This document shows, piece after piece, positions 1 to 64,000 of a DNA stretch of 64,000 bases; position 1 is the first letter of the stretch, and every line of letters starts with the position of its first letter. Below the pieces are notes generated by a model that was not told where the DNA came from, made no database searches, and was given only the letters and a program-made list of their open reading frames with translations. A program made the position numbers and the translations under genes. The DNA is taken from contig NZ_CP019329.1 of assembly GCF_001971705.1 (NCBI RefSeq), positions 1 through 64,000 on the forward strand, given 5' to 3'. The DNA is from Natronorubrum daqingense (GTDB taxonomy: Archaea; Halobacteriota; Halobacteria; Halobacteriales; Natrialbaceae).

Positions 1-5
1 CATTT

Positions 6-1398
6 GTCTTTAGCTAAGCCTCACACCTCGGCTGCGTAGCAGTAGCGAGCGTCTCTTGTAAGATCGGCCGTTGCTTGTGGATCTTCTGTGCCTCTTCGAT
101 CAGCCGTTCCAACAGTGGCGGTGGCGAGTAGCCAAGGTAGTCACCGAGTTCGTGGAGGATGAGCTGGGCGTGCGACCGGAAGGTCGCCGCCCAGCGTTCC
201 GGCGGAAACACGAGCTCATCGTCAGCCTGCTCGGTGACCAGATCCAACAGATCACGACTCACCAGCAGCGAAAGCAACGCTGCGTACAGCAAAATTTCCA
301 CGACAACAGGGTTGCTTGTGTCGAATTCGTCCAGTTCGTACTGCGTTTTCAGCTCACGAAACAACGTCTCTACCTCCCATCGGCACCGATACAGCGTTGC
401 TAGATCTGCCGGCAGGAACTCCTCTCTCGGTAAGTTCGTGATGTATAGATGGTAGTCGTCGGCGTCCTCGTTGCGGACGCCGACGACGCGGAACCGTTTC
501 GTGTCTACTGAACGAGTCCCCTCGTACTGACCTCGCTTGAACTCTGCTTCGACCTCCACGTCGATGTACTTCCGCGAGAGGTCATCGACCACATCGTGGA
601 TCTGCTCGCCTTCCAAGGGAATGGCGCGGCCGCGCCATTCCCGTAGTTCCGCCGTTATCACCGGATTCGCGCTCTTCTTCAGCCGACTCACGAAGTAGCC
701 GTCGTTCTCGTCGATCAACGCGAAGCGGCGGTACTTGAAGTACGCGAGATCGAACAGAACGAGCCGCCCTTGGAGCCACGCGCCTGTCTTGAACAACGTG
801 CTGTCGTGCGTTTTCTCGTCGGTCACGTCTGTCCGTTCAATCGTCTTGTCGGTGGCATTGTGGAGCAGGTGGAGCTTCGCTCCAGCCTGCTCCTCGTGGC
901 GAGCTTGGAACTCGTCGGAAAGGAACTCGTGCAACCGCAGCACCGTTCCATCAGCGATCATCACGTCTCTGAATCGGTCGGTATCAGCGTCAACAGCCTC
1001 TGGAACAGCGACCTCGTCGAGACCACGCTCGACGAGGTCGCGGAGGTACTCTGCGAGTGACGGTGTGAGCCGGTGATAGAAGCCACCGGGAGAGATCGTC
1101 TCATCAGCCGTCGAGTTGTAGCTGCGTCTGAACCCAGCGAGTGTTCGGCTCTCGCCTGCGGCGAAGCCGAACACGAGCGCCCACACGAGGACGGGAATCT
1201 GGAGCTTGCCCTCTCGCTCGACCACGCCGAGTTCCTCGGCGTGCTCTTCGAGGAACTCGGAGGGAAAGAGAGTAGTGAGTCGACGCATGATCTTCGATGA
1301 GGAGCCGTTGTTGTGCACAGACTCGGCTTCCTCATTCCTCTCGAATAGAAGTCTCGATAAGCCGCCGCTGTCGCGTGGTTTCTCGCTTAGCTAAAGAC
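6..1398 (-). mobile_element. IS4-family insertion sequence, copy A
   Basis: The element is bounded by the 13-bp inverted repeat GTCTTTAGCTAAG at 6-18 and its complement at 1386-1398, giving 1393 bp. It holds one transposase gene on the minus strand. A second copy with the same termini lies at 6415-7806 in the opposite orientation. The only 5 visible bases left of the element (CATTT) do not recur in the right flank, so no target duplication is seen. The right end sits inside a Bat-type regulator gene and truncates it. An ISH8-like assignment is inferred from protein type and size. Confidence 0.92.
14..1318 (-). CDS. IS4-family transposase, intact
   Basis: DDE transposase of 434 aa that should catalyse cut-and-paste movement of copy A. 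A DGT motif near residue 125, an LFDLAYF segment and a Y-x2-RW-x-VE-x6-K signature near residue 320 fit the IS4 catalytic layout. The start shown is GTG; an ATG ten codons later (1288) is an alternative and matches the conserved MRRLTTLFPSEF block. The reading frame is open throughout, unlike copy B. At 617-642 the coding sequence contains a 26-bp perfect palindrome around a GCGGCCGC core, encoding Trp-Arg-Gly-Arg-Ala-Ile-Pro; the same palindrome is present in copy B. Confidence 0.92.
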   Translation of the reverse strand: MHNNGSSSKIMRRLTTLFPSEFLEEHAEELGVVEREGKLQIPVLVWALVFGFAAGESRTLAGFRRSYNSTADETISPGGFYHRLTPSLAEYLRDLVERGLDEVAVPEAVDADTDRFRDVMIADGTVLRLHEFLSDEFQARHEEQAGAKLHLLHNATDKTIERTDVTDEKTHDSTLFKTGAWLQGRLVLFDLAYFKYRRFALIDENDGYFVSRLKKSANPVITAELREWRGRAIPLEGEQIHDVVDDLSRKYIDVEVEAEFKRGQYEGTRSVDTKRFRVVGVRNEDADDYHLYITNLPREEFLPADLATLYRCRWEVETLFRELKTQYELDEFDTSNPVVVEILLYAALLSLLVSRDLLDLVTEQADDELVFPPERWAATFRSHAQLILHELGDYLGYSPPPLLERLIEEAQKIHKQRPILQETLATATQPRCEA

Positions 1399-2706
1399 GG
1401 ATGGTCGGCCAACTCTTTGCCCGTCTGAACGCGTGGCATTTCGAAGTATCCGCTTCGATAGGCCAACTGCAAGACCTCCTGCTGGCGCGGCGTCAACCGC
1501 TCGAGAATGGTACTTTGAAGTGTCGCCCCTGGTTCGCGTGTTCGGGTCCGTCGTGAGAGCAATTCGAGATCTGGAACCTCTTGCGCGAGGCTGTCGACGA
1601 ATGTACGGACGCTCGCCGATCCAGGGAGATCGACCACAACGGTTGCGGTTCCCGCATCAACCCGAAGCGACCGTACTGTCGCGTTCTGGTTGAGGACGAG
1701 ACCAGCAAGACTCGGTTCGCTCAATCGCGCCTTGAATAGGGGGGCGTCGTCGCGCTCTACAAGGGAGGTCACTTCCGTGATCCCAAGTACGTCCTTACCG
1801 GCGGTCACCACTTGCTCGGGCGCCACGCCTGGCACGGTAAAGAAGACGGTTGCCACGTCGTCAGTTCCTGAAACGAGCCCCTCGAATTCGAGTTTGCTGT
1901 CGATAGCTTGTGCCAGGCGACACAGTGGCGTGTCTGCTGCCGTTGAGTGAAGCGTGAGTTCGACGACGCTATCGGCTTGGAACGAGCTCCTCGTTTCAAC
2001 GGCGTTGATCGTGTGAGCGATCGTCTGGCCGAACTCGGCGAGGATGTCCGTATCCCAGTTCTCAGCGGGGGACCTGCCGTACACGACGAGCACGCCGTAG
2101 ACAGACTCGTCGTATGTGAGTGGGATACTGAAACACGAACGTGCCCCCTGCTCGAGCGTGATTTCCCGGCACGACCCGCTTCGTGCGTCAGTGACGATAT
2201 CCTCGATAACCTGCATCTCGCGGGTCCGTATTGCACTCACGAAGGGGGTCCGGAGCGACGGCTGGGTTGTCGTTCGCGATGGTGAGTTTCTGGAGGGTGC
2301 TGCTGTCGACACCCGCCCACGACCGCGGTCGGACAGAGTCTGCGTCGGCGTCGAACTCGCCGACCCAGGCGAACTCGTAGCGTGGAGATGCAATCAAGCG
2401 CTCACAGACTGCGTCGTCGATCGCGTCGACCGTCTCGGCTTCGACGAGGCTCGTGTCAATCTTACGGACGAGCGAGTTGAGTTGGTTGAGGCGGGTCAAC
2501 TCCTCGTTTCGCTGCTCCAGTTGTGCCTCGCTTTTGGCGCGATCCCACGCGGTTTCGACGGTCGAAGCGACTGTCTCCACGAGGTCAATCGTTTGCTCGT
2601 CGAAGGTGTCGACCTCTGTCGAACCGAGACAGACGACCCCATGGCGACCCAGCGGGACAAATGCACGGCTTCGTAACAACGAACTCGAGCATCCTTGCGA
2701 GGACAA
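1399..2706 (-). pseudogene. Bat-type (GAF plus HTH_10) regulator, decayed
   Basis: Remains of a haloarchaeal bacterioopsin-activator-like transcription regulator. The 5' part encodes a GAF-type sensory region. The 3' part encodes the HTH_10 block (LTPRQQEVLQLAYRSGYFEMPR) typical of Bat proteins. Three lesions are visible. The N-terminus is missing just before the alcohol dehydrogenase promoter. A frameshift near 2240-2265 moves the reading frame between the GAF part and the rest. The IS4 copy A cuts the recognition-helix region at 1398/1399. Function is therefore very probably lost. The original sensor input cannot be told from the fragment. Confidence 0.85.
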
Positions 2707-2748
2707 GCTACGCCTTTACTAAACTAGTCGATGGGGGTTTGAGACGTC

Positions 2749-3894
2749 ATGAAAGCACTCCGCTGGCACGGCGAACAAGATGTCCGCGTCGACGATGTCC
2801 CTAAACCCGAGATCGAGGAACCGACGGACGCGATCGTCGAGATCACCGCGACGGCGATCTGCGGTTCGGATCTTCATCTCTACAACGACTTCATGCCGGG
2901 GATGCAGGAGGGCGATATCCTTGGTCACGAGCCGATGGGTGAGGTCGTCGAGGTCGGCGAGGAGGTCGACAACCTCCGCGAGGGCGACCGCGTCGTTATC
3001 CCGTTCACGATCAGCTGTGGCTCCTGTTGGTTCTGCGGGAACGACATGTACTCGCTGTGCGACGAGACCAATCCCAACGCCGACATGGCCGCGGAGTCGA
3101 TGGGCCACTCGCCGGCCGGCCTCTTCGGCTTCTCGCACACGCTGGGCGGCTACGACGGCGGCCAGGCCGAGTACCTGCGGGTTCCCCACGCCGACGTCGG
3201 CCCGATCAAGATCGACTCGAACCTCTCGGACGAGGAGGTCCTGTTCCTCTCCGACATCTACCCGACGGGCTACATGGCCGCCGAGAACGCCGAGATCGAG
3301 GAGAACGACACGGTCGCGGTCTGGGGCTGTGGCCCAGTCGGCCAGTTCGCCATCCAGAGCGCCTGGATGATGGGCGCCGACCAGGTAATCGCGATCGACC
3401 GGATTCCCGAACGCCTCGAGATGGCACAGGGCCACGCCGACACCCAGGTGATCGACTACTCCGAGGAGGACGTCTACGATCGCCTGATGGACGCGACCGA
3501 CGACTACGGGCCGGATCGGTGTATCGACGCCGTCGGCTCGGAAGCCCACTCGACCTGCGTCGATACCGTCCCCGACGAGCCCGACCGACCGTACGTGATC
3601 CAGCAGGCGGCCAAATCCTGTCGCAAGGGTGGAACGCTCTCGATCCCGGGCGTCTACATCGACGGGATGGACGACGTGCCGATGGGACCGATCATGAACA
3701 AGGCGCTGACGATCAACACCGGCCAAACCCACGTCCAGGCCTACCTCGACGAACTGCTTGAGACGATCGAGGACGGACAGATCGATCCCTCCGAAATCAT
3801 CACGCACACGGGCGATCTCGACGACGGCCCCGAGATGTACCAGCGGTTCAACGACAAGGAGGACGACTGCGTCAAGGTCGTCCTCGAGCCGTAA
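2749..3894 (+). CDS. zinc-dependent alcohol dehydrogenase (MDR family)
   Basis: Medium-chain dehydrogenase of 381 aa, probably oxidising an alcohol, polyol or formaldehyde adduct with NAD(P). Catalytic zinc ligands fit Cys38 and His60-Glu61 in the GHEPMGE motif. Structural zinc ligands fit Cys90, Cys93, Cys96 and Cys104. The Rossmann motif GCGPVG lies at 193-198. The overall pattern matches the glutathione-dependent formaldehyde dehydrogenase-like and threonine dehydrogenase-like branch common in haloarchaea; the substrate cannot be read from sequence. The gene stands alone between a pseudogene and a TnpB element. Codon use is strongly GC-biased, like a resident chromosomal gene. An open frame on the opposite strand is a shadow. 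Confidence 0.93.
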
Positions 3895-4094
3895 CGAAGG
3901 TTGATATACTATTTTATTTAATAGATGGCCAGCTAAGAATCGATCTTCAGATGATCGAGCAGATGCCTCTCTATCCCTGTAAATCGATTTTGTGCTGCGC
4001 GGCACTGTCTAGTTGAGTCGGTTTGAGAAGTGAGCAGGCCGTTGAGTTAATTTGGAAAGAAACTCGCCTGTTTCATCTTGCGGTAGCGAGGAAA

Positions 4095-4120
4095 CCCCGT
4101 GCTTTAGCACGAGGAGGAAT
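4095..4120 (+). other. hairpin resembling an IS1341-type right end
   Basis: CGTGC at 4098-4102 and GCACG at 4107-4111 form a stem with a TTTA loop, followed by GAGGAGGA. The layout matches the terminal hairpin after the nearby TnpB gene (5612-5629), which also has a TTTA loop. It may be the left boundary of the TnpB element or a leftover right end of an older one. Confidence 0.45.
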
Positions 4121-4146
4121 CGCGTTCGTTCGTGTCTCGACTCGCC

Positions 4147-4281
4147 CTACAACGGCCCCTCGGTGTCCAACGATCTCGCACCTTGGAGTAACACCCCTTT
4201 CCAGGTAAGGCCGTGCGCGTCTTTGATCTCGCTTAGGCGGTCGTACTCGTCTTGGTCGACTTCGATATTCAGATTGGGCAT
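4147..4281 (-). CDS. 44-aa protein divergent from TnpB, RHH-like
   Basis: Small open frame of 44 codons starting MPNLNIEVDQDEYDRLSEIK and ending at TAG. The first strand-like segment followed by a D-E-Y-x-x-L-x-E-I-K helix resembles the start of ribbon-helix-helix DNA-binding proteins. It is transcribed away from the TnpB gene, with 58 bp between the two starts. Small genes of this kind next to haloarchaeal TnpB elements are familiar, but their role is unknown to me. It could repress TnpB or be an uncharacterised partner. It is too short for many gene callers. Confidence 0.6.
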   Translation of the reverse strand: MPNLNIEVDQDEYDRLSEIKDAHGLTWKGVLLQGARSLDTEGPL

Positions 4282-4339
4282 TTACACACATGGTTATTTT
4301 TTAGTTAGCTTTAACTATTGCTCTCTCGTACTCGTAGTT

Positions 4340-5575
4340 ATGACGACGACCGCCACGAAAACGCTCGAAGCCACGCTTGCTTCGCCCACGGCGGGCAAAG
4401 AGCAACGGCTCGAGCGAACGGTGGCGACCTACCACCGCGCCCTTTTGGACGCCTTCGAGAGTGGTGCGGATACGCAAACGGCGGTTAACGATGTCGTCAC
4501 GCCGTACAATCTCACGTCCTACGCCAAGGATGCGCTCAAGAACTACGTCCCGAAGCTTCGGGATACGTACAACGCGTCGGTGTTGGCCGACGACCATCCC
4601 GTTCGGTTCACGAACCGTGGGTTCAGTCTCGACCACTCCGACGAGCGTGCGTGCGAGTTCTGCTGGCGCGTACCACAGGCCGGACATGGCAACGCCTTCT
4701 GGATTCCGCTTCGGATTAACCCCGAACAGGAATCGCTCTGGTTCGACCTGCTCGACGGGGACGTCTCGGTCGGCGAGTTCCGACTGCAACAGCACCGCAA
4801 GAACTGGGTGCTGCACGTCACCGTCGAGTACGAGATCGCCGAACCAGAAACGCTGGACGACCCGACTCGAATTGGCTTCGATATCGGCGAGTCCAAACTG
4901 CTGGCGGGCTGTGCCTGTCAGAACGACACTCCGACCCAACCGTACATCTACGACGGCGGTCGTGCGCGAGCACTCCGAAAGGAGATGCACACGACGCTGA
5001 AGCGCCTGCAAGAACGCGACGCCTGCGAGTGGCGCGTAGATCAACGCTTCGATCACTACCAGAACGCCTTGACGGACATCGTCGAGAAGGCGTCTCGAGA
5101 AGCCGTCGAGTACGCCGAGTCCTTTGACGATCCGGTGATCGTACTCGAGGACTTGTCGTACATCCGCGAGAATCTGGATTACGGCACGTTCATGAACCGG
5201 CGTTTGCACGCGTGGGCGTTCGCCAGACTCACCGACCGCATCGAGGACAAGGCCCTCGAAGCCGGTATCCCGGTCGAGTTCGTGAATCCGCACTACACGT
5301 CCCAGACGTGCCACGCCTGCGGATATATCGGACGCCGCGGGTCGCAAGCTGAGTTCAAGTGTACGAACCCGGAGTGTTGGGTCACGGAGTACCAAGCAGA
5401 TATCAACGCGGCGGCGAACATCGCCGATCGCGTTGATCCGTGGGGAGAGAGCGTTCCTTGGAAACCGGAACGTGATGACTCACCACGGAATGGGAGCCGT
5501 TGTGACACGGCCACAGGACACCGCACGCCGAGTCGGCAATCCCGACAGACGACGCTTGTGGCCTTCGAGTCCTGA
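4340..5575 (+). CDS. tnpB: TnpB-type RNA-guided nuclease (IS1341-type element)
   Basis: Protein of 411 aa of the IS200/IS605 TnpB family (OrfB), a compact RuvC-like nuclease guided in studied relatives by an RNA made from the element's 3' end. RuvC acids fit Asp181 in GFDIGES, Glu270 in VLEDLSYI and Asp354 in YQADINAAAN. A zinc finger uses Cys324, Cys327, Cys341 and Cys346. The ATG at 4340 is chosen because upstream codons to 4052 lie in noncoding-looking sequence that overlaps the divergent small gene. No TnpA gene is present, so the element is TnpB-only. The RuvC and zinc residues look intact, so activity is plausible. Confidence 0.93.
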   Translation: MTTTATKTLEATLASPTAGKEQRLERTVATYHRALLDAFESGADTQTAVNDVVTPYNLTSYAKDALKNYVPKLRDTYNASVLADDHPVRFTNRGFSLDHSDERACEFCWRVPQAGHGNAFWIPLRINPEQESLWFDLLDGDVSVGEFRLQQHRKNWVLHVTVEYEIAEPETLDDPTRIGFDIGESKLLAGCACQNDTPTQPYIYDGGRARALRKEMHTTLKRLQERDACEWRVDQRFDHYQNALTDIVEKASREAVEYAESFDDPVIVLEDLSYIRENLDYGTFMNRRLHAWAFARLTDRIEDKALEAGIPVEFVNPHYTSQTCHACGYIGRRGSQAEFKCTNPECWVTEYQADINAAANIADRVDPWGESVPWKPERDDSPRNGSRCDTATGHRTPSRQSRQTTLVAFES

Positions 5576-5590
5576 AACCTCCCTCGACGC

Positions 5591-5641
5591 GAGGCTTCCC
5601 TTGTAGGAAGCCCCGCCCTTTAGGGCGGGTGAGGATGTCAC
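5591..5641 (+). ncRNA. TnpB element right end and likely guide-RNA scaffold
   Basis: Two consecutive stems follow the TnpB stop codon. GGCTTCC at 5593-5599 pairs with GGAAGCC at 5606-5612. CCCGCCC at 5612-5618 pairs with GGGCGGG at 5623-5629 around TTTA. The sequence then runs GAGGATGTCAC, a familiar haloarchaeal IS1341-type terminus. In studied relatives the omega RNA covers the end of tnpB and these stems, with the guide immediately downstream. The exact RNA ends are inferred. Confidence 0.6.
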
Positions 5642-5674
5642 TGATAGAGGGAACGCAAGAGATTTCTCCCCAAG

Positions 5675-6361
5675 ATGAATAGTATCCACGTGCCGAGGAG
5701 CTTCATTGCCGATGTCGCGCTAACCCACCCCGATTTTCCCCTCGGGCCGACACTCAAAGCAATCCCGACTGCATCGATCACGGAAGAGTCAATTCGCCCA
5801 GCGACAACCGCAGACGAGCCGGCCGTCCTCTATCGGGTAACAGACGTCGACTTCCGGACCTTCGAGTCGGCACTCGAGCACGACGACACGGTTAGTGAGT
5901 GGGCCTAAACGATGGACTTCGGCGACACGCGGATGTACCGTGTCCAGCACAGTCCGGCGACGGAATTTGTCACCCCGACGCTATCCGACCTCGAGATCCA
6001 CGTCATCAGTATCGAAAGTGCCGGCCGTGACTGGCACTTTCGGTTAGAGACGGCTGAGCGAGACCACCTCGGTGCATTTTGGGACCATTGTCGCGCCGAG
6101 GACATTCAGTTCGAACTGGAGACGCTCCGAAGTTCCGGGGCCCAGCCGATAAAGGAGCGCGTCAGCATTAAAGCAACACTGACCGAGCGTCAACTGGAGG
6201 TCGCCCGGGTCGCGGCCCAGATGGGTTACTACGACAAAGGCGGTGTCAGTGCGAAGGAGGTTGCCGCCGAACTCGGAATTGCTTCATCGACGTTATCGAC
6301 CCATCTGCGCCGAATTAACGCAAATATCTTCGCCACGCTGTTCGACGATGCATCCGGATGA
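5675..6361 (+). pseudogene. HTH_10 (Bat-like) regulator with one in-frame stop
   Basis: Haloarchaeal Bat-family transcription regulator of about 228 codons. The second half has the HTH_10 block (LTERQLEVARVAAQMGYYDKGG followed by VAAELGIASSTLSTHLRR). A TAA at 5906-5908 interrupts the frame between EWA and TMDFGDTRMYRV. Both halves are in the same frame and together match one continuous family member. A single base change to a sense codon such as TCA or TTA would restore it. It is either a very recent pseudogene or a sequence error. A downstream ATG at 5912 could give a C-terminal DNA-binding fragment. Confidence 0.82.
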
Positions 6362-6414
6362 GATTCGCGACGTGGCCTGATTTCGGGCACCCGTTATAAG
6401 TGGGCGGATTATCT

Positions 6415-7806
6415 GTCTTTAGCTAAGTGAAGAACCACGTGACAGCGGCGGCTTATCGAGGCATCTTTTCGAGAGGAATGAGGAGGCAACGGCTGTGTCC
6501 ACCAATGCCTCCTCATCTCGGATTATGCGTCGGCTCACTACACTGTTTCCCTCTGAGTTCCTCGAAGAGCACGCCGAGGAACTCGGCGTGGTCGAACGCG
6601 ACCGCAAGCTCCAGATTCCCGCCTTCGTCTGGGCATTCGTGTTCGGCTTCGCCGCAGGCGAAAGCCGAACACTCGCTGGCTTCAGACGCAGCTACAACTC
6701 GACGGCCGACGACCCGATTCTCCCGGCGGCTTCTATCACCGGTTGACGCCGTCTCTTGCAGAGTACTTCCGCGACCTCGTCGAGCACGGCCTCGACGAGG
6801 TCGCTGTCCCTGACACTGTTGACGCCGATATCGACCGCTTCAGGGACGTGATGATCGCTGATGGAACCGTCCTGCGGTTGCACGAGTTTCTCTCCGACGA
6901 ATACGAAGCCCGGAAAGAGGAGCAGGCTGGAGCGAAGCTCCACCTGCTCCACAATGCTACCGAGCAAACGGTAGAACGCCTCGACGTGACTGACGAGAAA
7001 ACGCACGACAGTACGCTGTTTAACACAGGATCGTGGCTCGAAGATCGACTCATTCTGTTCGACCGAGCCTACTTCAAGTACCGCCGCTTCGCGTTGATCG
7101 ACGAGAACGGCGGCTACTTCGTGAGCCGGCTGAAAGAGAGTGCAAACCCGGTGATATCAGAGGAATTACGGGAATGGCGCGGCCGCGCCATTCCCTTGGA
7201 AGGTGAGCAGATCCACGATGTTATGGATGACCTGCACCGCGAGTACATCGACGTGGAAGTCGAAGCCGAGTTCGACCGAAGACCGTACGGAGGAACGCAA
7301 TCACGCGATAGGAAGCAGTTCCGCGTCGTCGGCGTCCGCAAAGAGGACGCCGACGACTACCATCTGTATATCACGAACCTGCCGAGAGAAGAGTTCCTGC
7401 CATCGGATCTAGGGACGATCTATCGCTGTCGGTGGGAGGTGGAGTTGCTGTTTCGGGAGTTGAAGACGCAGTACGAACTGGACGAGTTCGATACGACGAA
7501 GGAGCATGTCGTCGAAATTCTGTTGTACGCGGCGTTGCTGTCGCTGCTCGTGAGTCGTGAGTTGCTCGATCTGGTCACCGAACAGGCGGACGATGAGATC
7601 GTGTTTCCGCCAGAACGCTGGGCGGCGACCTTTCGGTCGCACGCCCAGCTCATCCTCCACGAACTCAGCGAATACCTCGGCTACTCGCCGCCACCGCTGC
7701 TCGACCGACTGATCGACGACGCACAGAAGATCCACCAGCAACGGCCAGTGTTACAAGAGACGCTCGCTACCGCTACGCAACCGAGGTGTGAGGCTTAGCT
7801 AAAGAC
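6415..7806 (+). mobile_element. IS4-family insertion sequence, copy B
   Basis: Bounded by GTCTTTAGCTAAG at 6415-6427 and its complement at 7794-7806, 1392 bp long, one base shorter than copy A. It is inverted relative to copy A, so the two could recombine to invert the roughly 5 kb between them. The flanks (ATTATCT on the left, GAATGGA on the right) show no target duplication. The insertion follows the HTH_10 pseudogene by 53 bp and cuts another gene at its right end. Confidence 0.92.
6495..7798 (+). pseudogene. IS4-family transposase, frameshifted
   Basis: Homologue of the copy A transposase. The first 83 codons (6495-6746) read in one frame and the rest (from about 6743) in another. Compared with copy A, one base is missing near 6715-6725, in the stretch just before the conserved Gly-Phe-Tyr-His. 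The one-base length difference between the two elements agrees with this deletion. The downstream part keeps DGT, LFDRAYF and Y-x2-RW-x-VE-x6-K. The product is probably inactive unless supplied by frameshifting. The 26-bp palindrome is at 7170-7195. Confidence 0.88.
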
Positions 7807-7887
7807 GAATGGATTGACGACTTTCTCGAGCAAGACGATCGGGGCGAGGACTACGTGGAGTTGTTCACGCTCAAGGATTCCGACTGA
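7807..7887 (+). pseudogene. C-terminal stub of a gene cut by IS4 copy B
   Basis: Immediately after the element's right end an open frame encodes 26 acidic residues (EWIDDFLEQDD to FTLKDSD) and then TGA. The composition and codon use look like a real haloarchaeal C-terminus. No start lies within it, so it is best read as the tail of a gene truncated by the insertion. The family is not recognised. Confidence 0.5.
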
Positions 7888-7936
7888 GGGAAACGCCTTA
7901 GCCGTATCGCGCTCGAAACTGTTTCTTCTGCAGCGA

Positions 7937-8629
7937 TCAAGCGACCTCTCTGATCGAACCAGGCCCGATTGCTTTCGGATATATCGGTTTCCGTTTCTCG
8001 AGAATATGGTTCCAAAACGCGATCGTCGTCTGTACCCAGCCATCGCCGAGTGGATAGACTAGCGTCTCGAACTCCTCACCCGTGAATCGAGGTCCGTTCT
8101 GCGTGGACTCACACTCGAGACGCTGATTCACGAGTCGATCGATCGGTGCCGTGAACTCATCGTCGCGTGTTCTCGACACTAAGACTGGGCAGTCGTACCG
8201 ACGAGCGGCCGCTGCGAGCTTCGCGAGCGATTGCATGAACAGTGGTTGGCCCTGCTCGCCCATCTCATCATCCCTGTAGAACCCATCGAGTGCTGGAGCG
8301 ACGATCAAGCCGACAACGTCTGTGTCGACATCGTTGCCACTGTAGCTGTCGTCGCCCAGTAACCGCTTGCACAGTGTGTTGTGTTGGTAGCCGGTGAACG
8401 CCCTTGCGACGTTGATTCGATCCAGCGCACGGCGGCTAGGCGCGATTTCGGACAGTGGCTCCGTCTGTGCGTGGCCGAAGGTATCGATCCACCAGGCACT
8501 CTCACGCTCGAGGAGAACGTGATCGACGACGAGTGTTTGGAGTGGCCCTGGTTTCGTCGACTCAAGGAGCGTGACACCGGGCTCGAGTGATGGGAGGTCT
8601 GGTATTGGTTGGTCAAATTTCGTCTGCAT
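7937..8629 (-). CDS. conserved haloarchaeal protein, RecA-superfamily-like
   Basis: Protein of 230 aa starting MQTKFDQPIPDLPSLEPGV. It resembles a widespread haloarchaeal family with a Rad51/RadA-like fold: an initial LEPGVTLLEST strand-loop where a P-loop would sit, a long middle region with hydrophobic strands (VVGLIVAPALDGFYRD, CPVLVSRTRDDEF), and a conserved end (TLVYPLGDGWVQTTIAFW). No classical GxxxxGK[ST] Walker A motif is seen, so ATP binding is doubtful. The ATG at 8629 is preferred over an upstream one at 8719, whose extra residues look non-coding. The role is unknown; a DNA repair or single-strand-binding context is only a guess. Confidence 0.75.
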   Translation of the reverse strand: MQTKFDQPIPDLPSLEPGVTLLESTKPGPLQTLVVDHVLLERESAWWIDTFGHAQTEPLSEIAPSRRALDRINVARAFTGYQHNTLCKRLLGDDSYSGNDVDTDVVGLIVAPALDGFYRDDEMGEQGQPLFMQSLAKLAAAARRYDCPVLVSRTRDDEFTAPIDRLVNQRLECESTQNGPRFTGEEFETLVYPLGDGWVQTTIAFWNHILEKRKPIYPKAIGPGSIREVA

Positions 8630-8949
8630 GTCTATTCCTCTGCAGACTGGGTAGTTAACCGTCGGTGTGCGGGTTCCGATAGTTCCGATACTAACACAGG
8701 GGTATATTTTTACTGACAAATACCGGTATGCCGGCCAATAGTCTTAATTTGAGATAGTAAAAATCTCCAACCGTTGGCCGGTGATACCTCATCGCACCTG
8801 AGACAATACTACCGGCCGCTTTTGGGTCCTACGTGCCACGTACTGGTCCCGATTGACACCTACTCCTCGGTCAGGGGATTTCACGTCGGCTCACCACCGA
8901 CGTATTCTCAGCCGCTAGTTTATATCGGAAGCCGCGGCCAACGTCGGTG

Positions 8950-9135
8950 ATGTTCGATCGAACCCCACAAGAGGATCTGCTTGTCGTCGAAGCACTCGTT
9001 GAGTTTAGCCATCGCGAACGCGATCGCCGACCAGGTCGATCAGCACGAGCGTGGGTGATGGCAAAAGAAATCGCTGGGAGCCACGGACTCGAGGTCGAGG
9101 ACGCCCTCGGACAACTCGATCAACTCTCACGCTAA
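8950..9135 (+). CDS. small conserved haloarchaeal protein
   Basis: Protein of 61 aa starting MFDRTPQEDLLVVEALVEFS. It is highly charged and mostly helical, with the segment RPGRSARAWVMAKEIA followed by GLEVEDALGQLDQL. A degraded relative of the second half is at 11931-12056, which supports this being a real mobile or duplicated family. It precedes a hypothetical gene by 55 bp on the same strand. Function is not recognised. Confidence 0.6.
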   Translation: MFDRTPQEDLLVVEALVEFSHRERDRRPGRSARAWVMAKEIAGSHGLEVEDALGQLDQLSR

Positions 9136-9190
9136 CCACTTTCACTCCGGTCGGCGAACGTCCAAGAGGGTCACGGCCGATGGAACGTGT

Positions 9191-9784
9191 ATGGCTGCGA
9201 TTGACCCTGATTTCCCGATGGACCGGATTCTCGAGTCCGACCACGAACGTTCGATTAAACAAGCGTTCCGGACGGCACTGTCACAGCCTACGCCGGAGAT
9301 CACGGACGTAACGACGATCGAGTTTGATGATGAGATGGATCTGCTCGATGTAGAACGGATGGCACTCGAGCGATTCGAAGACAACTCGATTCATTTCGGG
9401 GTCGTCATCCCCCACCCCGAGGACGTTGCCCTGTTGACGGACGAAGTCGAATGCTGTCCGCACGAACACCGTGCTATGGAAGGGGAGTTGTCGACGCTTG
9501 CCGAGCTTGGAGATTCCTATGCCGACCTCGAGCGGGACCTGATCGAACTGACTGCGTTGATGTGCGACCTTCCAGAGACGCCCAGAGAGATGCAGAAGTA
9601 CGTCTTCGACGAACGGCTCTCGTTCGATAACCTGTACTGCATCGGTGGTCGGTTAACGTTCACGTTTGGCGTGATGGTCTCCTCGATCGTGATTCAACTC
9701 TACCAGGATTACGAGCACGAGATCGGGCAGCGAGTTGGTATTCCGATCGACCCGTCTACGGACGAACTCGTTGGAAGCCAGTAG
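9191..9784 (+). CDS. hypothetical acidic protein
   Basis: Soluble acidic protein of 197 aa starting MAAIDPDFPMDRILESDHER. No membrane segment, nucleotide-binding motif or cysteine cluster is visible. The C-terminal half contains a hydrophobic stretch (FTFGVMVSSIVIQLYQ) that could be a buried helix. Codon use is typical of the host. It probably follows the small gene at 8950 in one transcript. I do not recognise the family. Confidence 0.7.
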   Translation: MAAIDPDFPMDRILESDHERSIKQAFRTALSQPTPEITDVTTIEFDDEMDLLDVERMALERFEDNSIHFGVVIPHPEDVALLTDEVECCPHEHRAMEGELSTLAELGDSYADLERDLIELTALMCDLPETPREMQKYVFDERLSFDNLYCIGGRLTFTFGVMVSSIVIQLYQDYEHEIGQRVGIPIDPSTDELVGSQ

Positions 9785-9794
9785 AAACAGGCCG

Positions 9795-9992
9795 TTATTC
9801 TCCGTCGCCGCCGTCTCCGCCCCGATCGCCTTTGCGAGTAGCCCGTCCCGCTGCTGTATCGGGCCAATCGTCGCGCTGGTACTCGCCTGCGTGTTCTGTG
9901 TTTACGTGCTCGAGAAGTTCGGCGGTGCCACCTGGGGTGTACTCACAGTCGGGTGACGGGCAGTCGAAGGTGCGGACGCTTGAATCAGGCAT
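9795..9992 (-). CDS. small C2H2-type zinc-finger protein
   Basis: Protein of 65 aa with Cys11, Cys16, His29 and His34 (CPSPDCEYTPGG then LLEHVNTEH), spaced like a C2H2 zinc finger. The C-terminal 25 residues are Gly/Asp/Arg rich and look disordered. Small single-finger proteins are common in haloarchaea and are thought to take part in regulation or protein contacts. It converges with the hypothetical gene upstream; their stops are 10 bp apart. Confidence 0.75.
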   Translation of the reverse strand: MPDSSVRTFDCPSPDCEYTPGGTAELLEHVNTEHAGEYQRDDWPDTAAGRATRKGDRGGDGGDGE

Positions 9993-10101
9993 TGGATTTG
10001 TGGTAGGAACGCGGGCGTGATAGATTCAATGGCTCGAGATTGAGAACGTGCTGAATCAACGAGCATGTCCCTGACCGCCCGTCGTTAGAAGAGTGACCAA
10101 T

Positions 10102-10782
10102 CTACTTGTCGTCTGAACAGAGTTGGCCTAAGGCACTTCGAATTTTGTCCCGAAGCCCCTCCCGCTCACGGGTCGACATGACATGAACAAGTGCGATTTG
10201 ATCCTCTGGGATAATCATTTTCTTACGATTGGGCTCTTCATCGAGCGGTTCCAGATTGGTGATGACTGGCGAGTGCAATACTAGCTGTCGCTCTTTTTCC
10301 ACCCGGCTATACTCAGCTAACATACCAACAACGTCGGTTCCATTTTTTAACTGGACCATTACTTGCTCTGCATCTCGGAGTCCACCGACCCACGGCTGCC
10401 ATGGGTTCCGTTTGTGACTTGTAAACCTTCCCAGAACCTCGCGAAGGAAATGGGAAGTGTTGTACGTCAATGTTATTGCATACACGAGGCCGAGCATACA
10501 TGAGAGAACGAACAAGAGGACTGCAGCGCTGACGTTGAATTGTTGTTCGGCAAAGAAAATCCCCTCGAGTGCAGAGCGGTCAGTAACCTGTTCGCCCCAC
10601 CATGTCTGAACGATCCAGATGAATATAACGTCGATGAAAATACTGGAGATGAAACTGGTCAAATAAAATCTATCGCGACCGACCTGCTGTTCGACGACCC
10701 CTAGTGTAACGCCGATCAGGACAGCGATTACACCAGGGGCGATGAGGAGGGCAGCAAGGGTTAGCGTTTCAGCCGTGACCAT
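10102..10782 (-). CDS. membrane protein, DUF6338-like
   Basis: Protein of 226 aa with three hydrophobic segments (about 6-28, 42-60 and 85-108) followed by a cytoplasmic domain. The soluble part carries a WVGGLRDAEQVMVQLKNGTDVVGMLAEYS pattern, i.e. a strand pair binding or modifying something with a G-x-L-x-x-Y-S turn. This arrangement resembles DUF6338 proteins, which are often found in accessory regions. It lies 22 bp downstream of an acidic small gene and likely shares its transcript. Biochemical role is unknown. Confidence 0.7.
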   Translation of the reverse strand: MVTAETLTLAALLIAPGVIAVLIGVTLGVVEQQVGRDRFYLTSFISSIFIDVIFIWIVQTWWGEQVTDRSALEGIFFAEQQFNVSAAVLLFVLSCMLGLVYAITLTYNTSHFLREVLGRFTSHKRNPWQPWVGGLRDAEQVMVQLKNGTDVVGMLAEYSRVEKERQLVLHSPVITNLEPLDEEPNRKKMIIPEDQIALVHVMSTREREGLRDKIRSALGQLCSDDK

Positions 10783-10804
10783 TTAAGAGTGGATATTAAA
10801 GGCT

Positions 10805-11050
10805 TCAGTCGCTGTCTCCGCTAGTATCGCCATCAGACTCTGTACCCTGATTTGGGTTATTGCTTGTTGGTGCCACTGTGTAGCCCCCGTCGGGCATTTC
10901 GCTTGGGTCAGTGACTTCACCACCCTTTTCGACTGTCTCGTATCGTTCGCCGAGTTGGCGCTTTTCCGAGCCTGTTGCTTCGTGGTCAAAGGATTCAGAA
11001 AAGGCATCTAGGTCCTCTGATCCGTCCGTGTTGTCTGCGTCGTCAGTCAT
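10805..11050 (-). CDS. small acidic, probably disordered protein
   Basis: Protein of 81 aa starting MTDDADNTDGSEDLDAFSES, with many Asp, Glu, Ser and Gly residues and no hydrophobic core. It is upstream of the DUF6338-like membrane protein on the same strand, so the two may act together. A longer reading in another frame (10783-11007) is less likely because its composition is not haloarchaeal. No family recognised. Confidence 0.55.
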   Translation of the reverse strand: MTDDADNTDGSEDLDAFSESFDHEATGSEKRQLGERYETVEKGGEVTDPSEMPDGGYTVAPTSNNPNQGTESDGDTSGDSD

Positions 11051-11126
11051 ACGTCATACGATGTTACGCTCGTACTTAACGATTGTCTGTGGGTGGTGAA
11101 AGTAATCTAGTAGTTTATTTCAGAAT

Positions 11127-11867
11127 CTACGATTCAAACTCCCATTCACCGTCCCTCATATGACTGGATTGGGAGTATCCAATGGCGTTCCAGAGTGGTT
11201 GAATTACCGGAGTAAGCTCATCTCGAAGGTTACCGTCACCAAGTATTGTCACTGGAGTTCTAACTGGAGTGTCTTTAATTTCTGAGTGTCGACTAAATCC
11301 TCCCCTTGTGCGAATCAATACACCATCCAAATTCACGTAACTCACAGTTACGAGCGTTCCTTCCTGGTTCCCCTCTCGAAGTCGTTCAATGTATGCGTCG
11401 ACGAGACTGACCAGCCCTTTTTCAAATTTTGAAGTTACAAACTGTGATGTTTCTTCGTCGTTATTATTGCGATTTGAGAGCACAGAAGTGCTAACCGCCT
11501 CGAGTATTCCACTTCGGTCTACCCGCGTCACTGTCTCTCTATTTTCAAATGGATCGTCTTGATGTGCTACAATACCTCTGCTGTCTAATTTGGAGTTGGT
11601 ATGCAACCGATCTCCGGTCTTGACTATTGGCCAATTGTCATAGTCCTGCTGGAGTTGCCCTACATCGACCTGATTAGTGGGCGTATTCTGGAAGTATGCT
11701 GGTGAAGCCACATGAACGATCACAGCACCATTGTCAAAACCAGCGACGCTGGCGTTGAGACGGTGTTGGGTATCTTTTCGACGGTGATGATATTCTTGGA
11801 AGATTGTTGCTTCATCATTCGATCGGAGTGCTGCGTTGTGTAGGTCTCGGTGAGGATCGCCGGTCAT
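11127..11867 (-). CDS. hypothetical protein
   Basis: Protein of 246 aa starting MTGDPHRDLHNAALRSND. It is mixed in composition with less extreme acidity and lower GC codons than neighbours, which suggests transfer. The sequence has predicted strand segments (AVIVHVASPAYF, GTLVTVSYVNLDGVLIRTRGG) and a final region RTPVTILGDGNLRDELTPV. The N-terminal part loosely resembles AlbA/Schlafen-type DNA-binding regions, but not enough to assign. It stands alone, with 75 bp to the acidic gene downstream. Confidence 0.6.
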   Translation of the reverse strand: MTGDPHRDLHNAALRSNDEATIFQEYHHRRKDTQHRLNASVAGFDNGAVIVHVASPAYFQNTPTNQVDVGQLQQDYDNWPIVKTGDRLHTNSKLDSRGIVAHQDDPFENRETVTRVDRSGILEAVSTSVLSNRNNNDEETSQFVTSKFEKGLVSLVDAYIERLREGNQEGTLVTVSYVNLDGVLIRTRGGFSRHSEIKDTPVRTPVTILGDGNLRDELTPVIQPLWNAIGYSQSSHMRDGEWEFES

Positions 11868-11930
11868 ACATAGATGATCTCATGCCGCTTAAATAACAGT
11901 TTGCGACGTGGAGTGAAAGTGGAACAGAAT

Positions 11931-12056
11931 ATGTATCTCCCCGGTCAGGGTGGTCGAGCGGGGGTGCTTGCTCGAGATATCGCTTTGGGGAACGGGCTTG
12001 ACGTTGAGGATACGCTGGATCAGCGAGCGGCATTATTGTGCGAACCCGACTCTTGA
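11931..12056 (+). pseudogene. degraded relative of the small protein at 8950
   Basis: The frame encodes PGQGGRAGVLARDIALGNG followed by LDVEDTLDQRAALL. This aligns with PGRSARAWVMAKEIAGSHG and LEVEDALGQLDQL of the 61-aa protein at 8950-9135. The N-terminal half of the family is missing here, so this is most likely a fragment left by duplication or recombination. Confidence 0.45.
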
Positions 12057-12308
12057 ATCCTGAGTCGCATGTTGTGGCTTGCTAAGCTACCCAAGTCGAA
12101 ACTCGAGTCCAGACTTTTCGTATATGGATCGGCTACAAATGAGTGAGAGTCCGTCGGGGGTTACAATCCACTAATTTGGAGTGTAAGAAAACAAGCAGTC
12201 AAACCAAGCACAAGGTATGAAAGCGATCTAGTAATTAAACGCGAAATAAAAACGTGCGAAAAACAGCTACCGCTCAGGAATTTCGAACCCGAAAACTACG
12301 GCTGACCG

Positions 12309-14063
12309 CTACCCCACCCGCAACAGGAACTGACCGAGCACCGTAGCGAACGTCTTCGCGGTCAGCACAGGTGGAGTTCGAACATCCATGTCGATGGCGA
12401 TCTTGATGAGGTAGTCAGTCAACCGCCAAAGGTTGTAGATCAGCGCTGCCAGAACGAAATTCGTGAGTCGAACCCGGTAATCGGTTGAAGACGTCCGCGG
12501 TAGGTACTCCACGATAGTCTTGTACTGGTTCTCAATATCCCATCGCCGTCGATATTGATTCACAACGTGTCTGATCTCACCAGGAGTATCGACGCTGTCA
12601 CGGTTCGTCACAAACACCGCGTAGTTCCCGTCAGCATCGTCATCCCGAACTGGCACATAGAGGAAGTGTGCCGTGTGGTGGAGTTCCCCATCTTTCCAGA
12701 ATTCAACGTCAGGTTCGACCGCCATGTCCGCCTCGGGGTGCGCTTTGATCTTCTCGATGTTTTCATAATCGTCCGTGTACCTCGGAACGGGTGTGGTGTA
12801 CAACAACCCGCGATCTTCGATAGCTGCGTACACATCTTCGCTGTAGAACCCACGATCAAGCAACACCTCATCGAGATCCACAAATTCCTGTGCTCGATCT
12901 AACAACCGCTCGACGAGGTCGGCTTTCGGATACGACGGAGCGTCTTCCTCTTCCCACTTCGAATTCTGCTTGTACGGTTCAACACCGAGTATGATCGGGA
13001 CGTTGTCACCGACGAGCGTGATGGTGGCGTACTTGTACCCTTGTTTCTTCGGATCGTCATCGACGTACCCGTTGACCATTCGCGGGTAATTCGGCTTCGG
13101 GATCTCCTTGTCTCTGTCTTCCCACGGACTCACGGTGAACGGGTCATCCGTGATGTCAATTGCAGCAATGGTTTTCCGGTCATCGAACGGGTCATCGCCA
13201 CGGATCGAGTTGATCACGTTGTCCGTCGCCCCGTCGAACGCTTTCATGACCTCGTTGCGAATCGCATCGATCTTCGGCATACGATTTTCCTCGAACACCG
13301 AGTCCAAGGTGAGCTGCATCGAGTCATCATCGTCAGGCGTGGCGATTAATTTGAGCGCGCGGAGAAGCGTTGAACCGTCGCACGTCAACTCATCGTTGAG
13401 TAGATACCCAATCTCGCCTTCAGAATGCGCACTCCCGTTATTCGAACAGATGCGTGCAACTTGGTCTAAGAGTTCGATATCTTCGTATTGACGGTTCGAC
13501 GCACGACCCGTAACGAACTCTGGGAGCGCGTGTTTCCTGGCTAACTTTACTGATTTGTGTGTTTTCTCGCGTTTGTACTCGCGTTTCGTTTTCTCAGTGT
13601 CTTCCTCGTCCTCTTCATCCGGGGCGGGAGTTGGGACGAGTGCTTCTGAGATAATGCCGTGTTCAACGACTTCTCCTCTGATACCGTTAGCAGCGGCTTC
13701 AATGATGTTCCATGTCGCGTCACTAAAGTTGCATTTCGCGTATGAAAGGTCCTGCTGAGACGGGGCGTCCTCTAACTTCTTGATTTGAAACCCAGCGGCT
13801 TTCACCAAACTGGAACGCTCACTCAACTGGTCTGCGAATTCGCTTTGTGAATACCCGCGAATAAGACGGTACAGGTGGGCTCGAACCATCTCTTCGGTCC
13901 CGAAATCAGCCTTTCCCTGGTCGCGGTGATCGGTGAGGAGGTCTACTGGTATTGAAAGTTTGTTGATGACGTCCCAGAGGTGGTCTTCGCGCTTGCAAAG
14001 CGTCTCTGCGTGTACGACGATGGCTTCAGCGACTGCGGGATCGTCACGCACCATAAAAATCAC
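12309..14063 (-). CDS. large DDE transposase-like protein, catalytic acids kept
   Basis: Protein of 584 aa related to ISH3/IS4-type DDE transposases but longer. The N-terminal 290 residues are helical with an HTH-like start, an acidic linker near 145-160 and a GSAHSEGE block near 210. The RNase H-like core has Asp303 in AAIDIT, Asp403 in LLDRGFY and Glu511 in YRRRWDIENQYK. No terminal inverted repeats or target duplications were found around it, so it may not be part of a simple IS. It lies downstream of a catalytically dead homologue and close to a divergent winged-helix gene. A clear full-length homologue is at 26935-28665. ATG at 14054 is an alternative start. Confidence 0.85.
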   Translation of the reverse strand: MIFMVRDDPAVAEAIVVHAETLCKREDHLWDVINKLSIPVDLLTDHRDQGKADFGTEEMVRAHLYRLIRGYSQSEFADQLSERSSLVKAAGFQIKKLEDAPSQQDLSYAKCNFSDATWNIIEAAANGIRGEVVEHGIISEALVPTPAPDEEDEEDTEKTKREYKREKTHKSVKLARKHALPEFVTGRASNRQYEDIELLDQVARICSNNGSAHSEGEIGYLLNDELTCDGSTLLRALKLIATPDDDDSMQLTLDSVFEENRMPKIDAIRNEVMKAFDGATDNVINSIRGDDPFDDRKTIAAIDITDDPFTVSPWEDRDKEIPKPNYPRMVNGYVDDDPKKQGYKYATITLVGDNVPIILGVEPYKQNSKWEEEDAPSYPKADLVERLLDRAQEFVDLDEVLLDRGFYSEDVYAAIEDRGLLYTTPVPRYTDDYENIEKIKAHPEADMAVEPDVEFWKDGELHHTAHFLYVPVRDDDADGNYAVFVTNRDSVDTPGEIRHVVNQYRRRWDIENQYKTIVEYLPRTSSTDYRVRLTNFVLAALIYNLWRLTDYLIKIAIDMDVRTPPVLTAKTFATVLGQFLLRVG

Positions 14064-14182
14064 CGAACGCGGGGTGGACGAGATGGTTGCACAGCTGGAG
14101 CGGGGAGCGAGTGAAGGTCGCCAGCTGGAGTCGAGTGCGCGTCATGGGCGTCAGGGTACGGAAATGGGTGTGACTGGCCGGG

Positions 14183-15319
14183 TTACCTCGACTCGTGATT
14201 TCGAGTTGGGACTGTGCTGGTGGTGACTCCCCATCGTTTCCGGTGGAGTAAGTGAAGGAACTGGTCGAACGGTAGCTGGCACTGCGCACTCGAATGCTCG
14301 TCAGATTCTCTCAAAAGGTGGTTCGCCAGCGAGTACGCGTTACCCTCGGTTGCTGCGCGCTCGTAATCAGCGCGGGATAACTCCGCTTGAGACACCGCTT
14401 TCGTTTGGAGTCTCGTACGGAGGAGACGGTTGTGAACGTGGGCGTTCCACCGTTTTTCATACGTCTCTGGAACCATATCCGACTCCAGATCCGACTTCGA
14501 CACGTCGATATTTGTTACGAATCCAACGTATTCTTCAGGTGCCGAGTCTTCAGGGACATACACCAGGTTCGTGGTGCATGCCGGCGTGCCGTCCACGAAC
14601 ACATCGACGTCGCGTTCAACAGCGTGCGTAGCGTCGCCACGGGTTTTGACCGTTGAGATTCGTTCACGGTCTCGCGTGGTGAGTCGTGAGCAGATGATGT
14701 ACTCAACGTGTTGTCGCTCGAACTCTGAGATGACGTTTCCAGCGTGAAACGCTCGGGGTGCCAGGAGCGTGTCGATCTCAACGTGTTCTTCGGCTTGCTC
14801 GATGAGCGTCCGGGCGATCTCCGCGTACGTTCGCGGCTCAGATTGAGTTTCGTCGCCTGGTTTGCTCAGCGGTTCGACGGCAAGGACAACTGGGACTGGC
14901 GTGTTGACAGTGGTGATCGTAGCGAAGCGCGGTGTGGGAGTCGGCGTGACTTCCACCTCGCTTGCGTCTCCTGGCGCTGTAGTGGCTTCGAGCCAGTAAT
15001 CAGAATCGAGCCGGGTGATGTCGATTGCGACTGTAATTGACCCCGCGTACGCGTCGTACGTATGTAGTGAATCAACGAGACTCTCAACGGAGGAGGTGAG
15101 TTGGTCAGCAGTCGAATAACGCCGCCCTTCGACTTTTTCTGGGAATGACTCGGTGGAGTCGGTGTTGGATGCTGACTTCTTGGACGCGAGTTTCTCACGA
15201 AGTGTTTCTACGTTCGGAGTCTGTCGTTCAGTGTTCTCACTGAAAATCCGTTCGCAGGTCAGTTCAACTACACGCTGAATGGTGTTTCGGTCGTGGTTTG
15301 AGTGGGTTGTCGGTTTCAT
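14183..15319 (-). CDS. catalytically dead DDE transposase homologue
   Basis: Protein of 378 aa homologous to the core of the 584-aa neighbour. Shared blocks include VAIDIT (Asp100), FATITTVNTPVPVVLAVEP, a YAEIARTLIEQAEEHVEID helix and GFVTNID. The second catalytic Asp is replaced by Pro188 (LAPRAFH in place of LLDRGFY). The catalytic Glu is replaced by His293 (YEKRWNAHVH in place of YRRRWDIENQ). The frame is open from start to stop, and a promoter motif shared with two other island genes lies 46 nt before its ATG, so it looks maintained rather than simply decayed. It may be a domesticated DNA-binding protein. It precedes the 584-aa gene by 119 bp. Confidence 0.8.
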   Translation of the reverse strand: MKPTTHSNHDRNTIQRVVELTCERIFSENTERQTPNVETLREKLASKKSASNTDSTESFPEKVEGRRYSTADQLTSSVESLVDSLHTYDAYAGSITVAIDITRLDSDYWLEATTAPGDASEVEVTPTPTPRFATITTVNTPVPVVLAVEPLSKPGDETQSEPRTYAEIARTLIEQAEEHVEIDTLLAPRAFHAGNVISEFERQHVEYIICSRLTTRDRERISTVKTRGDATHAVERDVDVFVDGTPACTTNLVYVPEDSAPEEYVGFVTNIDVSKSDLESDMVPETYEKRWNAHVHNRLLRTRLQTKAVSQAELSRADYERAATEGNAYSLANHLLRESDEHSSAQCQLPFDQFLHLLHRKRWGVTTSTVPTRNHESR

Positions 15320-15359
15320 CTGTATCTAATTTACTTCGATTTTTGCCTTGGGTTCGCGG

Positions 15360-15390
15360 GTGTGATTTCCGAAATCGGTTCGGAACACAC
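15360..15390 (-). promoter_or_regulatory. shared palindromic motif, site 1
   Basis: On the minus strand the site contains GATTTCGGAAATCACAC. Its core GATTTC-G-GAAATC is palindromic. A larger imperfect inverted repeat (TTCCGAA, 5-nt gap, TTCGGAA, flanked by GTGTG and ACAC) surrounds it. Its ATTTCC base block begins 46 nt upstream of the ATG at 15319. The same core with the same spacing precedes the Cas4-like gene, and a variant precedes orc1. Confidence 0.7.
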
Positions 15391-15452
15391 CAGTAAGGCT
15401 GTTAGAACCGCAGACACATATAAATTACAGAGATTAAACTACTGCATTAAAC

Positions 15453-15473
15453 TGTAGTACGTACAGTACTACA
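15453..15473. promoter_or_regulatory. operator-like inverted repeat before winged-helix gene
   Basis: TGTAGTAC at 15453-15460 and GTACTACA at 15466-15473 form a perfect 8-bp inverted repeat with a 5-nt gap, about 70 bp before the winged-helix start at 15542. Further ACTAC/GTAGT half-sites lie at 15439 and near 15515, and TGTAGT appears again at 16883 before the MarR-like gene. This fits autoregulation by the winged-helix protein, by inference. Confidence 0.55.
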
Positions 15474-15541
15474 CTACGAAGTTCAGTCTAAACAATACCG
15501 CAGTACAACTATTTGTAGTGAGCTTCCCACAACTCGAATAG

Positions 15542-16021
15542 ATGGTCAAGCAAATCAGCGGGTACTTAGAGATGAGTGGCGCAATCGGACTGCTGGTTCA
15601 CCTCAAGTATGAAAGCAGACGATTTAACGAACTGAAAGACCTGGTCGGCGTCAGCCCCTCAACACTCACCACTCGATTAAACGAAGGACGCGACCTCGGA
15701 CTCATCACAACACGAATCGGGGAAGACGAGTACGACCTCGATCAGCGTTCAATTCATCATGAGTACATGATCACCGACCGTGGTGAACTCGTCCTGGAGA
15801 AAATGGACGAGTTCGAAGTCACGTACGCGTACAAACAACTCCGCGAAGCTGAACAAAAACTCGTGGAGGGTAGAGAAAACCTCCGCGTATGGATCGAGGA
15901 TAACGAAGACGAGATCGCCCAAGCAGAAGACGAGCATTCAACGCGTGACAAATACGGTGAAGACGTAACGGAACCTGCTGAAGTGGATGGTGACTACTCA
16001 GAATTTATGGAGAAGGATTGA
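15542..16021 (+). CDS. winged-helix regulator with coiled-coil tail
   Basis: Protein of 159 aa. Residues 1-85 form a winged helix of the HxlR/MarR kind: GYLEMSGAIGLLVHLKYES, a recognition segment VSPSTLTTRLNEGRDLGLI and a wing ending in the ITDRGELVLEKM pattern. Residues 90-125 are a charged coiled coil (YKQLREAEQKLVEGRENL). The rest is acidic. It is transcribed away from the dead transposase homologue across a 222-bp gap holding the motif site and the TGTAGTAC repeat. A protein of the same architecture diverges from the transposase-like gene at 26935. Likely a local repressor of the island, by inference. Confidence 0.8.
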   Translation: MVKQISGYLEMSGAIGLLVHLKYESRRFNELKDLVGVSPSTLTTRLNEGRDLGLITTRIGEDEYDLDQRSIHHEYMITDRGELVLEKMDEFEVTYAYKQLREAEQKLVEGRENLRVWIEDNEDEIAQAEDEHSTRDKYGEDVTEPAEVDGDYSEFMEKD

Positions 16022-16122
16022 ACAGTACGTTTGTTGTGGCCAGTGAGACTTCCACTTAGAGAATGTTGGACCTTTGAACAGAGTGTCTCTGCTGATCAAT
16101 AGCAGTAGGGCGTCTTAACCCC

Positions 16123-16467
16123 TCAAGCGCTGAAAAGGCTGAGTAGGCCCTTCTTCACGAGATTCTCGCCAGTCTCAGTGAGCTCGCCGCTTGCCTTGCC
16201 TGTCCGAATAGCGCCTGGAGGAATCGTATACAATGCCCACAGCATCAGGTATGTTTTGTTGTTGAAGGAAATACCCGAGAGGTGTTCGTCTTTCAGCTCA
16301 GGCGCGTAGTGGTCGTAGTTCTTTGCGCCAGTACCAACACACATCACGGTACACTCCACCGAGCTGAACGGACGGTTTTCGTGAGAGAGAACGATGACAG
16401 GGCGATCATCGTGTGCATTTGTTGGATCATTTGCCCAAGTGACTGTCCCCGTAGGAAATTTCGTCAT
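16123..16467 (-). CDS. PemK/MazF-like toxin
   Basis: Protein of 114 aa starting MTKFPTGTVTWANDPTNAHD. A strand-rich N-terminus with the RPVIVLSHENRPF block matches PemK/MazF-fold proteins, whose typical members are RNA endonucleases. Its ATG overlaps the stop of the MarR-like gene (ATGA at 16464-16467), so translation is probably coupled. The partner acts as antitoxin in this reading. Which RNA is cut cannot be read from sequence. Confidence 0.75.
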   Translation of the reverse strand: MTKFPTGTVTWANDPTNAHDDRPVIVLSHENRPFSSVECTVMCVGTGAKNYDHYAPELKDEHLSGISFNNKTYLMLWALYTIPPGAIRTGKASGELTETGENLVKKGLLSLFSA

Positions 16468-16868
16468 TTCTCAAGCTCTGCCTCTAATTCTGCGATCTCG
16501 GCTTCAATCTCAGCGTCATTAATCCTGTCTGAGGCGGTACCCTCTACATCAGAACGGGGGTGAGGACTTTCTCGGGTCGAGTGGCTAAACATTCGGTTGA
16601 GTTGGTCGAGACTAGCAACATACCGGCGAAGGTCCTCTCGATCCAAAGCGTGGTAGTAACTGTCTTCGGTTTTCCCGATATGCCCGTCCTCGTGAAGACG
16701 TTTAAGAGTAGTCGTAGCGGTGCCGTCGGGGATGTCGAGGTGGTCTCTGACCTCGGAAGGTTTGTATCCGTATTCGGGATTCTTGTAGAGAAACGCTACG
16801 ATGTTGGATTTCGTCGTTCCCGGCGTCAGGTCGATGCCAGAATCGTGCGTGTCAAGATGGATCGGCAT
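16464..16868 (-). CDS. MarR-like winged-helix antitoxin
   Basis: Protein of 134 aa. Residues 15-80 form a winged helix (NIVAFLYKNPEYGYKPSEVRD, then a recognition helix GTATTTLKRLHEDG and a wing with SYYHAL). The last 20 residues are an acidic coiled coil (IEAEIAELEAELEK). It is upstream of and overlaps the MazF-like gene, the usual order of a toxin-antitoxin operon with the DNA-binding antitoxin first. Two TGTAG repeats about 15-25 bp upstream may be its operator or that of the island's other winged-helix protein. Confidence 0.75.
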   Translation of the reverse strand: MPIHLDTHDSGIDLTPGTTKSNIVAFLYKNPEYGYKPSEVRDHLDIPDGTATTTLKRLHEDGHIGKTEDSYYHALDREDLRRYVASLDQLNRMFSHSTRESPHPRSDVEGTASDRINDAEIEAEIAELEAELEK

Positions 16869-16952
16869 TATTTGTAAGCGGTTGTAGTCGATTGTAGGGT
16901 AAAGCAGTTGCGCTTTTATTCATTGAGATCTCAGCCGAATCCTCGAAGTCAG

Positions 16953-18095
16953 CTACCGATAATCAGTGAGTTGATTTTCTGGGGTAGGAACCGTGAGCGT
17001 GGTCAACTCACCGTTTTCGGCGCAGCCAGCACAGAGCGGGAGTTCTGAAGGATCGTCTTTTTCTTCGAGCTCATCCCACGCGTATGTTGACGCGCAAGCT
17101 GTACACCGCCATTCGTAGACGCCTTGCTCATCGATCAGTGAAGGGTACTTGCGGGCGAGGGTCGGAGTGAGTTTCGCGGAGGGGTAGGCATCGAAGTACT
17201 CGGTCAACTGCTGTTTTCGATACTCCGCTAAACCAGGAAGCAACCCGGTGTACCCAACGTCTTGATACGGGGCGTCACCTTCACCGCATCGACCTTGGAA
17301 TGGGCAGGTACTGCACTCCCAGTCAAACACCGGCTTAGCTGGTGGGAGCTCACCATTCTCACGGTAAGCGGTTTGCGAACGCATCCATGCTACGACCCCT
17401 TCATTCCAGAACGTTTCATCGAACGGGACGTGATACGCTTTGATATCTAACGTGTCCCGAGCACCGTAGAGCAGCAATCCGTCTTGAATCGAGTGGTCGT
17501 GCTTTTCATTCAGCGCGTACAGGTACGCGTGGAGTTGGGCTTTGTGATGGGGTTTCGGCCCAGACAGGTACTCTAACGATGACGTCGTTTTAATCTCCGT
17601 CACCAGAAGCGGTTCACCCTCAGCATCAACGATCACCGGATCAGTAACCCCTCTCACCTGGACGGAGTCCTCCTCAGTTTCGATTGTAGTGTCAATCCAC
17701 ATCGAATTCTGCACGTACGTGTCATCGGTCGTAGCCGACTCAAGCAAGTACGGCACGACAATGTCTTCCTCGAATCTTGTCCCGGCCCAGAACAAACCCT
17801 GTGGCGAGCTACCTTCTTTTGGAGCGTTCTCCTTGTAGTAACTGACCTTCCGGTGGCACTGGAGAAGTTTACTCGGGGAGTGCCGCTCGGGTTCAGGCGG
17901 TGGCGACGCACCGTTGAAATACGGTCGCCCTTCCAAGATATTCTGGGTGAACTGTTGCTCTTGATACCACTCGTTGAAACTTTGATTCGAGATTGCATCC
18001 ACCAAGTGCTTCCGAACGAGGTCTTCAGGCCCTCGTTCGATTACTGACGATACGACCACTCCGGGAGGGGAGTCAGGGATTGGTTCATCGCTCAT
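16953..18095 (-). CDS. Cas4-like PD-(D/E)XK nuclease with zinc ribbon
   Basis: Protein of 380 aa. Nuclease core: Asp152 in RGVTDPVIV, Glu167-x-Lys169 in LLVTEIKTT, and Gln187/Tyr191 in AQLHAYLY. Four cysteines (Cys80, Cys261, Cys264, Cys270) are placed like the Fe-S ligands of Cas4 and related RecB-type exonucleases. A C-terminal zinc ribbon (CTAC then CAGC) is an added domain. The ATG at 18095 is preferred over one at 18131 because it places the shared upstream motif at the same 46-nt distance as at site 1. No CRISPR genes are nearby, so the role is probably in element replication, recombination or defence. The stop of orc1 lies 75 bp upstream. Confidence 0.85.
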   Translation of the reverse strand: MSDEPIPDSPPGVVVSSVIERGPEDLVRKHLVDAISNQSFNEWYQEQQFTQNILEGRPYFNGASPPPEPERHSPSKLLQCHRKVSYYKENAPKEGSSPQGLFWAGTRFEEDIVVPYLLESATTDDTYVQNSMWIDTTIETEEDSVQVRGVTDPVIVDAEGEPLLVTEIKTTSSLEYLSGPKPHHKAQLHAYLYALNEKHDHSIQDGLLLYGARDTLDIKAYHVPFDETFWNEGVVAWMRSQTAYRENGELPPAKPVFDWECSTCPFQGRCGEGDAPYQDVGYTGLLPGLAEYRKQQLTEYFDAYPSAKLTPTLARKYPSLIDEQGVYEWRCTACASTYAWDELEEKDDPSELPLCAGCAENGELTTLTVPTPENQLTDYR

Positions 18096-18135
18096 AGCGT
18101 ACTGATAAAGAGATTCTATGGTAATGGGCAAGCGC

Positions 18136-18153
18136 GTGTGATTTCCGAAATCA
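18136..18153 (-). promoter_or_regulatory. shared palindromic motif, site 2
   Basis: On the minus strand it reads GATTTCGGAAATCACAC, identical over 17 bases to site 1. Its ATTTCC block begins 46 nt upstream of the ATG at 18095, the same distance as at site 1. This decides the start of the Cas4-like gene and argues for a common regulator. Confidence 0.7.
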
Positions 18154-18170
18154 TAGACAGAGAGTGATAA

Positions 18171-19178
18171 TCACGGAGAATACGGATGATATGTTCGCCC
18201 CTTCGTACTTCCCTTTGAGATGATCAAATTGTAGTGCTCTAGCTTTGTGAGGTAGTTCCGCACCATACGCTGCGTTTTTGGGTTCTCGACCGCCTCACTG
18301 TAAATCTCAAACAGCGTACTGGGAGCGATCTCGCCGTAGTCCAGAATCGTATCGTACAGCACACGCTGGTGATCGGTCAGTTTGTCGAGCGACCGTTGTT
18401 CGATCTCTGCTTTCGCTTCCGGAACCACACCTCGAATTACCTCTGACGAAACCTCATTGTAACCGGCCTGGTTGGCTGTCTGTACTGCTTTTCGAAGAAT
18501 CCCGATTGCCGCGCGAGCGTCACCGGCTGCCATATCCGCGATGAGTCGTAGTTCATCCGGACTAACGACATCGGATTTGAGGCCCCAGCGAACACGATCA
18601 CGGAGGATAGCGACAAGAGCGTCATTCCCGTATGGATTGAACCTGGCTCGTGTACAGACCTGGAAGCGACTATTCAACCGGTTATCTAACGATGCGAAGA
18701 GATCCTGCTCGCTGTTGGCGATTAGGATCATTGTGAGTCCACGAATCCGGTACAACTCGTACAGGAGCTGTTTGTCTTCGAGTTGGTCTACTTCATCGAG
18801 GATCACAATATACGGCGACCCATCGTATTCCCGAAGGCGCTCCAATAGGACGTCTTTCGGTGTTGATTGTCGGTGAACGTCGAATGTGTGGTTGATGCCG
18901 TCGAGGATTCGGTACAGTGTTTTGAAGCGGCTGTAGTCTTCCCAGCAGTTCACGTACTGGTAGTTCAGGTCAACGACACTCTCGCGGAGCTGCTCAACGA
19001 GAAATTTGGCGAGGCAGGTTTTCCCAACACCAGATGGACCGAATAGGAACGCTGAATCGGCATTGTCTCCGTGTGTTATCGGGTTGAGCGCAGCTGAAAG
19101 CGTATTGAGTTCTGCGTCGCGGTGCTTGACCTCGGTCGGGATGAATTCGGGTTGGAGAACCCGTGCATCTGTAATCAT
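18171..19178 (-). CDS. orc1: Orc1/Cdc6 replication initiator
   Basis: AAA+ ATPase of 335 aa, archaeal initiator type that binds and opens replication origins. Walker A is GPSGVGKT at 47-54, Walker B is IVILDEVD with Asp128-Glu129. Sensor-2-like GDARAAIGILRKA and a C-terminal winged helix (residues about 255-335, ending YHPYSP) complete the family layout. It starts at the ATG at 19178; longer readings upstream look noncoding. It is a divergent, accessory-type member as found on plasmids and integrated elements. The shared motif 47 nt before its start links its expression to the Cas4-like and dead-transposase genes. Confidence 0.9.
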   Translation of the reverse strand: MITDARVLQPEFIPTEVKHRDAELNTLSAALNPITHGDNADSAFLFGPSGVGKTCLAKFLVEQLRESVVDLNYQYVNCWEDYSRFKTLYRILDGINHTFDVHRQSTPKDVLLERLREYDGSPYIVILDEVDQLEDKQLLYELYRIRGLTMILIANSEQDLFASLDNRLNSRFQVCTRARFNPYGNDALVAILRDRVRWGLKSDVVSPDELRLIADMAAGDARAAIGILRKAVQTANQAGYNEVSSEVIRGVVPEAKAEIEQRSLDKLTDHQRVLYDTILDYGEIAPSTLFEIYSEAVENPKTQRMVRNYLTKLEHYNLIISKGSTKGRTYHPYSP

Positions 19179-19219
19179 GGGTTGCGTCGACACAGTCCTT
19201 GGGTGTAATAAGTGGAAGG

Positions 19220-19244
19220 GTGTTATTTCCGAATTACCGGACAC
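19220..19244 (-). promoter_or_regulatory. shared palindromic motif, site 3 (variant)
   Basis: On the minus strand the core is AATTCGGAAATAACACC, matching sites 1 and 2 at most bases, with an outer GTGTC/GACAC-like flank. The ATTTCC block begins 47 nt before the orc1 ATG at 19178. The half toward the gene is best conserved. Confidence 0.6.
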
Positions 19245-19355
19245 TTCCTTAGAATCATTCGAGTATATTTGACTAATCATTCTGTAAATTCTGGCGAACC
19301 TAAAACAACGCACACCTCTATTGGTCTCAGGGTCGTTTGAGTATGTAGATTGGTT

Positions 19356-20066
19356 GTGCCATCGACCGTACTCGTTCCAGTCAGCCTTCCAGATCCAGAA
19401 CCCATCCCCGAGTCACTCGTAAGGCTGCTGTCTCAAACGAACGTGCTCGTGTTGGGCATCAATAAGGTTCCCGATCAAACCGTTCCTGATCAAGCTCGTG
19501 AAAATGATCACGGTGAGAGCAAAGAACGCATAAACAACATCGCTTCGAAATTCAGGGAAAGCGGTTCGAATGTCACCTCAAAAGTCATATTCACGCATAA
19601 TCGGCGTGATACCATTGATCGCGTCACGAAAGAGGGCGAGTGTAACGTAATTCTCGTTCCAAATCATGCTGGACGGATGGAGTGGATTCTGGTTCCTCTT
19701 CGTGGAAATACAAATATTGATCGAATCTCTGACTTCGTGGCTGATCTAACGACGGATGAACTTCGAAGAGTAACCCTTCTGCACGTGACCGATTCAGAGT
19801 CTGATCAGGAGGGGAAACCACTCCTGACAGAAGCGCGTCAGAAATTAGTTGATAAGGGAGTTGACGAGCAGTTCATAGAGACGGACCTCATTACCTCGCA
19901 CGAGGTGGTGGAAACGATTACTGAGCAGGCAAAGAATTATGATACAATCGTCATTGGGGGAACAGAGCCATCGCTTTTAGACCGGGTTTTCGGTGATATT
20001 CCCCACCGAATCAGCCAAGAAACAGGATGTCCTGTATTCATCATTCCACCAGAAACAAAGTCGTAG
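19356..20066 (+). CDS. universal stress protein (UspA family)
   Basis: Protein of about 236 aa with a divergent N-terminal half and a C-terminal UspA-like half. The latter ends with the ATP-type loop VIGGTEPSLLDRVFGDIPHRISQ and CPVFII. A GTG start at 19356 is likely; TTG at 19350 is possible and no ATG is available. It converges with the APC-Usp transporter gene and belongs to the ion-stress cluster by content. Confidence 0.78.
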   Translation: MPSTVLVPVSLPDPEPIPESLVRLLSQTNVLVLGINKVPDQTVPDQARENDHGESKERINNIASKFRESGSNVTSKVIFTHNRRDTIDRVTKEGECNVILVPNHAGRMEWILVPLRGNTNIDRISDFVADLTTDELRRVTLLHVTDSESDQEGKPLLTEARQKLVDKGVDEQFIETDLITSHEVVETITEQAKNYDTIVIGGTEPSLLDRVFGDIPHRISQETGCPVFIIPPETKS

Positions 20067-20108
20067 GCCGAGCGTATTCCCTCGTCTTCGAACAGAGAAC
20101 CGTCTCAC

Positions 20109-22406
20109 TTATGCTGTTTGAGTAGACTCTCCGCCTAACCGCTGAACGAGCGCTTGCCGGAACGTTCGCGGCGCTCGGTTTTCCCCACGAGCCATCACAA
20201 CGGTTCCACTGCTTTCTTGGACGATTGTCTGCGGGATTGATCCGTAGAGTGCTTGCGCGACGGTGCTCGTTCCCGTTGCGCCGACACAAACAGTATCGTA
20301 CTTTCGAATCTCCTCAACGAGCGTTTGACGCACATCATCACTCACAATGACCGATTCTTCGTATTCCTTGGGGTCAAGGTCGGCTTGAGTGGCGACCTCT
20401 GAGATGGTTTCCTGGCCGATCTCGTTCGGGTCACTTCCGTCTTCGTTTTCGTCTGGCTCGGGTTGTACGTTCAGCAACGTTAGCGTGCTTTCGGGAAACG
20501 CTCGATGCAATTCGCCTGCTCGTCGTGCAGAGACCGGAGCATGAGGGCCACCTCCTGCAAGTGTGACGATGCGTTTCGGCCTTTCACTTGGATTTTTCAC
20601 TAGCGTTACATCACACGAAGCGCGTTCGAGCACCGGATCAATCGTCGAACCGAAGAGTACATCCCGTTTCCTTCGCTCACCGGCCCATCCGAGTAGCACG
20701 TGGTTTGCATCCTCTTCGGAAAGCACATTAAGCAGTATCTCTCCAGCATCTCGTCCGACAATCGCGCGCGTTCTAATTCCAACATCAAGGTCTTCGGCAA
20801 TCTCGCGCGCGTTTTCAAGAAGCGCTTGCTGCGTTTCGACTCGCTCTTCTTCGAACTCGATCTGGGCAGGGGACATCTGCGGTGGGACCTCGATTACGTT
20901 CACCGCGACGATCTCAGCATCCACGTCTTGGCTTGCAGCACTCGCAGCGGCATACGTAATGAGCGGGCGTTCCGTTTCTGGATTCGAGACTGGAACGACG
21001 ATCCGATAGGTCGAATCCGTTGTCGTTTCGTCTTCCGTCGGGGCAACGGCTTCACCAATGAGCGTCGTCGAGAGTGCTTGATCCTTCGCGTAGAATGCAT
21101 ACCAGAGGATACCGATGAGGACGATTCCGAGTGAAATCGCCTGTACTTCCCACGCCATCTGGAGCATGACGCCCACGCAGGCGATGAACCCGAGGATTGG
21201 AACCGCTGGATAAAGTGCAGACGGAATGAGAAAGTCCGGTTCGTATTCCTCGGGATTGGCTCGTCGTAGGACGACCACCGCAATGTGTACCAGCGCGTAC
21301 GTCACGAGGAACATGAACGCTGCAACGTCGGCAAGCGTTGCAATAGGGAGTGGGCTGGCAATGAGGAGAAGAATAACGACACCAGTTGCGATGATTGCAC
21401 GGTACGGCGTCCTGTATCGATCATGGATCTCGTTGAGCCAGTTGGTGAGGATCTTATCGCGCCCCATGGCGAAATTGACACGTGCGGCAGAGAGGATCGA
21501 CGCGTTTGCTGAGGAAATTGTCGCTAAAATCGCGCCGATGATCATAATACCGGAGCCGATGACGGCGAATTCCACCGTGAAGCCCGCAATAGTTAGGGAA
21601 CCAAACACGCCAGCTGCTACCGCAGCGACGTCGGCAACCGGAACGTCCGACGCTGCAAGGTCGGGAACTGGAAGCAGTCCCGTGCTCACGAGCATGACGA
21701 GAACGTAGAGGATAGTCGGCGTCACCACTGCCGCAATCATTGACAGCGGGAGATTGCGACCAGGATCTTTGATCTCTTCTGCGCTGGTCGCAATCACCTC
21801 GAACCCGATGAACGTGACGAATACTGTGCCTGCGGTCGCTCCAACAGCTGCCCATCCTTCTCCTGCGGTAAACGGCGTGAGAAGGTCAGGGTTGACGCTC
21901 ACGAGCCCGACAGTGATGAAGACTAAAATTAGGCCAACCAGTGAAATGACGATCACGTTCTGAAGTGAACCGGTTTCCTTGACGCCCCGATAGTTGATCG
22001 CTACGAGCAACGAGGCCATGATGAGGGCTGCTAAAACCACGAGAAGTGCGTCTGACGGTTGATTGAGCAGGTATTGGCCGAATCCGAGCATGTAGAACGC
22101 CGTTGCGAACATCAGTCCGCCCCACATTCCCCAGCCGACAATCGTGCCGAAGAAACTGCCGAGGGCGTGGTTCACGTAGTAGTAGCTCCCTCCGGCTTTC
22201 GGCATTCCGGTTGCCAGTTCTGAGAGTGAAAGGGCTGCGAGCAGCGCGACGATACCGCCGATCACGAATGATACCATGCTGGCGGGTCCGGCGCTTTCGG
22301 CAACGATTCCGGGGAGGACGAAAATCCCAGCCCCGATCATCGTGCCGAGACCGAGCGTGTACGCTTCGAGGAAGCCAAGATCACGGGCGAGTTCCTGATC
22401 AGACAT
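20109..22406 (-). CDS. APC-family amino acid permease fused to two Usp domains
   Basis: Protein of 765 aa. Residues 1-440 form a 12-segment amino acid/polyamine transporter (first segment LGLGTMIGAGIFVLPG, typical APC signature). Residues about 465-605 and 620-750 are two UspA-like domains, the first with GWAGERRKRDVLFGSTIDPVL and the second with GATGTSTVAQALYGSIPQTI. Such fusions are known in haloarchaea and are thought to tie transport to an ATP- or stress-sensing cytoplasmic module. The Lrp-TrkA_C regulator is transcribed in the same direction 148 bp upstream. Substrate is not determinable here. Confidence 0.9.
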   Translation of the reverse strand: MSDQELARDLGFLEAYTLGLGTMIGAGIFVLPGIVAESAGPASMVSFVIGGIVALLAALSLSELATGMPKAGGSYYYVNHALGSFFGTIVGWGMWGGLMFATAFYMLGFGQYLLNQPSDALLVVLAALIMASLLVAINYRGVKETGSLQNVIVISLVGLILVFITVGLVSVNPDLLTPFTAGEGWAAVGATAGTVFVTFIGFEVIATSAEEIKDPGRNLPLSMIAAVVTPTILYVLVMLVSTGLLPVPDLAASDVPVADVAAVAAGVFGSLTIAGFTVEFAVIGSGIMIIGAILATISSANASILSAARVNFAMGRDKILTNWLNEIHDRYRTPYRAIIATGVVILLLIASPLPIATLADVAAFMFLVTYALVHIAVVVLRRANPEEYEPDFLIPSALYPAVPILGFIACVGVMLQMAWEVQAISLGIVLIGILWYAFYAKDQALSTTLIGEAVAPTEDETTTDSTYRIVVPVSNPETERPLITYAAASAASQDVDAEIVAVNVIEVPPQMSPAQIEFEEERVETQQALLENAREIAEDLDVGIRTRAIVGRDAGEILLNVLSEEDANHVLLGWAGERRKRDVLFGSTIDPVLERASCDVTLVKNPSERPKRIVTLAGGGPHAPVSARRAGELHRAFPESTLTLLNVQPEPDENEDGSDPNEIGQETISEVATQADLDPKEYEESVIVSDDVRQTLVEEIRKYDTVCVGATGTSTVAQALYGSIPQTIVQESSGTVVMARGENRAPRTFRQALVQRLGGESTQTA

Positions 22407-22554
22407 TAATTACGTACACCTCGGACGTGACCAGTGGTTCATTAGGTTGATAACAGGGTTGTTCGTTCCCGATCCCTGAATCTCATTCATATATGGGTTA
22501 CTGATACGCCCCTCAATAACTGTATTGAATCTTGTTTCGCTAACCCAAAATATT

Positions 22555-23298
22555 TCACGGAGTGTCTTCTTGAAATGCTTTGAGCATTCCTTCTGTGATA
22601 CCCTCTCTCGAAAGGACAGTGAGTAAATCCCCGGATTTGATTTCGGTTTTCCCTCGCGGGGTGAGAACAGTATCGTCACGCTCGATAGAGACGATCAACA
22701 GTTCGTCATCGAGTGTGCCATTTTCTCCGGCCTGTTCGAGGGTTCTATTTGCAATTGGTGCGCCCTCCGGAACAGTAAGTTCGATTACTTCTGAACCACC
22801 AGTGAGGCTAATGAAGTCTGAGAATCGTTGTTCCATTTCGGTTGGTCCATACGGATGGTAGCCCTGATAATCATCAGACCGAACGAGGTCCTCATCGACG
22901 ATTTCGAGCCCGAGAGAGACGATCTCCTGGGAGACTTCCTGAAGATCATTCGTGTTCTCTCCAACTGCAAGAATTCGGAGGTTCTCACGACCTGTGAGCA
23001 ACTCTCGTACGTTGACTACTCCGGAAATTGTTCGAATCTGTTGGGCAAGCCGCTGACGCTCATCGACTGGAGCTGTGCAGACGTACAAGCTCGTTAGCAG
23101 TCCGTCTGCCCGTTCAAAATCGATGTTTGCGTGATACCCTCTGATGATGCCTGCGTCTTCGAGTTGTTGAATGCGATTCCGAATGGTGCCTGGTGAAACG
23201 CCCACTTCATCGGCAATCATTGGCGCAGATGTGTTTCGAGCATCTTCCATGAGTGCGTGGATAATTCGCTTGTTCACTTCATCCAGCCGAATGCTCAT
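22555..23298 (-). CDS. Lrp/AsnC regulator fused to TrkA_C domain
   Basis: Protein of 247 aa. Residues 1-60 are an Lrp-type helix-turn-helix (DEVNKRIIHALMEDARNTSA, then GVSPGTIRNRIQQLE). Residues 65-140 are the Lrp ligand-binding region. Residues about 165-245 are an RCK_C/TrkA_C domain (VIELTVPEGAPIANRTL, then LLTVLSRE) like that of TrkA. It sits between the APC-Usp transporter and the uspA-trkA-trkH operon, and its TrkA_C region resembles the C-terminus of the TrkA protein nearby. It probably senses an ion-linked ligand and controls these transporters. Confidence 0.88.
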   Translation of the reverse strand: MSIRLDEVNKRIIHALMEDARNTSAPMIADEVGVSPGTIRNRIQQLEDAGIIRGYHANIDFERADGLLTSLYVCTAPVDERQRLAQQIRTISGVVNVRELLTGRENLRILAVGENTNDLQEVSQEIVSLGLEIVDEDLVRSDDYQGYHPYGPTEMEQRFSDFISLTGGSEVIELTVPEGAPIANRTLEQAGENGTLDDELLIVSIERDDTVLTPRGKTEIKSGDLLTVLSREGITEGMLKAFQEDTP

Positions 23299-23542
23299 GC
23301 TGATACGGTAGCAGACCTGTATAGAAGAGTTCTGGCTTTCTCATTCTCGAAACAGCGCTCCATCATACCCCAAACACTGCCCCATCGAATGCTTAATTAT
23401 CCCTGCCCCATTTTGATGGATGCGTAATTGAGAACACTTATATTGTCGAATCAATAATTAGCCAGTGATAGACACATGACGCTACCTACGAACGAGACGA
23501 ACAGGACGCCAGTCATTCGGTTTTCGTCGGGAGGAGAGAGAA

Positions 23543-23983
23543 ATGGCTAGCTCGATCCTGAAGCACATCGTCGTTCCGGTAGCAAACGAAGACGATGCAA
23601 CTGAGACATGTAAGGCGCTCGACTCGTATATTGATGATGAGACTGAAATCATCACCATAGTACACGTAATCGAAAAGACGCCGGGATACATGGACAAAGC
23701 TCCGCTAGAGGCCCGTCAGCAGCAAGCAGAGCGCGTGTTCTCGATCATCGAGGACTATTTCCAAACCGGTCCGGTTATTCAACGCGAACTCCGGTACGGG
23801 ACAGATGTGGTTGACGAAATTCTCGATGCAGCGGAAGAACACGACGCGACAGCAATCGGGTTTACTCACCGAGAAAGTACCCGACTGCAACGTCTCCTAT
23901 CAGGGAAAGGATCGTACCGTCTAACCACCGAAAGTGAGCAACCAGTCGTTGTATTCTCTCGAATCGATTCGACAGATCAGTAA
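23543..23983 (+). CDS. universal stress protein, first gene of trk operon
   Basis: Single-domain UspA protein of 146 aa starting MASSILKHIVVPVANEDDAT. The C-terminal signature is AIGFTHRESTRLQRLLSGKGSYRL, a variant of the Usp ATP-binding loop, followed by QPVVVFSR. trkA starts 14 bp after its stop, and trkA overlaps trkH, so the three form one operon. Usp proteins beside Trk subunits are a recurrent archaeal arrangement and may regulate uptake. An AT-rich stretch CTTATATTGTCG near 23435 is a candidate promoter. Confidence 0.9.
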   Translation: MASSILKHIVVPVANEDDATETCKALDSYIDDETEIITIVHVIEKTPGYMDKAPLEARQQQAERVFSIIEDYFQTGPVIQRELRYGTDVVDEILDAAEEHDATAIGFTHRESTRLQRLLSGKGSYRLTTESEQPVVVFSRIDSTDQ

Positions 23984-23997
23984 CGAGGCGAATTCAT

Positions 23998-24669
23998 ATG
24001 TACATTATCATCGTCGGCGCAGGTAACATTGGGTCAAATCTGATCGAACGGGCAGTAACAGACGGTCACGACGTGGTCGTAATCGAACGTGATGAAGAGC
24101 GAGCGACCGCCGCTTCAGCAGCGTATGACTGTCTCGTCCTGAACGCCGATGCAACGAACAACGGGACACTCAGAGAAGCGAATATTGACCGAGCGGACGC
24201 GATTATTTCCACCACAGATGTGGACGCAGTCAATATCATGGTGATGCTCCTCGCACAGGAACACGACGTGCCGAATCGTGTCAGCGTCGTTCACGACCCC
24301 GAACATCTCCCCGTGTTCGAGAAAATCGGCGTGACCATGATTGAAAATCCACAACGCCTGATCGCAGACTATCTCTACCACTCCGTGCAGTATCCGGGGG
24401 TCAGCGATTTCATCGAGTTAGATGATAAAACAGAGTTAGTCGAACTGACCGTCTCCGAAGACGCACCGATGAGTGGTCAACCACTCAATACGGCACAGGA
24501 GTCCGGAAACCTTCCCGAAGGCTGTCTCGTCGTGGCGCTCATGCGGGACGGCGAAATCCGAGCGCCGCGCGGTGACACGACGATCCGAGCAGGCGATAAA
24601 GTGACCGTCTTCACTGATGATACCGCATTGACCGATGCTGTGGCTGCGTTCACCGACAATCAATCATGA
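23998..24669 (+). CDS. trkA: Trk potassium uptake regulatory subunit TrkA
   Basis: Protein of 223 aa with an N-terminal RCK_N Rossmann domain (IIVGAGNIGSNLIERA, then the acidic VIERDEER that binds NAD ribose) and a C-terminal RCK_C domain from about 140 (LVELTVSEDAPMSGQPL). TrkA is the cytoplasmic NAD/ATP-binding gating subunit of the TrkH channel. The stop overlaps the trkH start by 4 bp (ATGA). Single-repeat size is normal for archaea. Confidence 0.94.
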   Translation: MYIIIVGAGNIGSNLIERAVTDGHDVVVIERDEERATAASAAYDCLVLNADATNNGTLREANIDRADAIISTTDVDAVNIMVMLLAQEHDVPNRVSVVHDPEHLPVFEKIGVTMIENPQRLIADYLYHSVQYPGVSDFIELDDKTELVELTVSEDAPMSGQPLNTAQESGNLPEGCLVVALMRDGEIRAPRGDTTIRAGDKVTVFTDDTALTDAVAAFTDNQS

Positions 24670-26216
24670 GGATCCAGTATCGGACAGTCGGGCGAGACGT
24701 CGGTCGCATCCTTCAGGTTGTCTCGCTCATGCTGGTTGTATCGATTCTAGTTGCGGTGGTCAACCGCGAGTTCTACGCCGCACCAGCGTTCGCCATTTCT
24801 GCCGTGATTATGGGCGGTGTCGGCATTGCGCTCGCGCGGTGGTTTGCTGACGCACCGTCACCAGGGAAGCGCGAGGCGATGGTTACTGCTGCCAGTGCGT
24901 GGGCAACAGTCGGTGTCTTCGGTGGACTCCCGTTTCTGCTCATCGCGTGGACAATTGCAGCCGATCCATTCCCTGCATGGACGAATACACCCTCAATGAA
25001 CGAGACCATCGCCGTGTTTCTGCATCCACTTGACGGAATCTTCGAGAGCATTAGCGGATTCACCAGCACTGGGCTGACGATGGCCGCTATTGAAGATGAC
25101 CTTCCGCGGTCACTTCACTGGTGGCGCTCGTTCACCGAGTGGATCGGTGGCGTTGGCGTCATCGTGTTAACCGTTGCAATCCTTGCACGTCCCGGAAGCG
25201 GGTCGCTTACGCTCTTTCAGAGCGAGGCACGGTCGGAGAAGATCCACCCGAGCATCGTTTCGACCGTCAAAGAGATCTGGAAGATCTACCTCGGGTTTAC
25301 GCTTGCAGCAATCGCCCTGTTTCTCGCCGCCGGAATGCCACTCTGGGGAGCGATCAATCACGCGATGACCGCCATCGCTACCGGTGGATTCTCGATTCAC
25401 GCAGATTCGATAGGCCATTACGGCAGTCCTCTCATCGAATACGCCGTCATTCCAGTAATGATCGCAGGCAGTATCGCGTTCCCTATACACTATCTCATCC
25501 TTAAGGGCGAGTTGCGGAATTTCTACGCGGATATTCAGACTCGCTGGGTGTTCATCTGGTTCACCATCGGCTCACTCCTGCTCGTCGGACTCTTGTCGCT
25601 CGGTGGCCAGTACGATACGTTCGAGGAGACGTTCCGAATCGGCCTGTTCCAATTCGTATCTGCGACATCGAACACGGGATTCGGAACCACGACAATCGGT
25701 GGAGGAACCGAACGATTCTGGGCCGCTGGAGCAACGCTATTCATCTGTCTCGGAATGCTAACTGGTGCAGCTGCCGGATCAACAGTCGGCGGGCTGAAGC
25801 TCATTCGCGTGATCACACTCCTCAAAGGAACTATCTGGCAGATTCAGAGCGTCTTCGCACCTGATAACGCAATCCGACACTTGCGAATAGGAAAGCGAAC
25901 GCTCAGCGAGCAGCAAATCAATCGAGAGTACACAGAGGCAGCGGTCGTACTCATCCTCTGGATTGTTTTCCTCATCATCGGGATTGCCGTTTTGCTTTGG
26001 ACGCTCTCCCCGGATCATCCCGTGGAGTACGTCATTTTTGACGTGATGAGCGCACAGAGCAACGTCGGGCTGGATGCGGGAATTACCGGGCCAGATATGC
26101 CCGCCACTGCGAAAGCGATGTTGATTATCAATATGTGGATTGGCCGTCTAGAGATCATCCCAGTCGCAGTGTTACTCGGTGTGACCTTCAGGCGTCTTAA
26201 GGTGTATGCGGAGTAA
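24666..26216 (+). CDS. trkH: Trk potassium channel subunit TrkH
   Basis: Integral membrane protein of 516 aa, the pore subunit of the Trk system for potassium uptake needed in salt-in osmoadaptation. Pore-loop segments with selectivity glycines are visible: SISGFTSTGLTMAAIE, MTAIATGGFSIHADSIG, SATSNTGFGTTTIGGG and MSAQSNVGLDAGITG. Translation is coupled to trkA by the overlap. Length fits the family. Confidence 0.94.
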   Translation: MRIQYRTVGRDVGRILQVVSLMLVVSILVAVVNREFYAAPAFAISAVIMGGVGIALARWFADAPSPGKREAMVTAASAWATVGVFGGLPFLLIAWTIAADPFPAWTNTPSMNETIAVFLHPLDGIFESISGFTSTGLTMAAIEDDLPRSLHWWRSFTEWIGGVGVIVLTVAILARPGSGSLTLFQSEARSEKIHPSIVSTVKEIWKIYLGFTLAAIALFLAAGMPLWGAINHAMTAIATGGFSIHADSIGHYGSPLIEYAVIPVMIAGSIAFPIHYLILKGELRNFYADIQTRWVFIWFTIGSLLLVGLLSLGGQYDTFEETFRIGLFQFVSATSNTGFGTTTIGGGTERFWAAGATLFICLGMLTGAAAGSTVGGLKLIRVITLLKGTIWQIQSVFAPDNAIRHLRIGKRTLSEQQINREYTEAAVVLILWIVFLIIGIAVLLWTLSPDHPVEYVIFDVMSAQSNVGLDAGITGPDMPATAKAMLIINMWIGRLEIIPVAVLLGVTFRRLKVYAE

Positions 26217-26292
26217 CGATCCGGGATTAATACTAAGAATCTACTTCCGGTGATCGGCTTAATACGCAAAAGAGCATATGTTAGTGTGTACC

Positions 26293-26496
26293 ATGAGGAC
26301 ACCTCGTCTCCGCGATCCCCGTTCATTCATGGATATCTTTCCTGTGTTGATGTTTACCGTAGCAGTGGTATTTCTCGTGCTAACGTTCACAGATAGCGAC
26401 CTAATTAGACTCGAAATGTTACTTTTCTTTGGGGTGGTCATAATTTGGGTTCTATGGGCAGTCAACAATATTCTCCAGCACTCTCGTCGATATTGA
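26293..26496 (+). CDS. small two-helix membrane protein
   Basis: Protein of about 67 aa starting MRTPRLRDPRSFMDIFPVLM, or 72 aa from the ATG at 26278. Two hydrophobic segments (IFPVLMFTVAVVFLVLTF and MLLFFGVVIIWVLWAVNNI) are separated by a short polar loop. It follows trkH on the same strand by 76 bp and could be co-transcribed. No family is recognised; an auxiliary role for transport is only a guess. Confidence 0.6.
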   Translation: MRTPRLRDPRSFMDIFPVLMFTVAVVFLVLTFTDSDLIRLEMLLFFGVVIIWVLWAVNNILQHSRRY

Positions 26497-26934
26497 ATCA
26501 CTAAACAAAATTGGAGATATTGAGAGCTTTGATCATCGACCTCGTCCTGACTGGTTGTGAGATTGTTTCGGTGGCGTGAGTCGATCCTGCCCCGAAACAA
26601 CTCCTCTTGATATGATAAATTCCCAATAGTTCTCCTGTGGGCCGTGCCGAGATAGGCTGAAAACCAGGATTTTATATTTCGACTCCATTATTAGTGATTT
26701 CATTTGTAGGTTTCCAAACGCCGAATCTCTGCAACTCCACATTCTTCGCGTGCTTATAAACCTACAAATGAAACTCGGAAATTCACGAGTTAGTGACTAC
26801 AAATCCGGTGCGAAAATCGGACGAGACCGAATTAGCAACTACGGACCATTCATAGATATGATAGTTAGTTCGAAATCCGCAAAAACCGACAGCGCAACCG
26901 CTACCGAATCAGTGAACCCAGAGTGAGAAAAGCG
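26497..26934. other. gap with a long inverted repeat
   Basis: No protein-coding gene is supported in this 438-bp stretch. The notable structure is the 16-bp inverted repeat at 26698-26773, listed separately. The part before the transposase-like gene stop is AT-rich. Confidence 0.5.
26698..26773. repeat. 16-bp perfect inverted repeat, 44-nt spacer
   Basis: TTTCATTTGTAGGTTT at 26698-26713 is matched by AAACCTACAAATGAAA at 26758-26773. The right arm is preceded by TTATA. It could be a large transcription-associated hairpin, the end of an unrecognised mobile element or a recombinase site. It lies about 160 bp beyond the 3' end of the transposase-like gene. Confidence 0.75.
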
Positions 26935-28665
26935 TTACCCGAACTCACGCAAGAAGTCGCCTAACGCCCGCACGAACGTCTTTGCTGTGATCACTGGCGG
27001 TGACCGGATCGGCTCGTCGAGCGCGACCTTGATTAGATAATCCGTCAGCCGCCACAGATTGTAGATCAGCGTCGACAGCGCGAAGTTACACAGCCGAAGC
27101 CGGTAATCTGTCGATGATGTCTTCGGCATGAAATCCTTGATCGACTTGTACTGGTTCTCGATGTCCCATCGACGACTGTACCCGTTCACGACACTCGAGA
27201 TTTCTTCGGGCTCGACGCAGTCCTGGTTCGTTACGAACACCGCGTACTTTCCGTCAGCATCATCGCTCGTACTGGGAGCATAGAGGAACTCAGCCTCGTG
27301 GTGGACCTCACCGTCGATTCCGAACGGGACGTTGTGCTTGACAGCTTCGTCCGCCGTTGGATGTTTCTGAATATTTTGGATATCCTCTAAATCATCCTCA
27401 TATGTCGGAACCGGCGAGAGGTACGTGAGCCCGCGATCGTGAACGTCGGCGTACACGCGATTGACGTAGAATCCACGATCGAACATCACCAGATCCAGGT
27501 CGACGAACTGCTCGGCCCGGTCAAGCAACCGACTTACTAAGTCGGCTTTCGAGTACGATGGAGAGTCGTCGGGTTCCCACGCAGAGTTCTCTTTGACCGG
27601 CTCAATACCGAGAACGATCGGTGCGTGGTCTCCAACCAGCGTGATAGTGGCGTACTTGTACCCGCGCTTGTACTCGCCGTCTTTCTTGTACCCGCTCACC
27701 ATCTTCGGGTAGTCTGGCTTCGTGATCCCCGCCTCCTTGTCCTCCCACGGCCAGACGTGGAACTGCTCGTGGGTGATGTCGATCGCCGCAACGGTCTGAC
27801 GAGAGTCGAAGGGATCGTCACCACGGATCGAGTTGATGATGTTTTCCGTCGCGGCGTTGAACGCCGTCATAATAGCGTCCCGAATCTGGTCGATCTCGGG
27901 CATCGAGTTATCGTCCTCGAAGTCCTCGAACGTGAGCTGGCCGTCCGAGTCTTTGGGCATGGCTATCTTCTTGATTGCCCGTAGGAAGGTCGAGTCGTCG
28001 CAGATGAGTTCGTCGTCGGTGAGCCAGCCGTACTCGGCTTCTGAATGAGCACTACCGTTGTTCGCGCAGATACTCGCAAACATATCCAGCATTACCTCGT
28101 CGGAGTACGTCTTGTGGGCTGCTCGGTGCGTGTCGAACTCAGGGATAACGTGTTTTCGAGCGAGCGTCAGCGTCTTCTGGGCCTTCTCTTTCTTATACTC
28201 GTTCGCGCTTTGTGACTCCTCCTCGGCGTCGGCTGGGACTGACGGAACGAGGCCTTCCGTGAGGACGTCGTTGTCGAGAGCAACTTTCCGGATACCAGCA
28301 ACCGTCTGATTAAGGATCTCTTGGGTATCTTCGCTGAATTGCGCGTGCGTGTACGAAAGCTCTTGTTGAGTGGGTGTATCCGAGAGATCGGTGATATCGA
28401 GGTGGAAGCTCTTGACTAAGCTCGGCTCCCGTCCAAGTCGTTGCGCTAATTCATTCTGGGAGATGCCTCGAATCCCTTTGAACAAGAGCGTGCGGAACAT
28501 CTCGTCAGTTCCAAAGGTTACGCGGTTCTGATCGCGGGCGTCCTCCAGTTCGTTGACGGGGATTGAGAGTTTACGGATGACATCCCAGAGGTGGTCTTCA
28601 CGCTCACAGAGCGTCTCCGCGTGAACAATGATTGACTCAGCAACAGCCGACGGATCAGTTGGCAT
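26935..28665 (-). CDS. large DDE transposase-like protein, second locus
   Basis: Protein of 576 aa, homologous along its length to the 584-aa protein at 12309-14063. Catalytic residues fit Asp296 in AAIDIT, Asp396 in MFDRGFY and Glu503 in YSRRWDIENQYK. The N-terminal GSAHSEAEYGWL block and acidic linker are also conserved. As at the first locus, no terminal inverted repeats were found, and a winged-helix gene with a coiled-coil tail is transcribed divergently, 297 bp away. Codon use is more GC-rich than in the first copy, so the two did not arise from a very recent duplication. Confidence 0.85.
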   Translation of the reverse strand: MPTDPSAVAESIIVHAETLCEREDHLWDVIRKLSIPVNELEDARDQNRVTFGTDEMFRTLLFKGIRGISQNELAQRLGREPSLVKSFHLDITDLSDTPTQQELSYTHAQFSEDTQEILNQTVAGIRKVALDNDVLTEGLVPSVPADAEEESQSANEYKKEKAQKTLTLARKHVIPEFDTHRAAHKTYSDEVMLDMFASICANNGSAHSEAEYGWLTDDELICDDSTFLRAIKKIAMPKDSDGQLTFEDFEDDNSMPEIDQIRDAIMTAFNAATENIINSIRGDDPFDSRQTVAAIDITHEQFHVWPWEDKEAGITKPDYPKMVSGYKKDGEYKRGYKYATITLVGDHAPIVLGIEPVKENSAWEPDDSPSYSKADLVSRLLDRAEQFVDLDLVMFDRGFYVNRVYADVHDRGLTYLSPVPTYEDDLEDIQNIQKHPTADEAVKHNVPFGIDGEVHHEAEFLYAPSTSDDADGKYAVFVTNQDCVEPEEISSVVNGYSRRWDIENQYKSIKDFMPKTSSTDYRLRLCNFALSTLIYNLWRLTDYLIKVALDEPIRSPPVITAKTFVRALGDFLREFG

Positions 28666-28962
28666 TGAGCCACCTCCAGGACAAGCTGCTCTGTTTTTGG
28701 GCTGCGGTCGACCAGATACTGGAGTGATCGTGTGTAGAAGCGTCTGCTGTGAAGGAGCGAATATCAGTGTAGGATAGAGTGAAAATATGATTGTGCATTA
28801 GTGCCGGTTGTCTGCTCTTGGCTTGTGGTGGGGGACATATGAAGAGGTATGCGTGCTATACTTGGAGAATTGATTGTGGCCAGAATACGGTGTAAGTCAA
28901 GAATCAGTATGAATCGGATATCGGTTGGAGTTATAGTAGTAGACTGAGAACAGGTAGGTACG

Positions 28963-29511
28963 ATGGGATTGGACGAACTCGAGTCGTTTCTTCGGAAGAA
29001 GGGAGCGGCGGAACTTATCACGGAGATCGGAACGGGAACAGCGACGTTCAACGCACTCGTCGACGCGGTTGCGGTAAGTGGATCGACGGTCTCCTCGCGA
29101 CTCTCTGAAGGCGTTGAGCGTGAGGTGTTCACGGTGAGTCACTGGCCAACCGAGCATGGGACAGAGAAGCGGTATGAGCTCACCATCCTCGGGCGTCGTG
29201 TGTATGATTGGGCAGTGCAGACGGAGTTCGAGCGGAAGATTCGAGAGCTCCGGCGGGTTCGGCAGGAACGTGAGACGACGTTCGAGCAGCTGATCGGGAA
29301 AATCAATCGGGATATGGAGATTCGCAAAATGGTCACCGATTCGGACCCAATGCAAGATCAGGACATTAACCTCCCTGAAGGCACGTCGTTCGTGCCGAAG
29401 ATGCCGTCAGAAGACGAGCTTCGTAAAGCTAAATACGAACGGATGGAAGCCAATCTCAAGCCAGTCGAAGAAACCGAAGATACCGATGAAATAGGAGAGA
29501 ACAGCGAGTAA
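28963..29511 (+). CDS. winged-helix regulator with coiled coil, second locus
   Basis: Protein of 182 aa starting MGLDELESFLRKKGAAELIT. Residues 5-95 are a winged helix (recognition region VSGSTVSSRLSEGVEREVF, wing ending TEKRYELTILGRRVYDW). Residues about 98-135 are a coiled coil (EFERKIRELRRVRQERETTF). The tail is acidic. The layout equals that of the 159-aa protein at 15542, and both diverge from a DDE transposase-like gene. This supports a conserved two-gene module in which this protein probably controls the transposase-like partner. Confidence 0.8.
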   Translation: MGLDELESFLRKKGAAELITEIGTGTATFNALVDAVAVSGSTVSSRLSEGVEREVFTVSHWPTEHGTEKRYELTILGRRVYDWAVQTEFERKIRELRRVRQERETTFEQLIGKINRDMEIRKMVTDSDPMQDQDINLPEGTSFVPKMPSEDELRKAKYERMEANLKPVEETEDTDEIGENSE

Positions 29512-30137
29512 CGCAGGTCGTCAATTAGGGCTCAGATCGTACAGTTGCCCCGACAGACGCAGCACCATTCGTCAGACTGTCATCTTGATCCAATCAAACG
29601 CCCTTACTAGCGTCGAAAGATACGGAAGGCTGACCGGCAGAGGGTTGTGTATGGGAAAATCAAATGATCCACAATCTAATTTATACTAACAAAAATTCGG
29701 TTGTTTAGAAGTGCCTTGACGGAGCGCCGCACAACTTCAACATCGAAGACGGAGACGGCAACGGCTTCTGAGTACGGAAATCATAGCGGCAACAGCACGG
29801 AAACCCACCCGTTCACAGTAGTTGCTGATTCGATCAGGAAAACCGGGAGGATGGAAGCTCCGTATCGGCTCTGACTTCGTGAAATCGTGCCCCAGGTCTG
29901 GCCAGAGAGTGCAACAACTGCCGAATCATCCCGTCAGCCGCTGTTCTCCCAGTCTTGCCAGTACTGAGGGGCGGATAGCTCGTTCACAGGATCGCCAGAG
30001 ACATGCTTCGACACCGCTGCGCAAGTCTATCTACGGTGGGAATCGCAATTGGTACGGATTTACTGGATGGTCCATTAGATTACCACACAATTCGGTAAAT
30101 GAACCACAAAACGCAAATGAGAACCACAGTTATTTCA
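29512..30137. other. gap with possible gene remnants
   Basis: No complete gene is supported. At about 29712-29771 a short frame encodes CLDGAPHNFNIEDGDGNGF and stop, which looks like a protein C-terminus without the rest of its gene. The remainder has mixed composition and may hold further decayed sequence. Confidence 0.4.
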
Positions 30138-30614
30138 GGTATGAACGAACAACTGTCGTGGCGATTGGTTTATCTGGCTGGTGGGCTCGTATTTATTTCG
30201 GCAACAGTTCATCTCATCGTCGGCATACTTGGGCTCTATGAGTCACTCGGCTTGAATGAGGGAACCGCCACGTTACCGGTGCTATTCATTCTTGCTGCAC
30301 TCGTCGCCTATGCTCTGATTGGGGCATATCTCACCAACCGTATCGCACCAATTCCGGCTTATGCGTTCGGAGCTGTATTGATGGCTCTATATATTGTCAC
30401 CTTCGCTGACTGGCATGCGTTCGGTTACGCCGACACCCTCCTTCCGCTCGAGACAATCGGTCTCGATCCCCATTACCATGAGGACCCTGTGGTACAGATA
30501 TTGCTTGATCACCTCCTCAATGATCCGTTTGCGCTGGTTAGTAAGATCGCGGAGACAGGTGCAGTACTTATTCTCGGCATGCTAGCCCTGAGTGAACGCA
30601 TCCGACCGTCCTAA
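30138..30614 (+). CDS. four-helix membrane protein
   Basis: Protein of 158 aa starting MNEQLSWRLVYLAGGLVFIS. Hydrophobic segments lie near 8-30, 43-62, 70-88 and 132-150. A conserved-looking loop contains HAFGYADTLLPLE and a His-rich DPHYHEDP stretch that might bind metal. The ATG at 30138 is preferred over 30099 because the added residues are not membrane-like. It precedes the SCO1-TlpA-CcdA group and may belong functionally with it. Confidence 0.68.
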   Translation, partial: GMNEQLSWRLVYLAGGLVFISATVHLIVGILGLYESLGLNEGTATLPVLFILAALVAYALIGAYLTNRIAPIPAYAFGAVLMALYIVTFADWHAFGYADTLLPLETIGLDPHYHEDPVVQILLDHLLNDPFALVSKIAETGAVLILGMLALSERIRPS

Positions 30615-30865
30615 TCGAACGTCGCTCATTCTGAGAGATTGTAGCCCGACGGAGTAGTAATCTCACTGATATTCCGATCCTTCGAGAGTAGCGCTGTAGA
30701 GCTCAATTCTGGACCAAGGGATGAAAAGTTGAAGGGTTGTGAATCGCCTTGGGACTTGACCCGTGGCATTCCCTTCGATACCTCTGTAAAATTCCCTCGC
30801 TCGTTCGACGATTTCGAGATTCGCACCAATCATCTCTTAGTTATCCATGCATAACTTCGTCTAAG

Positions 30866-31588
30866 ATGGCTTCTAACCGATCCGATATTGGTCGCCGGAC
30901 TGTTCTTCGGGGCACCGGAGCGGCAATGCTCACTGGGACACTGGCCGGCTGTTCGGACATCCTTTCGCTGGGCTCAACTGGTGCTAATGATAATGTCGTG
31001 CTTGACCTGCCGGAGGAGTATGACCAGCGTTCCGAAGCCGATTTACCATACCCAATTCACGGAGAGGAACTCCCGGCAGCGACTGCCCCCGCGCCCCTTC
31101 ACGATCGTGAGGTATCGACCCGGGAGTTCGTCGGTGATCGGCACGTCATGTTGACCGGCATATTTACGCGCTGCTCGGAGGTCTGTCCACGGCTGGTCGA
31201 ACCTCTTGTGCAGGCACAGGCGGCATCTATCAAGGACGAATTTGCCGACGAGTTTGCGTTTCTTCCAATAACCTTCGACCCGGAATACGATACCCCAGAA
31301 CAGATCACCGAATACAGCGAAGAACGAGGGGCTGACCTCGATATCGGAAACTGGTGGTTCCTTCGCCCAGAAAGCCGACAACGGGCTGAAGAAGTTACCG
31401 ATACCTTTGGCGTTCTCTCCGAGTTCGTACCAGAGGACGATCGAGAGATGGAAAACATGGCATGGGTTCACAATAACGTCGTCATATTGGCAAACGCTGA
31501 TGGCTACGTTGAGCGGACATATACCCGCGAGCCGCCGAACCCTGCGACAGCTCTTGAAGATGTCGAGACACTCCGTGAACGGTGGTGA
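30866..31588 (+). CDS. SCO1/SenC-type copper protein, Tat lipoprotein
   Basis: Protein of 240 aa. N-terminal twin-arginine signal (GRRTVLRG, Arg10-Arg11) and a lipobox ending at Cys29 (GTLAGC) indicate export and membrane anchoring. The thioredoxin-like domain has the SCO copper site Cys103-x3-Cys107 (FTRCSEVCPR) and His202 (WVHNN). SCO proteins deliver copper to the CuA site of cytochrome oxidase or handle thiol exchange. The next gene, a TlpA-like thioredoxin, starts 2 bp after its stop. Confidence 0.88.
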   Translation: MASNRSDIGRRTVLRGTGAAMLTGTLAGCSDILSLGSTGANDNVVLDLPEEYDQRSEADLPYPIHGEELPAATAPAPLHDREVSTREFVGDRHVMLTGIFTRCSEVCPRLVEPLVQAQAASIKDEFADEFAFLPITFDPEYDTPEQITEYSEERGADLDIGNWWFLRPESRQRAEEVTDTFGVLSEFVPEDDREMENMAWVHNNVVILANADGYVERTYTREPPNPATALEDVETLRERW

Positions 31589-31590
31589 CC

Positions 31591-32127
31591 ATGCGGCGGC
31601 GCGACCTTCTCGCTGGCATCGGTAGCTTAGTAACACTAGGCGGAGGTATCGCGTTGGCGTTCGGAAAGCTTGGCGGGCCCGACGGAGCTGCCGGGATCCA
31701 GCCGGTTGACCTAGAGACGGTGGATACAGCCGGTAGTTCCGGTGAGACTGTCACTGTCCCTGCACTGGGTGAGCCGACGTTTATAAAATTCTTTGCAACT
31801 TGGTGTACTGTTTGCCAGGGAATGATGCCTGAGCTCGCTGTCGCCCACGAGGAAGTTAATGATGAAGTGCAGTTCTTGTCGGTAACCAACGAACCGGTAG
31901 GCATCACGACCACTCGTGAAGAGGTCGTTGAATGGTTAGAAGAGCACGACGGTAACTGGCCAGTCGCATTGGATTCCGAGCTTGAATTAACGGAGCGATT
32001 GGACCCTTCTGGTGTGCCGTATGCCTACGCGCTAGATTCCGATAACCGCGTCGTCTGGGAACATCGCGGCGATGCTACCGCTGATGAATTAATCAAGGGG
32101 ATTCGATCGGCGATGGGCGAAGAGTAA
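31591..32127 (+). CDS. TlpA/ResA-like thioredoxin, membrane anchored
   Basis: Protein of 178 aa with an N-terminal RRRDLLAGIGSLVTLGGGI segment serving as Tat signal or anchor. The thioredoxin-fold domain has the redox site Cys72-x2-Cys75 (WCTVC) and a cis-Pro segment SGVPYAYALD. Relatives reduce disulfides of apocytochromes or copper chaperones outside the membrane. A GTG start at 31582 would overlap the SCO1 stop; the ATG gives a clean twin-arginine start. Operon with SCO1 upstream and CcdA downstream. Confidence 0.87.
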   Translation: MRRRDLLAGIGSLVTLGGGIALAFGKLGGPDGAAGIQPVDLETVDTAGSSGETVTVPALGEPTFIKFFATWCTVCQGMMPELAVAHEEVNDEVQFLSVTNEPVGITTTREEVVEWLEEHDGNWPVALDSELELTERLDPSGVPYAYALDSDNRVVWEHRGDATADELIKGIRSAMGEE

Positions 32128-32173
32128 CGCTACGGTATGATCTGTAACATAATGCTCGGAAATTGGACTCAAA

Positions 32174-32848
32174 ATGGAGGTGTACTCGGTGAGTACTGAA
32201 CCGTACGCAACGCTAACTCTTGCAATTGGGGCGGGGGCAGCGACGTTTTTTGCCCCCTGTTCATATGCCTTACTTCCGGGCTATATCGGGTACTATGTCT
32301 CTGCGACCGACAGCAATAGGGCACCACTCGCTGGTGCTGTCGTGAGAGGCACTGCAGCCGCTGTGGGCGTATTGGTGGCCTTTGGTCTCCTAGCTGCTGT
32401 CACCGTGACCGCAAGCGATATTGTTGAGAGTGCCCTACACGTGATCGAACTTTTGGTGGGAATCTTTCTGGTCGGATTTGGCCTAGCGGTTCTTCAAGGG
32501 TGGACAGGGAGTTTTCATGTACCACTCCCTGAACGGCGGGCTACCGTTGCTGGCTTCGGGTTTTTTGGCACACTCTACGCGCTAGCGTCGGCTGCCTGTG
32601 TACTTCCAGTGTTCCTTGGCGTAGCACTGCGAGCGACGACACTTCCACCGACAGAAACTGCAGTAGTTCTCGGCGCATATGGAGGCGTCGTCGCCGTGTT
32701 GATGCTCGCTACAACAGTCGCTATCGCAACCGGGCGTTCGCTGGACATTGAGCGCGTCGTTGGTCCCGATCGGTTGATATCGGCTGCTGGTGTACTGCTT
32801 ATACTGGGCGGAATTGGACAACTGTACGTCGCATTAACAATCTCGTAG
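32174..32848 (+). CDS. ccdA: CcdA/DsbD-type thiol-disulfide transporter
   Basis: Membrane protein of 224 aa with six predicted helices. Conserved redox cysteines appear in helix 1 (FFAPCSYALLPGY) and helix 4 (LASAACVLPVF), as in CcdA proteins that carry reducing power across the membrane. Its product would feed electrons to the TlpA-like and SCO1 proteins of the same operon. The start is 46 bp after the TlpA-like stop. Confidence 0.88.
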   Translation: MEVYSVSTEPYATLTLAIGAGAATFFAPCSYALLPGYIGYYVSATDSNRAPLAGAVVRGTAAAVGVLVAFGLLAAVTVTASDIVESALHVIELLVGIFLVGFGLAVLQGWTGSFHVPLPERRATVAGFGFFGTLYALASAACVLPVFLGVALRATTLPPTETAVVLGAYGGVVAVLMLATTVAIATGRSLDIERVVGPDRLISAAGVLLILGGIGQLYVALTIS

Positions 32849-32999
32849 GGCTCAGTGAGGGTGTCGATTTTCCCTTCTAGAATCGAACCAGAGATGGTAA
32901 CTCAATTCGGCTAAATGGTGAAATAGAGCATCGCATCTTCGTACCCTATGACCACACGCACAACGCCAGAATTGACCGCCAGCGCTACATCAGCGCTCT

Positions 33000-33132
33000 A
33001 TGATTGAGACGGTCAACTCGGCTGTCAAGCGCTCGCACGGCTCGCCGTGCGAGCGCGGTCCGATTTCGGGAGTTCCGAGAAATCGCTTTGATGTGTGTCG
33101 TCTATAACATCAAGCGAGGCGTGGAACAGTGA
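33000..33132 (+). pseudogene. C-terminal remnant of an IS5-type transposase
   Basis: The fragment reads MIETVNSAVKRS in one frame and, after a shift near 33035-33065, FREFREIALMCVVYNIKRG and stop in another. These are the familiar C-terminal blocks of haloarchaeal IS5-family DDE transposases, including the catalytic-Glu-side MIETVNSAVKR. The rest of the element is missing, so it is inert. Confidence 0.75.
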
Positions 33133-33177
33133 ATTGCACCACCTTATGGCGATTCAACACGGCCCCATAGATAGTTT

Positions 33178-33555
33178 ATGCTCCAATCACCAGTATCGTC
33201 CATGTTCGCTGTGAATTTTTGGGGTAGCGAATGGCTGGATCCGCAACTGGCTCCCCTTCTCGTCCTGATAATCGTTCTTGCGGTGGTCGGTACGGTTATC
33301 CTGTTCGGAATCAGCCTTATCGCGTATTTGAGGCGACAAACCGTCCGCTATTTGTTGATTACGTTCGTCTTAGGGATACTCGTGGCTCGCTCTGTTGTCG
33401 GGCTTGGAACAGTCCTTGGACTCGTTCCAATGACTGTCCATCATCTCGTTGAACATGGCGCGGACGTCCTCATTTCAACTACTCTGCTCTATATGATATA
33501 TCGAGGCGGCTCGCCAACAGCTACACGTTCTATCGAAACGAACAGGTATCAATAG
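33178..33555 (+). CDS. three-helix haloarchaeal membrane protein (DUF7471-like)
   Basis: Protein of 125 aa starting MLQSPVSSMFAVNFWGSEWL, or from the ATG at 33202. Three hydrophobic segments (about 27-48, 56-78 and 90-112) surround a MTVHHLVEHGADVL segment with two adjacent His that may bind metal. Similar small proteins are found beside copper-handling genes in haloarchaea. It converges with the copper-type ATPase, and a strong hairpin follows its stop codon. Confidence 0.65.
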   Translation: MLQSPVSSMFAVNFWGSEWLDPQLAPLLVLIIVLAVVGTVILFGISLIAYLRRQTVRYLLITFVLGILVARSVVGLGTVLGLVPMTVHHLVEHGADVLISTTLLYMIYRGGSPTATRSIETNRYQ

Positions 33556-33561
33556 ACGCAT

Positions 33562-33595
33562 GACTCCGTCGCGCCGAAGCGGGCGCGACGGAGTC
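33562..33595. terminator. 14-bp perfect hairpin after membrane protein gene
   Basis: GACTCCGTCGCGCC at 33562-33575 pairs with GGCGCGACGGAGTC at 33582-33595 around a 6-nt loop. It begins 7 bp after a stop codon in a convergent region. No T-run follows, so it may stabilise RNA ends, or it may be a mobile-element end. Confidence 0.5.
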
Positions 33596-33740
33596 GCTCA
33601 TAACGCTCGTCCGGATCAAGAAGGAACACTTCTACCGAATCCCCAACAGCAACTAACGGACTCGTCGCTACTGGAAGTTACGACTGGTCGGGATGAGCGC
33701 GCACATATACTGAACGTCTGTCACCACAGATGAGCAGCTA

Positions 33741-36296
33741 TTAATAGTCACTTTTTATCAACTTTCGCGAGCTATTGGCGGCGATAAGGCCACCGCTTGC
33801 AATCACCGCAACAGCGGCCGTCAACGGGTTGAACACACCAGCAAGTGCGGCAGGGATCGCAATCCCATTATAAACGAAGGCTAATCCATTATTCCTCCTG
33901 ACACGTTGTTGCGCGGCGCGGGCAAGGTCGAACGCCATCTCAACGGAGCGAATTTCGTCGTCAGCGATTGCAATATCGGCTGCATCAGCCGCGAGGGCAG
34001 TTCCTCCGCCGAGCGAGATACCAAGATCAGCCGCTGCAAGTGCTGGTGCATCGTTCGTTCCGTCACCGACCATAGCGACTTGTCCCTTGGATTTAAGCCG
34101 CCGGATCGCTGCCGTTTTCCCTTCAGGCGGAACGCTTGCAAACACGTGCGTGACATGTGCATGCCGGCTGAAGAAGTCAGTGGCTTCTTCGTCATCACCG
34201 GTCAACACCACGACGTCAGTTCCACGTTCTCCCAGACGCGTTATCGTCTCATCCCACCCCTCTCGCGGCTCGTCACCGACAATAATGATCCCTTCTGCAG
34301 TGCCATCTCGCCCAACGATGACTGGGAGTTGACCGAATCCGCGGGCATCAGCGACCCGCGATTCGATGTCATCGCTCACTGTCCACTCCTGTTCTGCGAA
34401 GAGATCGAGGTTACCGACCAGGGTCTCTCTGTCCTCCACTATTCCCTCAATTCCTGTCGCGTGACTCGTGAACTCTCTGATTCGGCCTGTCTTCTTCTGT
34501 TCGTTGTCTCGTTCGTCGATCACACCGTCATCAGAGCGAGGAGGCTTGGGTTCTCCACCGTCATCGGTGTGGGAAAATGCGGTCACGATCGCGTTCGCAG
34601 CTGGGTGAGATGCCCGCTGCTCTAGTTCAGCGACCACCTCCAATAGGTCCGGCGGCGCATCGGCTTCGATTACGTCCATCTCCCCTGTCGTGAGCGTCCC
34701 TGTTTTATCGAAGACGACGATATCGATGTCTCGGAGCCGTTCGAAAACCGTCTCGTCAAAGACGATAATACCTCGCTGCACCGCTTCTTCGAGACTAGTT
34801 GCCACTGACAGCGGAGTCGCAAGCCCAAGCGCCCATGGTGATCCGACGAACAGAACCATCAACACTAGTAAAACGATCTCTGGTGGTTCGACACCGAGCA
34901 ATACCGCTGCACCACCGATGAGGACGGCCGAACCGCCGACTAGCCCGATGACACGTGCCGCCAGTCGATCCGCGCGGCGCTGGACGCCGTGATCGGCACT
35001 CTGTAACTTCCAGACAGCGGCCGTGATCCGGTCGATACTACTCGTGGCACTCTCGCCAACCTTAACAACAGCCACATCATCCGTAACGACCGATCCACCA
35101 ATAACAGTATCACCCGTTCGCTTCAGCACCGGGAGCGATTCTCCTGTGACGACCGCTTCATCAACGGTACAGTTGCTTTCAACCAGCATGCCATCTACCG
35201 GGATTCGTTCGCCCTGCCGGACAAGGACGCGATCACCCGGCGCGAGGTTGTCAACTGCAACCTCTGTCGTTGTCCCACCCGTTTCATACACCCGCGCGGT
35301 GTCCACCTGTGAGACGGTCAGATCCGTGAGTCGGTTCAGTGCGCGTTGTTTGATTGATGACTCGTAGAACATCATCGCTGTCACGGCGGCCGCGACCACT
35401 ATCGTAAGGTCGTAGTAGATGTCGTTCCAACCGACCAAAACTGCAACCGTGCTATAGACGTATGCGCTTATGGCAGTGATCGCAACGAGCAAGTCTGTGT
35501 TCGGGCGTCGCATTTTCAGACTAATGTACGCGCCGCGTAGCACTGGCAGCCCGGTAAAAAAGAGGATTACACCGGTCAATATGAAGTAAAGACGTAGGAA
35601 CACGAGCCCACCCTGGCTATCCAGTTGGAATGCACCGTCGAACATCTGGAGCGCCTCCCAATCAAAGAGTGACGCGAGGTGGGTCGGATAGAGTATGGTC
35701 ACGTACGGGATCATCAAGAACGCACCGAAGAGCAGGCCCGCAGCATATCGCATTTCCAAGAGTTGGTCGTCTCGACGTTTCCGAATTCCGGCCATTTCTC
35801 GCGATTGGAGCGTCGTGTTTGTCGAATTCTGGGTAGTGTCTGTGGTCTCCTCACGGAGGTAGGCCGTATACCCGAGCGTGCTTAGCGCATCACAGAGATC
35901 TGTTTTTGAAATCTGATCGAGATTGTGCGTAATCCGTATCGTCTCCGTTACGTAGCTTGCCTCGGCGTCACTGACACCGTCCTGTTTTCCGGCAACCGAT
36001 TCTAGAAAGATTTCGCACGTCGCGGAGTGCATACCGTCAATCCGAAGGAACGTTCGGACAATTTCTCCCTCTTGGCCATCGGAGGTGTCATTTCTTTTCC
36101 CTATTTCATCATCGATGTCTCCTCCATCTGTCGGCGCGATCTCACTATCCTGCGGCTCAGGACCTCCGAGTGTCGAATGAACGTCCCGACACCCTGTCGA
36201 ACAAAATACTGCCTCGGTCTCGTCCTCGATACTGAATGGCGGTATCTCGCGCCCACAGAGGCTGCAACTAGAAGCCTCAGCGGAGTCAGTTCGCAA
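33741..36296 (-). CDS. heavy-metal P1B-type ATPase with atypical SPW motif
   Basis: Protein of 851 aa. An N-terminal TRASH/MYM-like zinc-finger region uses Cys11, Cys14, Cys32 and Cys36. The HMA domain has MHSATCE (residues 89-95), so the first Cys of the usual CxxC is Ser. The transmembrane metal motif, normally CPC, is Ser486-Pro487-Trp488. Phosphorylation motif DKTGT starts at Asp530, TGES is at 384-387 and GDGTNDAPAL is present. Copper export or delivery to an oxidase is plausible from the SCO1/CcdA neighbours, but the missing cysteines make the ion uncertain. It overlaps the CPBP gene by 11 bp. Confidence 0.88.
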   Translation of the reverse strand: MRTDSAEASSCSLCGREIPPFSIEDETEAVFCSTGCRDVHSTLGGPEPQDSEIAPTDGGDIDDEIGKRNDTSDGQEGEIVRTFLRIDGMHSATCEIFLESVAGKQDGVSDAEASYVTETIRITHNLDQISKTDLCDALSTLGYTAYLREETTDTTQNSTNTTLQSREMAGIRKRRDDQLLEMRYAAGLLFGAFLMIPYVTILYPTHLASLFDWEALQMFDGAFQLDSQGGLVFLRLYFILTGVILFFTGLPVLRGAYISLKMRRPNTDLLVAITAISAYVYSTVAVLVGWNDIYYDLTIVVAAAVTAMMFYESSIKQRALNRLTDLTVSQVDTARVYETGGTTTEVAVDNLAPGDRVLVRQGERIPVDGMLVESNCTVDEAVVTGESLPVLKRTGDTVIGGSVVTDDVAVVKVGESATSSIDRITAAVWKLQSADHGVQRRADRLAARVIGLVGGSAVLIGGAAVLLGVEPPEIVLLVLMVLFVGSPWALGLATPLSVATSLEEAVQRGIIVFDETVFERLRDIDIVVFDKTGTLTTGEMDVIEADAPPDLLEVVAELEQRASHPAANAIVTAFSHTDDGGEPKPPRSDDGVIDERDNEQKKTGRIREFTSHATGIEGIVEDRETLVGNLDLFAEQEWTVSDDIESRVADARGFGQLPVIVGRDGTAEGIIIVGDEPREGWDETITRLGERGTDVVVLTGDDEEATDFFSRHAHVTHVFASVPPEGKTAAIRRLKSKGQVAMVGDGTNDAPALAAADLGISLGGGTALAADAADIAIADDEIRSVEMAFDLARAAQQRVRRNNGLAFVYNGIAIPAALAGVFNPLTAAVAVIASGGLIAANSSRKLIKSDY

Positions 36297-37281
36297 GAAC
36301 CATCCCCTCCACTATGTTGAAGGCGAACCTACTATTCGTGATCTCGCCAAATAGAAGTCCCATCACGAGGAGTATTCCTCCGAGCATTATAATCCCAGTT
36401 CTTACGATGTGATACCGAGGTGGACAACATGAGGCGACGAACGATTTGATCGACTCTGTCGACACATTGACCAAACCTGAGAGTGTAATGACACTGATGA
36501 CAGCAAGAAGGGAAAGGAACAGGCTGCTTCCAGTTGGTTCCACAACAGCTACGTTCCCGCTTTGTGTGGTTGAAATGTATGCTACACCGAAGATGGTCGC
36601 ATTATACGCTCCGTGAATGAGGGCTGGGACGACGATATTGTCGGTATATTCGTAGACTCCACCGAGAATCAGGGCAAGGACAAAGACGGTGACGATATAG
36701 ACCCATTTTCCGTCCCCCTGAAGCGATGGACCGTGAATAGCTGCAAAGAGTGCGCTTGCAAGAACTACTGCACGAGGGGCAGAAAACGTCTCTCGGAGGC
36801 GTCCTTGAATGACTCCTCGATAGAGGAGTTCTTCGCCTGGCCCGACGAGCAAGAAGGAAAATACGATGAGGAGGAGGAACACTGAGGGCTCTTGCTCTGC
36901 TAGCGTAATAATCTGGTTTTGTGCCGACTCAATACCGAACCATTCGATTATCGTTGTGATCGCCCACAGGGCTGCCAGCAAGGCGAGGAATCCACCGATC
37001 GTCCACGCGATATCACGGCGCGTCGGTATTCGAACGCGTATGAAGCTGATTCCCCTCTGACTGAATTTGAGATACAGCAATGCGATTCCGCCAAACGCAA
37101 CGCCTTGCACCATGACCGTACTGACACCGAGTTGAATTGCTGGTCTGTCGTAGACAGAAATCCCTATTCCAAGAAGCCCTAATGCGGCCACGAGTACAAC
37201 GAGCTGGCCAACGCCTATTGCTCCGACAGCCAAACCGATGCCGACTAGCACCGACCGGACTCGGGACGTATCTCCACTCAT
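36286..37281 (-). CDS. CPBP-family intramembrane metalloprotease
   Basis: Membrane protein of 331 aa with about eight helices. The CPBP (CAAX-protease and bacteriocin-processing) motif EELLYRG with its Arg is near 151-157, followed by the His-containing AAIHGPS and PALIHGAYNA segments that would coordinate zinc. It sits between two metal ATPase genes, overlapping the downstream ATPase gene by 11 bp and the upstream one by 4 bp, so all three are one operon. Its substrate is unknown; processing or quality control of the ATPases is an inference from the overlap. Confidence 0.85.
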   Translation of the reverse strand: MSGDTSRVRSVLVGIGLAVGAIGVGQLVVLVAALGLLGIGISVYDRPAIQLGVSTVMVQGVAFGGIALLYLKFSQRGISFIRVRIPTRRDIAWTIGGFLALLAALWAITTIIEWFGIESAQNQIITLAEQEPSVFLLLIVFSFLLVGPGEELLYRGVIQGRLRETFSAPRAVVLASALFAAIHGPSLQGDGKWVYIVTVFVLALILGGVYEYTDNIVVPALIHGAYNATIFGVAYISTTQSGNVAVVEPTGSSLFLSLLAVISVITLSGLVNVSTESIKSFVASCCPPRYHIVRTGIIMLGGILLVMGLLFGEITNSRFAFNIVEGMVLAN

Positions 37282-39671
37282 GATGTCGGTGTTTTGGCTT
37301 CGAGAAGCTCATCTGGTTCGATCCGGGACAACCGCGTCGCATTTCCAGTGACGGCCACAGTCATGCCGGCATCACCGATGAGCACTGCCGCCCAGACTGG
37401 AACCAAACCGAAGGGAACGCCAGCAGCCAGCAGGCCCTTCGCAACGAGACTCGACCAGATGTTCTGCCGGATCACGCTATTCCCCTTATGCGAGAGGTCA
37501 TACAGGTACGGTAAACGGGAAAGATCATCACTCATCAGTGCGATATCAGCGGTTTCCAATGCGGTATCGGTTCCAGCCGCGCCCATTGCGATGCCGACCG
37601 ACGCCGTCGCCAATGCGGGTGCATCGTTCACGCCATCGCCGACCATTGCAACCCCGTCATACGTGTCGTCGAGTTCCTCGATGGCATTGACCTTCTCTTC
37701 CGGCAGGAGTTCAGCGCGATAGTTGTCAACGCCGAGTTCTGATGCAATTGCCCGGGCAGTCCGTTCGTTATCGCCTGTGAGCATGATTATCTCCCGGATG
37801 CCGAGCTCGTGGAGACGTGTGATGGTCGCCTTCGCTTCCGGGCGGATTTCGTCAGCCACCGCGACGACCCCTTCGATTTCGTCCTCGGTCCCGATCAAGA
37901 CGACCGTCTTCCCCTCGGATTGTAGCTCAGGAATCGCCTCATCAAGGAGGTCGAGACAGTCATTTCGTTCGCATAGTTCTCGACTTTTCGTTGTTACGAC
38001 GCCACCATCGGTCGCCGCATGAACGTGGTTGAGATCGAAGCCAAGTTCTTCAAACAGGCCGGGCTTGCCAGCATAGTGGGTCTTCTCGTGAACAGCCGCC
38101 TCGACCCCCTTGCCGGTAATGCTCTCGAACTCCTGCACCTCGGGTGTCTCGATATCCCGACCTGCGGCGTGCTCGACGATGGCCTCACCGATGGGATGCT
38201 CGGACCGGGCTTCGAGCCCGCGAGCACATCGAAGGACATCCGCTTCCGTATACCCGTTCAACGGGATCACATCAGTGACTGTGAGTTCACCTTTCGTGAG
38301 CGTCCCGGTCTTGTCCATGGCGATCGCGTCCACGTCGCCCATCGCTTCAAGGTAATTTCCACCTTTGATCAGGACTCCGTTTTTTGCTCCGCTCGTGATA
38401 CCTGAGACAACTGAAACGGGCGTCGAGATGACGAACGCGCACGGACAGGCGAGGACTAGTAGCGTCAGACCGTAGAGGAACCAGACCTCCCACGCCGCCG
38501 GGAAGGTGTGGGCGTATCCTGCGGCGAGTTCAACCGTCACTGGCTCATCTATGAGAAGCGGTGGAACAGCTGCGGTGAGCACCGCAAGTACCACGACAAC
38601 AGGCGTGTAATAGGATGCGAACCGATCAACAAACTTCTCTCGCTCAGTCTTGGCCGCCTGCGCGTCCTCGACCATCTCGATGATCCGGGACAAGGTATTG
38701 TTGCTCGCCTCAGACGTGACTTCGACTTCAAGGTAGCCGGATTCGTTGATGGTCCCGGCGTATACCTCGTCACCTTCGACTTTATCGACCGGGACGGACT
38801 CACCCGTGATCGGTGCCTGATTCACAGCACTCTCACCGTCGATAACGACCCCATCCATCGGGATTTTCTCTCCGGGGCGAACGAGTACGACATCACCAAT
38901 CTCGACATCCTCGACGGGAAGGGAGATCTCTTCGCCGTTGCGGCGAACGGTCGCCTCGTCGGGTGAGAGATCCATCAACTCTCGAAGCGAGTTGCGGGCC
39001 CGATCGATCGAGTACCGTTCCAAGAGTTCGGCCACACTAAACAGGAATGCCAGCAGTGCGGCTTCCAAATACAGTCCAGCGCCGAATCCAAGGCTGGCCG
39101 CGAGCGCACCGATGATAGCGATCGAAATCAGCAAGTCAATGTCGAGGCTCCGATTCCGGAGGGAATAGTACCCGTTCCGAAGGATGATCTCGCCTGCGGT
39201 TCCGACAGCGGCGAGAAAGAGGATATCAGCAACGAAGAGATCTCTTCCGAGAATGATGGCGACTTCAGTGTTGATGCCGATCAGTAGGAACTCGATGAAG
39301 AGGCCTGCGAGGGCAAATCCCCCACTGATCCAGGTTTTGATGGCGCGCTCGCTTTTCCAGACACTTCCCGGCATTTCGTCATGATGAGCATGTGCCTCCG
39401 AACCCTGGGACTCGGCACCTGGTGTCGAGGTTTCAACTGAAGAATCAACAACATCGTACCCAGCGTGTTCGATTGCGCGTACGAGATCACGAGTCGAGAG
39501 GCTCGCCGTATCATACGTTACGACGACTTTTCCGGTCGTTGGCCGCGTCTCATACTGAATAATGCCTTCGATACTGTCGAGTGCGTTTTCGATCTTCCCT
39601 GCACACGACGGACAGTCCATTTCAGGAACATCGAATTGGACTTCGTCGGTTCTTTCAACTGACTCGCTCAT
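37278..39671 (-). CDS. heavy-metal P1B-type ATPase (Zn/Cd/Co-type)
   Basis: Protein of 797 aa that should pump a soft or transition metal out of the cell. It has an intact HMA site Cys20-Pro-Ser-Cys23, the transmembrane CPC at 409-411 (ACPCAFVIST), TGES, DKTGT at Asp453 and GDGVNDAPALA. The His-rich stretch AHAHHDEMPG near 90-100 suggests an extra metal-binding region. The CPCAFVIST context fits the ZntA/CadA branch rather than CopA. First gene of the three-gene operon with CPBP and the SPW-type ATPase. Confidence 0.9.
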   Translation of the reverse strand: MSESVERTDEVQFDVPEMDCPSCAGKIENALDSIEGIIQYETRPTTGKVVVTYDTASLSTRDLVRAIEHAGYDVVDSSVETSTPGAESQGSEAHAHHDEMPGSVWKSERAIKTWISGGFALAGLFIEFLLIGINTEVAIILGRDLFVADILFLAAVGTAGEIILRNGYYSLRNRSLDIDLLISIAIIGALAASLGFGAGLYLEAALLAFLFSVAELLERYSIDRARNSLRELMDLSPDEATVRRNGEEISLPVEDVEIGDVVLVRPGEKIPMDGVVIDGESAVNQAPITGESVPVDKVEGDEVYAGTINESGYLEVEVTSEASNNTLSRIIEMVEDAQAAKTEREKFVDRFASYYTPVVVVLAVLTAAVPPLLIDEPVTVELAAGYAHTFPAAWEVWFLYGLTLLVLACPCAFVISTPVSVVSGITSGAKNGVLIKGGNYLEAMGDVDAIAMDKTGTLTKGELTVTDVIPLNGYTEADVLRCARGLEARSEHPIGEAIVEHAAGRDIETPEVQEFESITGKGVEAAVHEKTHYAGKPGLFEELGFDLNHVHAATDGGVVTTKSRELCERNDCLDLLDEAIPELQSEGKTVVLIGTEDEIEGVVAVADEIRPEAKATITRLHELGIREIIMLTGDNERTARAIASELGVDNYRAELLPEEKVNAIEELDDTYDGVAMVGDGVNDAPALATASVGIAMGAAGTDTALETADIALMSDDLSRLPYLYDLSHKGNSVIRQNIWSSLVAKGLLAAGVPFGLVPVWAAVLIGDAGMTVAVTGNATRLSRIEPDELLEAKTPTS

Positions 39672-40030
39672 TGAGTCACACTACTCGTTGAGGTCTTATG
39701 AATTCATCTGCTATCTATTACCCTTATTCTAGTATTCCTTTATCAGTGTGTTCCAAGTGAGTTAATAATAATACTTTGACTAGTTCCTCCTATTCTTCTC
39801 GGAACGTGGAGTCGTCGGGCCATTAGACAGCGGAAAGAGGTGGTCAACTCGTGCCTGGAGCCGTCTCCTTATACTGTCTGATTCCATGATAAACAGGTAC
39901 CAGTGGTTTGGCCTTGCCACTAGAGGGAGTCATAGAACGATTCACATGGCATTCCTACGCCCTATCTGGACCAAACTATCCGTTCACTACAGGAGGTGAA
40001 CAGAACGCCAAAGTATTCATCAGATAAATA
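39672..40030. other. gap without recognised gene
   Basis: The stretch holds the likely promoter of the Zn/Cd-type ATPase: an AT-rich GTATTATTATTAAC on the minus strand near 39760-39775. No further gene or repeat was recognised. Confidence 0.45.
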
Positions 40031-41362
40031 TCACCACAACACTTCGACCACGACCCATGCCGTCGTAGCAACCAGTAAGACCGCATGTGGGAGAAGACTT
40101 CGTACAATCGTTCGCTTGGAGAAATTGAATCGACGGAACGCGAACCAGACGATACCGAGGCCCCAGATGACACCGATCCACGGGAGAAGCGTCGCATTGA
40201 AGCTATTCCAAACGGCGATCGTTGACTCACTGACGAGGGACTCAGACAGAGTAATCGGAATTCCGAACGTGGTGAAGAAGACGTTCAGTGCAGCCCCACC
40301 GCTCTCAAGAAAGCCGGGGATGCCATGATTTCCGAGCATGAAGAGGACAGCCCACGGAAGATAGGCGTACGCCAGCCATGTGAACGATTCTTCCCAGTCG
40401 ATTCCACTCCACCATGATCCGACAGCAGTCGCTGTGAGGTACCCTGCAAACGCGAGAAGGAGACTGGCGAAGTAAGCATAGATATCAACCCAATCTCCAG
40501 GGATGAACGCTTCAGCATTCGTGACGGTGACAATGTGATCGGAGAGGACGTGGTCAATCGGGAACACGGCCCACAGTACGATGATGAGAATCGCTTCGTC
40601 GGGGAGTGGAATTCGTTGTCGTATGGCTGCGGCACCTGGCCACCGAGCACGGAGACCGACATCTTCGTCAGGCTGTTCCGTTGTACAGTTCATACAGGAA
40701 ACACAGCGGCGGTCTGAAGACAGGTACTCACTCTTGTATTCAAGCGTCGCGCACTGCACTCCGGTTTCGGCCTCTTGGCGCAACTCGAATGGTGACAACC
40801 GGGAGGTGACAGTCATTACTCCCGAAGCAGGGCAGACGTACCGGCAGAACGCTTGTCGTTGATAGACTAAACTCACACCAACTGCGAGGATGGTACTGAT
40901 CAAGAAGAAGTACGAAATCAGTTGTGGATCGAATACCATTCCAAGATTGTACATCGGCATTCGAGCGAGAATGAACGTAATCGCCGTAATTGACACGACG
41001 GAAATAGAGATCCCGAGTACCGTCGTTTTCGTATTCGCAAACATCGGAAAGTGTCGCTTGAGGCCAAATCGTTGTGTGAACCGCACGATCGCACCCATCG
41101 GACAGAAATAACACCAGATGCGCCCGATAAGAACCAGACTAAACAACATCACGGGTATCCACCACAACTCAAAAAAGGCGACCGCACCGAAGTTGGACCC
41201 AGGGTCTTGTGGACCTGTGAGCCCCTCCCAGATAGCTAAAAAGAAAATCCCTACCATAATTACATGGACAGTTGGTTGAACGTATTTGTTCGTGAGTAGA
41301 AATTTCATTATACGATTATCTGTTAGTGTGATATGCCACGGTCGCTCGGAATTCTCGCCCAT
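40031..41362 (-). CDS. polyferredoxin-type membrane protein (NapH/CcoG-like)
   Basis: Protein of 443 aa. Several membrane helices alternate with Cys motifs: IWCYFCPMGAIVRF, CRYVCPASGVMTVTSR and CVSCMNCTTEQPDED. These resemble the 4Fe-4S sites of the NapH/RdxA/CcoG group, which move electrons or assist metal insertion in oxidases. The start at 41362 (MGENSERPW) is preferred over 41434, whose extra residues look noncoding. It lies close to copper-related genes, which would suit a role in oxidase assembly. Confidence 0.8.
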   Translation of the reverse strand: MGENSERPWHITLTDNRIMKFLLTNKYVQPTVHVIMVGIFFLAIWEGLTGPQDPGSNFGAVAFFELWWIPVMLFSLVLIGRIWCYFCPMGAIVRFTQRFGLKRHFPMFANTKTTVLGISISVVSITAITFILARMPMYNLGMVFDPQLISYFFLISTILAVGVSLVYQRQAFCRYVCPASGVMTVTSRLSPFELRQEAETGVQCATLEYKSEYLSSDRRCVSCMNCTTEQPDEDVGLRARWPGAAAIRQRIPLPDEAILIIVLWAVFPIDHVLSDHIVTVTNAEAFIPGDWVDIYAYFASLLLAFAGYLTATAVGSWWSGIDWEESFTWLAYAYLPWAVLFMLGNHGIPGFLESGGAALNVFFTTFGIPITLSESLVSESTIAVWNSFNATLLPWIGVIWGLGIVWFAFRRFNFSKRTIVRSLLPHAVLLVATTAWVVVEVLW

Positions 41363-41563
41363 ATGCGTACCGTAAACAGAAAGAAACTGAATAAGTATTG
41401 GTGCATTCATCGAAACTTCCACTATATCTAACATCTGTTATATTGTCTCGTGATCAGATCTACTGACTGATAGTGCAACGACCTTTCTCTGCGTTCAGCA
41501 GGACCCTCTGACAAGATTCAGAGGAGCGTAATCTCGCCCTGATAACTGTTCTACCAGTATCTC

Positions 41564-41743
41564 GCGTACAAAGGTGAGATACGTGGTGTTGAGGTACTGC
41601 AAGAAAACGAGTGGGAGACGTCGAAAACCTGGTCACGTTGTGGCGACGACACGAAGTCGAATCGCGTGGAACGTGGCTTGTACGTCTGCTCACCGTGTGA
41701 GTTGATGGCCAACGCAGATTGTTACGGATCGGAGAATACGTGA
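41564..41743 (+). pseudogene. C-terminal remnant of a TnpB gene
   Basis: Sixty codons, with stop, match the TnpB zinc-finger region: GEIRGVEVLQENEWETSK, SRCGDD, NRVERGLYVCSPCELMANAD. Cysteines of the finger are largely kept, but the last catalytic-Asp region is followed by an early stop and the RuvC body is missing. A hairpin like an IS1341 right end follows at 41893-41925. Confidence 0.8.
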
Positions 41744-41892
41744 CAAAAGATAACTCCGGATCCTCACGGCGAGGAGAGGAGTAATGGCTGTGTTGCACAG
41801 TCATCGATACACCTATTCGACCGCGAGAGCGGGATGTTTCGCACGAGAGAGCAGGTCGTGTCGTAGACCTGCAAATATCCCACCTGCCGTAC

Positions 41893-41925
41893 GGGAAGCC
41901 GCGCCCATCAGGGTGCGGAGGATGT
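41893..41925 (+). other. right-end hairpin of the TnpB remnant
   Basis: CCGCGCCC and GGGTGCGG form an imperfect stem around ATCA near 41898-41917, followed by GAGGATGTTA, the typical terminal layout of IS1341-type elements. It abuts the stop codon of the ZIP gene, so the element's end is fused directly to that gene's 3' end. Confidence 0.55.
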
Positions 41926-42839
41926 TACAGGAGAATCATATCGATAAACACCTCGTCAAGAAGGAACATGAAGACGAATCCACCGACAAAGCCGCTCATA
42001 TTTGCGCGGGTGAGTACCTGCGGCGTGTCGAATTTGATGAGGTCTACCACCTGCCAGATCACTTGGGCGATTGCACCAATCCCCACTGCAAGGAGTGCAG
42101 CTGCCATAACCGGTGAAAAGGCGACAGCAGCGATCCAGCCGCCAAGCACGACGGGACCGCCCGCAATCACGCCGAGAGCTGCAAAATGAAGTAGCGGTGG
42201 TGCTTCGGCGTCACGGGCAACGGCAGCAACTACGGTCGGCCCTTCTGTCACGTTATCGAGGATAAAGCCAACAATCAATAACGTTGCGAGTGCTGCTTCA
42301 CCCAGCAATAGGGAACTCCCGATTGCGATACCTTCACCGAGGCTGTGCAGGCCAAGCCCGAGTGCAACCAAGTACGCAACGCCGAGCCCTCGGTTTCCGC
42401 TCTGTTGAGCGCGAGCAAGACTCCACCGGCTCACGCCAACCATCAGGAGGAGCGTCCCGATGAATCCAACGATAGCTAACCCTGCTGCAAGACTTGGCGA
42501 CGGTGCCGCCGCAGCGTACTCGATTGCTTCTTCCGTCATTTCTACACCGACGAACGCGAGGACCCCGGCTGAGAGTGCTAACACAATATGGAGTTTACTG
42601 TGATCGAGTGTCCGCATAAACGGGAACCAGAGCATCCCAATCACAACAGGGATAATTCCGACAATGAGTCCGATCAGTACCATTGTCCCAAGCACCTCAC
42701 CTGTTGTGGCGGTTTCAATTGCCTCCAAGTCACCAAGCGGAGAGGTGATTGCTAAGAGCGCAATTGCTGCACCGAGAACGATGAATGGTCCGAGAAACAA
42801 TACCGACCGAGGAAGCTGCTCGTACGGTGATTCCCTCAT
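41925..42839 (-). CDS. ZIP-family metal transporter
   Basis: Membrane protein of 304 aa with about eight helices. The helix IV signature is HSLGEG (His165 to Gly170) and helix V has DNVTEG (Asp195, Glu199), the metal-binding positions of ZIP/ZupT transporters that import Zn, Mn or Fe. It lies 171 bp downstream of the DtxR-type regulator on the same strand, and two repeat motifs in that gap may be metal-responsive operators. Which metal is carried is not clear. Confidence 0.88.
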   Translation of the reverse strand: MRESPYEQLPRSVLFLGPFIVLGAAIALLAITSPLGDLEAIETATTGEVLGTMVLIGLIVGIIPVVIGMLWFPFMRTLDHSKLHIVLALSAGVLAFVGVEMTEEAIEYAAAAPSPSLAAGLAIVGFIGTLLLMVGVSRWSLARAQQSGNRGLGVAYLVALGLGLHSLGEGIAIGSSLLLGEAALATLLIVGFILDNVTEGPTVVAAVARDAEAPPLLHFAALGVIAGGPVVLGGWIAAVAFSPVMAAALLAVGIGAIAQVIWQVVDLIKFDTPQVLTRANMSGFVGGFVFMFLLDEVFIDMILL

Positions 42840-42960
42840 GAGCCATCACCAACAGGAAAAGTCGTGTCGGACAGGCTAGGCGCGTTAGCACTCGATCCAG
42901 TGAGTCTATCGTCGGTACCGCAAATCGCATCCGAGCCGAAATCTGCGTTCATCAAGCCAA

Positions 42961-43017
42961 ATTTGATTGGGCTAAATAAAAAGTTTTGCTATAGGTATAT
43001 TAGATTGAGCCTAATAA
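42961..43017 (-). promoter_or_regulatory. two operator-like motifs before ZIP gene
   Basis: Two similar elements, ATTTGATTGGGCTAAATAA (42961-42979) and ATTAGATTGAGCCTAATAA (42999-43017), lie 38 nt apart. The second contains the imperfect palindrome TTAG-N7-CTAA and overlaps the dtxR stop. They resemble DtxR/IdeR-type boxes in symmetry. A related TTAGA-N4-CCTAA sits before the regulator gene. Confidence 0.5.
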
Positions 43018-43694
43018 AACACCTGTGCTGGTTCCACAGTGGCGACACGCACGTGGTGGGCAATGTGTTGTGGGAGTGAGACTGGTTGGTCATTATCACC
43101 GGCTAGAACAGTGATCATCCCGAACGGTGCAACCTCACGGACTGTAAGTTCGGTTCCGGGAGTGATCTCATGGTCGGCCAGATATTCGAGGACTTCCGAA
43201 TCCCGGTCGCTCACTTGTTCAACAATGACTATCGTATCCTCCTCAAACTCCGAGAGGGCAATCCCTGGTCCGCCATCCGGAAGTTCGAGCGTCGAATTAG
43301 GAATCGGATCGCCGTGTGGGTCGGTTTCTGGATCGTCAAGTGCCGCAGCTATACTCGTGACAAACTCGTCGCTGATGTGGTGTTCGAGCCGATCCGCTTC
43401 CTCGTGGACCTCTGCCCACGAATAATCGAGATGTTCGGTTAAATAAGCTTCAAGGAGTCGATGATGGCGGATGATTTCAAGGGCTACCCGCTTTCCATGT
43501 GCCGTCAGCGAGACGCCTTTGTACTTTTTGCGCTCGATGAGGTTCCGCTCTTCTAGTTTGTCGAGCATACTTGTCACCGTGGGCGCAGTCACGTCGAGTT
43601 CGTCAGCGATCTCCGATGTCCGGACTCTCTCCTCGTTCTCTTTGTGGAGGTGGTAGATTGCCTTAATGTAATCCTCCATCACAGCGCTTAGCAT
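43011..43694 (-). CDS. DtxR/MntR-family metal-dependent regulator
   Basis: Protein of 227 aa, the three-domain DtxR/IdeR/SirR layout. Residues 1-60 form the winged helix (MEDYIKAIYHLHKENEERVR, then VTAPTVTSMLDKLEERNLIE). Residues 65-140 are the metal-binding dimerisation domain with HHRLLEAYL, a W-x-E-x-H-E-E-A segment and HHISDEF. The C-terminal FeoA/SH3-like domain ends in EVAPFGMITVLAGD. It likely represses the ZIP gene when metal is sufficient. ATG at 43697 is one codon earlier. Confidence 0.9.
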   Translation of the reverse strand: MLSAVMEDYIKAIYHLHKENEERVRTSEIADELDVTAPTVTSMLDKLEERNLIERKKYKGVSLTAHGKRVALEIIRHHRLLEAYLTEHLDYSWAEVHEEADRLEHHISDEFVTSIAAALDDPETDPHGDPIPNSTLELPDGGPGIALSEFEEDTIVIVEQVSDRDSEVLEYLADHEITPGTELTVREVAPFGMITVLAGDNDQPVSLPQHIAHHVRVATVEPAQVFY

Positions 43695-43705
43695 CATTAC
43701 TTAAA

Positions 43706-43719
43706 TTAGACATCCCTAA
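43706..43719. promoter_or_regulatory. operator-like motif before dtxR-type gene
   Basis: TTAGACATCCCTAA shares the TTAGA and CCTAA halves with the motif before the ZIP gene. It is 9-12 bp upstream of the regulator's start, a suitable position for autoregulation. Confidence 0.45.
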
Positions 43720-43869
43720 TCCCTAAATATGTTGTCCCAAATTACGGGCAGTAAAAAATTAGTATTTCTGGAAGTCCCTAGACTTACGCCCAGTCCACCT
43801 TGACTAACGAAATGGATGGATCTCATCGCATAGTTGTAACACCGTCCACACACGCTCCACTCCAGAGGG

Positions 43870-44025
43870 TACTACCTTGGAATCAACCTTCATAAGGATG
43901 ACTCGCACGTCGCCGTTGTGGACGACGATGGCGAGGTTGCCGAAGAGATTTATGTTACAGGTTGTAACCTGAAAATACCTCGCTCTTCGAAGCCCGTCGT
44001 TGAAGTCGGTCTATCATGCGGCTGA
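43870..44025 (+). pseudogene. N-terminal remnant of an IS110-type transposase
   Basis: The frame YYLGINLHKDDSHVAVVDDD and GEVAEEIYVTG matches the start of IS110-family transposases, whose DEDD catalytic domain begins with a similar G-[IV]-D-L-H-K block. The first catalytic Asp is Asn here. The frame drifts and stops after about 50 codons, so it is a fragment. Confidence 0.65.
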
Positions 44026-44102
44026 ATCTGACTGAACTGTAGCCCATTCTAAATGCGGTTCGAGTCGGCCTCGAATCTCATAGTGTTATGTTGAATAGCC
44101 TG

Positions 44103-45098
44103 TCAGCCTCTGCTGAACAGGATAGCAGGGTCAAACGGGCACCACTCTCGATCTCTAATTGCTACATGGATATGTGCAATCACTCCGAGGAGAGGGAGTT
44201 CTAAGAGCGGTCCGATCACTAATGCCAGCGGGATGAGCGGTTCGTGTGGAAACGCGACAACGGCAATTGCGAGGGCTGTCGGTGAGTTCCGTGAGAGGAT
44301 AGTATTGTTGAAACAAACCATCTCTTTGTAGGAAAACGAGAGCACTCGCCCGACGCCAAACCCGATGCCGAGGTTGATCGCATAGAAGACGATTACGGGA
44401 ACAGCAAGGAGTGCTAGCAGTCCGGGATTCTCAAGGATCACCTCACCTTGCGAGGCGAACATCGCGCCGATAGCGAGGCTTAAAAAGATGATTTGGAGCG
44501 GGCTCAACTTCGGAAGGAACTGCCGATTGAACCACTGCTGGCCCATCTGACGAGTCAACCCCCACCGAGCAATTCCGCCGAGCACGAGCGGAACGATGAG
44601 CACGAGAACGACACTTTCGACCAGCAACTCCACCGGTAACGTAACCAGTTCGCCCGCGAAGACGTACAGGTAGAGCGGAAGTAGTATCAACTGGAGAACG
44701 AGGTTGTACGGGAGAATAGAGGTTGCCAGCGGTACATCCCCGCCCGCGATGTCGGTGAAGATGAGATACCAGTCCGTACATGGCGTCACCATCAGCATAA
44801 TAAGTCCGACCCACAGGGCAGGGTGGTCTCGCAGAAATATCGCGTCGAGTGCCACCGCCAACAGCGGACTCCAGATGAAATTTATCAGAAGACTTGACCC
44901 GACCACACGACGATTTTTGAACGCCGACCGGAGTCGAGAAAGTGGAATTCCGGCGAACGCGGCAAACAGCATTACCATCAAAAATGGAAGAATCAGTTGG
45001 TCAGCGACAGGAGCGACGCCAGAAACCTGCCCCACTGCGAGGCCGCCGCCGATAACGACGAGAACAAACACTGTCTGATATTTTTCGACGAAATCCAT
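44103..45098 (-). CDS. ACR3-family arsenite or related permease
   Basis: Membrane protein of 331 aa of the BASS/ACR3 superfamily with about ten helices. The signature MVTPCTDWYLIFTDIAGGDV matches the helix containing the conserved Cys of arsenite permeases. A second conserved segment, NNTILSRNSPTALAIA, is present. Substrate is probably arsenite, but related permeases differ in specificity. No arsR or arsC neighbour is seen, which weakens the arsenic reading. Confidence 0.8.
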   Translation of the reverse strand: MDFVEKYQTVFVLVVIGGGLAVGQVSGVAPVADQLILPFLMVMLFAAFAGIPLSRLRSAFKNRRVVGSSLLINFIWSPLLAVALDAIFLRDHPALWVGLIMLMVTPCTDWYLIFTDIAGGDVPLATSILPYNLVLQLILLPLYLYVFAGELVTLPVELLVESVVLVLIVPLVLGGIARWGLTRQMGQQWFNRQFLPKLSPLQIIFLSLAIGAMFASQGEVILENPGLLALLAVPVIVFYAINLGIGFGVGRVLSFSYKEMVCFNNTILSRNSPTALAIAVVAFPHEPLIPLALVIGPLLELPLLGVIAHIHVAIRDREWCPFDPAILFSRG

Positions 45099-45526
45099 TT
45101 TGTGAGAAGTTACGTCTGTTGCTGGTTATGCCGTTTGATTTCCACCAATACCTGCTCATGGGAACACGAGTCTCGGAATCAATTCCACGAAGTTGAAAAA
45201 TAACAGTCAGTAGCTGTGGAACCCGTAAGCACCTCCTTTTCGGCCCTCGCTTCTAACCATTACCTATATACAATTTTGACAATTATCGTAGAACACGAGG
45301 AGGCTGACCAGTTGTAACGGCCAGAGAATATCAATCAGTTGGTGGTTTGTAGCTGCGAGCATGCCGAATCTCTGCGAGTCGGTACCGAATATTGATATAG
45401 CGACATAGGGTTTATTGCATTTTGGCCACTACCTGGCTGTATATTGCTTAACCCAGTTGTCTCATGCAGACAACTTGGTAAGCGGTATTCTTATGTGATT
45501 GTCAGTTGTAGCAGAACGTACGAAAA
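45099..45526. other. gap with a short hairpin
   Basis: No gene is supported. AGTTGTCT at 45455-45462 and AGACAACT at 45468-45475 form an 8-bp stem with a 5-nt loop, extended by CC/GG. It lies about 270 bp before the integrase gene and may be a recombinase site or operator. Confidence 0.4.
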
Positions 45527-45528
45527 TG

Positions 45529-45709
45529 ATGGTCTTAGAATGCACCCACAACGGAGCAAGCGGCTTTCTCGAGTGGGTGAGCCGATGAACAGCGACAACA
45601 ACGGCTCGGGCGGTACCTACCGATGATGGGGTTAATTATCGAGGCGGTCCTGATAATCTACATGTTGGCCTTGGTGATATGGCTCTGGAGAAACGGATGG
45701 TTTTGGTGA
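45529..45709 (+). CDS. chain of three tiny overlapping frames, last one membrane
   Basis: Three short frames are coupled by overlapping stops and starts. A 19-codon frame at 45529-45588 overlaps a 13-codon frame at 45585-45626. That overlaps a 28-codon frame at 45623-45709. The last one encodes a single hydrophobic helix (IIEAVLIIYMLALVIWLWRNGWFW). Overlaps of this kind suggest a real polycistronic leader, and the helix looks like a small membrane subunit or regulatory peptide. No family is recognised. The integrase start follows by 38 bp. Confidence 0.35.
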
Positions 45710-45746
45710 AAGACAACGATCGTTCACAGAACACGGCTACTGACAA

Positions 45747-47021
45747 ATGACTGGCCAACAGGAACAGATCAATTGGTCGCGGAAGTCGCTCGAGGAACTG
45801 CAGTCCCTTTGGAATACGGAAATCGAACCGGACCTCGCCCGGGACGGCCTCGATCTCGACGATCGACCGACCTACCAGGAGATCACCGACGCTGGCTACT
45901 CCGGGATTGCCTACGCGCTTCGCGAGCACCATGATCTCACGCTGGCCCAATTCCTCGCGACCGTCGGCTATGGGTCACGGACCGACGACGAGGGCTTTCC
46001 CTGGGATATCGACGACGAAACCACCATTCGCGAACTGGAGTTGTACCTCGAGACCAACCTTCGACGGAAAGGCCGTGCGGAGAGTACCATCTCGTCGAAA
46101 CGGTCCCGTCTGGCCCGATACGTCCGAACCTATGCCACCCAGCACGACAGCGCCGATATCGTCGCTCGAGTCCGGGCTGACGACGACCCACGGCGCGAGG
46201 AAAAGCAGCGGGTTCGCGCCGTGTTCGACACCTTCGATGTTGACCTCGAGAGTTCGGAGTCGAAGTACAAACACCTCACAGACGTTCGGTTGTTCTACGG
46301 CTGGCTAGCCGCCGACCGTGACGCCGCGTACAACCCAGCCCTTGGAGCACCGCATGAACACCGCTGGAGTGAGGACACACCGGATGCCGAAGAACGTGAC
46401 CCGGCGGCGCTCGAGGCCGCCCACATCCGTGCCCTGGTCGACGCTTGTGAGTCGATCGACGAACACCTCCTCGTCATCGGGGCGTGTGCCTGGGGGCTCC
46501 GGCGCGGGGAGATCGCCGCCCTATCGATCGACCAGTTCCGGCCCCTAACTGAAGACGGACAGTTCGATTTTCAGGCTGACGATCCGCATATCGTCTTCGG
46601 GGAGCGAAAGAATGGGCCGGGACGGGTGACCGTCCACTACGGCCTCGAGACGCTGGTCGATCGGTGGTCACAACTCAGTGAACGGGAGGGCTGGGACGGC
46701 TCTCTCTTTCCGAGCTCGCACTCCGAAAGCGGGCACGTGAACCCGAACACGATTACCGCCCGATTCAAGCGGCTCGCAGAACGCGCTGACATCCGATTGC
46801 GTGGGGACACGCCGACACCGCAGTACGGCCGCCGGTTCTGGTATCGAACCTATCTCGAGGCGGTCCAACGGCTCTCGAGGCAGGTCCAAGCAATCGCGGA
46901 CGAACAGGGGAGCGACGACGAACAGGTCGTCGTCGAGAACTATCTCGGAGAGGAGGAAGCCCGGAAACAGCGACGGGAATATATGGAGGAGCGGCTGTCC
47001 GTGGCGTTTGGGCCGACTTAG
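45747..47021 (+). CDS. tyrosine recombinase / integrase
   Basis: Protein of 424 aa. An N-terminal SAM-like core-binding domain (about 95-205) precedes the catalytic domain. Active-site candidates are Arg in WGLRRGEIAAL, Lys in FGERKNGPGRV, an R-x-x-x-R segment QYGRRFWYRTY in place of the H-x-x-R box, and Tyr in REYMEERL near the C-terminus. The first 80 residues are a homeodomain-like acidic extension as in haloarchaeal integrases. No att pair could be assigned to it with confidence, although a 133-bp direct repeat lies downstream. Confidence 0.85.
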   Translation: MTGQQEQINWSRKSLEELQSLWNTEIEPDLARDGLDLDDRPTYQEITDAGYSGIAYALREHHDLTLAQFLATVGYGSRTDDEGFPWDIDDETTIRELELYLETNLRRKGRAESTISSKRSRLARYVRTYATQHDSADIVARVRADDDPRREEKQRVRAVFDTFDVDLESSESKYKHLTDVRLFYGWLAADRDAAYNPALGAPHEHRWSEDTPDAEERDPAALEAAHIRALVDACESIDEHLLVIGACAWGLRRGEIAALSIDQFRPLTEDGQFDFQADDPHIVFGERKNGPGRVTVHYGLETLVDRWSQLSEREGWDGSLFPSSHSESGHVNPNTITARFKRLAERADIRLRGDTPTPQYGRRFWYRTYLEAVQRLSRQVQAIADEQGSDDEQVVVENYLGEEEARKQRREYMEERLSVAFGPT

Positions 47022-47124
47022 GGTAGCAAAGAAGATTCGGCTGTGAGTGGTAATGAATAGCGATAGGGCATTGTTTTCGGGCAGCGCCAATAATTCAAAC
47101 TCATACTATAATGTAATTTGTACC

Positions 47125-47295
47125 ATGTCAGTCACAATCACCATGGATGTTTCGCACGACGCTGCAGAGAACGGCGGCCACTATGCGGGCACTGTTGAGG
47201 CCACTGAGGAACTCGAAGACGCCCTCGATATGGCCGAAGGGCAATTCTGCTACTTTCGCTCGATGTTCGATGCAATGCGCGACCTACTCCCGTAG
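47125..47295 (+). CDS. small acidic hypothetical protein
   Basis: Protein of 56 aa starting MSVTITMDVSHDAAENGG and ending FRSMFDAMRDLLP. The ATG at 47125 is preferred because the upstream codons to 47047 look noncoding. It lies 103 bp after the integrase. No family is recognised. Confidence 0.45.
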   Translation: MSVTITMDVSHDAAENGGHYAGTVEATEELEDALDMAEGQFCYFRSMFDAMRDLLP

Positions 47296-47466
47296 GTAGT
47301 GGCCGTATGCCCTGACCGTGATCAGGTCAACAATTGAATCCTTTCGAAAAGCGGACAAGCTGCGTCCAAAGAGGGGAGGGGGTTCTGAGTGGGCCCTAGT
47401 GTAGCTTCAAGCGTGAACGACCTATTTCCTGTATCTCTTACCGCAAACCGGCACTACTGATTGGTC

Positions 47467-47682
47467 ATGCCTCCAGAAGGCCACACAACTATCACAATCA
47501 GCGATAGCTTGGCTGCAAAGCTGACCCGAATCATGGCACAGCATGATTGCTCCAGCTACGCTGAAGCAATCAAGTACGCCGTTGATACAACGCTCGTACA
47601 AGAGGGCGAAATCACAACACGAGAGCTTGTTCAGCTTCTCGCTGAACGAGTAGACAAGGTAGACGAAGAAGTTTTACAGTAA
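47467..47682 (+). CDS. ribbon-helix-helix-like protein in mini-element
   Basis: Protein of 71 aa starting MPPEGHTTITISDSLAAKLT. A short strand (HTTITISD) and two helices (LAAKLTRIMAQHDCSSYAEAI, then YAVDTTLVQ) fit an RHH or CopG-type antitoxin-like fold, followed by a helical tail with Leu repeats (LVQLLAERVDKVDEEVL). No toxin gene is adjacent. The gene and its ends define the mini-element, and a duplicate of its 3' third lies beyond the type IIG gene. Confidence 0.65.
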   Translation: MPPEGHTTITISDSLAAKLTRIMAQHDCSSYAEAIKYAVDTTLVQEGEITTRELVQLLAERVDKVDEEVLQ

Positions 47683-47724
47683 TATTTACGGTAACTCCTA
47701 AATCGAGACTTGAAGCTACACTAG
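47592..47724 (+). repeat. 133-bp direct repeat, left copy
   Basis: This segment matches 51639-51771 with three mismatches in its first 30 bases and is identical over 106 bp (47619-47724). It covers the 3' third of the RHH gene and the right terminal repeat of the mini-element. The two copies lie 4047 bp apart and bracket the type IIG gene. Confidence 0.92.
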
Positions 47725-47727
47725 CTA

Positions 47728-47866
47728 TCAGTGAATAGTGAGCTTGCGCGTGCGGATGTTGTGCACAAGGACGACGATATGTTCTACGGAGACCCGGGTG
47801 TGTTTGCGGACGTGGCCAGTCAAACCCCAGTCTGAGAGCGGTGTTTCTTCTTGTTTAGTCAACTGT
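47728..47866 (-). pseudogene. possible transposase C-terminal fragment
   Basis: On the minus strand a frame without start reads LSDWGLTGHVRKHTRVSVEH, then VVLVHNIRTRKLTIH and stop. The basic composition and VVLVHNIR end resemble a DDE transposase C-terminus, but no family was recognised. Coding status is uncertain. Confidence 0.3.
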
Positions 47867-47939
47867 TAGTAAGGAGTATGGAGTGGCAGGGAAAGTATGA
47901 AGATACTTCAACAACCACTCATCAATCACTTCAATCAAT

Positions 47940-50900
47940 ATGTCTGAATCCCCCTCCCCAACGGTTGGTTCACGAAATGAATTCGTTGAAAACGTAATCA
48001 ACGAATATACCGACCTCTACAGCGAAATCGAGGAGGGCGATCGTGCCGAGCACGACCTTATGCCTCGGCTAGTAGACCACCTGTTCGTCAACGCACTTGG
48101 GTGGAACAAAGCAGATTACGAACAAGAGGATGACTGGAACGATGTCAGATTCTTCGACGCTGACCGCAATCCTGTGGTGATCGTCGAAGGGAAACGTCGG
48201 GACGTGAACGTCGAGGAAGGTATCGAACAGGTCTTTCGGTACGCTTCCGACACTCCGTACGCGCAGTACTTCATCAGCACCAACGTTGACGAGTTTCACG
48301 TCTACGAACGCTGCAACGGCAGCGATCCGAACGCTGTCACATACCACGGAATAAGTGCACAACTCGTCACGAAAGTCCCGTTTGAAGGGATTTGCAACCG
48401 CGTGAGTGGCGGTGCCATCAGCGACGAACTTACTATTGATGAAAAGCAGGCCATCAAGAACCTGTTCCGCCTGCGCAAGGAGGAAGTCACCAACGCAGAA
48501 CGATATAACGACTTCACACTCGGGAGCCGACAAGATGTTGATAGTGACGAAGGATTCGATAACCTCATCGACTCCCTTCGACTGTGCCTCGAAGACTACC
48601 TTCTCCCGTACACGCTGTCAGCATTTGATGAATTCGACCGCAGGTACCAGGAGTTTGAGCGGGAGCGGGAAGATCTTGCAGAACAAATCCAGCGCCTCGA
48701 GGAGAGCGGCCATGACGATACCGAGATTGCTGAACTGGAGGACAAACTCGCGGAACTGAAAGACGAATACGAGATTTACAGCCAGTTTCGTTCCGACTAC
48801 GAGACATGGGTGAAGATGTCGAACCGTCAGGAGAACGATGATGATGAGAACAAGGAGGTGTTCTGTCGGGAGAGCGTCTATGTTCAACTGAACAAAATCC
48901 TGCTGATTCGAATTGCTGAGGACAAACAGCTTGTTAATCAAATGGTATCGAATGGCGGTGTACATCATTACTTCGAGTTCTGGGACGACTACACCAGGTA
49001 TGTCGATCGAGACTATATCGACCTGTTCGAGACCGCCTGTGAGGAGTTGGGTGAAGTCTACGACTACCTGTACTCTCGTCGATTGTTCGATTGGGGGATT
49101 CAGGACGACTCAGAGCTTGATGACGTGTTGCAGCGCACGCTTTGGCATTTGAACCACTACGACTTCGAAAGCGTTGACAGGGACGTTCTCGGACACTTGT
49201 ATCAGGAGCACCTTCCGCCTGAAGAGCGCAAAGCGCTTGGTGAGTTCTACACTCCGGTTGCCGTGGTTGACCTGATTCTCGATAGTGTCGGGTACACTGT
49301 TGATAAACAACTCGAGAAAGAGGAATACGACCTGATTGACCCGGCGTGCGGATCAGGAACGTTCCTTGTAAGGGCGGCAAACCGCTTGCTTGAACGTCTG
49401 GACAACAAGGGCGTGCCACCGCGAGACGCTATCGAAATTGTTCAAGAACGCATTCACGGTCTTGACCTGAACCCGTTTGCGTGTCATATTGCCGAGTTGA
49501 ACCTGCTATTTCAGGTGATTGACCTGTACAAGGACGTCAAAGATGACGATCCAAGCTATACGCTCGACAGGTTCCATATCTATCGTACAGACAGTCTGCG
49601 TGTCGAAACACAAGAAAGCTTGACAGCACTACACAGTAGCGAAGTGCAACGCCAGTATCGCGAAGAACGCAAGCAGGCGTCGAGCGTGAAGACGCGAAAC
49701 GACTACGGATTCGTGGTAGGGAATCCGCCGTACGTCAGGATTCAAAATATCCAGAAAGGCCCAGCACGTGACGAGTACGACGAGTACAAGACCGCTCACT
49801 ACAACTACGATATTTACATTCTGTTCATGGAACGCGCAGCGGATTGGCTGGCTGAGGACGGTACGCTCGGGTTTATTGTGTCGAACAAATTCACCGAGAA
49901 CCGCTACGGTGAGAAAATTCAGGATTTCCTCATTCAGAACTACAGTATTCGAGAAATCATTAACTTCGGTGACGTGAGCGTGTTCGAAGGCGTTCAGTCC
50001 TACCCGATGATTTTTATTGGTGACCGAATCAACAAGGATGAACCGTTCCGGTCGTCTGACGACTTCGAGCTGGTAGAGGACTACACGTTCACGTATGCTG
50101 GCGTCACTGAGGAACTTCCTGAGATTACGCAGACAGCACTGAATGGCTCAAACGGTAACGGCTCTGACGCACGTGAACGGGAGGAAGAAGGTGGGAAAAT
50201 CGCTGAGTTGATTCGAGCGAGCATGCCGGAGACACCTGGATCGACACCGCCAGGTGAGGACGTGTTGATGGAGCACATAGAGGAGCTAGCGCCTGGCGTT
50301 GATGTGGCTCGACCACCTTTAAAAGTGTATCCTATGAAGGCCACCACACTACTGGAAGCGGACGAGTGGCAGTTCATTCCCCGAGACGAGTATGACGTGA
50401 TAAATTCGATGGAGGCCGGTGGGCGTGACTTCGGGGAGTATGATGAGGCGATTGCAAAGAACGGGATTCAAACCGGCTCGAATGACGTTTTCCTGATTGA
50501 CGAGGAAACAATTGAGGAATACGGGATCGAGGATTCAGTGGTATTCCCAACATTAGGTGGCCGGGACGCGACTCGGTGGTACACGCCCGCACAGAACAAG
50601 TATATTCTGTACATGACGCCGGACGCTGACCTTGACGAAACTCCGGGTGCGAAACAGTATCTGGAGGACAACCGGGAGGAATTGGAGTCGCGGTATTGTG
50701 TGAAAGAAGGGAAAAAGTGGTTCCAGCTTGCACGACATCGGCCTGGTTTATTCGATCGTGATAAGGTCATTACCCCGGACATCTGCTATTACAACAACTT
50801 CTTCTACGATTCAGACGTGGAATTCTATGCGCTCAACAGCACGTATGTGATGTTTGCTGATGAACTGCCTGAAGAGTATCTTGTTGGGGTGCTTAACAGT

Positions 50901-51554
50901 GATGCCGTGCAATTCTATATGCGTCGGACAGCACCGCAATACGGGAATGACTATCTTCGGTATGTGACAAGCTATCTCGAAGAGATCCCGATACCTGAAC
51001 CTGATAAGGCGGACAAGTCGCTTGTGGAGTCTGTAACCGGTAAAGCGTCGGAGTTGAAGCAGTTGTCGAGACAATACCAAAAGGCTGGTGAACTGATTGA
51101 GTCGCCCGAGTTGGTGTTCGAACGTGAGGACGTGGATAGGTCGTCGTTATCGTTTGCTGGGTATATTGATTCGATGGATTTTGCTGGTGAAGATGCTGAC
51201 GTGTCACCCAATATAGATGGAACGACGGTGCGTCTGAACGTCCAGGATAAAATCGAGTTTGTGAGTGAGAACGCTGCTGAGGCGTTTGCAAAACTGTTGA
51301 GAGTTTTTGATGTGGAGTCTGGAGGAGAGCTTGAGTCGTTTGACGCTCCGTCGTCAGAGGATGATCTGCTTGCTGTTATCGATGCATTCGAGAGCGCGGA
51401 AGAGACGTTGGATGATACTAAGAGTGCAAAAGAATTGGAGGAAGAATTGAACAAGGCAGTGTATGAACTGTATGGGTTTGATGAGGAGCACCGCGAGTTA
51501 ATTAGTGAGCGTGTGGAGAAACCGGAGAATCCGCTTGAAGCGAAGGTTCGATGA
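47940..51554 (+). CDS. type IIG restriction-modification enzyme
   Basis: Single polypeptide of 1204 aa combining nuclease, adenine methyltransferase and target recognition. Residues 1-130 contain a PD-(D/E)XK-like site (Asp73/Asp75, Glu83-x-Lys85 in IVEGKRRD). The methyltransferase starts with LGEFYTPVAVVDLI near 433, motif I DPACGSGTF near 467 and motif IV NPPYVRIQ near 594. The C-terminal half probably recognises DNA. A PglX-type reading was rejected, as no BREX genes are near. Codons are AT-richer than the flanks, showing transfer. Its stop overlaps the start of a truncated small gene. Confidence 0.9.
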   Translation: MSESPSPTVGSRNEFVENVINEYTDLYSEIEEGDRAEHDLMPRLVDHLFVNALGWNKADYEQEDDWNDVRFFDADRNPVVIVEGKRRDVNVEEGIEQVFRYASDTPYAQYFISTNVDEFHVYERCNGSDPNAVTYHGISAQLVTKVPFEGICNRVSGGAISDELTIDEKQAIKNLFRLRKEEVTNAERYNDFTLGSRQDVDSDEGFDNLIDSLRLCLEDYLLPYTLSAFDEFDRRYQEFEREREDLAEQIQRLEESGHDDTEIAELEDKLAELKDEYEIYSQFRSDYETWVKMSNRQENDDDENKEVFCRESVYVQLNKILLIRIAEDKQLVNQMVSNGGVHHYFEFWDDYTRYVDRDYIDLFETACEELGEVYDYLYSRRLFDWGIQDDSELDDVLQRTLWHLNHYDFESVDRDVLGHLYQEHLPPEERKALGEFYTPVAVVDLILDSVGYTVDKQLEKEEYDLIDPACGSGTFLVRAANRLLERLDNKGVPPRDAIEIVQERIHGLDLNPFACHIAELNLLFQVIDLYKDVKDDDPSYTLDRFHIYRTDSLRVETQESLTALHSSEVQRQYREERKQASSVKTRNDYGFVVGNPPYVRIQNIQKGPARDEYDEYKTAHYNYDIYILFMERAADWLAEDGTLGFIVSNKFTENRYGEKIQDFLIQNYSIREIINFGDVSVFEGVQSYPMIFIGDRINKDEPFRSSDDFELVEDYTFTYAGVTEELPEITQTALNGSNGNGSDAREREEEGGKIAELIRASMPETPGSTPPGEDVLMEHIEELAPGVDVARPPLKVYPMKATTLLEADEWQFIPRDEYDVINSMEAGGRDFGEYDEAIAKNGIQTGSNDVFLIDEETIEEYGIEDSVVFPTLGGRDATRWYTPAQNKYILYMTPDADLDETPGAKQYLEDNREELESRYCVKEGKKWFQLARHRPGLFDRDKVITPDICYYNNFFYDSDVEFYALNSTYVMFADELPEEYLVGVLNSDAVQFYMRRTAPQYGNDYLRYVTSYLEEIPIPEPDKADKSLVESVTGKASELKQLSRQYQKAGELIESPELVFEREDVDRSSLSFAGYIDSMDFAGEDADVSPNIDGTTVRLNVQDKIEFVSENAAEAFAKLLRVFDVESGGELESFDAPSSEDDLLAVIDAFESAEETLDDTKSAKELEEELNKAVYELYGFDEEHRELISERVEKPENPLEAKVR

Positions 51555-51700
51555 AACGTTTCAAGGAGGGTGACTCGGTGCGGATCGATATCCCGGATGA
51601 GACTGGCACGGATTTTGAGCGTCTGCATGGGTGTGAAGGCTCGTACAAGAGGACGGAATCACAATACGAGAGCTTGTTCAGCTTCTCGCTGAACGAGTAG
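51551..51700 (+). pseudogene. truncated small SH3-like partner of type IIG gene
   Basis: The frame starts MKRFKEGDSVRIDIPDETGT and overlaps the type IIG stop (ATGA at 51551-51554). This opening matches a small haloarchaeal family (about 80-100 aa, SH3-like, GD-x-VRIDIPDETDPD) that often follows restriction-modification genes. Family similarity ends at HGCEG. Exactly there, at 51639, the 133-bp direct repeat begins and the frame runs out at 51700. The repeat thus truncated the gene after about 30 residues. Confidence 0.7.
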
Positions 51701-51771
51701 ACAAGGTAGACGAAGAAGTTTTACAGTAATATTTACGGTAACTCCTAAATCGAGACTTGAAGCTACACTAG
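51639..51771 (+). repeat. 133-bp direct repeat, right copy
   Basis: This partial copy of the RHH mini-element carries only its 3' third and right terminal repeat. It is identical to 47619-47724 over 106 bp. Its left junction falls inside the truncated small gene and its right junction at the terminal repeat end, after which unrelated sequence starts. Confidence 0.92.
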
Positions 51772-51902
51772 GTGCGTTCAGAACTTATGCAAACCACTCC
51801 AATTGACGAGGAAGTTAAGAACCTGGTCTTCGTGGATCGAACTGTCTGCTTGCAGGGTATTAGGCACACCTTCTGCAAGCAGACACCCTTCCTAGTTACT
51901 TA

Positions 51903-52073
51903 CTATTTAACGGAGGGTCTCACGAACAACTCGGCGTAGTCAAGTTGCTTTGTGAAGTACTGAGACTGATCCGTAAAATAGACGTTCTTACCAGGTTCCC
52001 GATCTTCTTCTGCGATTGAAATGGCGAGAGTGTCTTCGGCGTTACGAGGGTGATATAATCCCTTAGCAGGCAT
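51903..52073 (-). CDS. 56-aa hypothetical protein
   Basis: Open frame starting MPAKGLYHPRNAEDTLAISI and ending VRPSVK with TAG. Composition (acidic, few rare codons) and an ATG start support coding, though it is short enough to be missed by gene callers. It contains KNVYFTDQSQYFTKQLDYAELF. It lies 79 bp from the next gene on the same strand. No function is recognised. Confidence 0.5.
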   Translation of the reverse strand: MPAKGLYHPRNAEDTLAISIAEEDREPGKNVYFTDQSQYFTKQLDYAELFVRPSVK

Positions 52074-52151
52074 AGTCGCTAACTCGAGTCCAGCGAGTTG
52101 AAATTGTCGGCATTACGTATATTATCCAGAGTAGACGTCGGTTGAAGCGGG

Positions 52152-52661
52152 TTACTCGACCGACGAGAACTCCGCTAATGAGGCGTCATCCGGGTGGTCG
52201 CCGCGGTCGTGGTCGTTCGTATCTGGGTCGGCGGCTTTGAACGCCCGCGACTCGGTGAGCGTAAAATGCGACCGGGCCGCCGTAACCAGATCCCACGCCT
52301 CACTCGGCATCGAGCGTCCATCCGCGCCTGGACGACGGGACGCCATTGTCTCGGTTCGCAGTTCCCGAAGATCGTCGATGCACTCCGATTCGTACCACTC
52401 GAGGGCGTCGAAAATCGGTTCGAGCGTCCAGTCACGGCCTGCAGGTCCACGAAGGAACAGCGCTGCCACAGCGTCGAGAAAATCGTCACTGACCGGCTCT
52501 CGAGTCCCGTTGCCGTCCTCGCGGTCCTGACCGAACCAAAACGGTCGGTCGCGCGTCCGGACAGCGACGGGGCGCTCTTGAGTCTCGGTCTGTCGGTACA
52601 GCGCCCAGGACTCGGTGTCTTCGTCGACGCGAAATGCGAACTCCGGGTATGAATCGCTCAT
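52152..52661 (-). CDS. hypothetical protein of plasmid-like block
   Basis: Acidic protein of 169 aa starting MSDSYPEFAFRVDEDTESWA. An N-terminal part with AVRTRDRPFWFGQDRED is followed by a helical region with LDAVAALFLRGP and WYESECIDDLRELRTET. Its ATG overlaps the stop of the upstream gene by 4 bp (52658-52661), so both are translated together. Open frames on other strands are shadows. Function is not recognised. Confidence 0.7.
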   Translation of the reverse strand: MSDSYPEFAFRVDEDTESWALYRQTETQERPVAVRTRDRPFWFGQDREDGNGTREPVSDDFLDAVAALFLRGPAGRDWTLEPIFDALEWYESECIDDLRELRTETMASRRPGADGRSMPSEAWDLVTAARSHFTLTESRAFKAADPDTNDHDRGDHPDDASLAEFSSVE

Positions 52662-53461
52662 GGCGTCTGCCCCGCTGGTGTTCGCTGGTCGGTCTCGATC
52701 TCGTCGACGTACGTAAAGCCCTGATTCGGCGGCTCCCGCGGTGGCTCGAGGTCCACCTCCCAGAGCGGCGTGAACCAGATTCGACCTGTTTCGACGCTTC
52801 GAATCTCTCCGGCGGCGACGATCCGGCCGTCGACCTCGAACCAAATCCGCTGCAGAACACGGGTTTGTTGGGGTGTCCCGTTGACGGTCCAGTAACACTG
52901 GTGGCCGTCGGGGACGTTCTCCTCGAGTTTGTGATCGATCTGTTCTTCGGTCGTGTGTACGAGTACGTCCTTATACTGCATGTCTGGGTCGGGAAGTTTG
53001 TCCATCGTCGCTGGGCCGTAGTCGAGTTGTTTCTCGTAGTCGTCGCCGTTGCGCGTTCCAATCTTCGTCACTGTGTAGCCGTCGTGCCGTTCGGCGGTTG
53101 GGAGTTCCAGCGCCCGGACGATCGTCACGCCCGCACCAACGCGATTGTCGACAACGCGCTCGCCGTCAAATTCGATCGTAGCGAGCGAGTCGCGGGTGTT
53201 GTTGGTCGTATCCTCGAGTACGGCGTACGCACGCGCGAAAAAACGAGCGTCTTGCACGGTTTTCGCGGCCACGCGGTAGTACGCACCGTGCATTCCAGCG
53301 GACGTTGACGCGACGAGATAGACGCTGTAGTCGTCGGGCGGCAGTTCGTCGTGGTACACGTCCGGAAACTCGAAGCAGTCCGGACAGACCCCGGTTCGCT
53401 CGAGGTAGTTCGGATTTGTTTCAAACACGTCGTCACAGCCACTGCAGGTAAGCTCGGTCAC
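52658..53461 (-). CDS. zinc-ribbon hypothetical protein
   Basis: Protein of 267 aa. From a GTG at 53461 the N-terminus encodes a zinc ribbon (TCSGCDDVFETN, then GVCPDCFEFP), the usual TELTCSGC opening of such proteins. The rest is strand-rich with a YLVASTSAGMHGAYYRVAAK segment and QIDHKLEENVPDGHQC. A longer start at 53533 adds 24 unconvincing residues. It is divergent from the toprim-like gene with 179 bp between starts, which includes an AT-rich TTAATAATAT. No function is recognised. Confidence 0.68.
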   Translation of the reverse strand: MTELTCSGCDDVFETNPNYLERTGVCPDCFEFPDVYHDELPPDDYSVYLVASTSAGMHGAYYRVAAKTVQDARFFARAYAVLEDTTNNTRDSLATIEFDGERVVDNRVGAGVTIVRALELPTAERHDGYTVTKIGTRNGDDYEKQLDYGPATMDKLPDPDMQYKDVLVHTTEEQIDHKLEENVPDGHQCYWTVNGTPQQTRVLQRIWFEVDGRIVAAGEIRSVETGRIWFTPLWEVDLEPPREPPNQGFTYVDEIETDQRTPAGQTP

Positions 53462-53640
53462 GACGGACCAGCCCACGTTGTGGCAACACGACTGTCTATA
53501 TCGGAGTGTCTGCTGCGTGCCATATGTGAACATTACGTTAATAATATCTAGCCGTTTTGGACGCCAACCCGATCGGGATTGAAACGCCGAAACGCTTGGC
53601 GTACGGTCGCCTTTTGGTCGTTTCGCGTCTCGACTCGAGT

Positions 53641-55209
53641 ATGACCGGGGACAGTGGACGGTCGGACACAGAGGACACCGAGGCGTCCCGTCCGTCCTTA
53701 CGCGAGCAGATCAAACAGCAGGCTCGAGAGTACGGCGTGGACGTCGACGACCTGTTGATCCAGAGTCGGCGGCGCGACCCGATGTTCAAGGGGACCAACG
53801 GCGACCACGCGAAAGCCGAGTGGTTTGCCGATCTCTGGGAACAGGCCGTCGCTGGGCGTGACCAGCAGAGCATCCACGTCCGCGGGGTCCACTACTATAT
53901 CGTCATGTCGACCGACGAAGGAACGACCCTGAACATCGATCAACTCCCCGTCGCGTACGACCCAGACGAACTCGAGCAACTCGAGGGGCCGGTTCGACCG
54001 CCGACGAACTGTTCGTGGGACGAATACGCGAACACGGACAAGTGCTATGACTATCTCGAGGAAGCGGCCACGCTCGCTCGGATTCTGGGCTATATCCCGT
54101 TGGATGGAATCCACGACAACAAGCACAGTCAACTCCTCGTCACGAAATACGGTGATCACCGAGCACAGGCTGACGTATCCGATTTATCGACGCCGACGGG
54201 CGTCTCACTGCCGTCATTGCCACGTGAGGGTGCGTGTGCGGAACTCGAGTTCGACGAGCCCGATGAGTTCGCGGACTATCTCGCCGACCAGGTGATTGAC
54301 GAGGCGATCGAGCAGATCGAATTTGACGCGACCTCGCAGGCACCGTTCCACGTCGAAATCTGGTGTGAGAAAGGCCTTCCCGATTACATTCACGCACTCG
54401 CTCGCGAGTTAGGCGTGAACGTCATCGTCGAGGGCGAGGGCGACCTGTCGCTCACGATTGCGAGTGAGTTCGTCCAGCGCGTCGAAGCAGCCGGAAAGCC
54501 GGCTGTCGTCCTTTATCTGTCTGATTTCGATGTGATTGGTGACGGCATGGCCAGTGCGATGGCGGGTAAGGTAGCTTGGTTGGATGAACGCGGTGATCTC
54601 ACCCAACGCGTCTGTATCGAACAGGTCGCTGTCACACAAGATCAGGTCGAGAGGTTCGGCCTTCCGCGAAAGCCGATCAGCGAGAGTGAGTACACTGGTA
54701 CGGGCGGGAAGGCCTACGACACGCTCGTCAGTGAGTGGGAAGAACGCAAAGGAGCGGGGGCATGTGAACTGAATACACTCGAGCAAATCCCCGCACTGTA
54801 CAAGCAGATCGTTCGTGACGCCGTCGAACCATACCGAGACCCTGGACTCGAGGACAAGAACGAACTCGCGCTTCGAGAGTGGCGTGCGGAGCTTCGGGCA
54901 GTGATCCGCGAGCACGTCGACGAAGCCGGGTTTCCCGAGCACGTTGACGACCTCGAAGCCTGGATTGGGGCGTGGAACTCCCGACTCGAGGAGATCGAAC
55001 CCGTGGTGACAGACCTGCGACAGCGTACTCGCGATGGATTCTATGCCGAGTGGCGCGACGCCGTCGAGACGACGCTCGAGCATACCGAGTGGCCGACCGT
55101 CACGGTCCCCGAGGGCGAGGGGATGTTTCCCGACGACCCACTGTTCGACAGTGATCGAGCGTACCCAGAGAACGTTGCTCGAGTGCAGCGACACAAAGAA
55201 GGCGAGTAA
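53641..55209 (+). CDS. toprim-like domain protein
   Basis: Protein of 522 aa. A central segment resembles a TOPRIM fold: Glu243 in WCEKGLPDYI, then VIVEGEGDLSLTIASEF, and Asp295/Asp297 in VVLYLSDFDVIGDG. Toprim domains bind divalent metal and cut or join DNA in topoisomerases, primases and OLD nucleases. Outside it the protein is acidic and helical, with no ATPase motif and no winged helix like that of topoisomerase VI A. It converges with the MCM-OB gene across the GGACA repeat cluster. A role in replication or maintenance of the block is an inference. The ATG at 53641 is preferred over 53557. Confidence 0.72.
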   Translation: MTGDSGRSDTEDTEASRPSLREQIKQQAREYGVDVDDLLIQSRRRDPMFKGTNGDHAKAEWFADLWEQAVAGRDQQSIHVRGVHYYIVMSTDEGTTLNIDQLPVAYDPDELEQLEGPVRPPTNCSWDEYANTDKCYDYLEEAATLARILGYIPLDGIHDNKHSQLLVTKYGDHRAQADVSDLSTPTGVSLPSLPREGACAELEFDEPDEFADYLADQVIDEAIEQIEFDATSQAPFHVEIWCEKGLPDYIHALARELGVNVIVEGEGDLSLTIASEFVQRVEAAGKPAVVLYLSDFDVIGDGMASAMAGKVAWLDERGDLTQRVCIEQVAVTQDQVERFGLPRKPISESEYTGTGGKAYDTLVSEWEERKGAGACELNTLEQIPALYKQIVRDAVEPYRDPGLEDKNELALREWRAELRAVIREHVDEAGFPEHVDDLEAWIGAWNSRLEEIEPVVTDLRQRTRDGFYAEWRDAVETTLEHTEWPTVTVPEGEGMFPDDPLFDSDRAYPENVARVQRHKEGE

Positions 55210-55230
55210 TCGGTCGGGCACGTCTGTATC

Positions 55231-55613
55231 CATATCCAGTATCTGGATACTGTATCTGACGCGCGTATCTGTGATCTCTATCTGGAATAGGTTTCTGTAC
55301 TCACCGTCTGTCGTGGCTCTTCGTGATGGTACTCCCCGATGGACATGTCCAGACACTCCACCGGACACCACGGCGTCGGTCTGACTGCTCGGACTATTAC
55401 CTAGCCGCGAGGACGATACGTTGTACCCGCGTACAGGAGCGCGTGTCCGCGGACAACTGGACAGCGAGGTTTGTGCAATCAGAATTGCCGGTGAATCGGC
55501 TGTTTTCGGCTGTCTCGAGAACCGAGGTGTTTGTCCACTCCGATTTCCGACGCGTTGGACAACACTCGAGACGGTGTCCAGTTAGGAGTGGACAAAACCG
55601 TCTTGTCCGGACA
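55231..55613. repeat. GGACA/TGTCC repeat cluster, candidate origin
   Basis: The pentamer GGACA occurs at 55341, 55363, 55451, 55459, 55557, 55590 and 55609. Its complement TGTCC occurs at 55346, 55444, 55532, 55575 and 55604. Pairs form GGACATGTCC, TGTCCGCGGACA and TTGTCCGGACAA. TTGTCCACTCC (55531) is also complementary to GGAGTGGACAA (55585). Upstream are CAGTATCTGGATACTG (55237-55252) and further TATCTG copies. Both flanking genes end here, so it is not a promoter region. Iteron-like origin, partition site or integration site are the options. Confidence 0.7.
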
Positions 55614-55616
55614 ACG

Positions 55617-56582
55617 TTAGGTCGTCATTAGGTTGTCCCCGCCGACCTTGCTGATTTCGTTTTCCTCGAGCATCGCCTCGAGTTGGGAGTCGGCTTCCTG
55701 TCGTCGAATCCCATCGGCTTCCAGGCGGTCGAGAACAGTCTCTCGATCGGCTCCGAACGACGACGGGTCATCGTTTTGCAGTTCCTCAACCTCTTCGTAG
55801 ATTCGCTCACCGAGTTCGTCCGGTGAGAGTTGATCGGCCAATACGCCTTCCTGGTGAGACTCGATATCCCACGTTTCGAGATAGGTCTCGAGGATCGATT
55901 GCTTTTGAATCCGACCGGTATCGTAGTAGCCGACGAGAGAGACGTGATCTCCCGGTCCGACGCGGTCGACGAGGTCTTGCGTAAGATAGACGATGAGTAT
56001 TGGCGGGTCGTCGTCGAGATTTGTCTCTGCTCGCTGCAAAACGATTTTCCGGTAGTCAATCAGGTCCGAGCGCTCGCGTTTGAACAGAAACGGCCCCGAC
56101 GATCTCTCACAGCCCATGCACTCTGCGGGTTCGAGCATTTTCCCGTAGGATTGTGGGACGTAGTTGACCGTCCCGCACTGATGGCAAGATAATGCAGCCT
56201 CTCGAGCGAATGGCTTTACGCCCTCCATCTCGACGATCTGGCCTTCGATCGTCACGAGGCCGCCGAGATGGGCAGTTCGTTGCTTCCCAACGCGGAAATG
56301 GTACTCTTCGGGGATGTTGTGCACGCGAACGATCGATTCGGGCATGTCGACGGTGTCCCACGCTGTGAGTGCACCGGTGATCTTCCCACGGGCGACTTGT
56401 GGACTCGAGAGGAGCGTGTCGGCGACTGTCGTGTCGTAGTCGTTGATCTCCTCCCAATCGAGTCTGACCGACCGCTTCGCGGGATAGTGGCTGTTCACCT
56501 CGCGAACGATTCCTTCGAATTCGTCGCGGACGAGCGTGTGATACGTCTCTTCGATGTTGTCTTCGGTGTAGGTTATCGGCAT
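55617..56582 (-). CDS. stand-alone MCM N-terminal (OB/zinc) protein
   Basis: Protein of 321 aa matching only the N-terminal part of archaeal MCM helicases. It has an A-domain-like helix set (1-95), an OB fold (GLVTIEGQIVEMEGVKP) with zinc ligands Cys133, Cys136, Cys155 and Cys158, and the GPGDHVSLVGYY strand pair. In place of the AAA+ motor there is a helical C-terminus resembling the end of a winged-helix (LDRLEADGIRRQEADSQLEAM). It could bind single-stranded DNA or interact with the host MCM. It starts 2 bp after the stop of the ATPase gene upstream. Confidence 0.85.
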   Translation of the reverse strand: MPITYTEDNIEETYHTLVRDEFEGIVREVNSHYPAKRSVRLDWEEINDYDTTVADTLLSSPQVARGKITGALTAWDTVDMPESIVRVHNIPEEYHFRVGKQRTAHLGGLVTIEGQIVEMEGVKPFAREAALSCHQCGTVNYVPQSYGKMLEPAECMGCERSSGPFLFKRERSDLIDYRKIVLQRAETNLDDDPPILIVYLTQDLVDRVGPGDHVSLVGYYDTGRIQKQSILETYLETWDIESHQEGVLADQLSPDELGERIYEEVEELQNDDPSSFGADRETVLDRLEADGIRRQEADSQLEAMLEENEISKVGGDNLMTT

Positions 56583-56584
56583 GA

Positions 56585-58252
56585 TTACTCCCGTTCGGTC
56601 GTCGGTATGAGCGACAGATCCGTTTGAACACCGTCTGGCCGCCGATTCTCGAGAGCGGCATCAACGTGCTCGCAATTCACATCCATCGATTCGATTTCAG
56701 CCGGGAAATCCTGTGAACACAGATACCAGTCCCCGACTTCGGGCGCACCGTCGTCGTGAACAGTCGCGTCCGGTAGCGATACCCACCAGTCCGCCTCGAG
56801 TGCATCCGTCGGATCACGTCGCACACGAGCGCCCCATGCCCGCCCGTATCGGTCGCGCCAGTGTTTATCGGCAGATCCAACACCGCAGGGTGCGGGACGG
56901 AACTCTATCGGCCACTGCAGGCACCCATCTGCGATCAGCATCCCGACCCCCGTTTCGAACGTTTCCAGCGCCTCTTTTTGTGCACTCGATAGCTGGTGGG
57001 TTCTGTCAAGTGCATCGATCGTTTCACGGCTGGCTTGTACGACGAATTGTGTCGGCATATTCGACCGAACCGGGTGATGTACTCTGGACAGTGAATTAGC
57101 ACTCCCAAGTAGCAAAATCCGGCGCGAACCGCCCTGTACCGCAATCTGTTGTACTGCTTTTCTGAGGCTCTTAACTCGGTCGGGGTACTGAGTGTGTTGT
57201 AGCTGTGCTGGTGCAAGCTCCTCGAGTCCACGTGCCTCGAGACACACCCTCGGGAGGCGAGGGTTTTCGTCGCGTGCCCTGTAGATGAGGCGCAGCCACA
57301 GATCCATGAGCGTGTATTTCAGCCCCGCTTGGTCTTCGCGGAGGAAACTACAGCAAAGGGCTGCCCCCTGCTCTCGATTCTCGATGACCGTTTCCATATC
57401 GATGTTCGTCGACGCTGTTGGCGACGCGAGTACGTCGTCCGAAGCGAGTTGGGCGATTCGATCGGCGGCTATCTCAAGCGCGGATTCAGCATCTATCTCG
57501 TGGGAAACAGCGTATGTGGCTGTCGAATCGTTGTGCTCCCGATCTTCCTCTATTTCACTCTGTTCGATGGTCAGTTCCATCTCCGTAGCAGACTCCTGTA
57601 GCCGGGAGACCAGATCCGAGATGGGGCCACCATTCGACAGCGTTTCATCGAGTGCTTTCTTGACTCGATTTTCAACCAGGCTATTCGTCCCTGTGACACC
57701 TGCAATGCGGAGGATTAGTTGGGGCGTGAGTGTATCAACCCCGATCGTGAATTGGGTGAAATTCGATGGGAGATGATCAGGGAGATCGTTGGTTGCTGGA
57801 ACAAACACCTTTGTCGGCATTCCTTCTGGTGTCTGTTCGAATTTCTCAAGCGATTCTTTGACTGACGGATCATCGCTTGGTGTGGCCAGCAGTGGCGTCT
57901 CCATTCGACCATCGTCGTGAACCGAGACGTAGCTATACCCGTGCTCGTCTTTCAGGTTCTTGCCGACCGACGCCAGGAACGAATCTTTTCCGCGCTGGGG
58001 AAGCCCTGTTGCGAGGATGTGGCTGCAGTGTTCGTGTGGAATTGTGATCCCAACATCGTCGCCGACAACGTAGTCGTTCGAGACTGGTTTACGACCGATG
58101 GGTGTCGGCGATTCTGGTGCTGTGGACTTATACGCCGTTTCTATTGAACCCATATGAACGGGTTCGAACCTCATCATATCTACTACGGAATTGAGGTGAT
58201 CGTTATTCTCGGCTTGTACGTCTGCCTCGGAGTTGCTACTGTTTGATTTCAT
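56585..58252 (-). CDS. ATPase paralogue 1 with RGKDS P-loop
   Basis: Protein of 555 aa related along its length to the 822-aa protein encoded upstream. The P-loop-like motif is GLPQRGKDS (83-91), where the usual Thr/Ser after Lys is Asp followed by Ser. A second motif, LPRVCLEARGLEELAP, may hold the Walker B acid. GGSRRILLLGSANS resembles a sensor strand of HerA/VirD4/FtsK-like pumps. A shared C-terminal block GVGSADKHWRDRYGRAWGARV is unique to this pair. A role in DNA packaging or transfer is inferred from fold type and the membrane protein neighbours. Confidence 0.72.
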   Translation of the reverse strand: MKSNSSNSEADVQAENNDHLNSVVDMMRFEPVHMGSIETAYKSTAPESPTPIGRKPVSNDYVVGDDVGITIPHEHCSHILATGLPQRGKDSFLASVGKNLKDEHGYSYVSVHDDGRMETPLLATPSDDPSVKESLEKFEQTPEGMPTKVFVPATNDLPDHLPSNFTQFTIGVDTLTPQLILRIAGVTGTNSLVENRVKKALDETLSNGGPISDLVSRLQESATEMELTIEQSEIEEDREHNDSTATYAVSHEIDAESALEIAADRIAQLASDDVLASPTASTNIDMETVIENREQGAALCCSFLREDQAGLKYTLMDLWLRLIYRARDENPRLPRVCLEARGLEELAPAQLQHTQYPDRVKSLRKAVQQIAVQGGSRRILLLGSANSLSRVHHPVRSNMPTQFVVQASRETIDALDRTHQLSSAQKEALETFETGVGMLIADGCLQWPIEFRPAPCGVGSADKHWRDRYGRAWGARVRRDPTDALEADWWVSLPDATVHDDGAPEVGDWYLCSQDFPAEIESMDVNCEHVDAALENRRPDGVQTDLSLIPTTERE

Positions 58253-58352
58253 TTGATTGGGTTAGGTTGTGGTGTGATTGTAAGACGATTTTACTGACGG
58301 ATCTGGTTCTGGCGGTGGCTTCCCGCTTCTAAGCAATCTGCTGGACATTTGC

Positions 58353-60821
58353 CTACAATTTCTCGAGTTCGTCCTCGATATCGTCCCAGTCGAGTGACGC
58401 CGCTTGCTTGCCGATCGGCGTCGGGATGTACCGTTTCCCTTTCTTCGACCAGCACTCGCCAAGACCGTCGTCTGCCGACCAGTAGTTCCGCAGCGTCGAC
58501 CCACTGTAGGAGAGATGGTCGGCTACGTCGCTGATCGTCGTCAAGTCATCGTGTTCGGTAAGCACTTCGAGCGCTTCGAGCAGTTTCTCGCGCTTTTGGT
58601 CTTTGGCCTCGAGCCACGAGTGCAGCGGTTCGGGAACGTTGTAATCTTCCGCAATATCGCCGATATTCGACTCCACATCGTCGACAGACAGCGAGACACT
58701 GCGTTGCTTGTTCTGGTGGCCACTGGGCTGCAAGAGTAGGTCGTTCGGTATCTCGTGTTCTCGACGCTCCTCGAGTGCCGCGTCAACCCACTCGCGGCGC
58801 TCGTCGGCCGGCGTCTCCATGAATCGGCCCGGAACCGGCGCACCGTCGCCGATCGATACGTCGACGTCTTCTAGATCCTCGGGTAAGAGGAACCACTGGC
58901 CGATCTCCGGCGTGCCGTCAGTGTCGAAGTCGTGCACGCGACAGTCGACGACGTTGACCCACCACTCGAGGTCTTCGTCGCCACGCCACGAATCGGTATC
59001 GTGCTCGCGAACGCGTGCACCCCACGCGACTCCGTAGCGGTCACGCCAGTGACGGTCACCGAGACCGAGTCCACAGGGTGCGCCACGGAGTTCGACGGGG
59101 TAGTCGGGTTTCCCCTCGGAGATGATCATCCCCCAGCCGATATCGAACTCGGAGAGCTGTCGTTGCTGTTCCCACGAGAAATGGTGGGTCTTGTCCAGTG
59201 TGTCGATTTCGTCCTCGCCGAGTTGGAGCAAGAACTTGATGGCGATGTTCGATCTGACCGGCTTGTACACGTCGTTCCATTTCTGCGTACTGCCGAGTAA
59301 GAGAATCCGCCTCGAGCCACCCTGCGTCGTCAAGAAAAAGATGGTCTGACGCAGCGTTTTGATATCCGATTTGTACCGTACGTCGGCCATTTTTGACGGT
59401 GCGATGTTCTTCAATTCACGGATCTCTATACAAACGCGAGGTAACCGGGGATTCTCGTCTCGCGCCTTGTAGATCAATCGCAGCCACAAGTCCATGATGA
59501 CGTACTTCAACGGCTCGAGTCCGGAGCCCAGAAAGTTACAGCAGAGCACCGCCGCCCGGTCCTGATCGGCGATGATCTCGTTCATATCGATGTTCGTCGC
59601 CGCCGATGGCGACGTGATCAGGCCTTCTGCGGCGAGTTGGGCGACGCGCTGGGCTGCCTTTTCGAGAGCGCTTTCGGCGTCCATTTGGTAATGAGCCGTG
59701 TAGGTGGTCGTCGCCGATTCACCAGCCCGTTTTTCCTCGATTTCGGTCCACTCGATCGTCGCTTCCATCTCACGGGCATAAACCTGTAGCCGCGATACTA
59801 ACTCAGAGACCGATCCGCTGTTCACAAGCGTTTCGTCGAGCGCCTTCTTGATTCGGGCTTCGACGGTCTCGTCGGACTTAGTGACGCCGGCCAGTCGCAG
59901 GATAAGATGGGGCGTGAGGGTGTCGATGCCGATCGTGAACAACTCGAAATTCGAGGGGAGCAGGTCTGGAACCTCGCCCATCGACGGAACGAACACGTCC
60001 GCCGGCATTGCATCGGGGCCTTGGCCCATCCGCTCGAGATTATCCTGAATCACTTTCTCGTCGTTCGGAATGCCGATCATCGGCGTTTCCATCCGACCGT
60101 CGTCCATGATCGAAATGTAGGAGTAGCCGTGCTCACTCTGCAAATTCTTCCCGAGGGAGACAAGCGTCGAGTCCTTCCCGCGGCGGGGAAGGGCGATAGC
60201 CCCGATATGGTCACACGACTGGTGTGGAATTTCGACAACGCGATCCTCGAGATCGACAGCCGAGTCCTTCGCGATACGGAGCCGGCCTACAGGCGTTGGT
60301 TCCTCAACAGTGGTCCGAGCACCGGGTTCGTCGATCGGGGCGAAGCGGACTGGTGCATACCGACTCGTGTCGACGATCGAATTGAGGTAGCCCAGTTGCT
60401 TCGAAATCTTCGTTAGCGTCTCGAGTTCTTTCTCTGCGCTCGGGGGTGACCCGCCGCGTGATCGGATACGGTCATGACTATGGAATCTCGATTTGGCCTG
60501 GTTCTCGAGATCGTCGTAGTCGGGGTTCAACACCTCTGGAAGACTCGAGTCCCGTTTGATGAGCCAGTGTAGTGCCAACAGTAGATCATCGGCGTGATAG
60601 TCGCCTTCGCCAGCGAGTGCTCGACGCGCTTCGGTGAGCAGATTCCGGATGAGCGCTTCGTGTTGGGCTTGCGACCGGCGCTTGCTTTTCTCGAGGCCTT
60701 TCTTCTGGAGGTTGCCGAGTGCGGTCTCGATATTCGTCGAGTCACTGGCCTGGATCGCGTCGTAGCGAGCGAGTTCGGTCTGTGTTTTCTTATCGTCGTC
60801 AGTTGACATCGTCTTGGTCAC
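58353..60821 (-). CDS. ATPase paralogue 2 with RGKDS P-loop and winged helix
   Basis: Protein of 822 aa. Residues 1-150 are a helical extension absent from paralogue 1. The P-loop-like motif is ALPRRGKDS (210-218). A Walker B-like segment PRVCIEIRELKNIAP lies near 461-475, and GGSRRILLLGSTQKW near 501. The C-terminal 80 residues form a winged helix (LLEALEVLTEHDDLTT, then ADHLSYSGSTLRNYW). The fold family appears to be HerA/VirD4-like, but the P-loop is non-standard. An ATG at 60809 is the alternative start. It overlaps the small membrane protein gene upstream and is followed by paralogue 1. Confidence 0.75.
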   Translation of the reverse strand: MTKTMSTDDDKKTQTELARYDAIQASDSTNIETALGNLQKKGLEKSKRRSQAQHEALIRNLLTEARRALAGEGDYHADDLLLALHWLIKRDSSLPEVLNPDYDDLENQAKSRFHSHDRIRSRGGSPPSAEKELETLTKISKQLGYLNSIVDTSRYAPVRFAPIDEPGARTTVEEPTPVGRLRIAKDSAVDLEDRVVEIPHQSCDHIGAIALPRRGKDSTLVSLGKNLQSEHGYSYISIMDDGRMETPMIGIPNDEKVIQDNLERMGQGPDAMPADVFVPSMGEVPDLLPSNFELFTIGIDTLTPHLILRLAGVTKSDETVEARIKKALDETLVNSGSVSELVSRLQVYAREMEATIEWTEIEEKRAGESATTTYTAHYQMDAESALEKAAQRVAQLAAEGLITSPSAATNIDMNEIIADQDRAAVLCCNFLGSGLEPLKYVIMDLWLRLIYKARDENPRLPRVCIEIRELKNIAPSKMADVRYKSDIKTLRQTIFFLTTQGGSRRILLLGSTQKWNDVYKPVRSNIAIKFLLQLGEDEIDTLDKTHHFSWEQQRQLSEFDIGWGMIISEGKPDYPVELRGAPCGLGLGDRHWRDRYGVAWGARVREHDTDSWRGDEDLEWWVNVVDCRVHDFDTDGTPEIGQWFLLPEDLEDVDVSIGDGAPVPGRFMETPADERREWVDAALEERREHEIPNDLLLQPSGHQNKQRSVSLSVDDVESNIGDIAEDYNVPEPLHSWLEAKDQKREKLLEALEVLTEHDDLTTISDVADHLSYSGSTLRNYWSADDGLGECWSKKGKRYIPTPIGKQAASLDWDDIEDELEKL

Positions 60822-61143
60822 CTCTCAAATCAGGGTGAACGCCTTCGGCGAGCAGTTCGGTGCGGTGCTTAGACGGCGTGGCCCAGAGTGTGAACAACCC
60901 GAGAGCGACGGTCTGTGCCGCTGCCGTCGTAAGTTGATACCGGAGCGGGGGAAACCGAAGCGGAGTGATCGTAGGTATCCAGAAATACCAGCCGAGATCC
61001 CCGTGTAGTCGCCAGCCACCGACGGCGTTACTCACAGCGGCAACGATCAGCAGGACTGACACAGCGCCGAACAGCCAATACGACACGTATGCGTCCGAGG
61101 ACTCACACGCGGTCTTGAACCGCTCGAGTCGGCTTCTGAACAT
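60799..61143 (-). CDS. small membrane protein of the ATPase operon
   Basis: Protein of 114 aa starting MFRSRLERFKTACESSDAYV. Two hydrophobic segments (about 22-42 and 75-95) surround a loop rich in Trp and Pro (GWRLHGDLGWYFWIPTITPL). It overlaps the ATPase 2 start by 11-23 bp and lies 1 bp after the 85-aa membrane gene, so it is in the same operon. It may anchor the ATPase at the membrane. Confidence 0.7.
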   Translation of the reverse strand: MFRSRLERFKTACESSDAYVSYWLFGAVSVLLIVAAVSNAVGGWRLHGDLGWYFWIPTITPLRFPPLRYQLTTAAAQTVALGLFTLWATPSKHRTELLAEGVHPDLRGDQDDVN

Positions 61144-61144
61144 G

Positions 61145-61402
61145 CTATTCACCTCGAATCCGCCTCGAAATCTCCCACTTCAACTGTGGAACAATCCCAG
61201 ATTCGTAGGCGAAGACGACCGTTAGCGGGGCCAACACGAGGATTGCGCCTGTGACCCCGCCCTCGATATACGCAACAACCGGCGTTAAGGCGGCCCCCAT
61301 TCCGAACAGGAGCCCCGTCAGCGCCACGTCACCCAGCGACCAGCGTTCGTCGGCCGGTCCTGTCTTTGTGTCTTCCTCAGCGGTTGTGTTGTGATCGACC
61401 AT
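61145..61402 (-). CDS. two-helix membrane protein of the ATPase operon
   Basis: Protein of 85 aa starting MVDHNTTAEEDTKTGPADER. Two adjacent hydrophobic segments (VALTGLLFGMGAALTPVVAY and GAILVLAPLTVVFAY) are followed by a basic tail (KWEISRRIRGE), an inside-facing C-terminus. Gene spacing is 3 bp to the upstream 669-aa gene. Size and location suit a small component of a membrane-spanning apparatus. No family is recognised. Confidence 0.7.
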   Translation of the reverse strand: MVDHNTTAEEDTKTGPADERWSLGDVALTGLLFGMGAALTPVVAYIEGGVTGAILVLAPLTVVFAYESGIVPQLKWEISRRIRGE

Positions 61403-61405
61403 CGA

Positions 61406-63415
61406 TCACGCACCTCCCTCTGCGACTTCCGCTGGATCAGCACCGTCGAACAATGCTGCAGCACGCTCTGTCGGCACGAACCCGGTCAGACTGTCTCGAG
61501 GGTCAACCTCGGGGAGTTCGTACACTGGGTCGCCCTTCCGATCAGAGAATCGATCAGAGAACTGCGAGTGACGCTCCGACATATCGGGCAGTCGGTTCTT
61601 GTCCGCGGGGAAGACGAGCGTGATCTTTTGAACCTCGCCCGACGCGTCGACGAACTCGACGTCGCGCTCGTCGAGAACGTGGGCTTCCTCGACAAGATAG
61701 CGGTATTCCTCGCGAACAATCTCGGGGTCGTTCCCGAGGCGTTTCTCGATTCGAGACGACGTTGGCTGCTCGATCACCGACCACGCGAGTTCCGCTTTCG
61801 CAATTAAGTCGTCCTCGGAGCCCCGAACGGTCTCTTCGAGGTCGCGCTCAATTTCGGGCTCGAGGATGTTGTCTCGGTAGCCCTGCAGATTCGGCTTCAT
61901 TTGCGCCAGCGCACGGGCGTAGTGCTCCAGGTCGGACGGTGCGACACACTCATCGGAGACATGTTGGAACATCGTTCTCGAGGTTTTGCGAACGAACTCG
62001 TCGCGATTGTACGACGCGTAGCGACGGCCGGCGATGAATCCAATGTAAGCAGTCACGTCAGCCGTCTCGACGCGCTTGAACTGACCTGCACAGTCAACCC
62101 AGTGTGAGCGACTGGTATCAGCCCGATAGCTCTTGAGGCGGCGTTGACGGCGGCGCTTGACGAACCAGAACCAACTCAGTCCGATAATAGAACTCGTCGC
62201 CATGAACAGCAGGTAGACCAGTGGGTGTGTCCAGAGTCCGACGGCGAACACCTGCAGGACGAACGTGATGCCTGCTGGCACGCCGAACTTGAGCGCTGCA
62301 TCGCCCGTTCGGAACCCACTCTGGAGGTCCAGATACAGGTGCTTGATCTCCTCGTGGAAGCGCACTCGCCATGGGATTTCCCGGTCTTCGCGTGTGTTTG
62401 CAGGGTCAGATTCGTGTTGGTCGGAGCTGTAGTCGAACTCGAATTTGGGGTCAGCCATCACCTCGTGGACGGCGTCAGAGAGATCGATGGCCGCACGATA
62501 TCCCGTCTGGACGTTCTCGCGAAGCGTCGCTGCATCGGTACAACGGTCGTCTGGCGAGCCCGCAAGCTCGTCAAGTTCGGCACGAATTGCGTCGAGTTCC
62601 TGCTCGATTTGCTTGCACTCCTCGAGTAAGGCCTCGGCTTCGTTCACTGCCGCTTGCGAGTCGTCGTCCATCAGATCGACCATCGACGCCGCGTCACTGT
62701 CCGCGTCGAGAATCTTCGCGGGGTCGATCTCCCCCTCGAGTGCGTCATCGAGGAGCGCGTCAATCCGATCTGTTTTGCGGCCGTACTCGTCGACGAGAGT
62801 ACCGTGACGTTCAGTTAGTTCGAACAGGCGGTCGGTCTCTTCGTCGGCGTCGTCGACGAAATCGTCGTGGCCAAGATCGAAGTCATCGGCGTGGCAGACT
62901 TCCTCCCAGAAATCGACCGTGTCATCATCGTAGTCGCCCTCGAGTGCCGCATCGATTCGGTCTGCAATCTCGGCTTGCGTGTCCTCGGTTGAAGAGATGA
63001 CGCGCGTACAGCCATCGGTCGTCTGCACCTCTTCGCGAAGATGTTTGATCGTCTCCTCGGTCCAGCCAGTCACGCTCGCTGAAATGCGAGCGTAGCGCCC
63101 GCGTTTGAAGAACACCCAGCGTCGGGTGAACCACGCTGCAAGGACTGGGATCGTCCAGACGCTGGTGAGCACCTGGAGCAGTGGCCCCATGACCGGTTCG
63201 GACGAGCCCGAGGTATCGACTCGAGCGTTGAGGATGAGCCAAAAGCCCAGTGCAATGATGCCGAAGAGAACGAACACGACGAGCGTTGCGAGGCGTCGCG
63301 GTGCCTTCCGTGGATCGCCGAAGAGGCGGTTCGAGAGTCGGGTGAGCAACGACGCCGAGCCGTCGGTTGTCGTCTCTGGATCTGCTCGATCGAGGATGGA
63401 GAATCGTGATCGCAT
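61406..63415 (-). CDS. large membrane protein with central coiled coil
   Basis: Protein of 669 aa. An N-terminal pair of hydrophobic helices (about 42-65 and 80-100) is followed by an acidic helical region from 110 to 350 with many coiled-coil-like heptads (QIEQELDAIRAELDELAG). A second pair of helices (about 380-425) is followed by a soluble C-terminus with YASYNRDEFVRKTSRTMF. The architecture of two membrane parts and a long acidic stalk suits a scaffold of a DNA-transfer or envelope structure. It is the largest membrane gene of the operon and is 2 bp after the gene upstream. Confidence 0.72.
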   Translation of the reverse strand: MRSRFSILDRADPETTTDGSASLLTRLSNRLFGDPRKAPRRLATLVVFVLFGIIALGFWLILNARVDTSGSSEPVMGPLLQVLTSVWTIPVLAAWFTRRWVFFKRGRYARISASVTGWTEETIKHLREEVQTTDGCTRVISSTEDTQAEIADRIDAALEGDYDDDTVDFWEEVCHADDFDLGHDDFVDDADEETDRLFELTERHGTLVDEYGRKTDRIDALLDDALEGEIDPAKILDADSDAASMVDLMDDDSQAAVNEAEALLEECKQIEQELDAIRAELDELAGSPDDRCTDAATLRENVQTGYRAAIDLSDAVHEVMADPKFEFDYSSDQHESDPANTREDREIPWRVRFHEEIKHLYLDLQSGFRTGDAALKFGVPAGITFVLQVFAVGLWTHPLVYLLFMATSSIIGLSWFWFVKRRRQRRLKSYRADTSRSHWVDCAGQFKRVETADVTAYIGFIAGRRYASYNRDEFVRKTSRTMFQHVSDECVAPSDLEHYARALAQMKPNLQGYRDNILEPEIERDLEETVRGSEDDLIAKAELAWSVIEQPTSSRIEKRLGNDPEIVREEYRYLVEEAHVLDERDVEFVDASGEVQKITLVFPADKNRLPDMSERHSQFSDRFSDRKGDPVYELPEVDPRDSLTGFVPTERAAALFDGADPAEVAEGGA

Positions 63416-63417
63416 GG

Positions 63418-64000
63418 TTAGTCACCTCCAGCGGCGTGTCCGGTTGGCCCTGAACGCTGTTCTGGGCGGGCTGCGTTTGACGACGTTTCAGCGTGTTCGT
63501 ACTGCCGTTTCCCGGAGAGTCTGGCGTTCAACTCTTCGATCGTCCGGCGGGCTTCACGAACTTCGTTGCCGCGGTTGTACTCTTTCTCGGCTACCAACAG
63601 AGCGGATTCGATGTTTGAGAGGGCCGTCGTTGGGGCCAGTCGGCCCTCGAGAATCAGTGGTGAGAGCCACGTCTCGCTTCGCAACTGCTCGACGGTGAGC
63701 GGGTCGATCTCTTTCAGGTCGTCCACGCCGTGATGGGCAAAGACCACGTTGCCGTCATCGTCGTACTCGATCTCGCCGTCTCGGTTCGTTTTAACGATGC
63801 CTTTGCAGACGGCCTGGACCATGTTGTCGACCGTTTCAATATCGACTTCGCGCCAGTATCGGGCGGCGTTCGTCCCGATTTCGTCGACGTTCTGGAGTGA
63901 GTGTTTCGCCGCTGCATTCCGGCGTTTCTCGTAATCCTGTCGAATCACTTCACGCATGATCTCGCCACGCGATTCGACGCGCTGTTGCAGGCGGAGAATC
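63418..64000 (-). CDS. hypothetical protein, 5' end beyond window
   Basis: The frame reads through the window edge without a stop (ILRLQQRVESRGEIMREVIR), so the ATG at 63957 is probably internal. The visible 194 residues contain a conserved-looking stretch WREVDIETVDNMVQAVCKGIV, an acidic EYDDDGNVVFAHHGVDDL turn and LSPLILEGRLAPTTALSNIE. The end is low in complexity. It is the first visible gene of the operon that continues to the MCM-OB gene. Confidence 0.65.
   Translation of the reverse strand, partial: ILRLQQRVESRGEIMREVIRQDYEKRRNAAAKHSLQNVDEIGTNAARYWREVDIETVDNMVQAVCKGIVKTNRDGEIEYDDDGNVVFAHHGVDDLKEIDPLTVEQLRSETWLSPLILEGRLAPTTALSNIESALLVAEKEYNRGNEVREARRTIEELNARLSGKRQYEHAETSSNAARPEQRSGPTGHAAGGD

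Follow-up and report, generated by a model that had tools for sequence, protein, structure and literature searches.

The pair of genes encoding an active DDE transposase and a catalytically dead DDE homologue, located in the 64,000-nucleotide stretch of Natronorubrum daqingense DNA analysed here (the window), is one end of a large mobile element, E1 (12110-26731). Besides this pair, E1 carries a winged-helix gene, orc1/cdc6, a gene for a Cas4-like nuclease, MarR- and PemK-like genes, and cargo. The gene cluster quite probably serves a mobile transposon of haloarchaea as its transposition module; this transposon may be called Tn7-like by analogy. Bacteria are, to our knowledge, the main source of large DDE transposons that carry several genes, an AAA+ regulator and a nuclease among them (Tn7 and its kin). 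No published description of a Cdc6/Cas4/DDE module was found within the coverage of our literature search, most subscription journals lying outside it.

Gene content and ends of E1

The active transposase (584 aa; 12309-14063, minus strand) has an open frame and an RNase-H-type transposase domain (Pfam DDE_Tnp_1, E 5.5e-8) with the intact D-D-E triad of DDE DNA transposons; the aligned catalytic columns confirmed D303, D403 and E511, the residues named in the initial annotation. The dead partner (378 aa; 14183-15319, minus strand) comes next, followed by an HxlR-type winged-helix gene with a charged tail (159 aa; 15542-16021, plus strand), the place and orientation of which are the same in relatives; its divergence from the pair had been read correctly, with an open frame and a winged-helix match of the HxlR kind. 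Two internal passengers lie beyond it, namely a PemK/MazF-like gene (weak match; 16123-16467, minus strand), absent from most related modules, and a MarR-like gene (16464-16868, minus strand), which probably encodes an antitoxin or a regulator. The Cas4-like PD-(D/E)XK nuclease (392 aa, with a C-terminal cysteine-rich tail; 16953-18131, minus strand) was recognised by Pfam PDDEXK_1 (4e-8), TIGR00372 cas4 (4e-11), PADLOC Cas4 (5e-14) and PDB 4ic1. The Orc1/Cdc6-type AAA+ ATPase (18171-19178, minus strand) matched TIGR02928 at 6e-55, its 186.6 bits exceeding the cut-off of 181.3; its start, MITDARVLQPEF, is common to relatives, while the longest open reading frame starts at 19313. A conserved cdc6 promoter (19203-19235, minus strand), consisting of a TTCGGAA box and then CTTCCA(C/T)TTATTA, recurs upstream of most module cdc6 genes, often with TTCGGAA in tandem; in the genome of the window, none of the other cdc6 genes was found to be preceded by this tandem form. 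The cargo (19350-26216) comprises a Usp protein, a Usp-fused amino-acid permease and an AsnC-HTH/TrkA_C protein, all three matched, together with TrkA- and TrkH-like proteins read from the sequence.

E1 is bounded by imperfect inverted ends of about 30 bp, which finish inward with CTACAAA and are otherwise only loosely alike. At the right end (12110-12139, plus strand), CAGACTTTTCG...CTACAAA reading inward, homology to Natronococcus sp. A-GB1 stops exactly, and the relatives of A-GB1 resume at the same base. The left end (26703-26731, minus strand), CAGAGATTCGGC...CTACAAA, has an orthologue with a matching target duplication in A-GB1. The initial annotation had seen no insertion-sequence ends around the genes at 12309-16021; they are found at 12110, about 200 bp past the stop of the 584-aa gene, and at 26731, and they fall far outside that span, since the element is longer and the transposase only one of its genes. 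Closer boundaries were considered and rejected. No inverted repeat above chance occurs within 250 bp of cdc6, a search around the cdc6-to-DDE block that failed because the left end lies beyond the cargo, and no end sequence is present between 16021 and 16123, where a short unit of winged-helix, dead and active DDE genes would have stopped.

Mobility of E1 and its relatives

Movement between genera was indicated by A-GB1. The block 12110-19239 is 96.2% identical to that genome, with unrelated flanks, and A-GB1 carries the same module as an independent insertion with a 7-bp target duplication, CGCAATC. The two ends of this insertion lie on two contigs. On the right-end side, homology resumes at the exact junction base in all five Natronococcus relatives tested; the left end is preceded by CGCAATC, and its flank is colinear across the junction, with a 7-bp overlap, in two of the A-GB1 relatives (G093 and G088), which keep the unoccupied site in single copy. 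Other elements could also be delimited. One of 17.7 kb (G251) is flanked by the duplication GGGAACT, and two others, G164 (9.4 kb) and G132 (11.4 kb), have imperfect ends of about 30 bp with CTACAAA, like E1, and have in common only 80 bp at the left end and the module through to the right end, with different cargo between. End matches were weaker in the elements of G072 (6.0 kb) and GN101 (8.4 kb), and ends were looked for and not found in G331, G355, G334, Halococcus dombrowskii and DL31. Simple relatives also exist, in the form of a 2.5-kb multicopy IS with 6-7-bp duplications and of a second transposon in the window, E2.

E2 (26738-45374, minus strand; left end 45346-45374, minus strand) adjoins E1 across a 6-bp spacer, CAACTC (26732-26737). 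It contains its own DDE transposase (26935-28665), a winged-helix gene (28963-29511) and metal-ATPase cargo. The matching 6-bp duplication in the window, CGAGTC (12104-12109 and 45375-45380), flanks the pair E1+E2 and not E1 alone. A single 33-kb element (12110-45374) as the basic unit would fit this outer duplication; it was rejected, since the end of E1 at 26731 is the orthologue of the A-GB1 left end and E2 stands alone in genome G047, with a 7-bp duplication, TGTCGGT, and the two are therefore elements in tandem. The joined flanks of the pair had no intact match in 125 genomes.

It had been proposed that the cluster is a domesticated, immobile system for recombination or defence. In line with this, the locus is in single copy in the genome of the window, and it includes a toxin-like gene as well as one for a Cas4-like nuclease. 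Nevertheless, the inverted ends and target duplications, the relatives with an unoccupied site and the movement from one genus to another all speak against domestication. As for defence, the three proteins on which the proposal was based gave no convincing PADLOC match (none for the active or dead DDE protein, and weak HTH matches only for the winged-helix protein), and no known anti-phage defence set was matched by the locus, PADLOC returning only generic Cas4, AAA+ and HTH matches. The proposal thus appears very improbable, and a mobile transposon is preferred to it because the ends are mapped and an unoccupied site was found.

A recurrent Cdc6-Cas4-DDE module

The module recurs at the end of other elements with varying cargo, in the order Orc1/Cdc6 ATPase, Cas4-like nuclease, divergent winged-helix gene, dead DDE partner (where present) and active DDE transposase. 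In several haloarchaeal families, 23 loci in all have a cdc6 gene of the module clade next to a DDE gene, and 13 of them also contain an intact Cas4-like gene. A DDE homologue was nearby at 14 of the 17 cdc6 loci with at least 59% identity, and a module cdc6 lay within about 3 kb of 10 of the 11 Cas4-like matches at 51% or more, versus one of the eight weaker matches examined. The module transposases belong to at least three lineages, interspersed with plain IS transposases in the tree.

From a mechanistic point of view, the 584-aa protein would cut and join the element ends, and the Cdc6-type ATPase may, like TnsC in Tn7, regulate the transposase or choose the target. The Cas4-like nuclease would process ends or gaps in place of TnsA or host repair, and the winged-helix protein may repress the divergent transposase operon. 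The dead DDE protein would join the active one in a complex as a non-catalytic subunit, with the part of tuning or positioning the active protein.

Alternatively, the machinery could consist only of the winged-helix, (dead) and active DDE genes, with cdc6 and cas4 as ordinary cargo, a captured replication origin or a plasmid-maintenance piece, playing no part in transposition. Indeed, Cas4 is absent from about nine cdc6-DDE loci, and E2 and the 2.5-kb IS move with neither gene, so that neither is strictly needed for transposition. The module Cdc6 also matches real replication initiators (archaeal Cdc6 structures at 3e-20, far better than the TnsC model), and divergence from A-GB1 is lower over cas4-MarR-PemK (dS about 0.02) than over the winged-helix, dead and DDE genes (about 0.17). 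Transposases or integrases moreover lie near 40% of haloarchaeal orc/cdc6 origins (PMC3528665). By contrast, ordinary cargo would hardly account for one cdc6 clade that adjoins the transposase at a fixed place in several families and accompanies three or more transposase lineages, with the other cargo varying, nor for the dedicated promoter motif common to module cdc6 genes. Few G-runs of the kind seen at haloarchaeal origins occur upstream of module cdc6 genes, an argument of limited weight as several host cdc6 genes likewise have none and the test discriminates poorly. On balance, a cargo role for cdc6 and cas4 seems unlikely, and we retain them as probable parts of the transposition module.

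In three genera belonging to two families, the dead partner is flanked by the winged-helix gene and the active transposase and has the same two positions inactivated; it is a recurrent partner, in support of the initial annotation. The 378-aa protein matches the ISH3 model at 4e-6 and the 584-aa protein with 26% identity across 297 aa (E 1e-23), D303/D403/E511 aligning with D100/P188/H294. The homology, open frame and Pro188 reported earlier thus hold, while the residue numbered His293 is His294. The partners form one clade (support 100/99) in which three elements have a dead copy and a fourth has an intact one (triads DPH, DSN, DSA and one DDE), and so the dead copy is not the unique pseudogene that would have spoken against a partner role; these sequences come from four elements only and have long branches. 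When the tree was recomputed without the rows of the window and A-GB1, the pairing of G251 and G058 persisted at 100/99, both on long branches.

Since the element moves as a unit, the partner could also be carried with it as a decaying duplicate on which selection is relaxed. It evolves faster than the neighbouring genes: its dN/dS is below neutral, at 0.34-0.48, yet about five times that of the adjacent active gene (0.07-0.09; difference P 6e-6), and the lack of stops among 89 substitutions departs only mildly from neutral expectation (P 0.066). Neutral simulation nonetheless gave more nonsynonymous changes than were observed (P 0.0024). A single step separates the codons at P/S188, and likewise those at H/N294, so that inactivity is probably older than the divergence of the two copies, in which the frame was kept open; a dead orthologue in another family, with the same two sites lost, is open as well. 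Decay therefore seems rather unlikely, and a retained partner is the reading we favour. The initial annotation had envisaged a DNA-binding or inhibitory partner; the N-terminal region of the active protein is absent from the dead one, which argues against a simple DNA-binding competitor. The predicted structure of the dead protein (mean pLDDT 39) was set aside.

Comparison with known systems

Like Tn7 and its relatives (TnsA/TnsB/TnsC), the module places a PD-(D/E)XK nuclease, a DDE transposase and an AAA+ ATPase at one end of a cargo transposon, with defence and metal-resistance genes among the cargo. The proteins nonetheless differ: the DDE protein is of the IS4/ISH3 kind and matched IS4-group models only, not TnsB; the nuclease matches Cas4/PDDEXK_1 and not TnsA; and the ATPase is an Orc1/Cdc6 protein that meets the TnsC model weakly (5.6e-6). 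Target duplications are of 6-7 bp, whereas that of Tn7 is of 5 bp, and no TnsD/TniQ was recognised. We tentatively suggest, at somewhat less than even confidence, a separate archaeal invention of the Tn7 plan, in which an IS4/ISH3-type transposase depends on two further proteins, an Orc1/Cdc6 ATPase that chooses the target and a Cas4-like nuclease that processes DNA; in one branch, a dead transposase paralogue would be obligate as a structural or regulatory subunit. If so, this haloarchaeal counterpart would mean that the AAA+/nuclease transposon plan evolved more than once. Some of the many surplus orc/cdc6 and Cas4 genes of haloarchaea would also have a use, and the spread of genes for metal resistance, potassium uptake and defence among these archaea would be explained. 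The dead partner would offer a natural test case for the function of a non-catalytic transposase subunit.

Mobile orc/cdc6 genes of the oriCa type likewise lie near transposases and are thought to have been moved by them; in that work the transposase was taken to be a transient carrier of an origin, and we found nothing there on Cas4, on a fixed module, on the ends of elements or on a dead partner (PMC3528665). Solo-Cas4 and MGE-Cas4 are nucleases of the Cas4 family outside CRISPR loci, some of them in mobile elements, and a term search of that paper returned no Cdc6, Halobacteria or transposon of the present kind (PMC5704561). Casposons, which are self-mobile archaeal elements, some with a Cas4-like nuclease, rely on a Cas1 integrase and PolB, in contrast to the DDE transposase and Cdc6 of E1; no cas1-like match was obtained among the E1 module genes scanned. 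The haloarchaeal IS of the ISH3/IS4 group have similarly short inverted ends and target duplications, and NF033541 (ISH3 transposase) is the best match of the DDE domain (3e-23), at 82.3 bits under a cut-off of 225. The present proteins differ from them by their size of 580-600 aa and large N-terminal region, and the elements by being multi-gene.

Borders and mobility of the transposon

The cluster is a transposon with defined ends, a target duplication and a conserved module. The three genes reported in the initial annotation (584 aa, 378 aa and winged helix) are indeed genuine open frames in this 3.84-Mb haloarchaeal genome, of which the window is contig C3. The 584-aa protein (12309-14063, minus strand) belongs to the DDE transposases of IS4/ISH3 type, scoring far under the ISH3 family cut-off, with the catalytic triad D303/D403/E511 by alignment. 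The gene divergent from it (15542-16021, plus strand) encodes a winged helix of HxlR type, while PemK/MazF-like, MarR-like, Cas4-like and orc1/cdc6-like genes lie farther upstream on the transposase strand. A TTTGTAG motif resembling transposon ends, between the winged-helix gene and the 378-aa gene (15506-15518), is kept in Natronococcus sp. A-GB1; it is possibly a site of self-regulation.

A scan of the genome collection revealed a close relative of the 378-aa gene in one further genome, A-GB1. Window positions 12110-19239, from cdc6 to beyond the transposase, share 96.2% identity with A-GB1, with unlike flanks on either side. In five other Natronococcus genomes the block is absent, and the sequence beside its right end restarts at the identical base (7807 of sequence L005). 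The second end was located through a conserved end motif, obtained by comparison with a 2.5-kb multicopy insertion sequence (IS) with a related transposase, the copies of which are identical, have the ends CACAACTTCGGGAT...CTACAAA and show duplications such as GACCGC and GTAGTT. In A-GB1, CGCAATC directly precedes the left end (contig C34) and directly follows the right end (contig C7), and relatives G093 and G088 hold this site in single copy across the junction. The A-GB1 insertion arose by transposition and duplicated 7 bp of the target, the weak point being the location of the ends on separate contigs; the tips of these two contigs map adjacent on one relative's sequence. The block shared with A-GB1 is a mosaic (dS about 0.02 in cas4-MarR-PemK and about 0.17 in wHTH-dead-DDE), so that part of the module must have been recently exchanged.

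In the window, this transposon (E1) has its right end at 12110 and its left end, the orthologue of the A-GB1 left end, at 26731, a length of 14,622 bp. A second transposon, E2 (26738-45374), starts six bases beyond E1. It has a related transposase and a winged-helix gene of its own, and neither cdc6 nor a Cas4-like gene was recognised within it. E2 occurs alone in genome G047, with TGTCGGT on both flanks. In the window, CGAGTC flanks the pair (12104-12109 and 45375-45380), which suggests that E1 and E2 last moved together as one composite. E1 cargo comprises a Usp protein, a permease with fused Usp domains and genes of potassium-uptake type; that of E2 includes two heavy-metal P-type ATPases, a regulator of the iron-dependent-repressor type and an SBF-family transporter. 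Outside the transposons and partly within a low-GC island, 45747-51554 encodes a protein judged by eye to be tyrosine-recombinase-like (no Pfam match), then a 1204-aa type IIG-like restriction-methyltransferase.

The catalytically dead partner

The 378-aa protein (14183-15319, minus strand) is homologous to the transposase (26% identity over 297 aa, E 1e-23), starts close to the catalytic domain and is devoid of the approximately 260-residue N-terminal region of the latter. Its triad aligns as D100/P188/H294: the Pro188 described initially was recovered, and the histidine, placed at 293, is one residue further on. The test suggested initially, of whether this copy recurs beside a full-length homologue and a winged-helix gene, was positive: it lies between them in the window, A-GB1 and genome G251, with triads DPH, DSN and DSA, respectively. 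In genome G058, the orthologue is intact (500 aa). These four partners form one clade (support 100/99), and G251 and G058, both long-branched, still pair when the window and A-GB1 are left out. By eye, the G058 protein (L036:5599-7101) appears to end in a C-terminal stretch akin to the N-terminal part of the active transposase, as though the domains had changed places.

At both inactivated catalytic positions, the codons (CCC/TCC and CAC/AAC, window/A-GB1) are one step apart, hence inactivation probably predates the split of these two copies. In the comparison of the window with A-GB1, the dead copy has a dN/dS of 0.34-0.48 and the active gene one of 0.07-0.09, dS being the same in both. Nonsynonymous changes in the dead copy are below neutral expectation (P 0.0024), the absence of stops alone being weak evidence (P 0.066), and its dN/dS clearly exceeds that of the active gene (P 6e-6). 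The dead copy is best read as a weakly constrained, probably functional subunit; less probably, it is a passenger in slow decay.

Recurrence of the Cdc6-transposase module

Searches with the Cas4-like and Cdc6 proteins led to the same neighbourhood across several families. The genes for Cdc6, Cas4-like nuclease, divergent winged helix and transposase occur in this order in genomes G331, G355, G164, G132, G334 and G251, and in rearranged order in G255 and G236. The neighbourhood is also found on plasmids of Halococcus dombrowskii (NZ_CP095007), archaeon DL31 (CP002989) and Halobacterium sp. GN101 (NZ_EU080936). Among the loci inspected, 23 had a module-type cdc6 close to a DDE gene, and at 13 of these an intact Cas4-like gene was present as well; these loci came from searches with module proteins, so that rates weigh more than counts. 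A DDE homologue was near by at 14 of 17 cdc6 loci (at least 59% identity). Module cdc6 lay within about 3 kb of 10 of 11 Cas4-like matches at 51% or above, but of only one of the eight weaker matches examined. As the Cas4-like gene is absent at about nine cdc6-DDE loci, the core consists of Cdc6, winged helix and transposase. Module transposases belong to at least three lineages, not one clade, and are interspersed with plain IS transposases; that a single clade of ATPases has repeatedly been combined with different transposases speaks for a functional connection. The promoters of module cdc6 genes have a motif in common, TTCGGAA-(N)-TTCGGAA then CTTCCATTTATTA, the tandem TTCGGAA form of which was not found in front of the remaining cdc6 genes of this genome.

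From a mechanistic point of view, the 584-aa protein would carry out cut-and-paste, and the Cdc6-type ATPase, in analogy to TnsC, may regulate it or choose the target. The Cas4-like nuclease may process ends or gaps, the winged-helix protein may repress the divergent operon, and the dead partner could be a non-catalytic member of the transposase complex. The likeness to Tn7 is one of plan only: E1-type transposons are not members, their transposase, nuclease and, on balance, ATPase being of other families. No description of the module was found in the literature searched, which is not proof of novelty; the nearest published remark is that haloarchaeal orc/cdc6 genes are in many cases located close to transposases, which may move them (PMC3528665).

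Other elements with defined ends

Between the elements of G164 (9.4 kb) and G132 (11.4 kb), similarity is confined to the outermost 80 bp of the left end and to the stretch from cdc6 up to and including the right end, with unlike intervening cargo. That of G251 (17.7 kb) has GGGAACT at either side, its contig being taken as circular. Its cargo (L154, L225 and L096) includes DpdA-, PglZ- and HerA-like proteins, and a gene between cdc6 and the Cas4-like gene encodes a protein closely matching PDC-S54, a candidate defence protein. Weaker end matches were seen in G072 (6.0 kb) and GN101 (8.4 kb). In G072 (L111), the right end of a cdc6-type element is the precise insertion point of a 2.5-kb IS, which encodes a related transposase of 586 aa and has a second copy adjacent.
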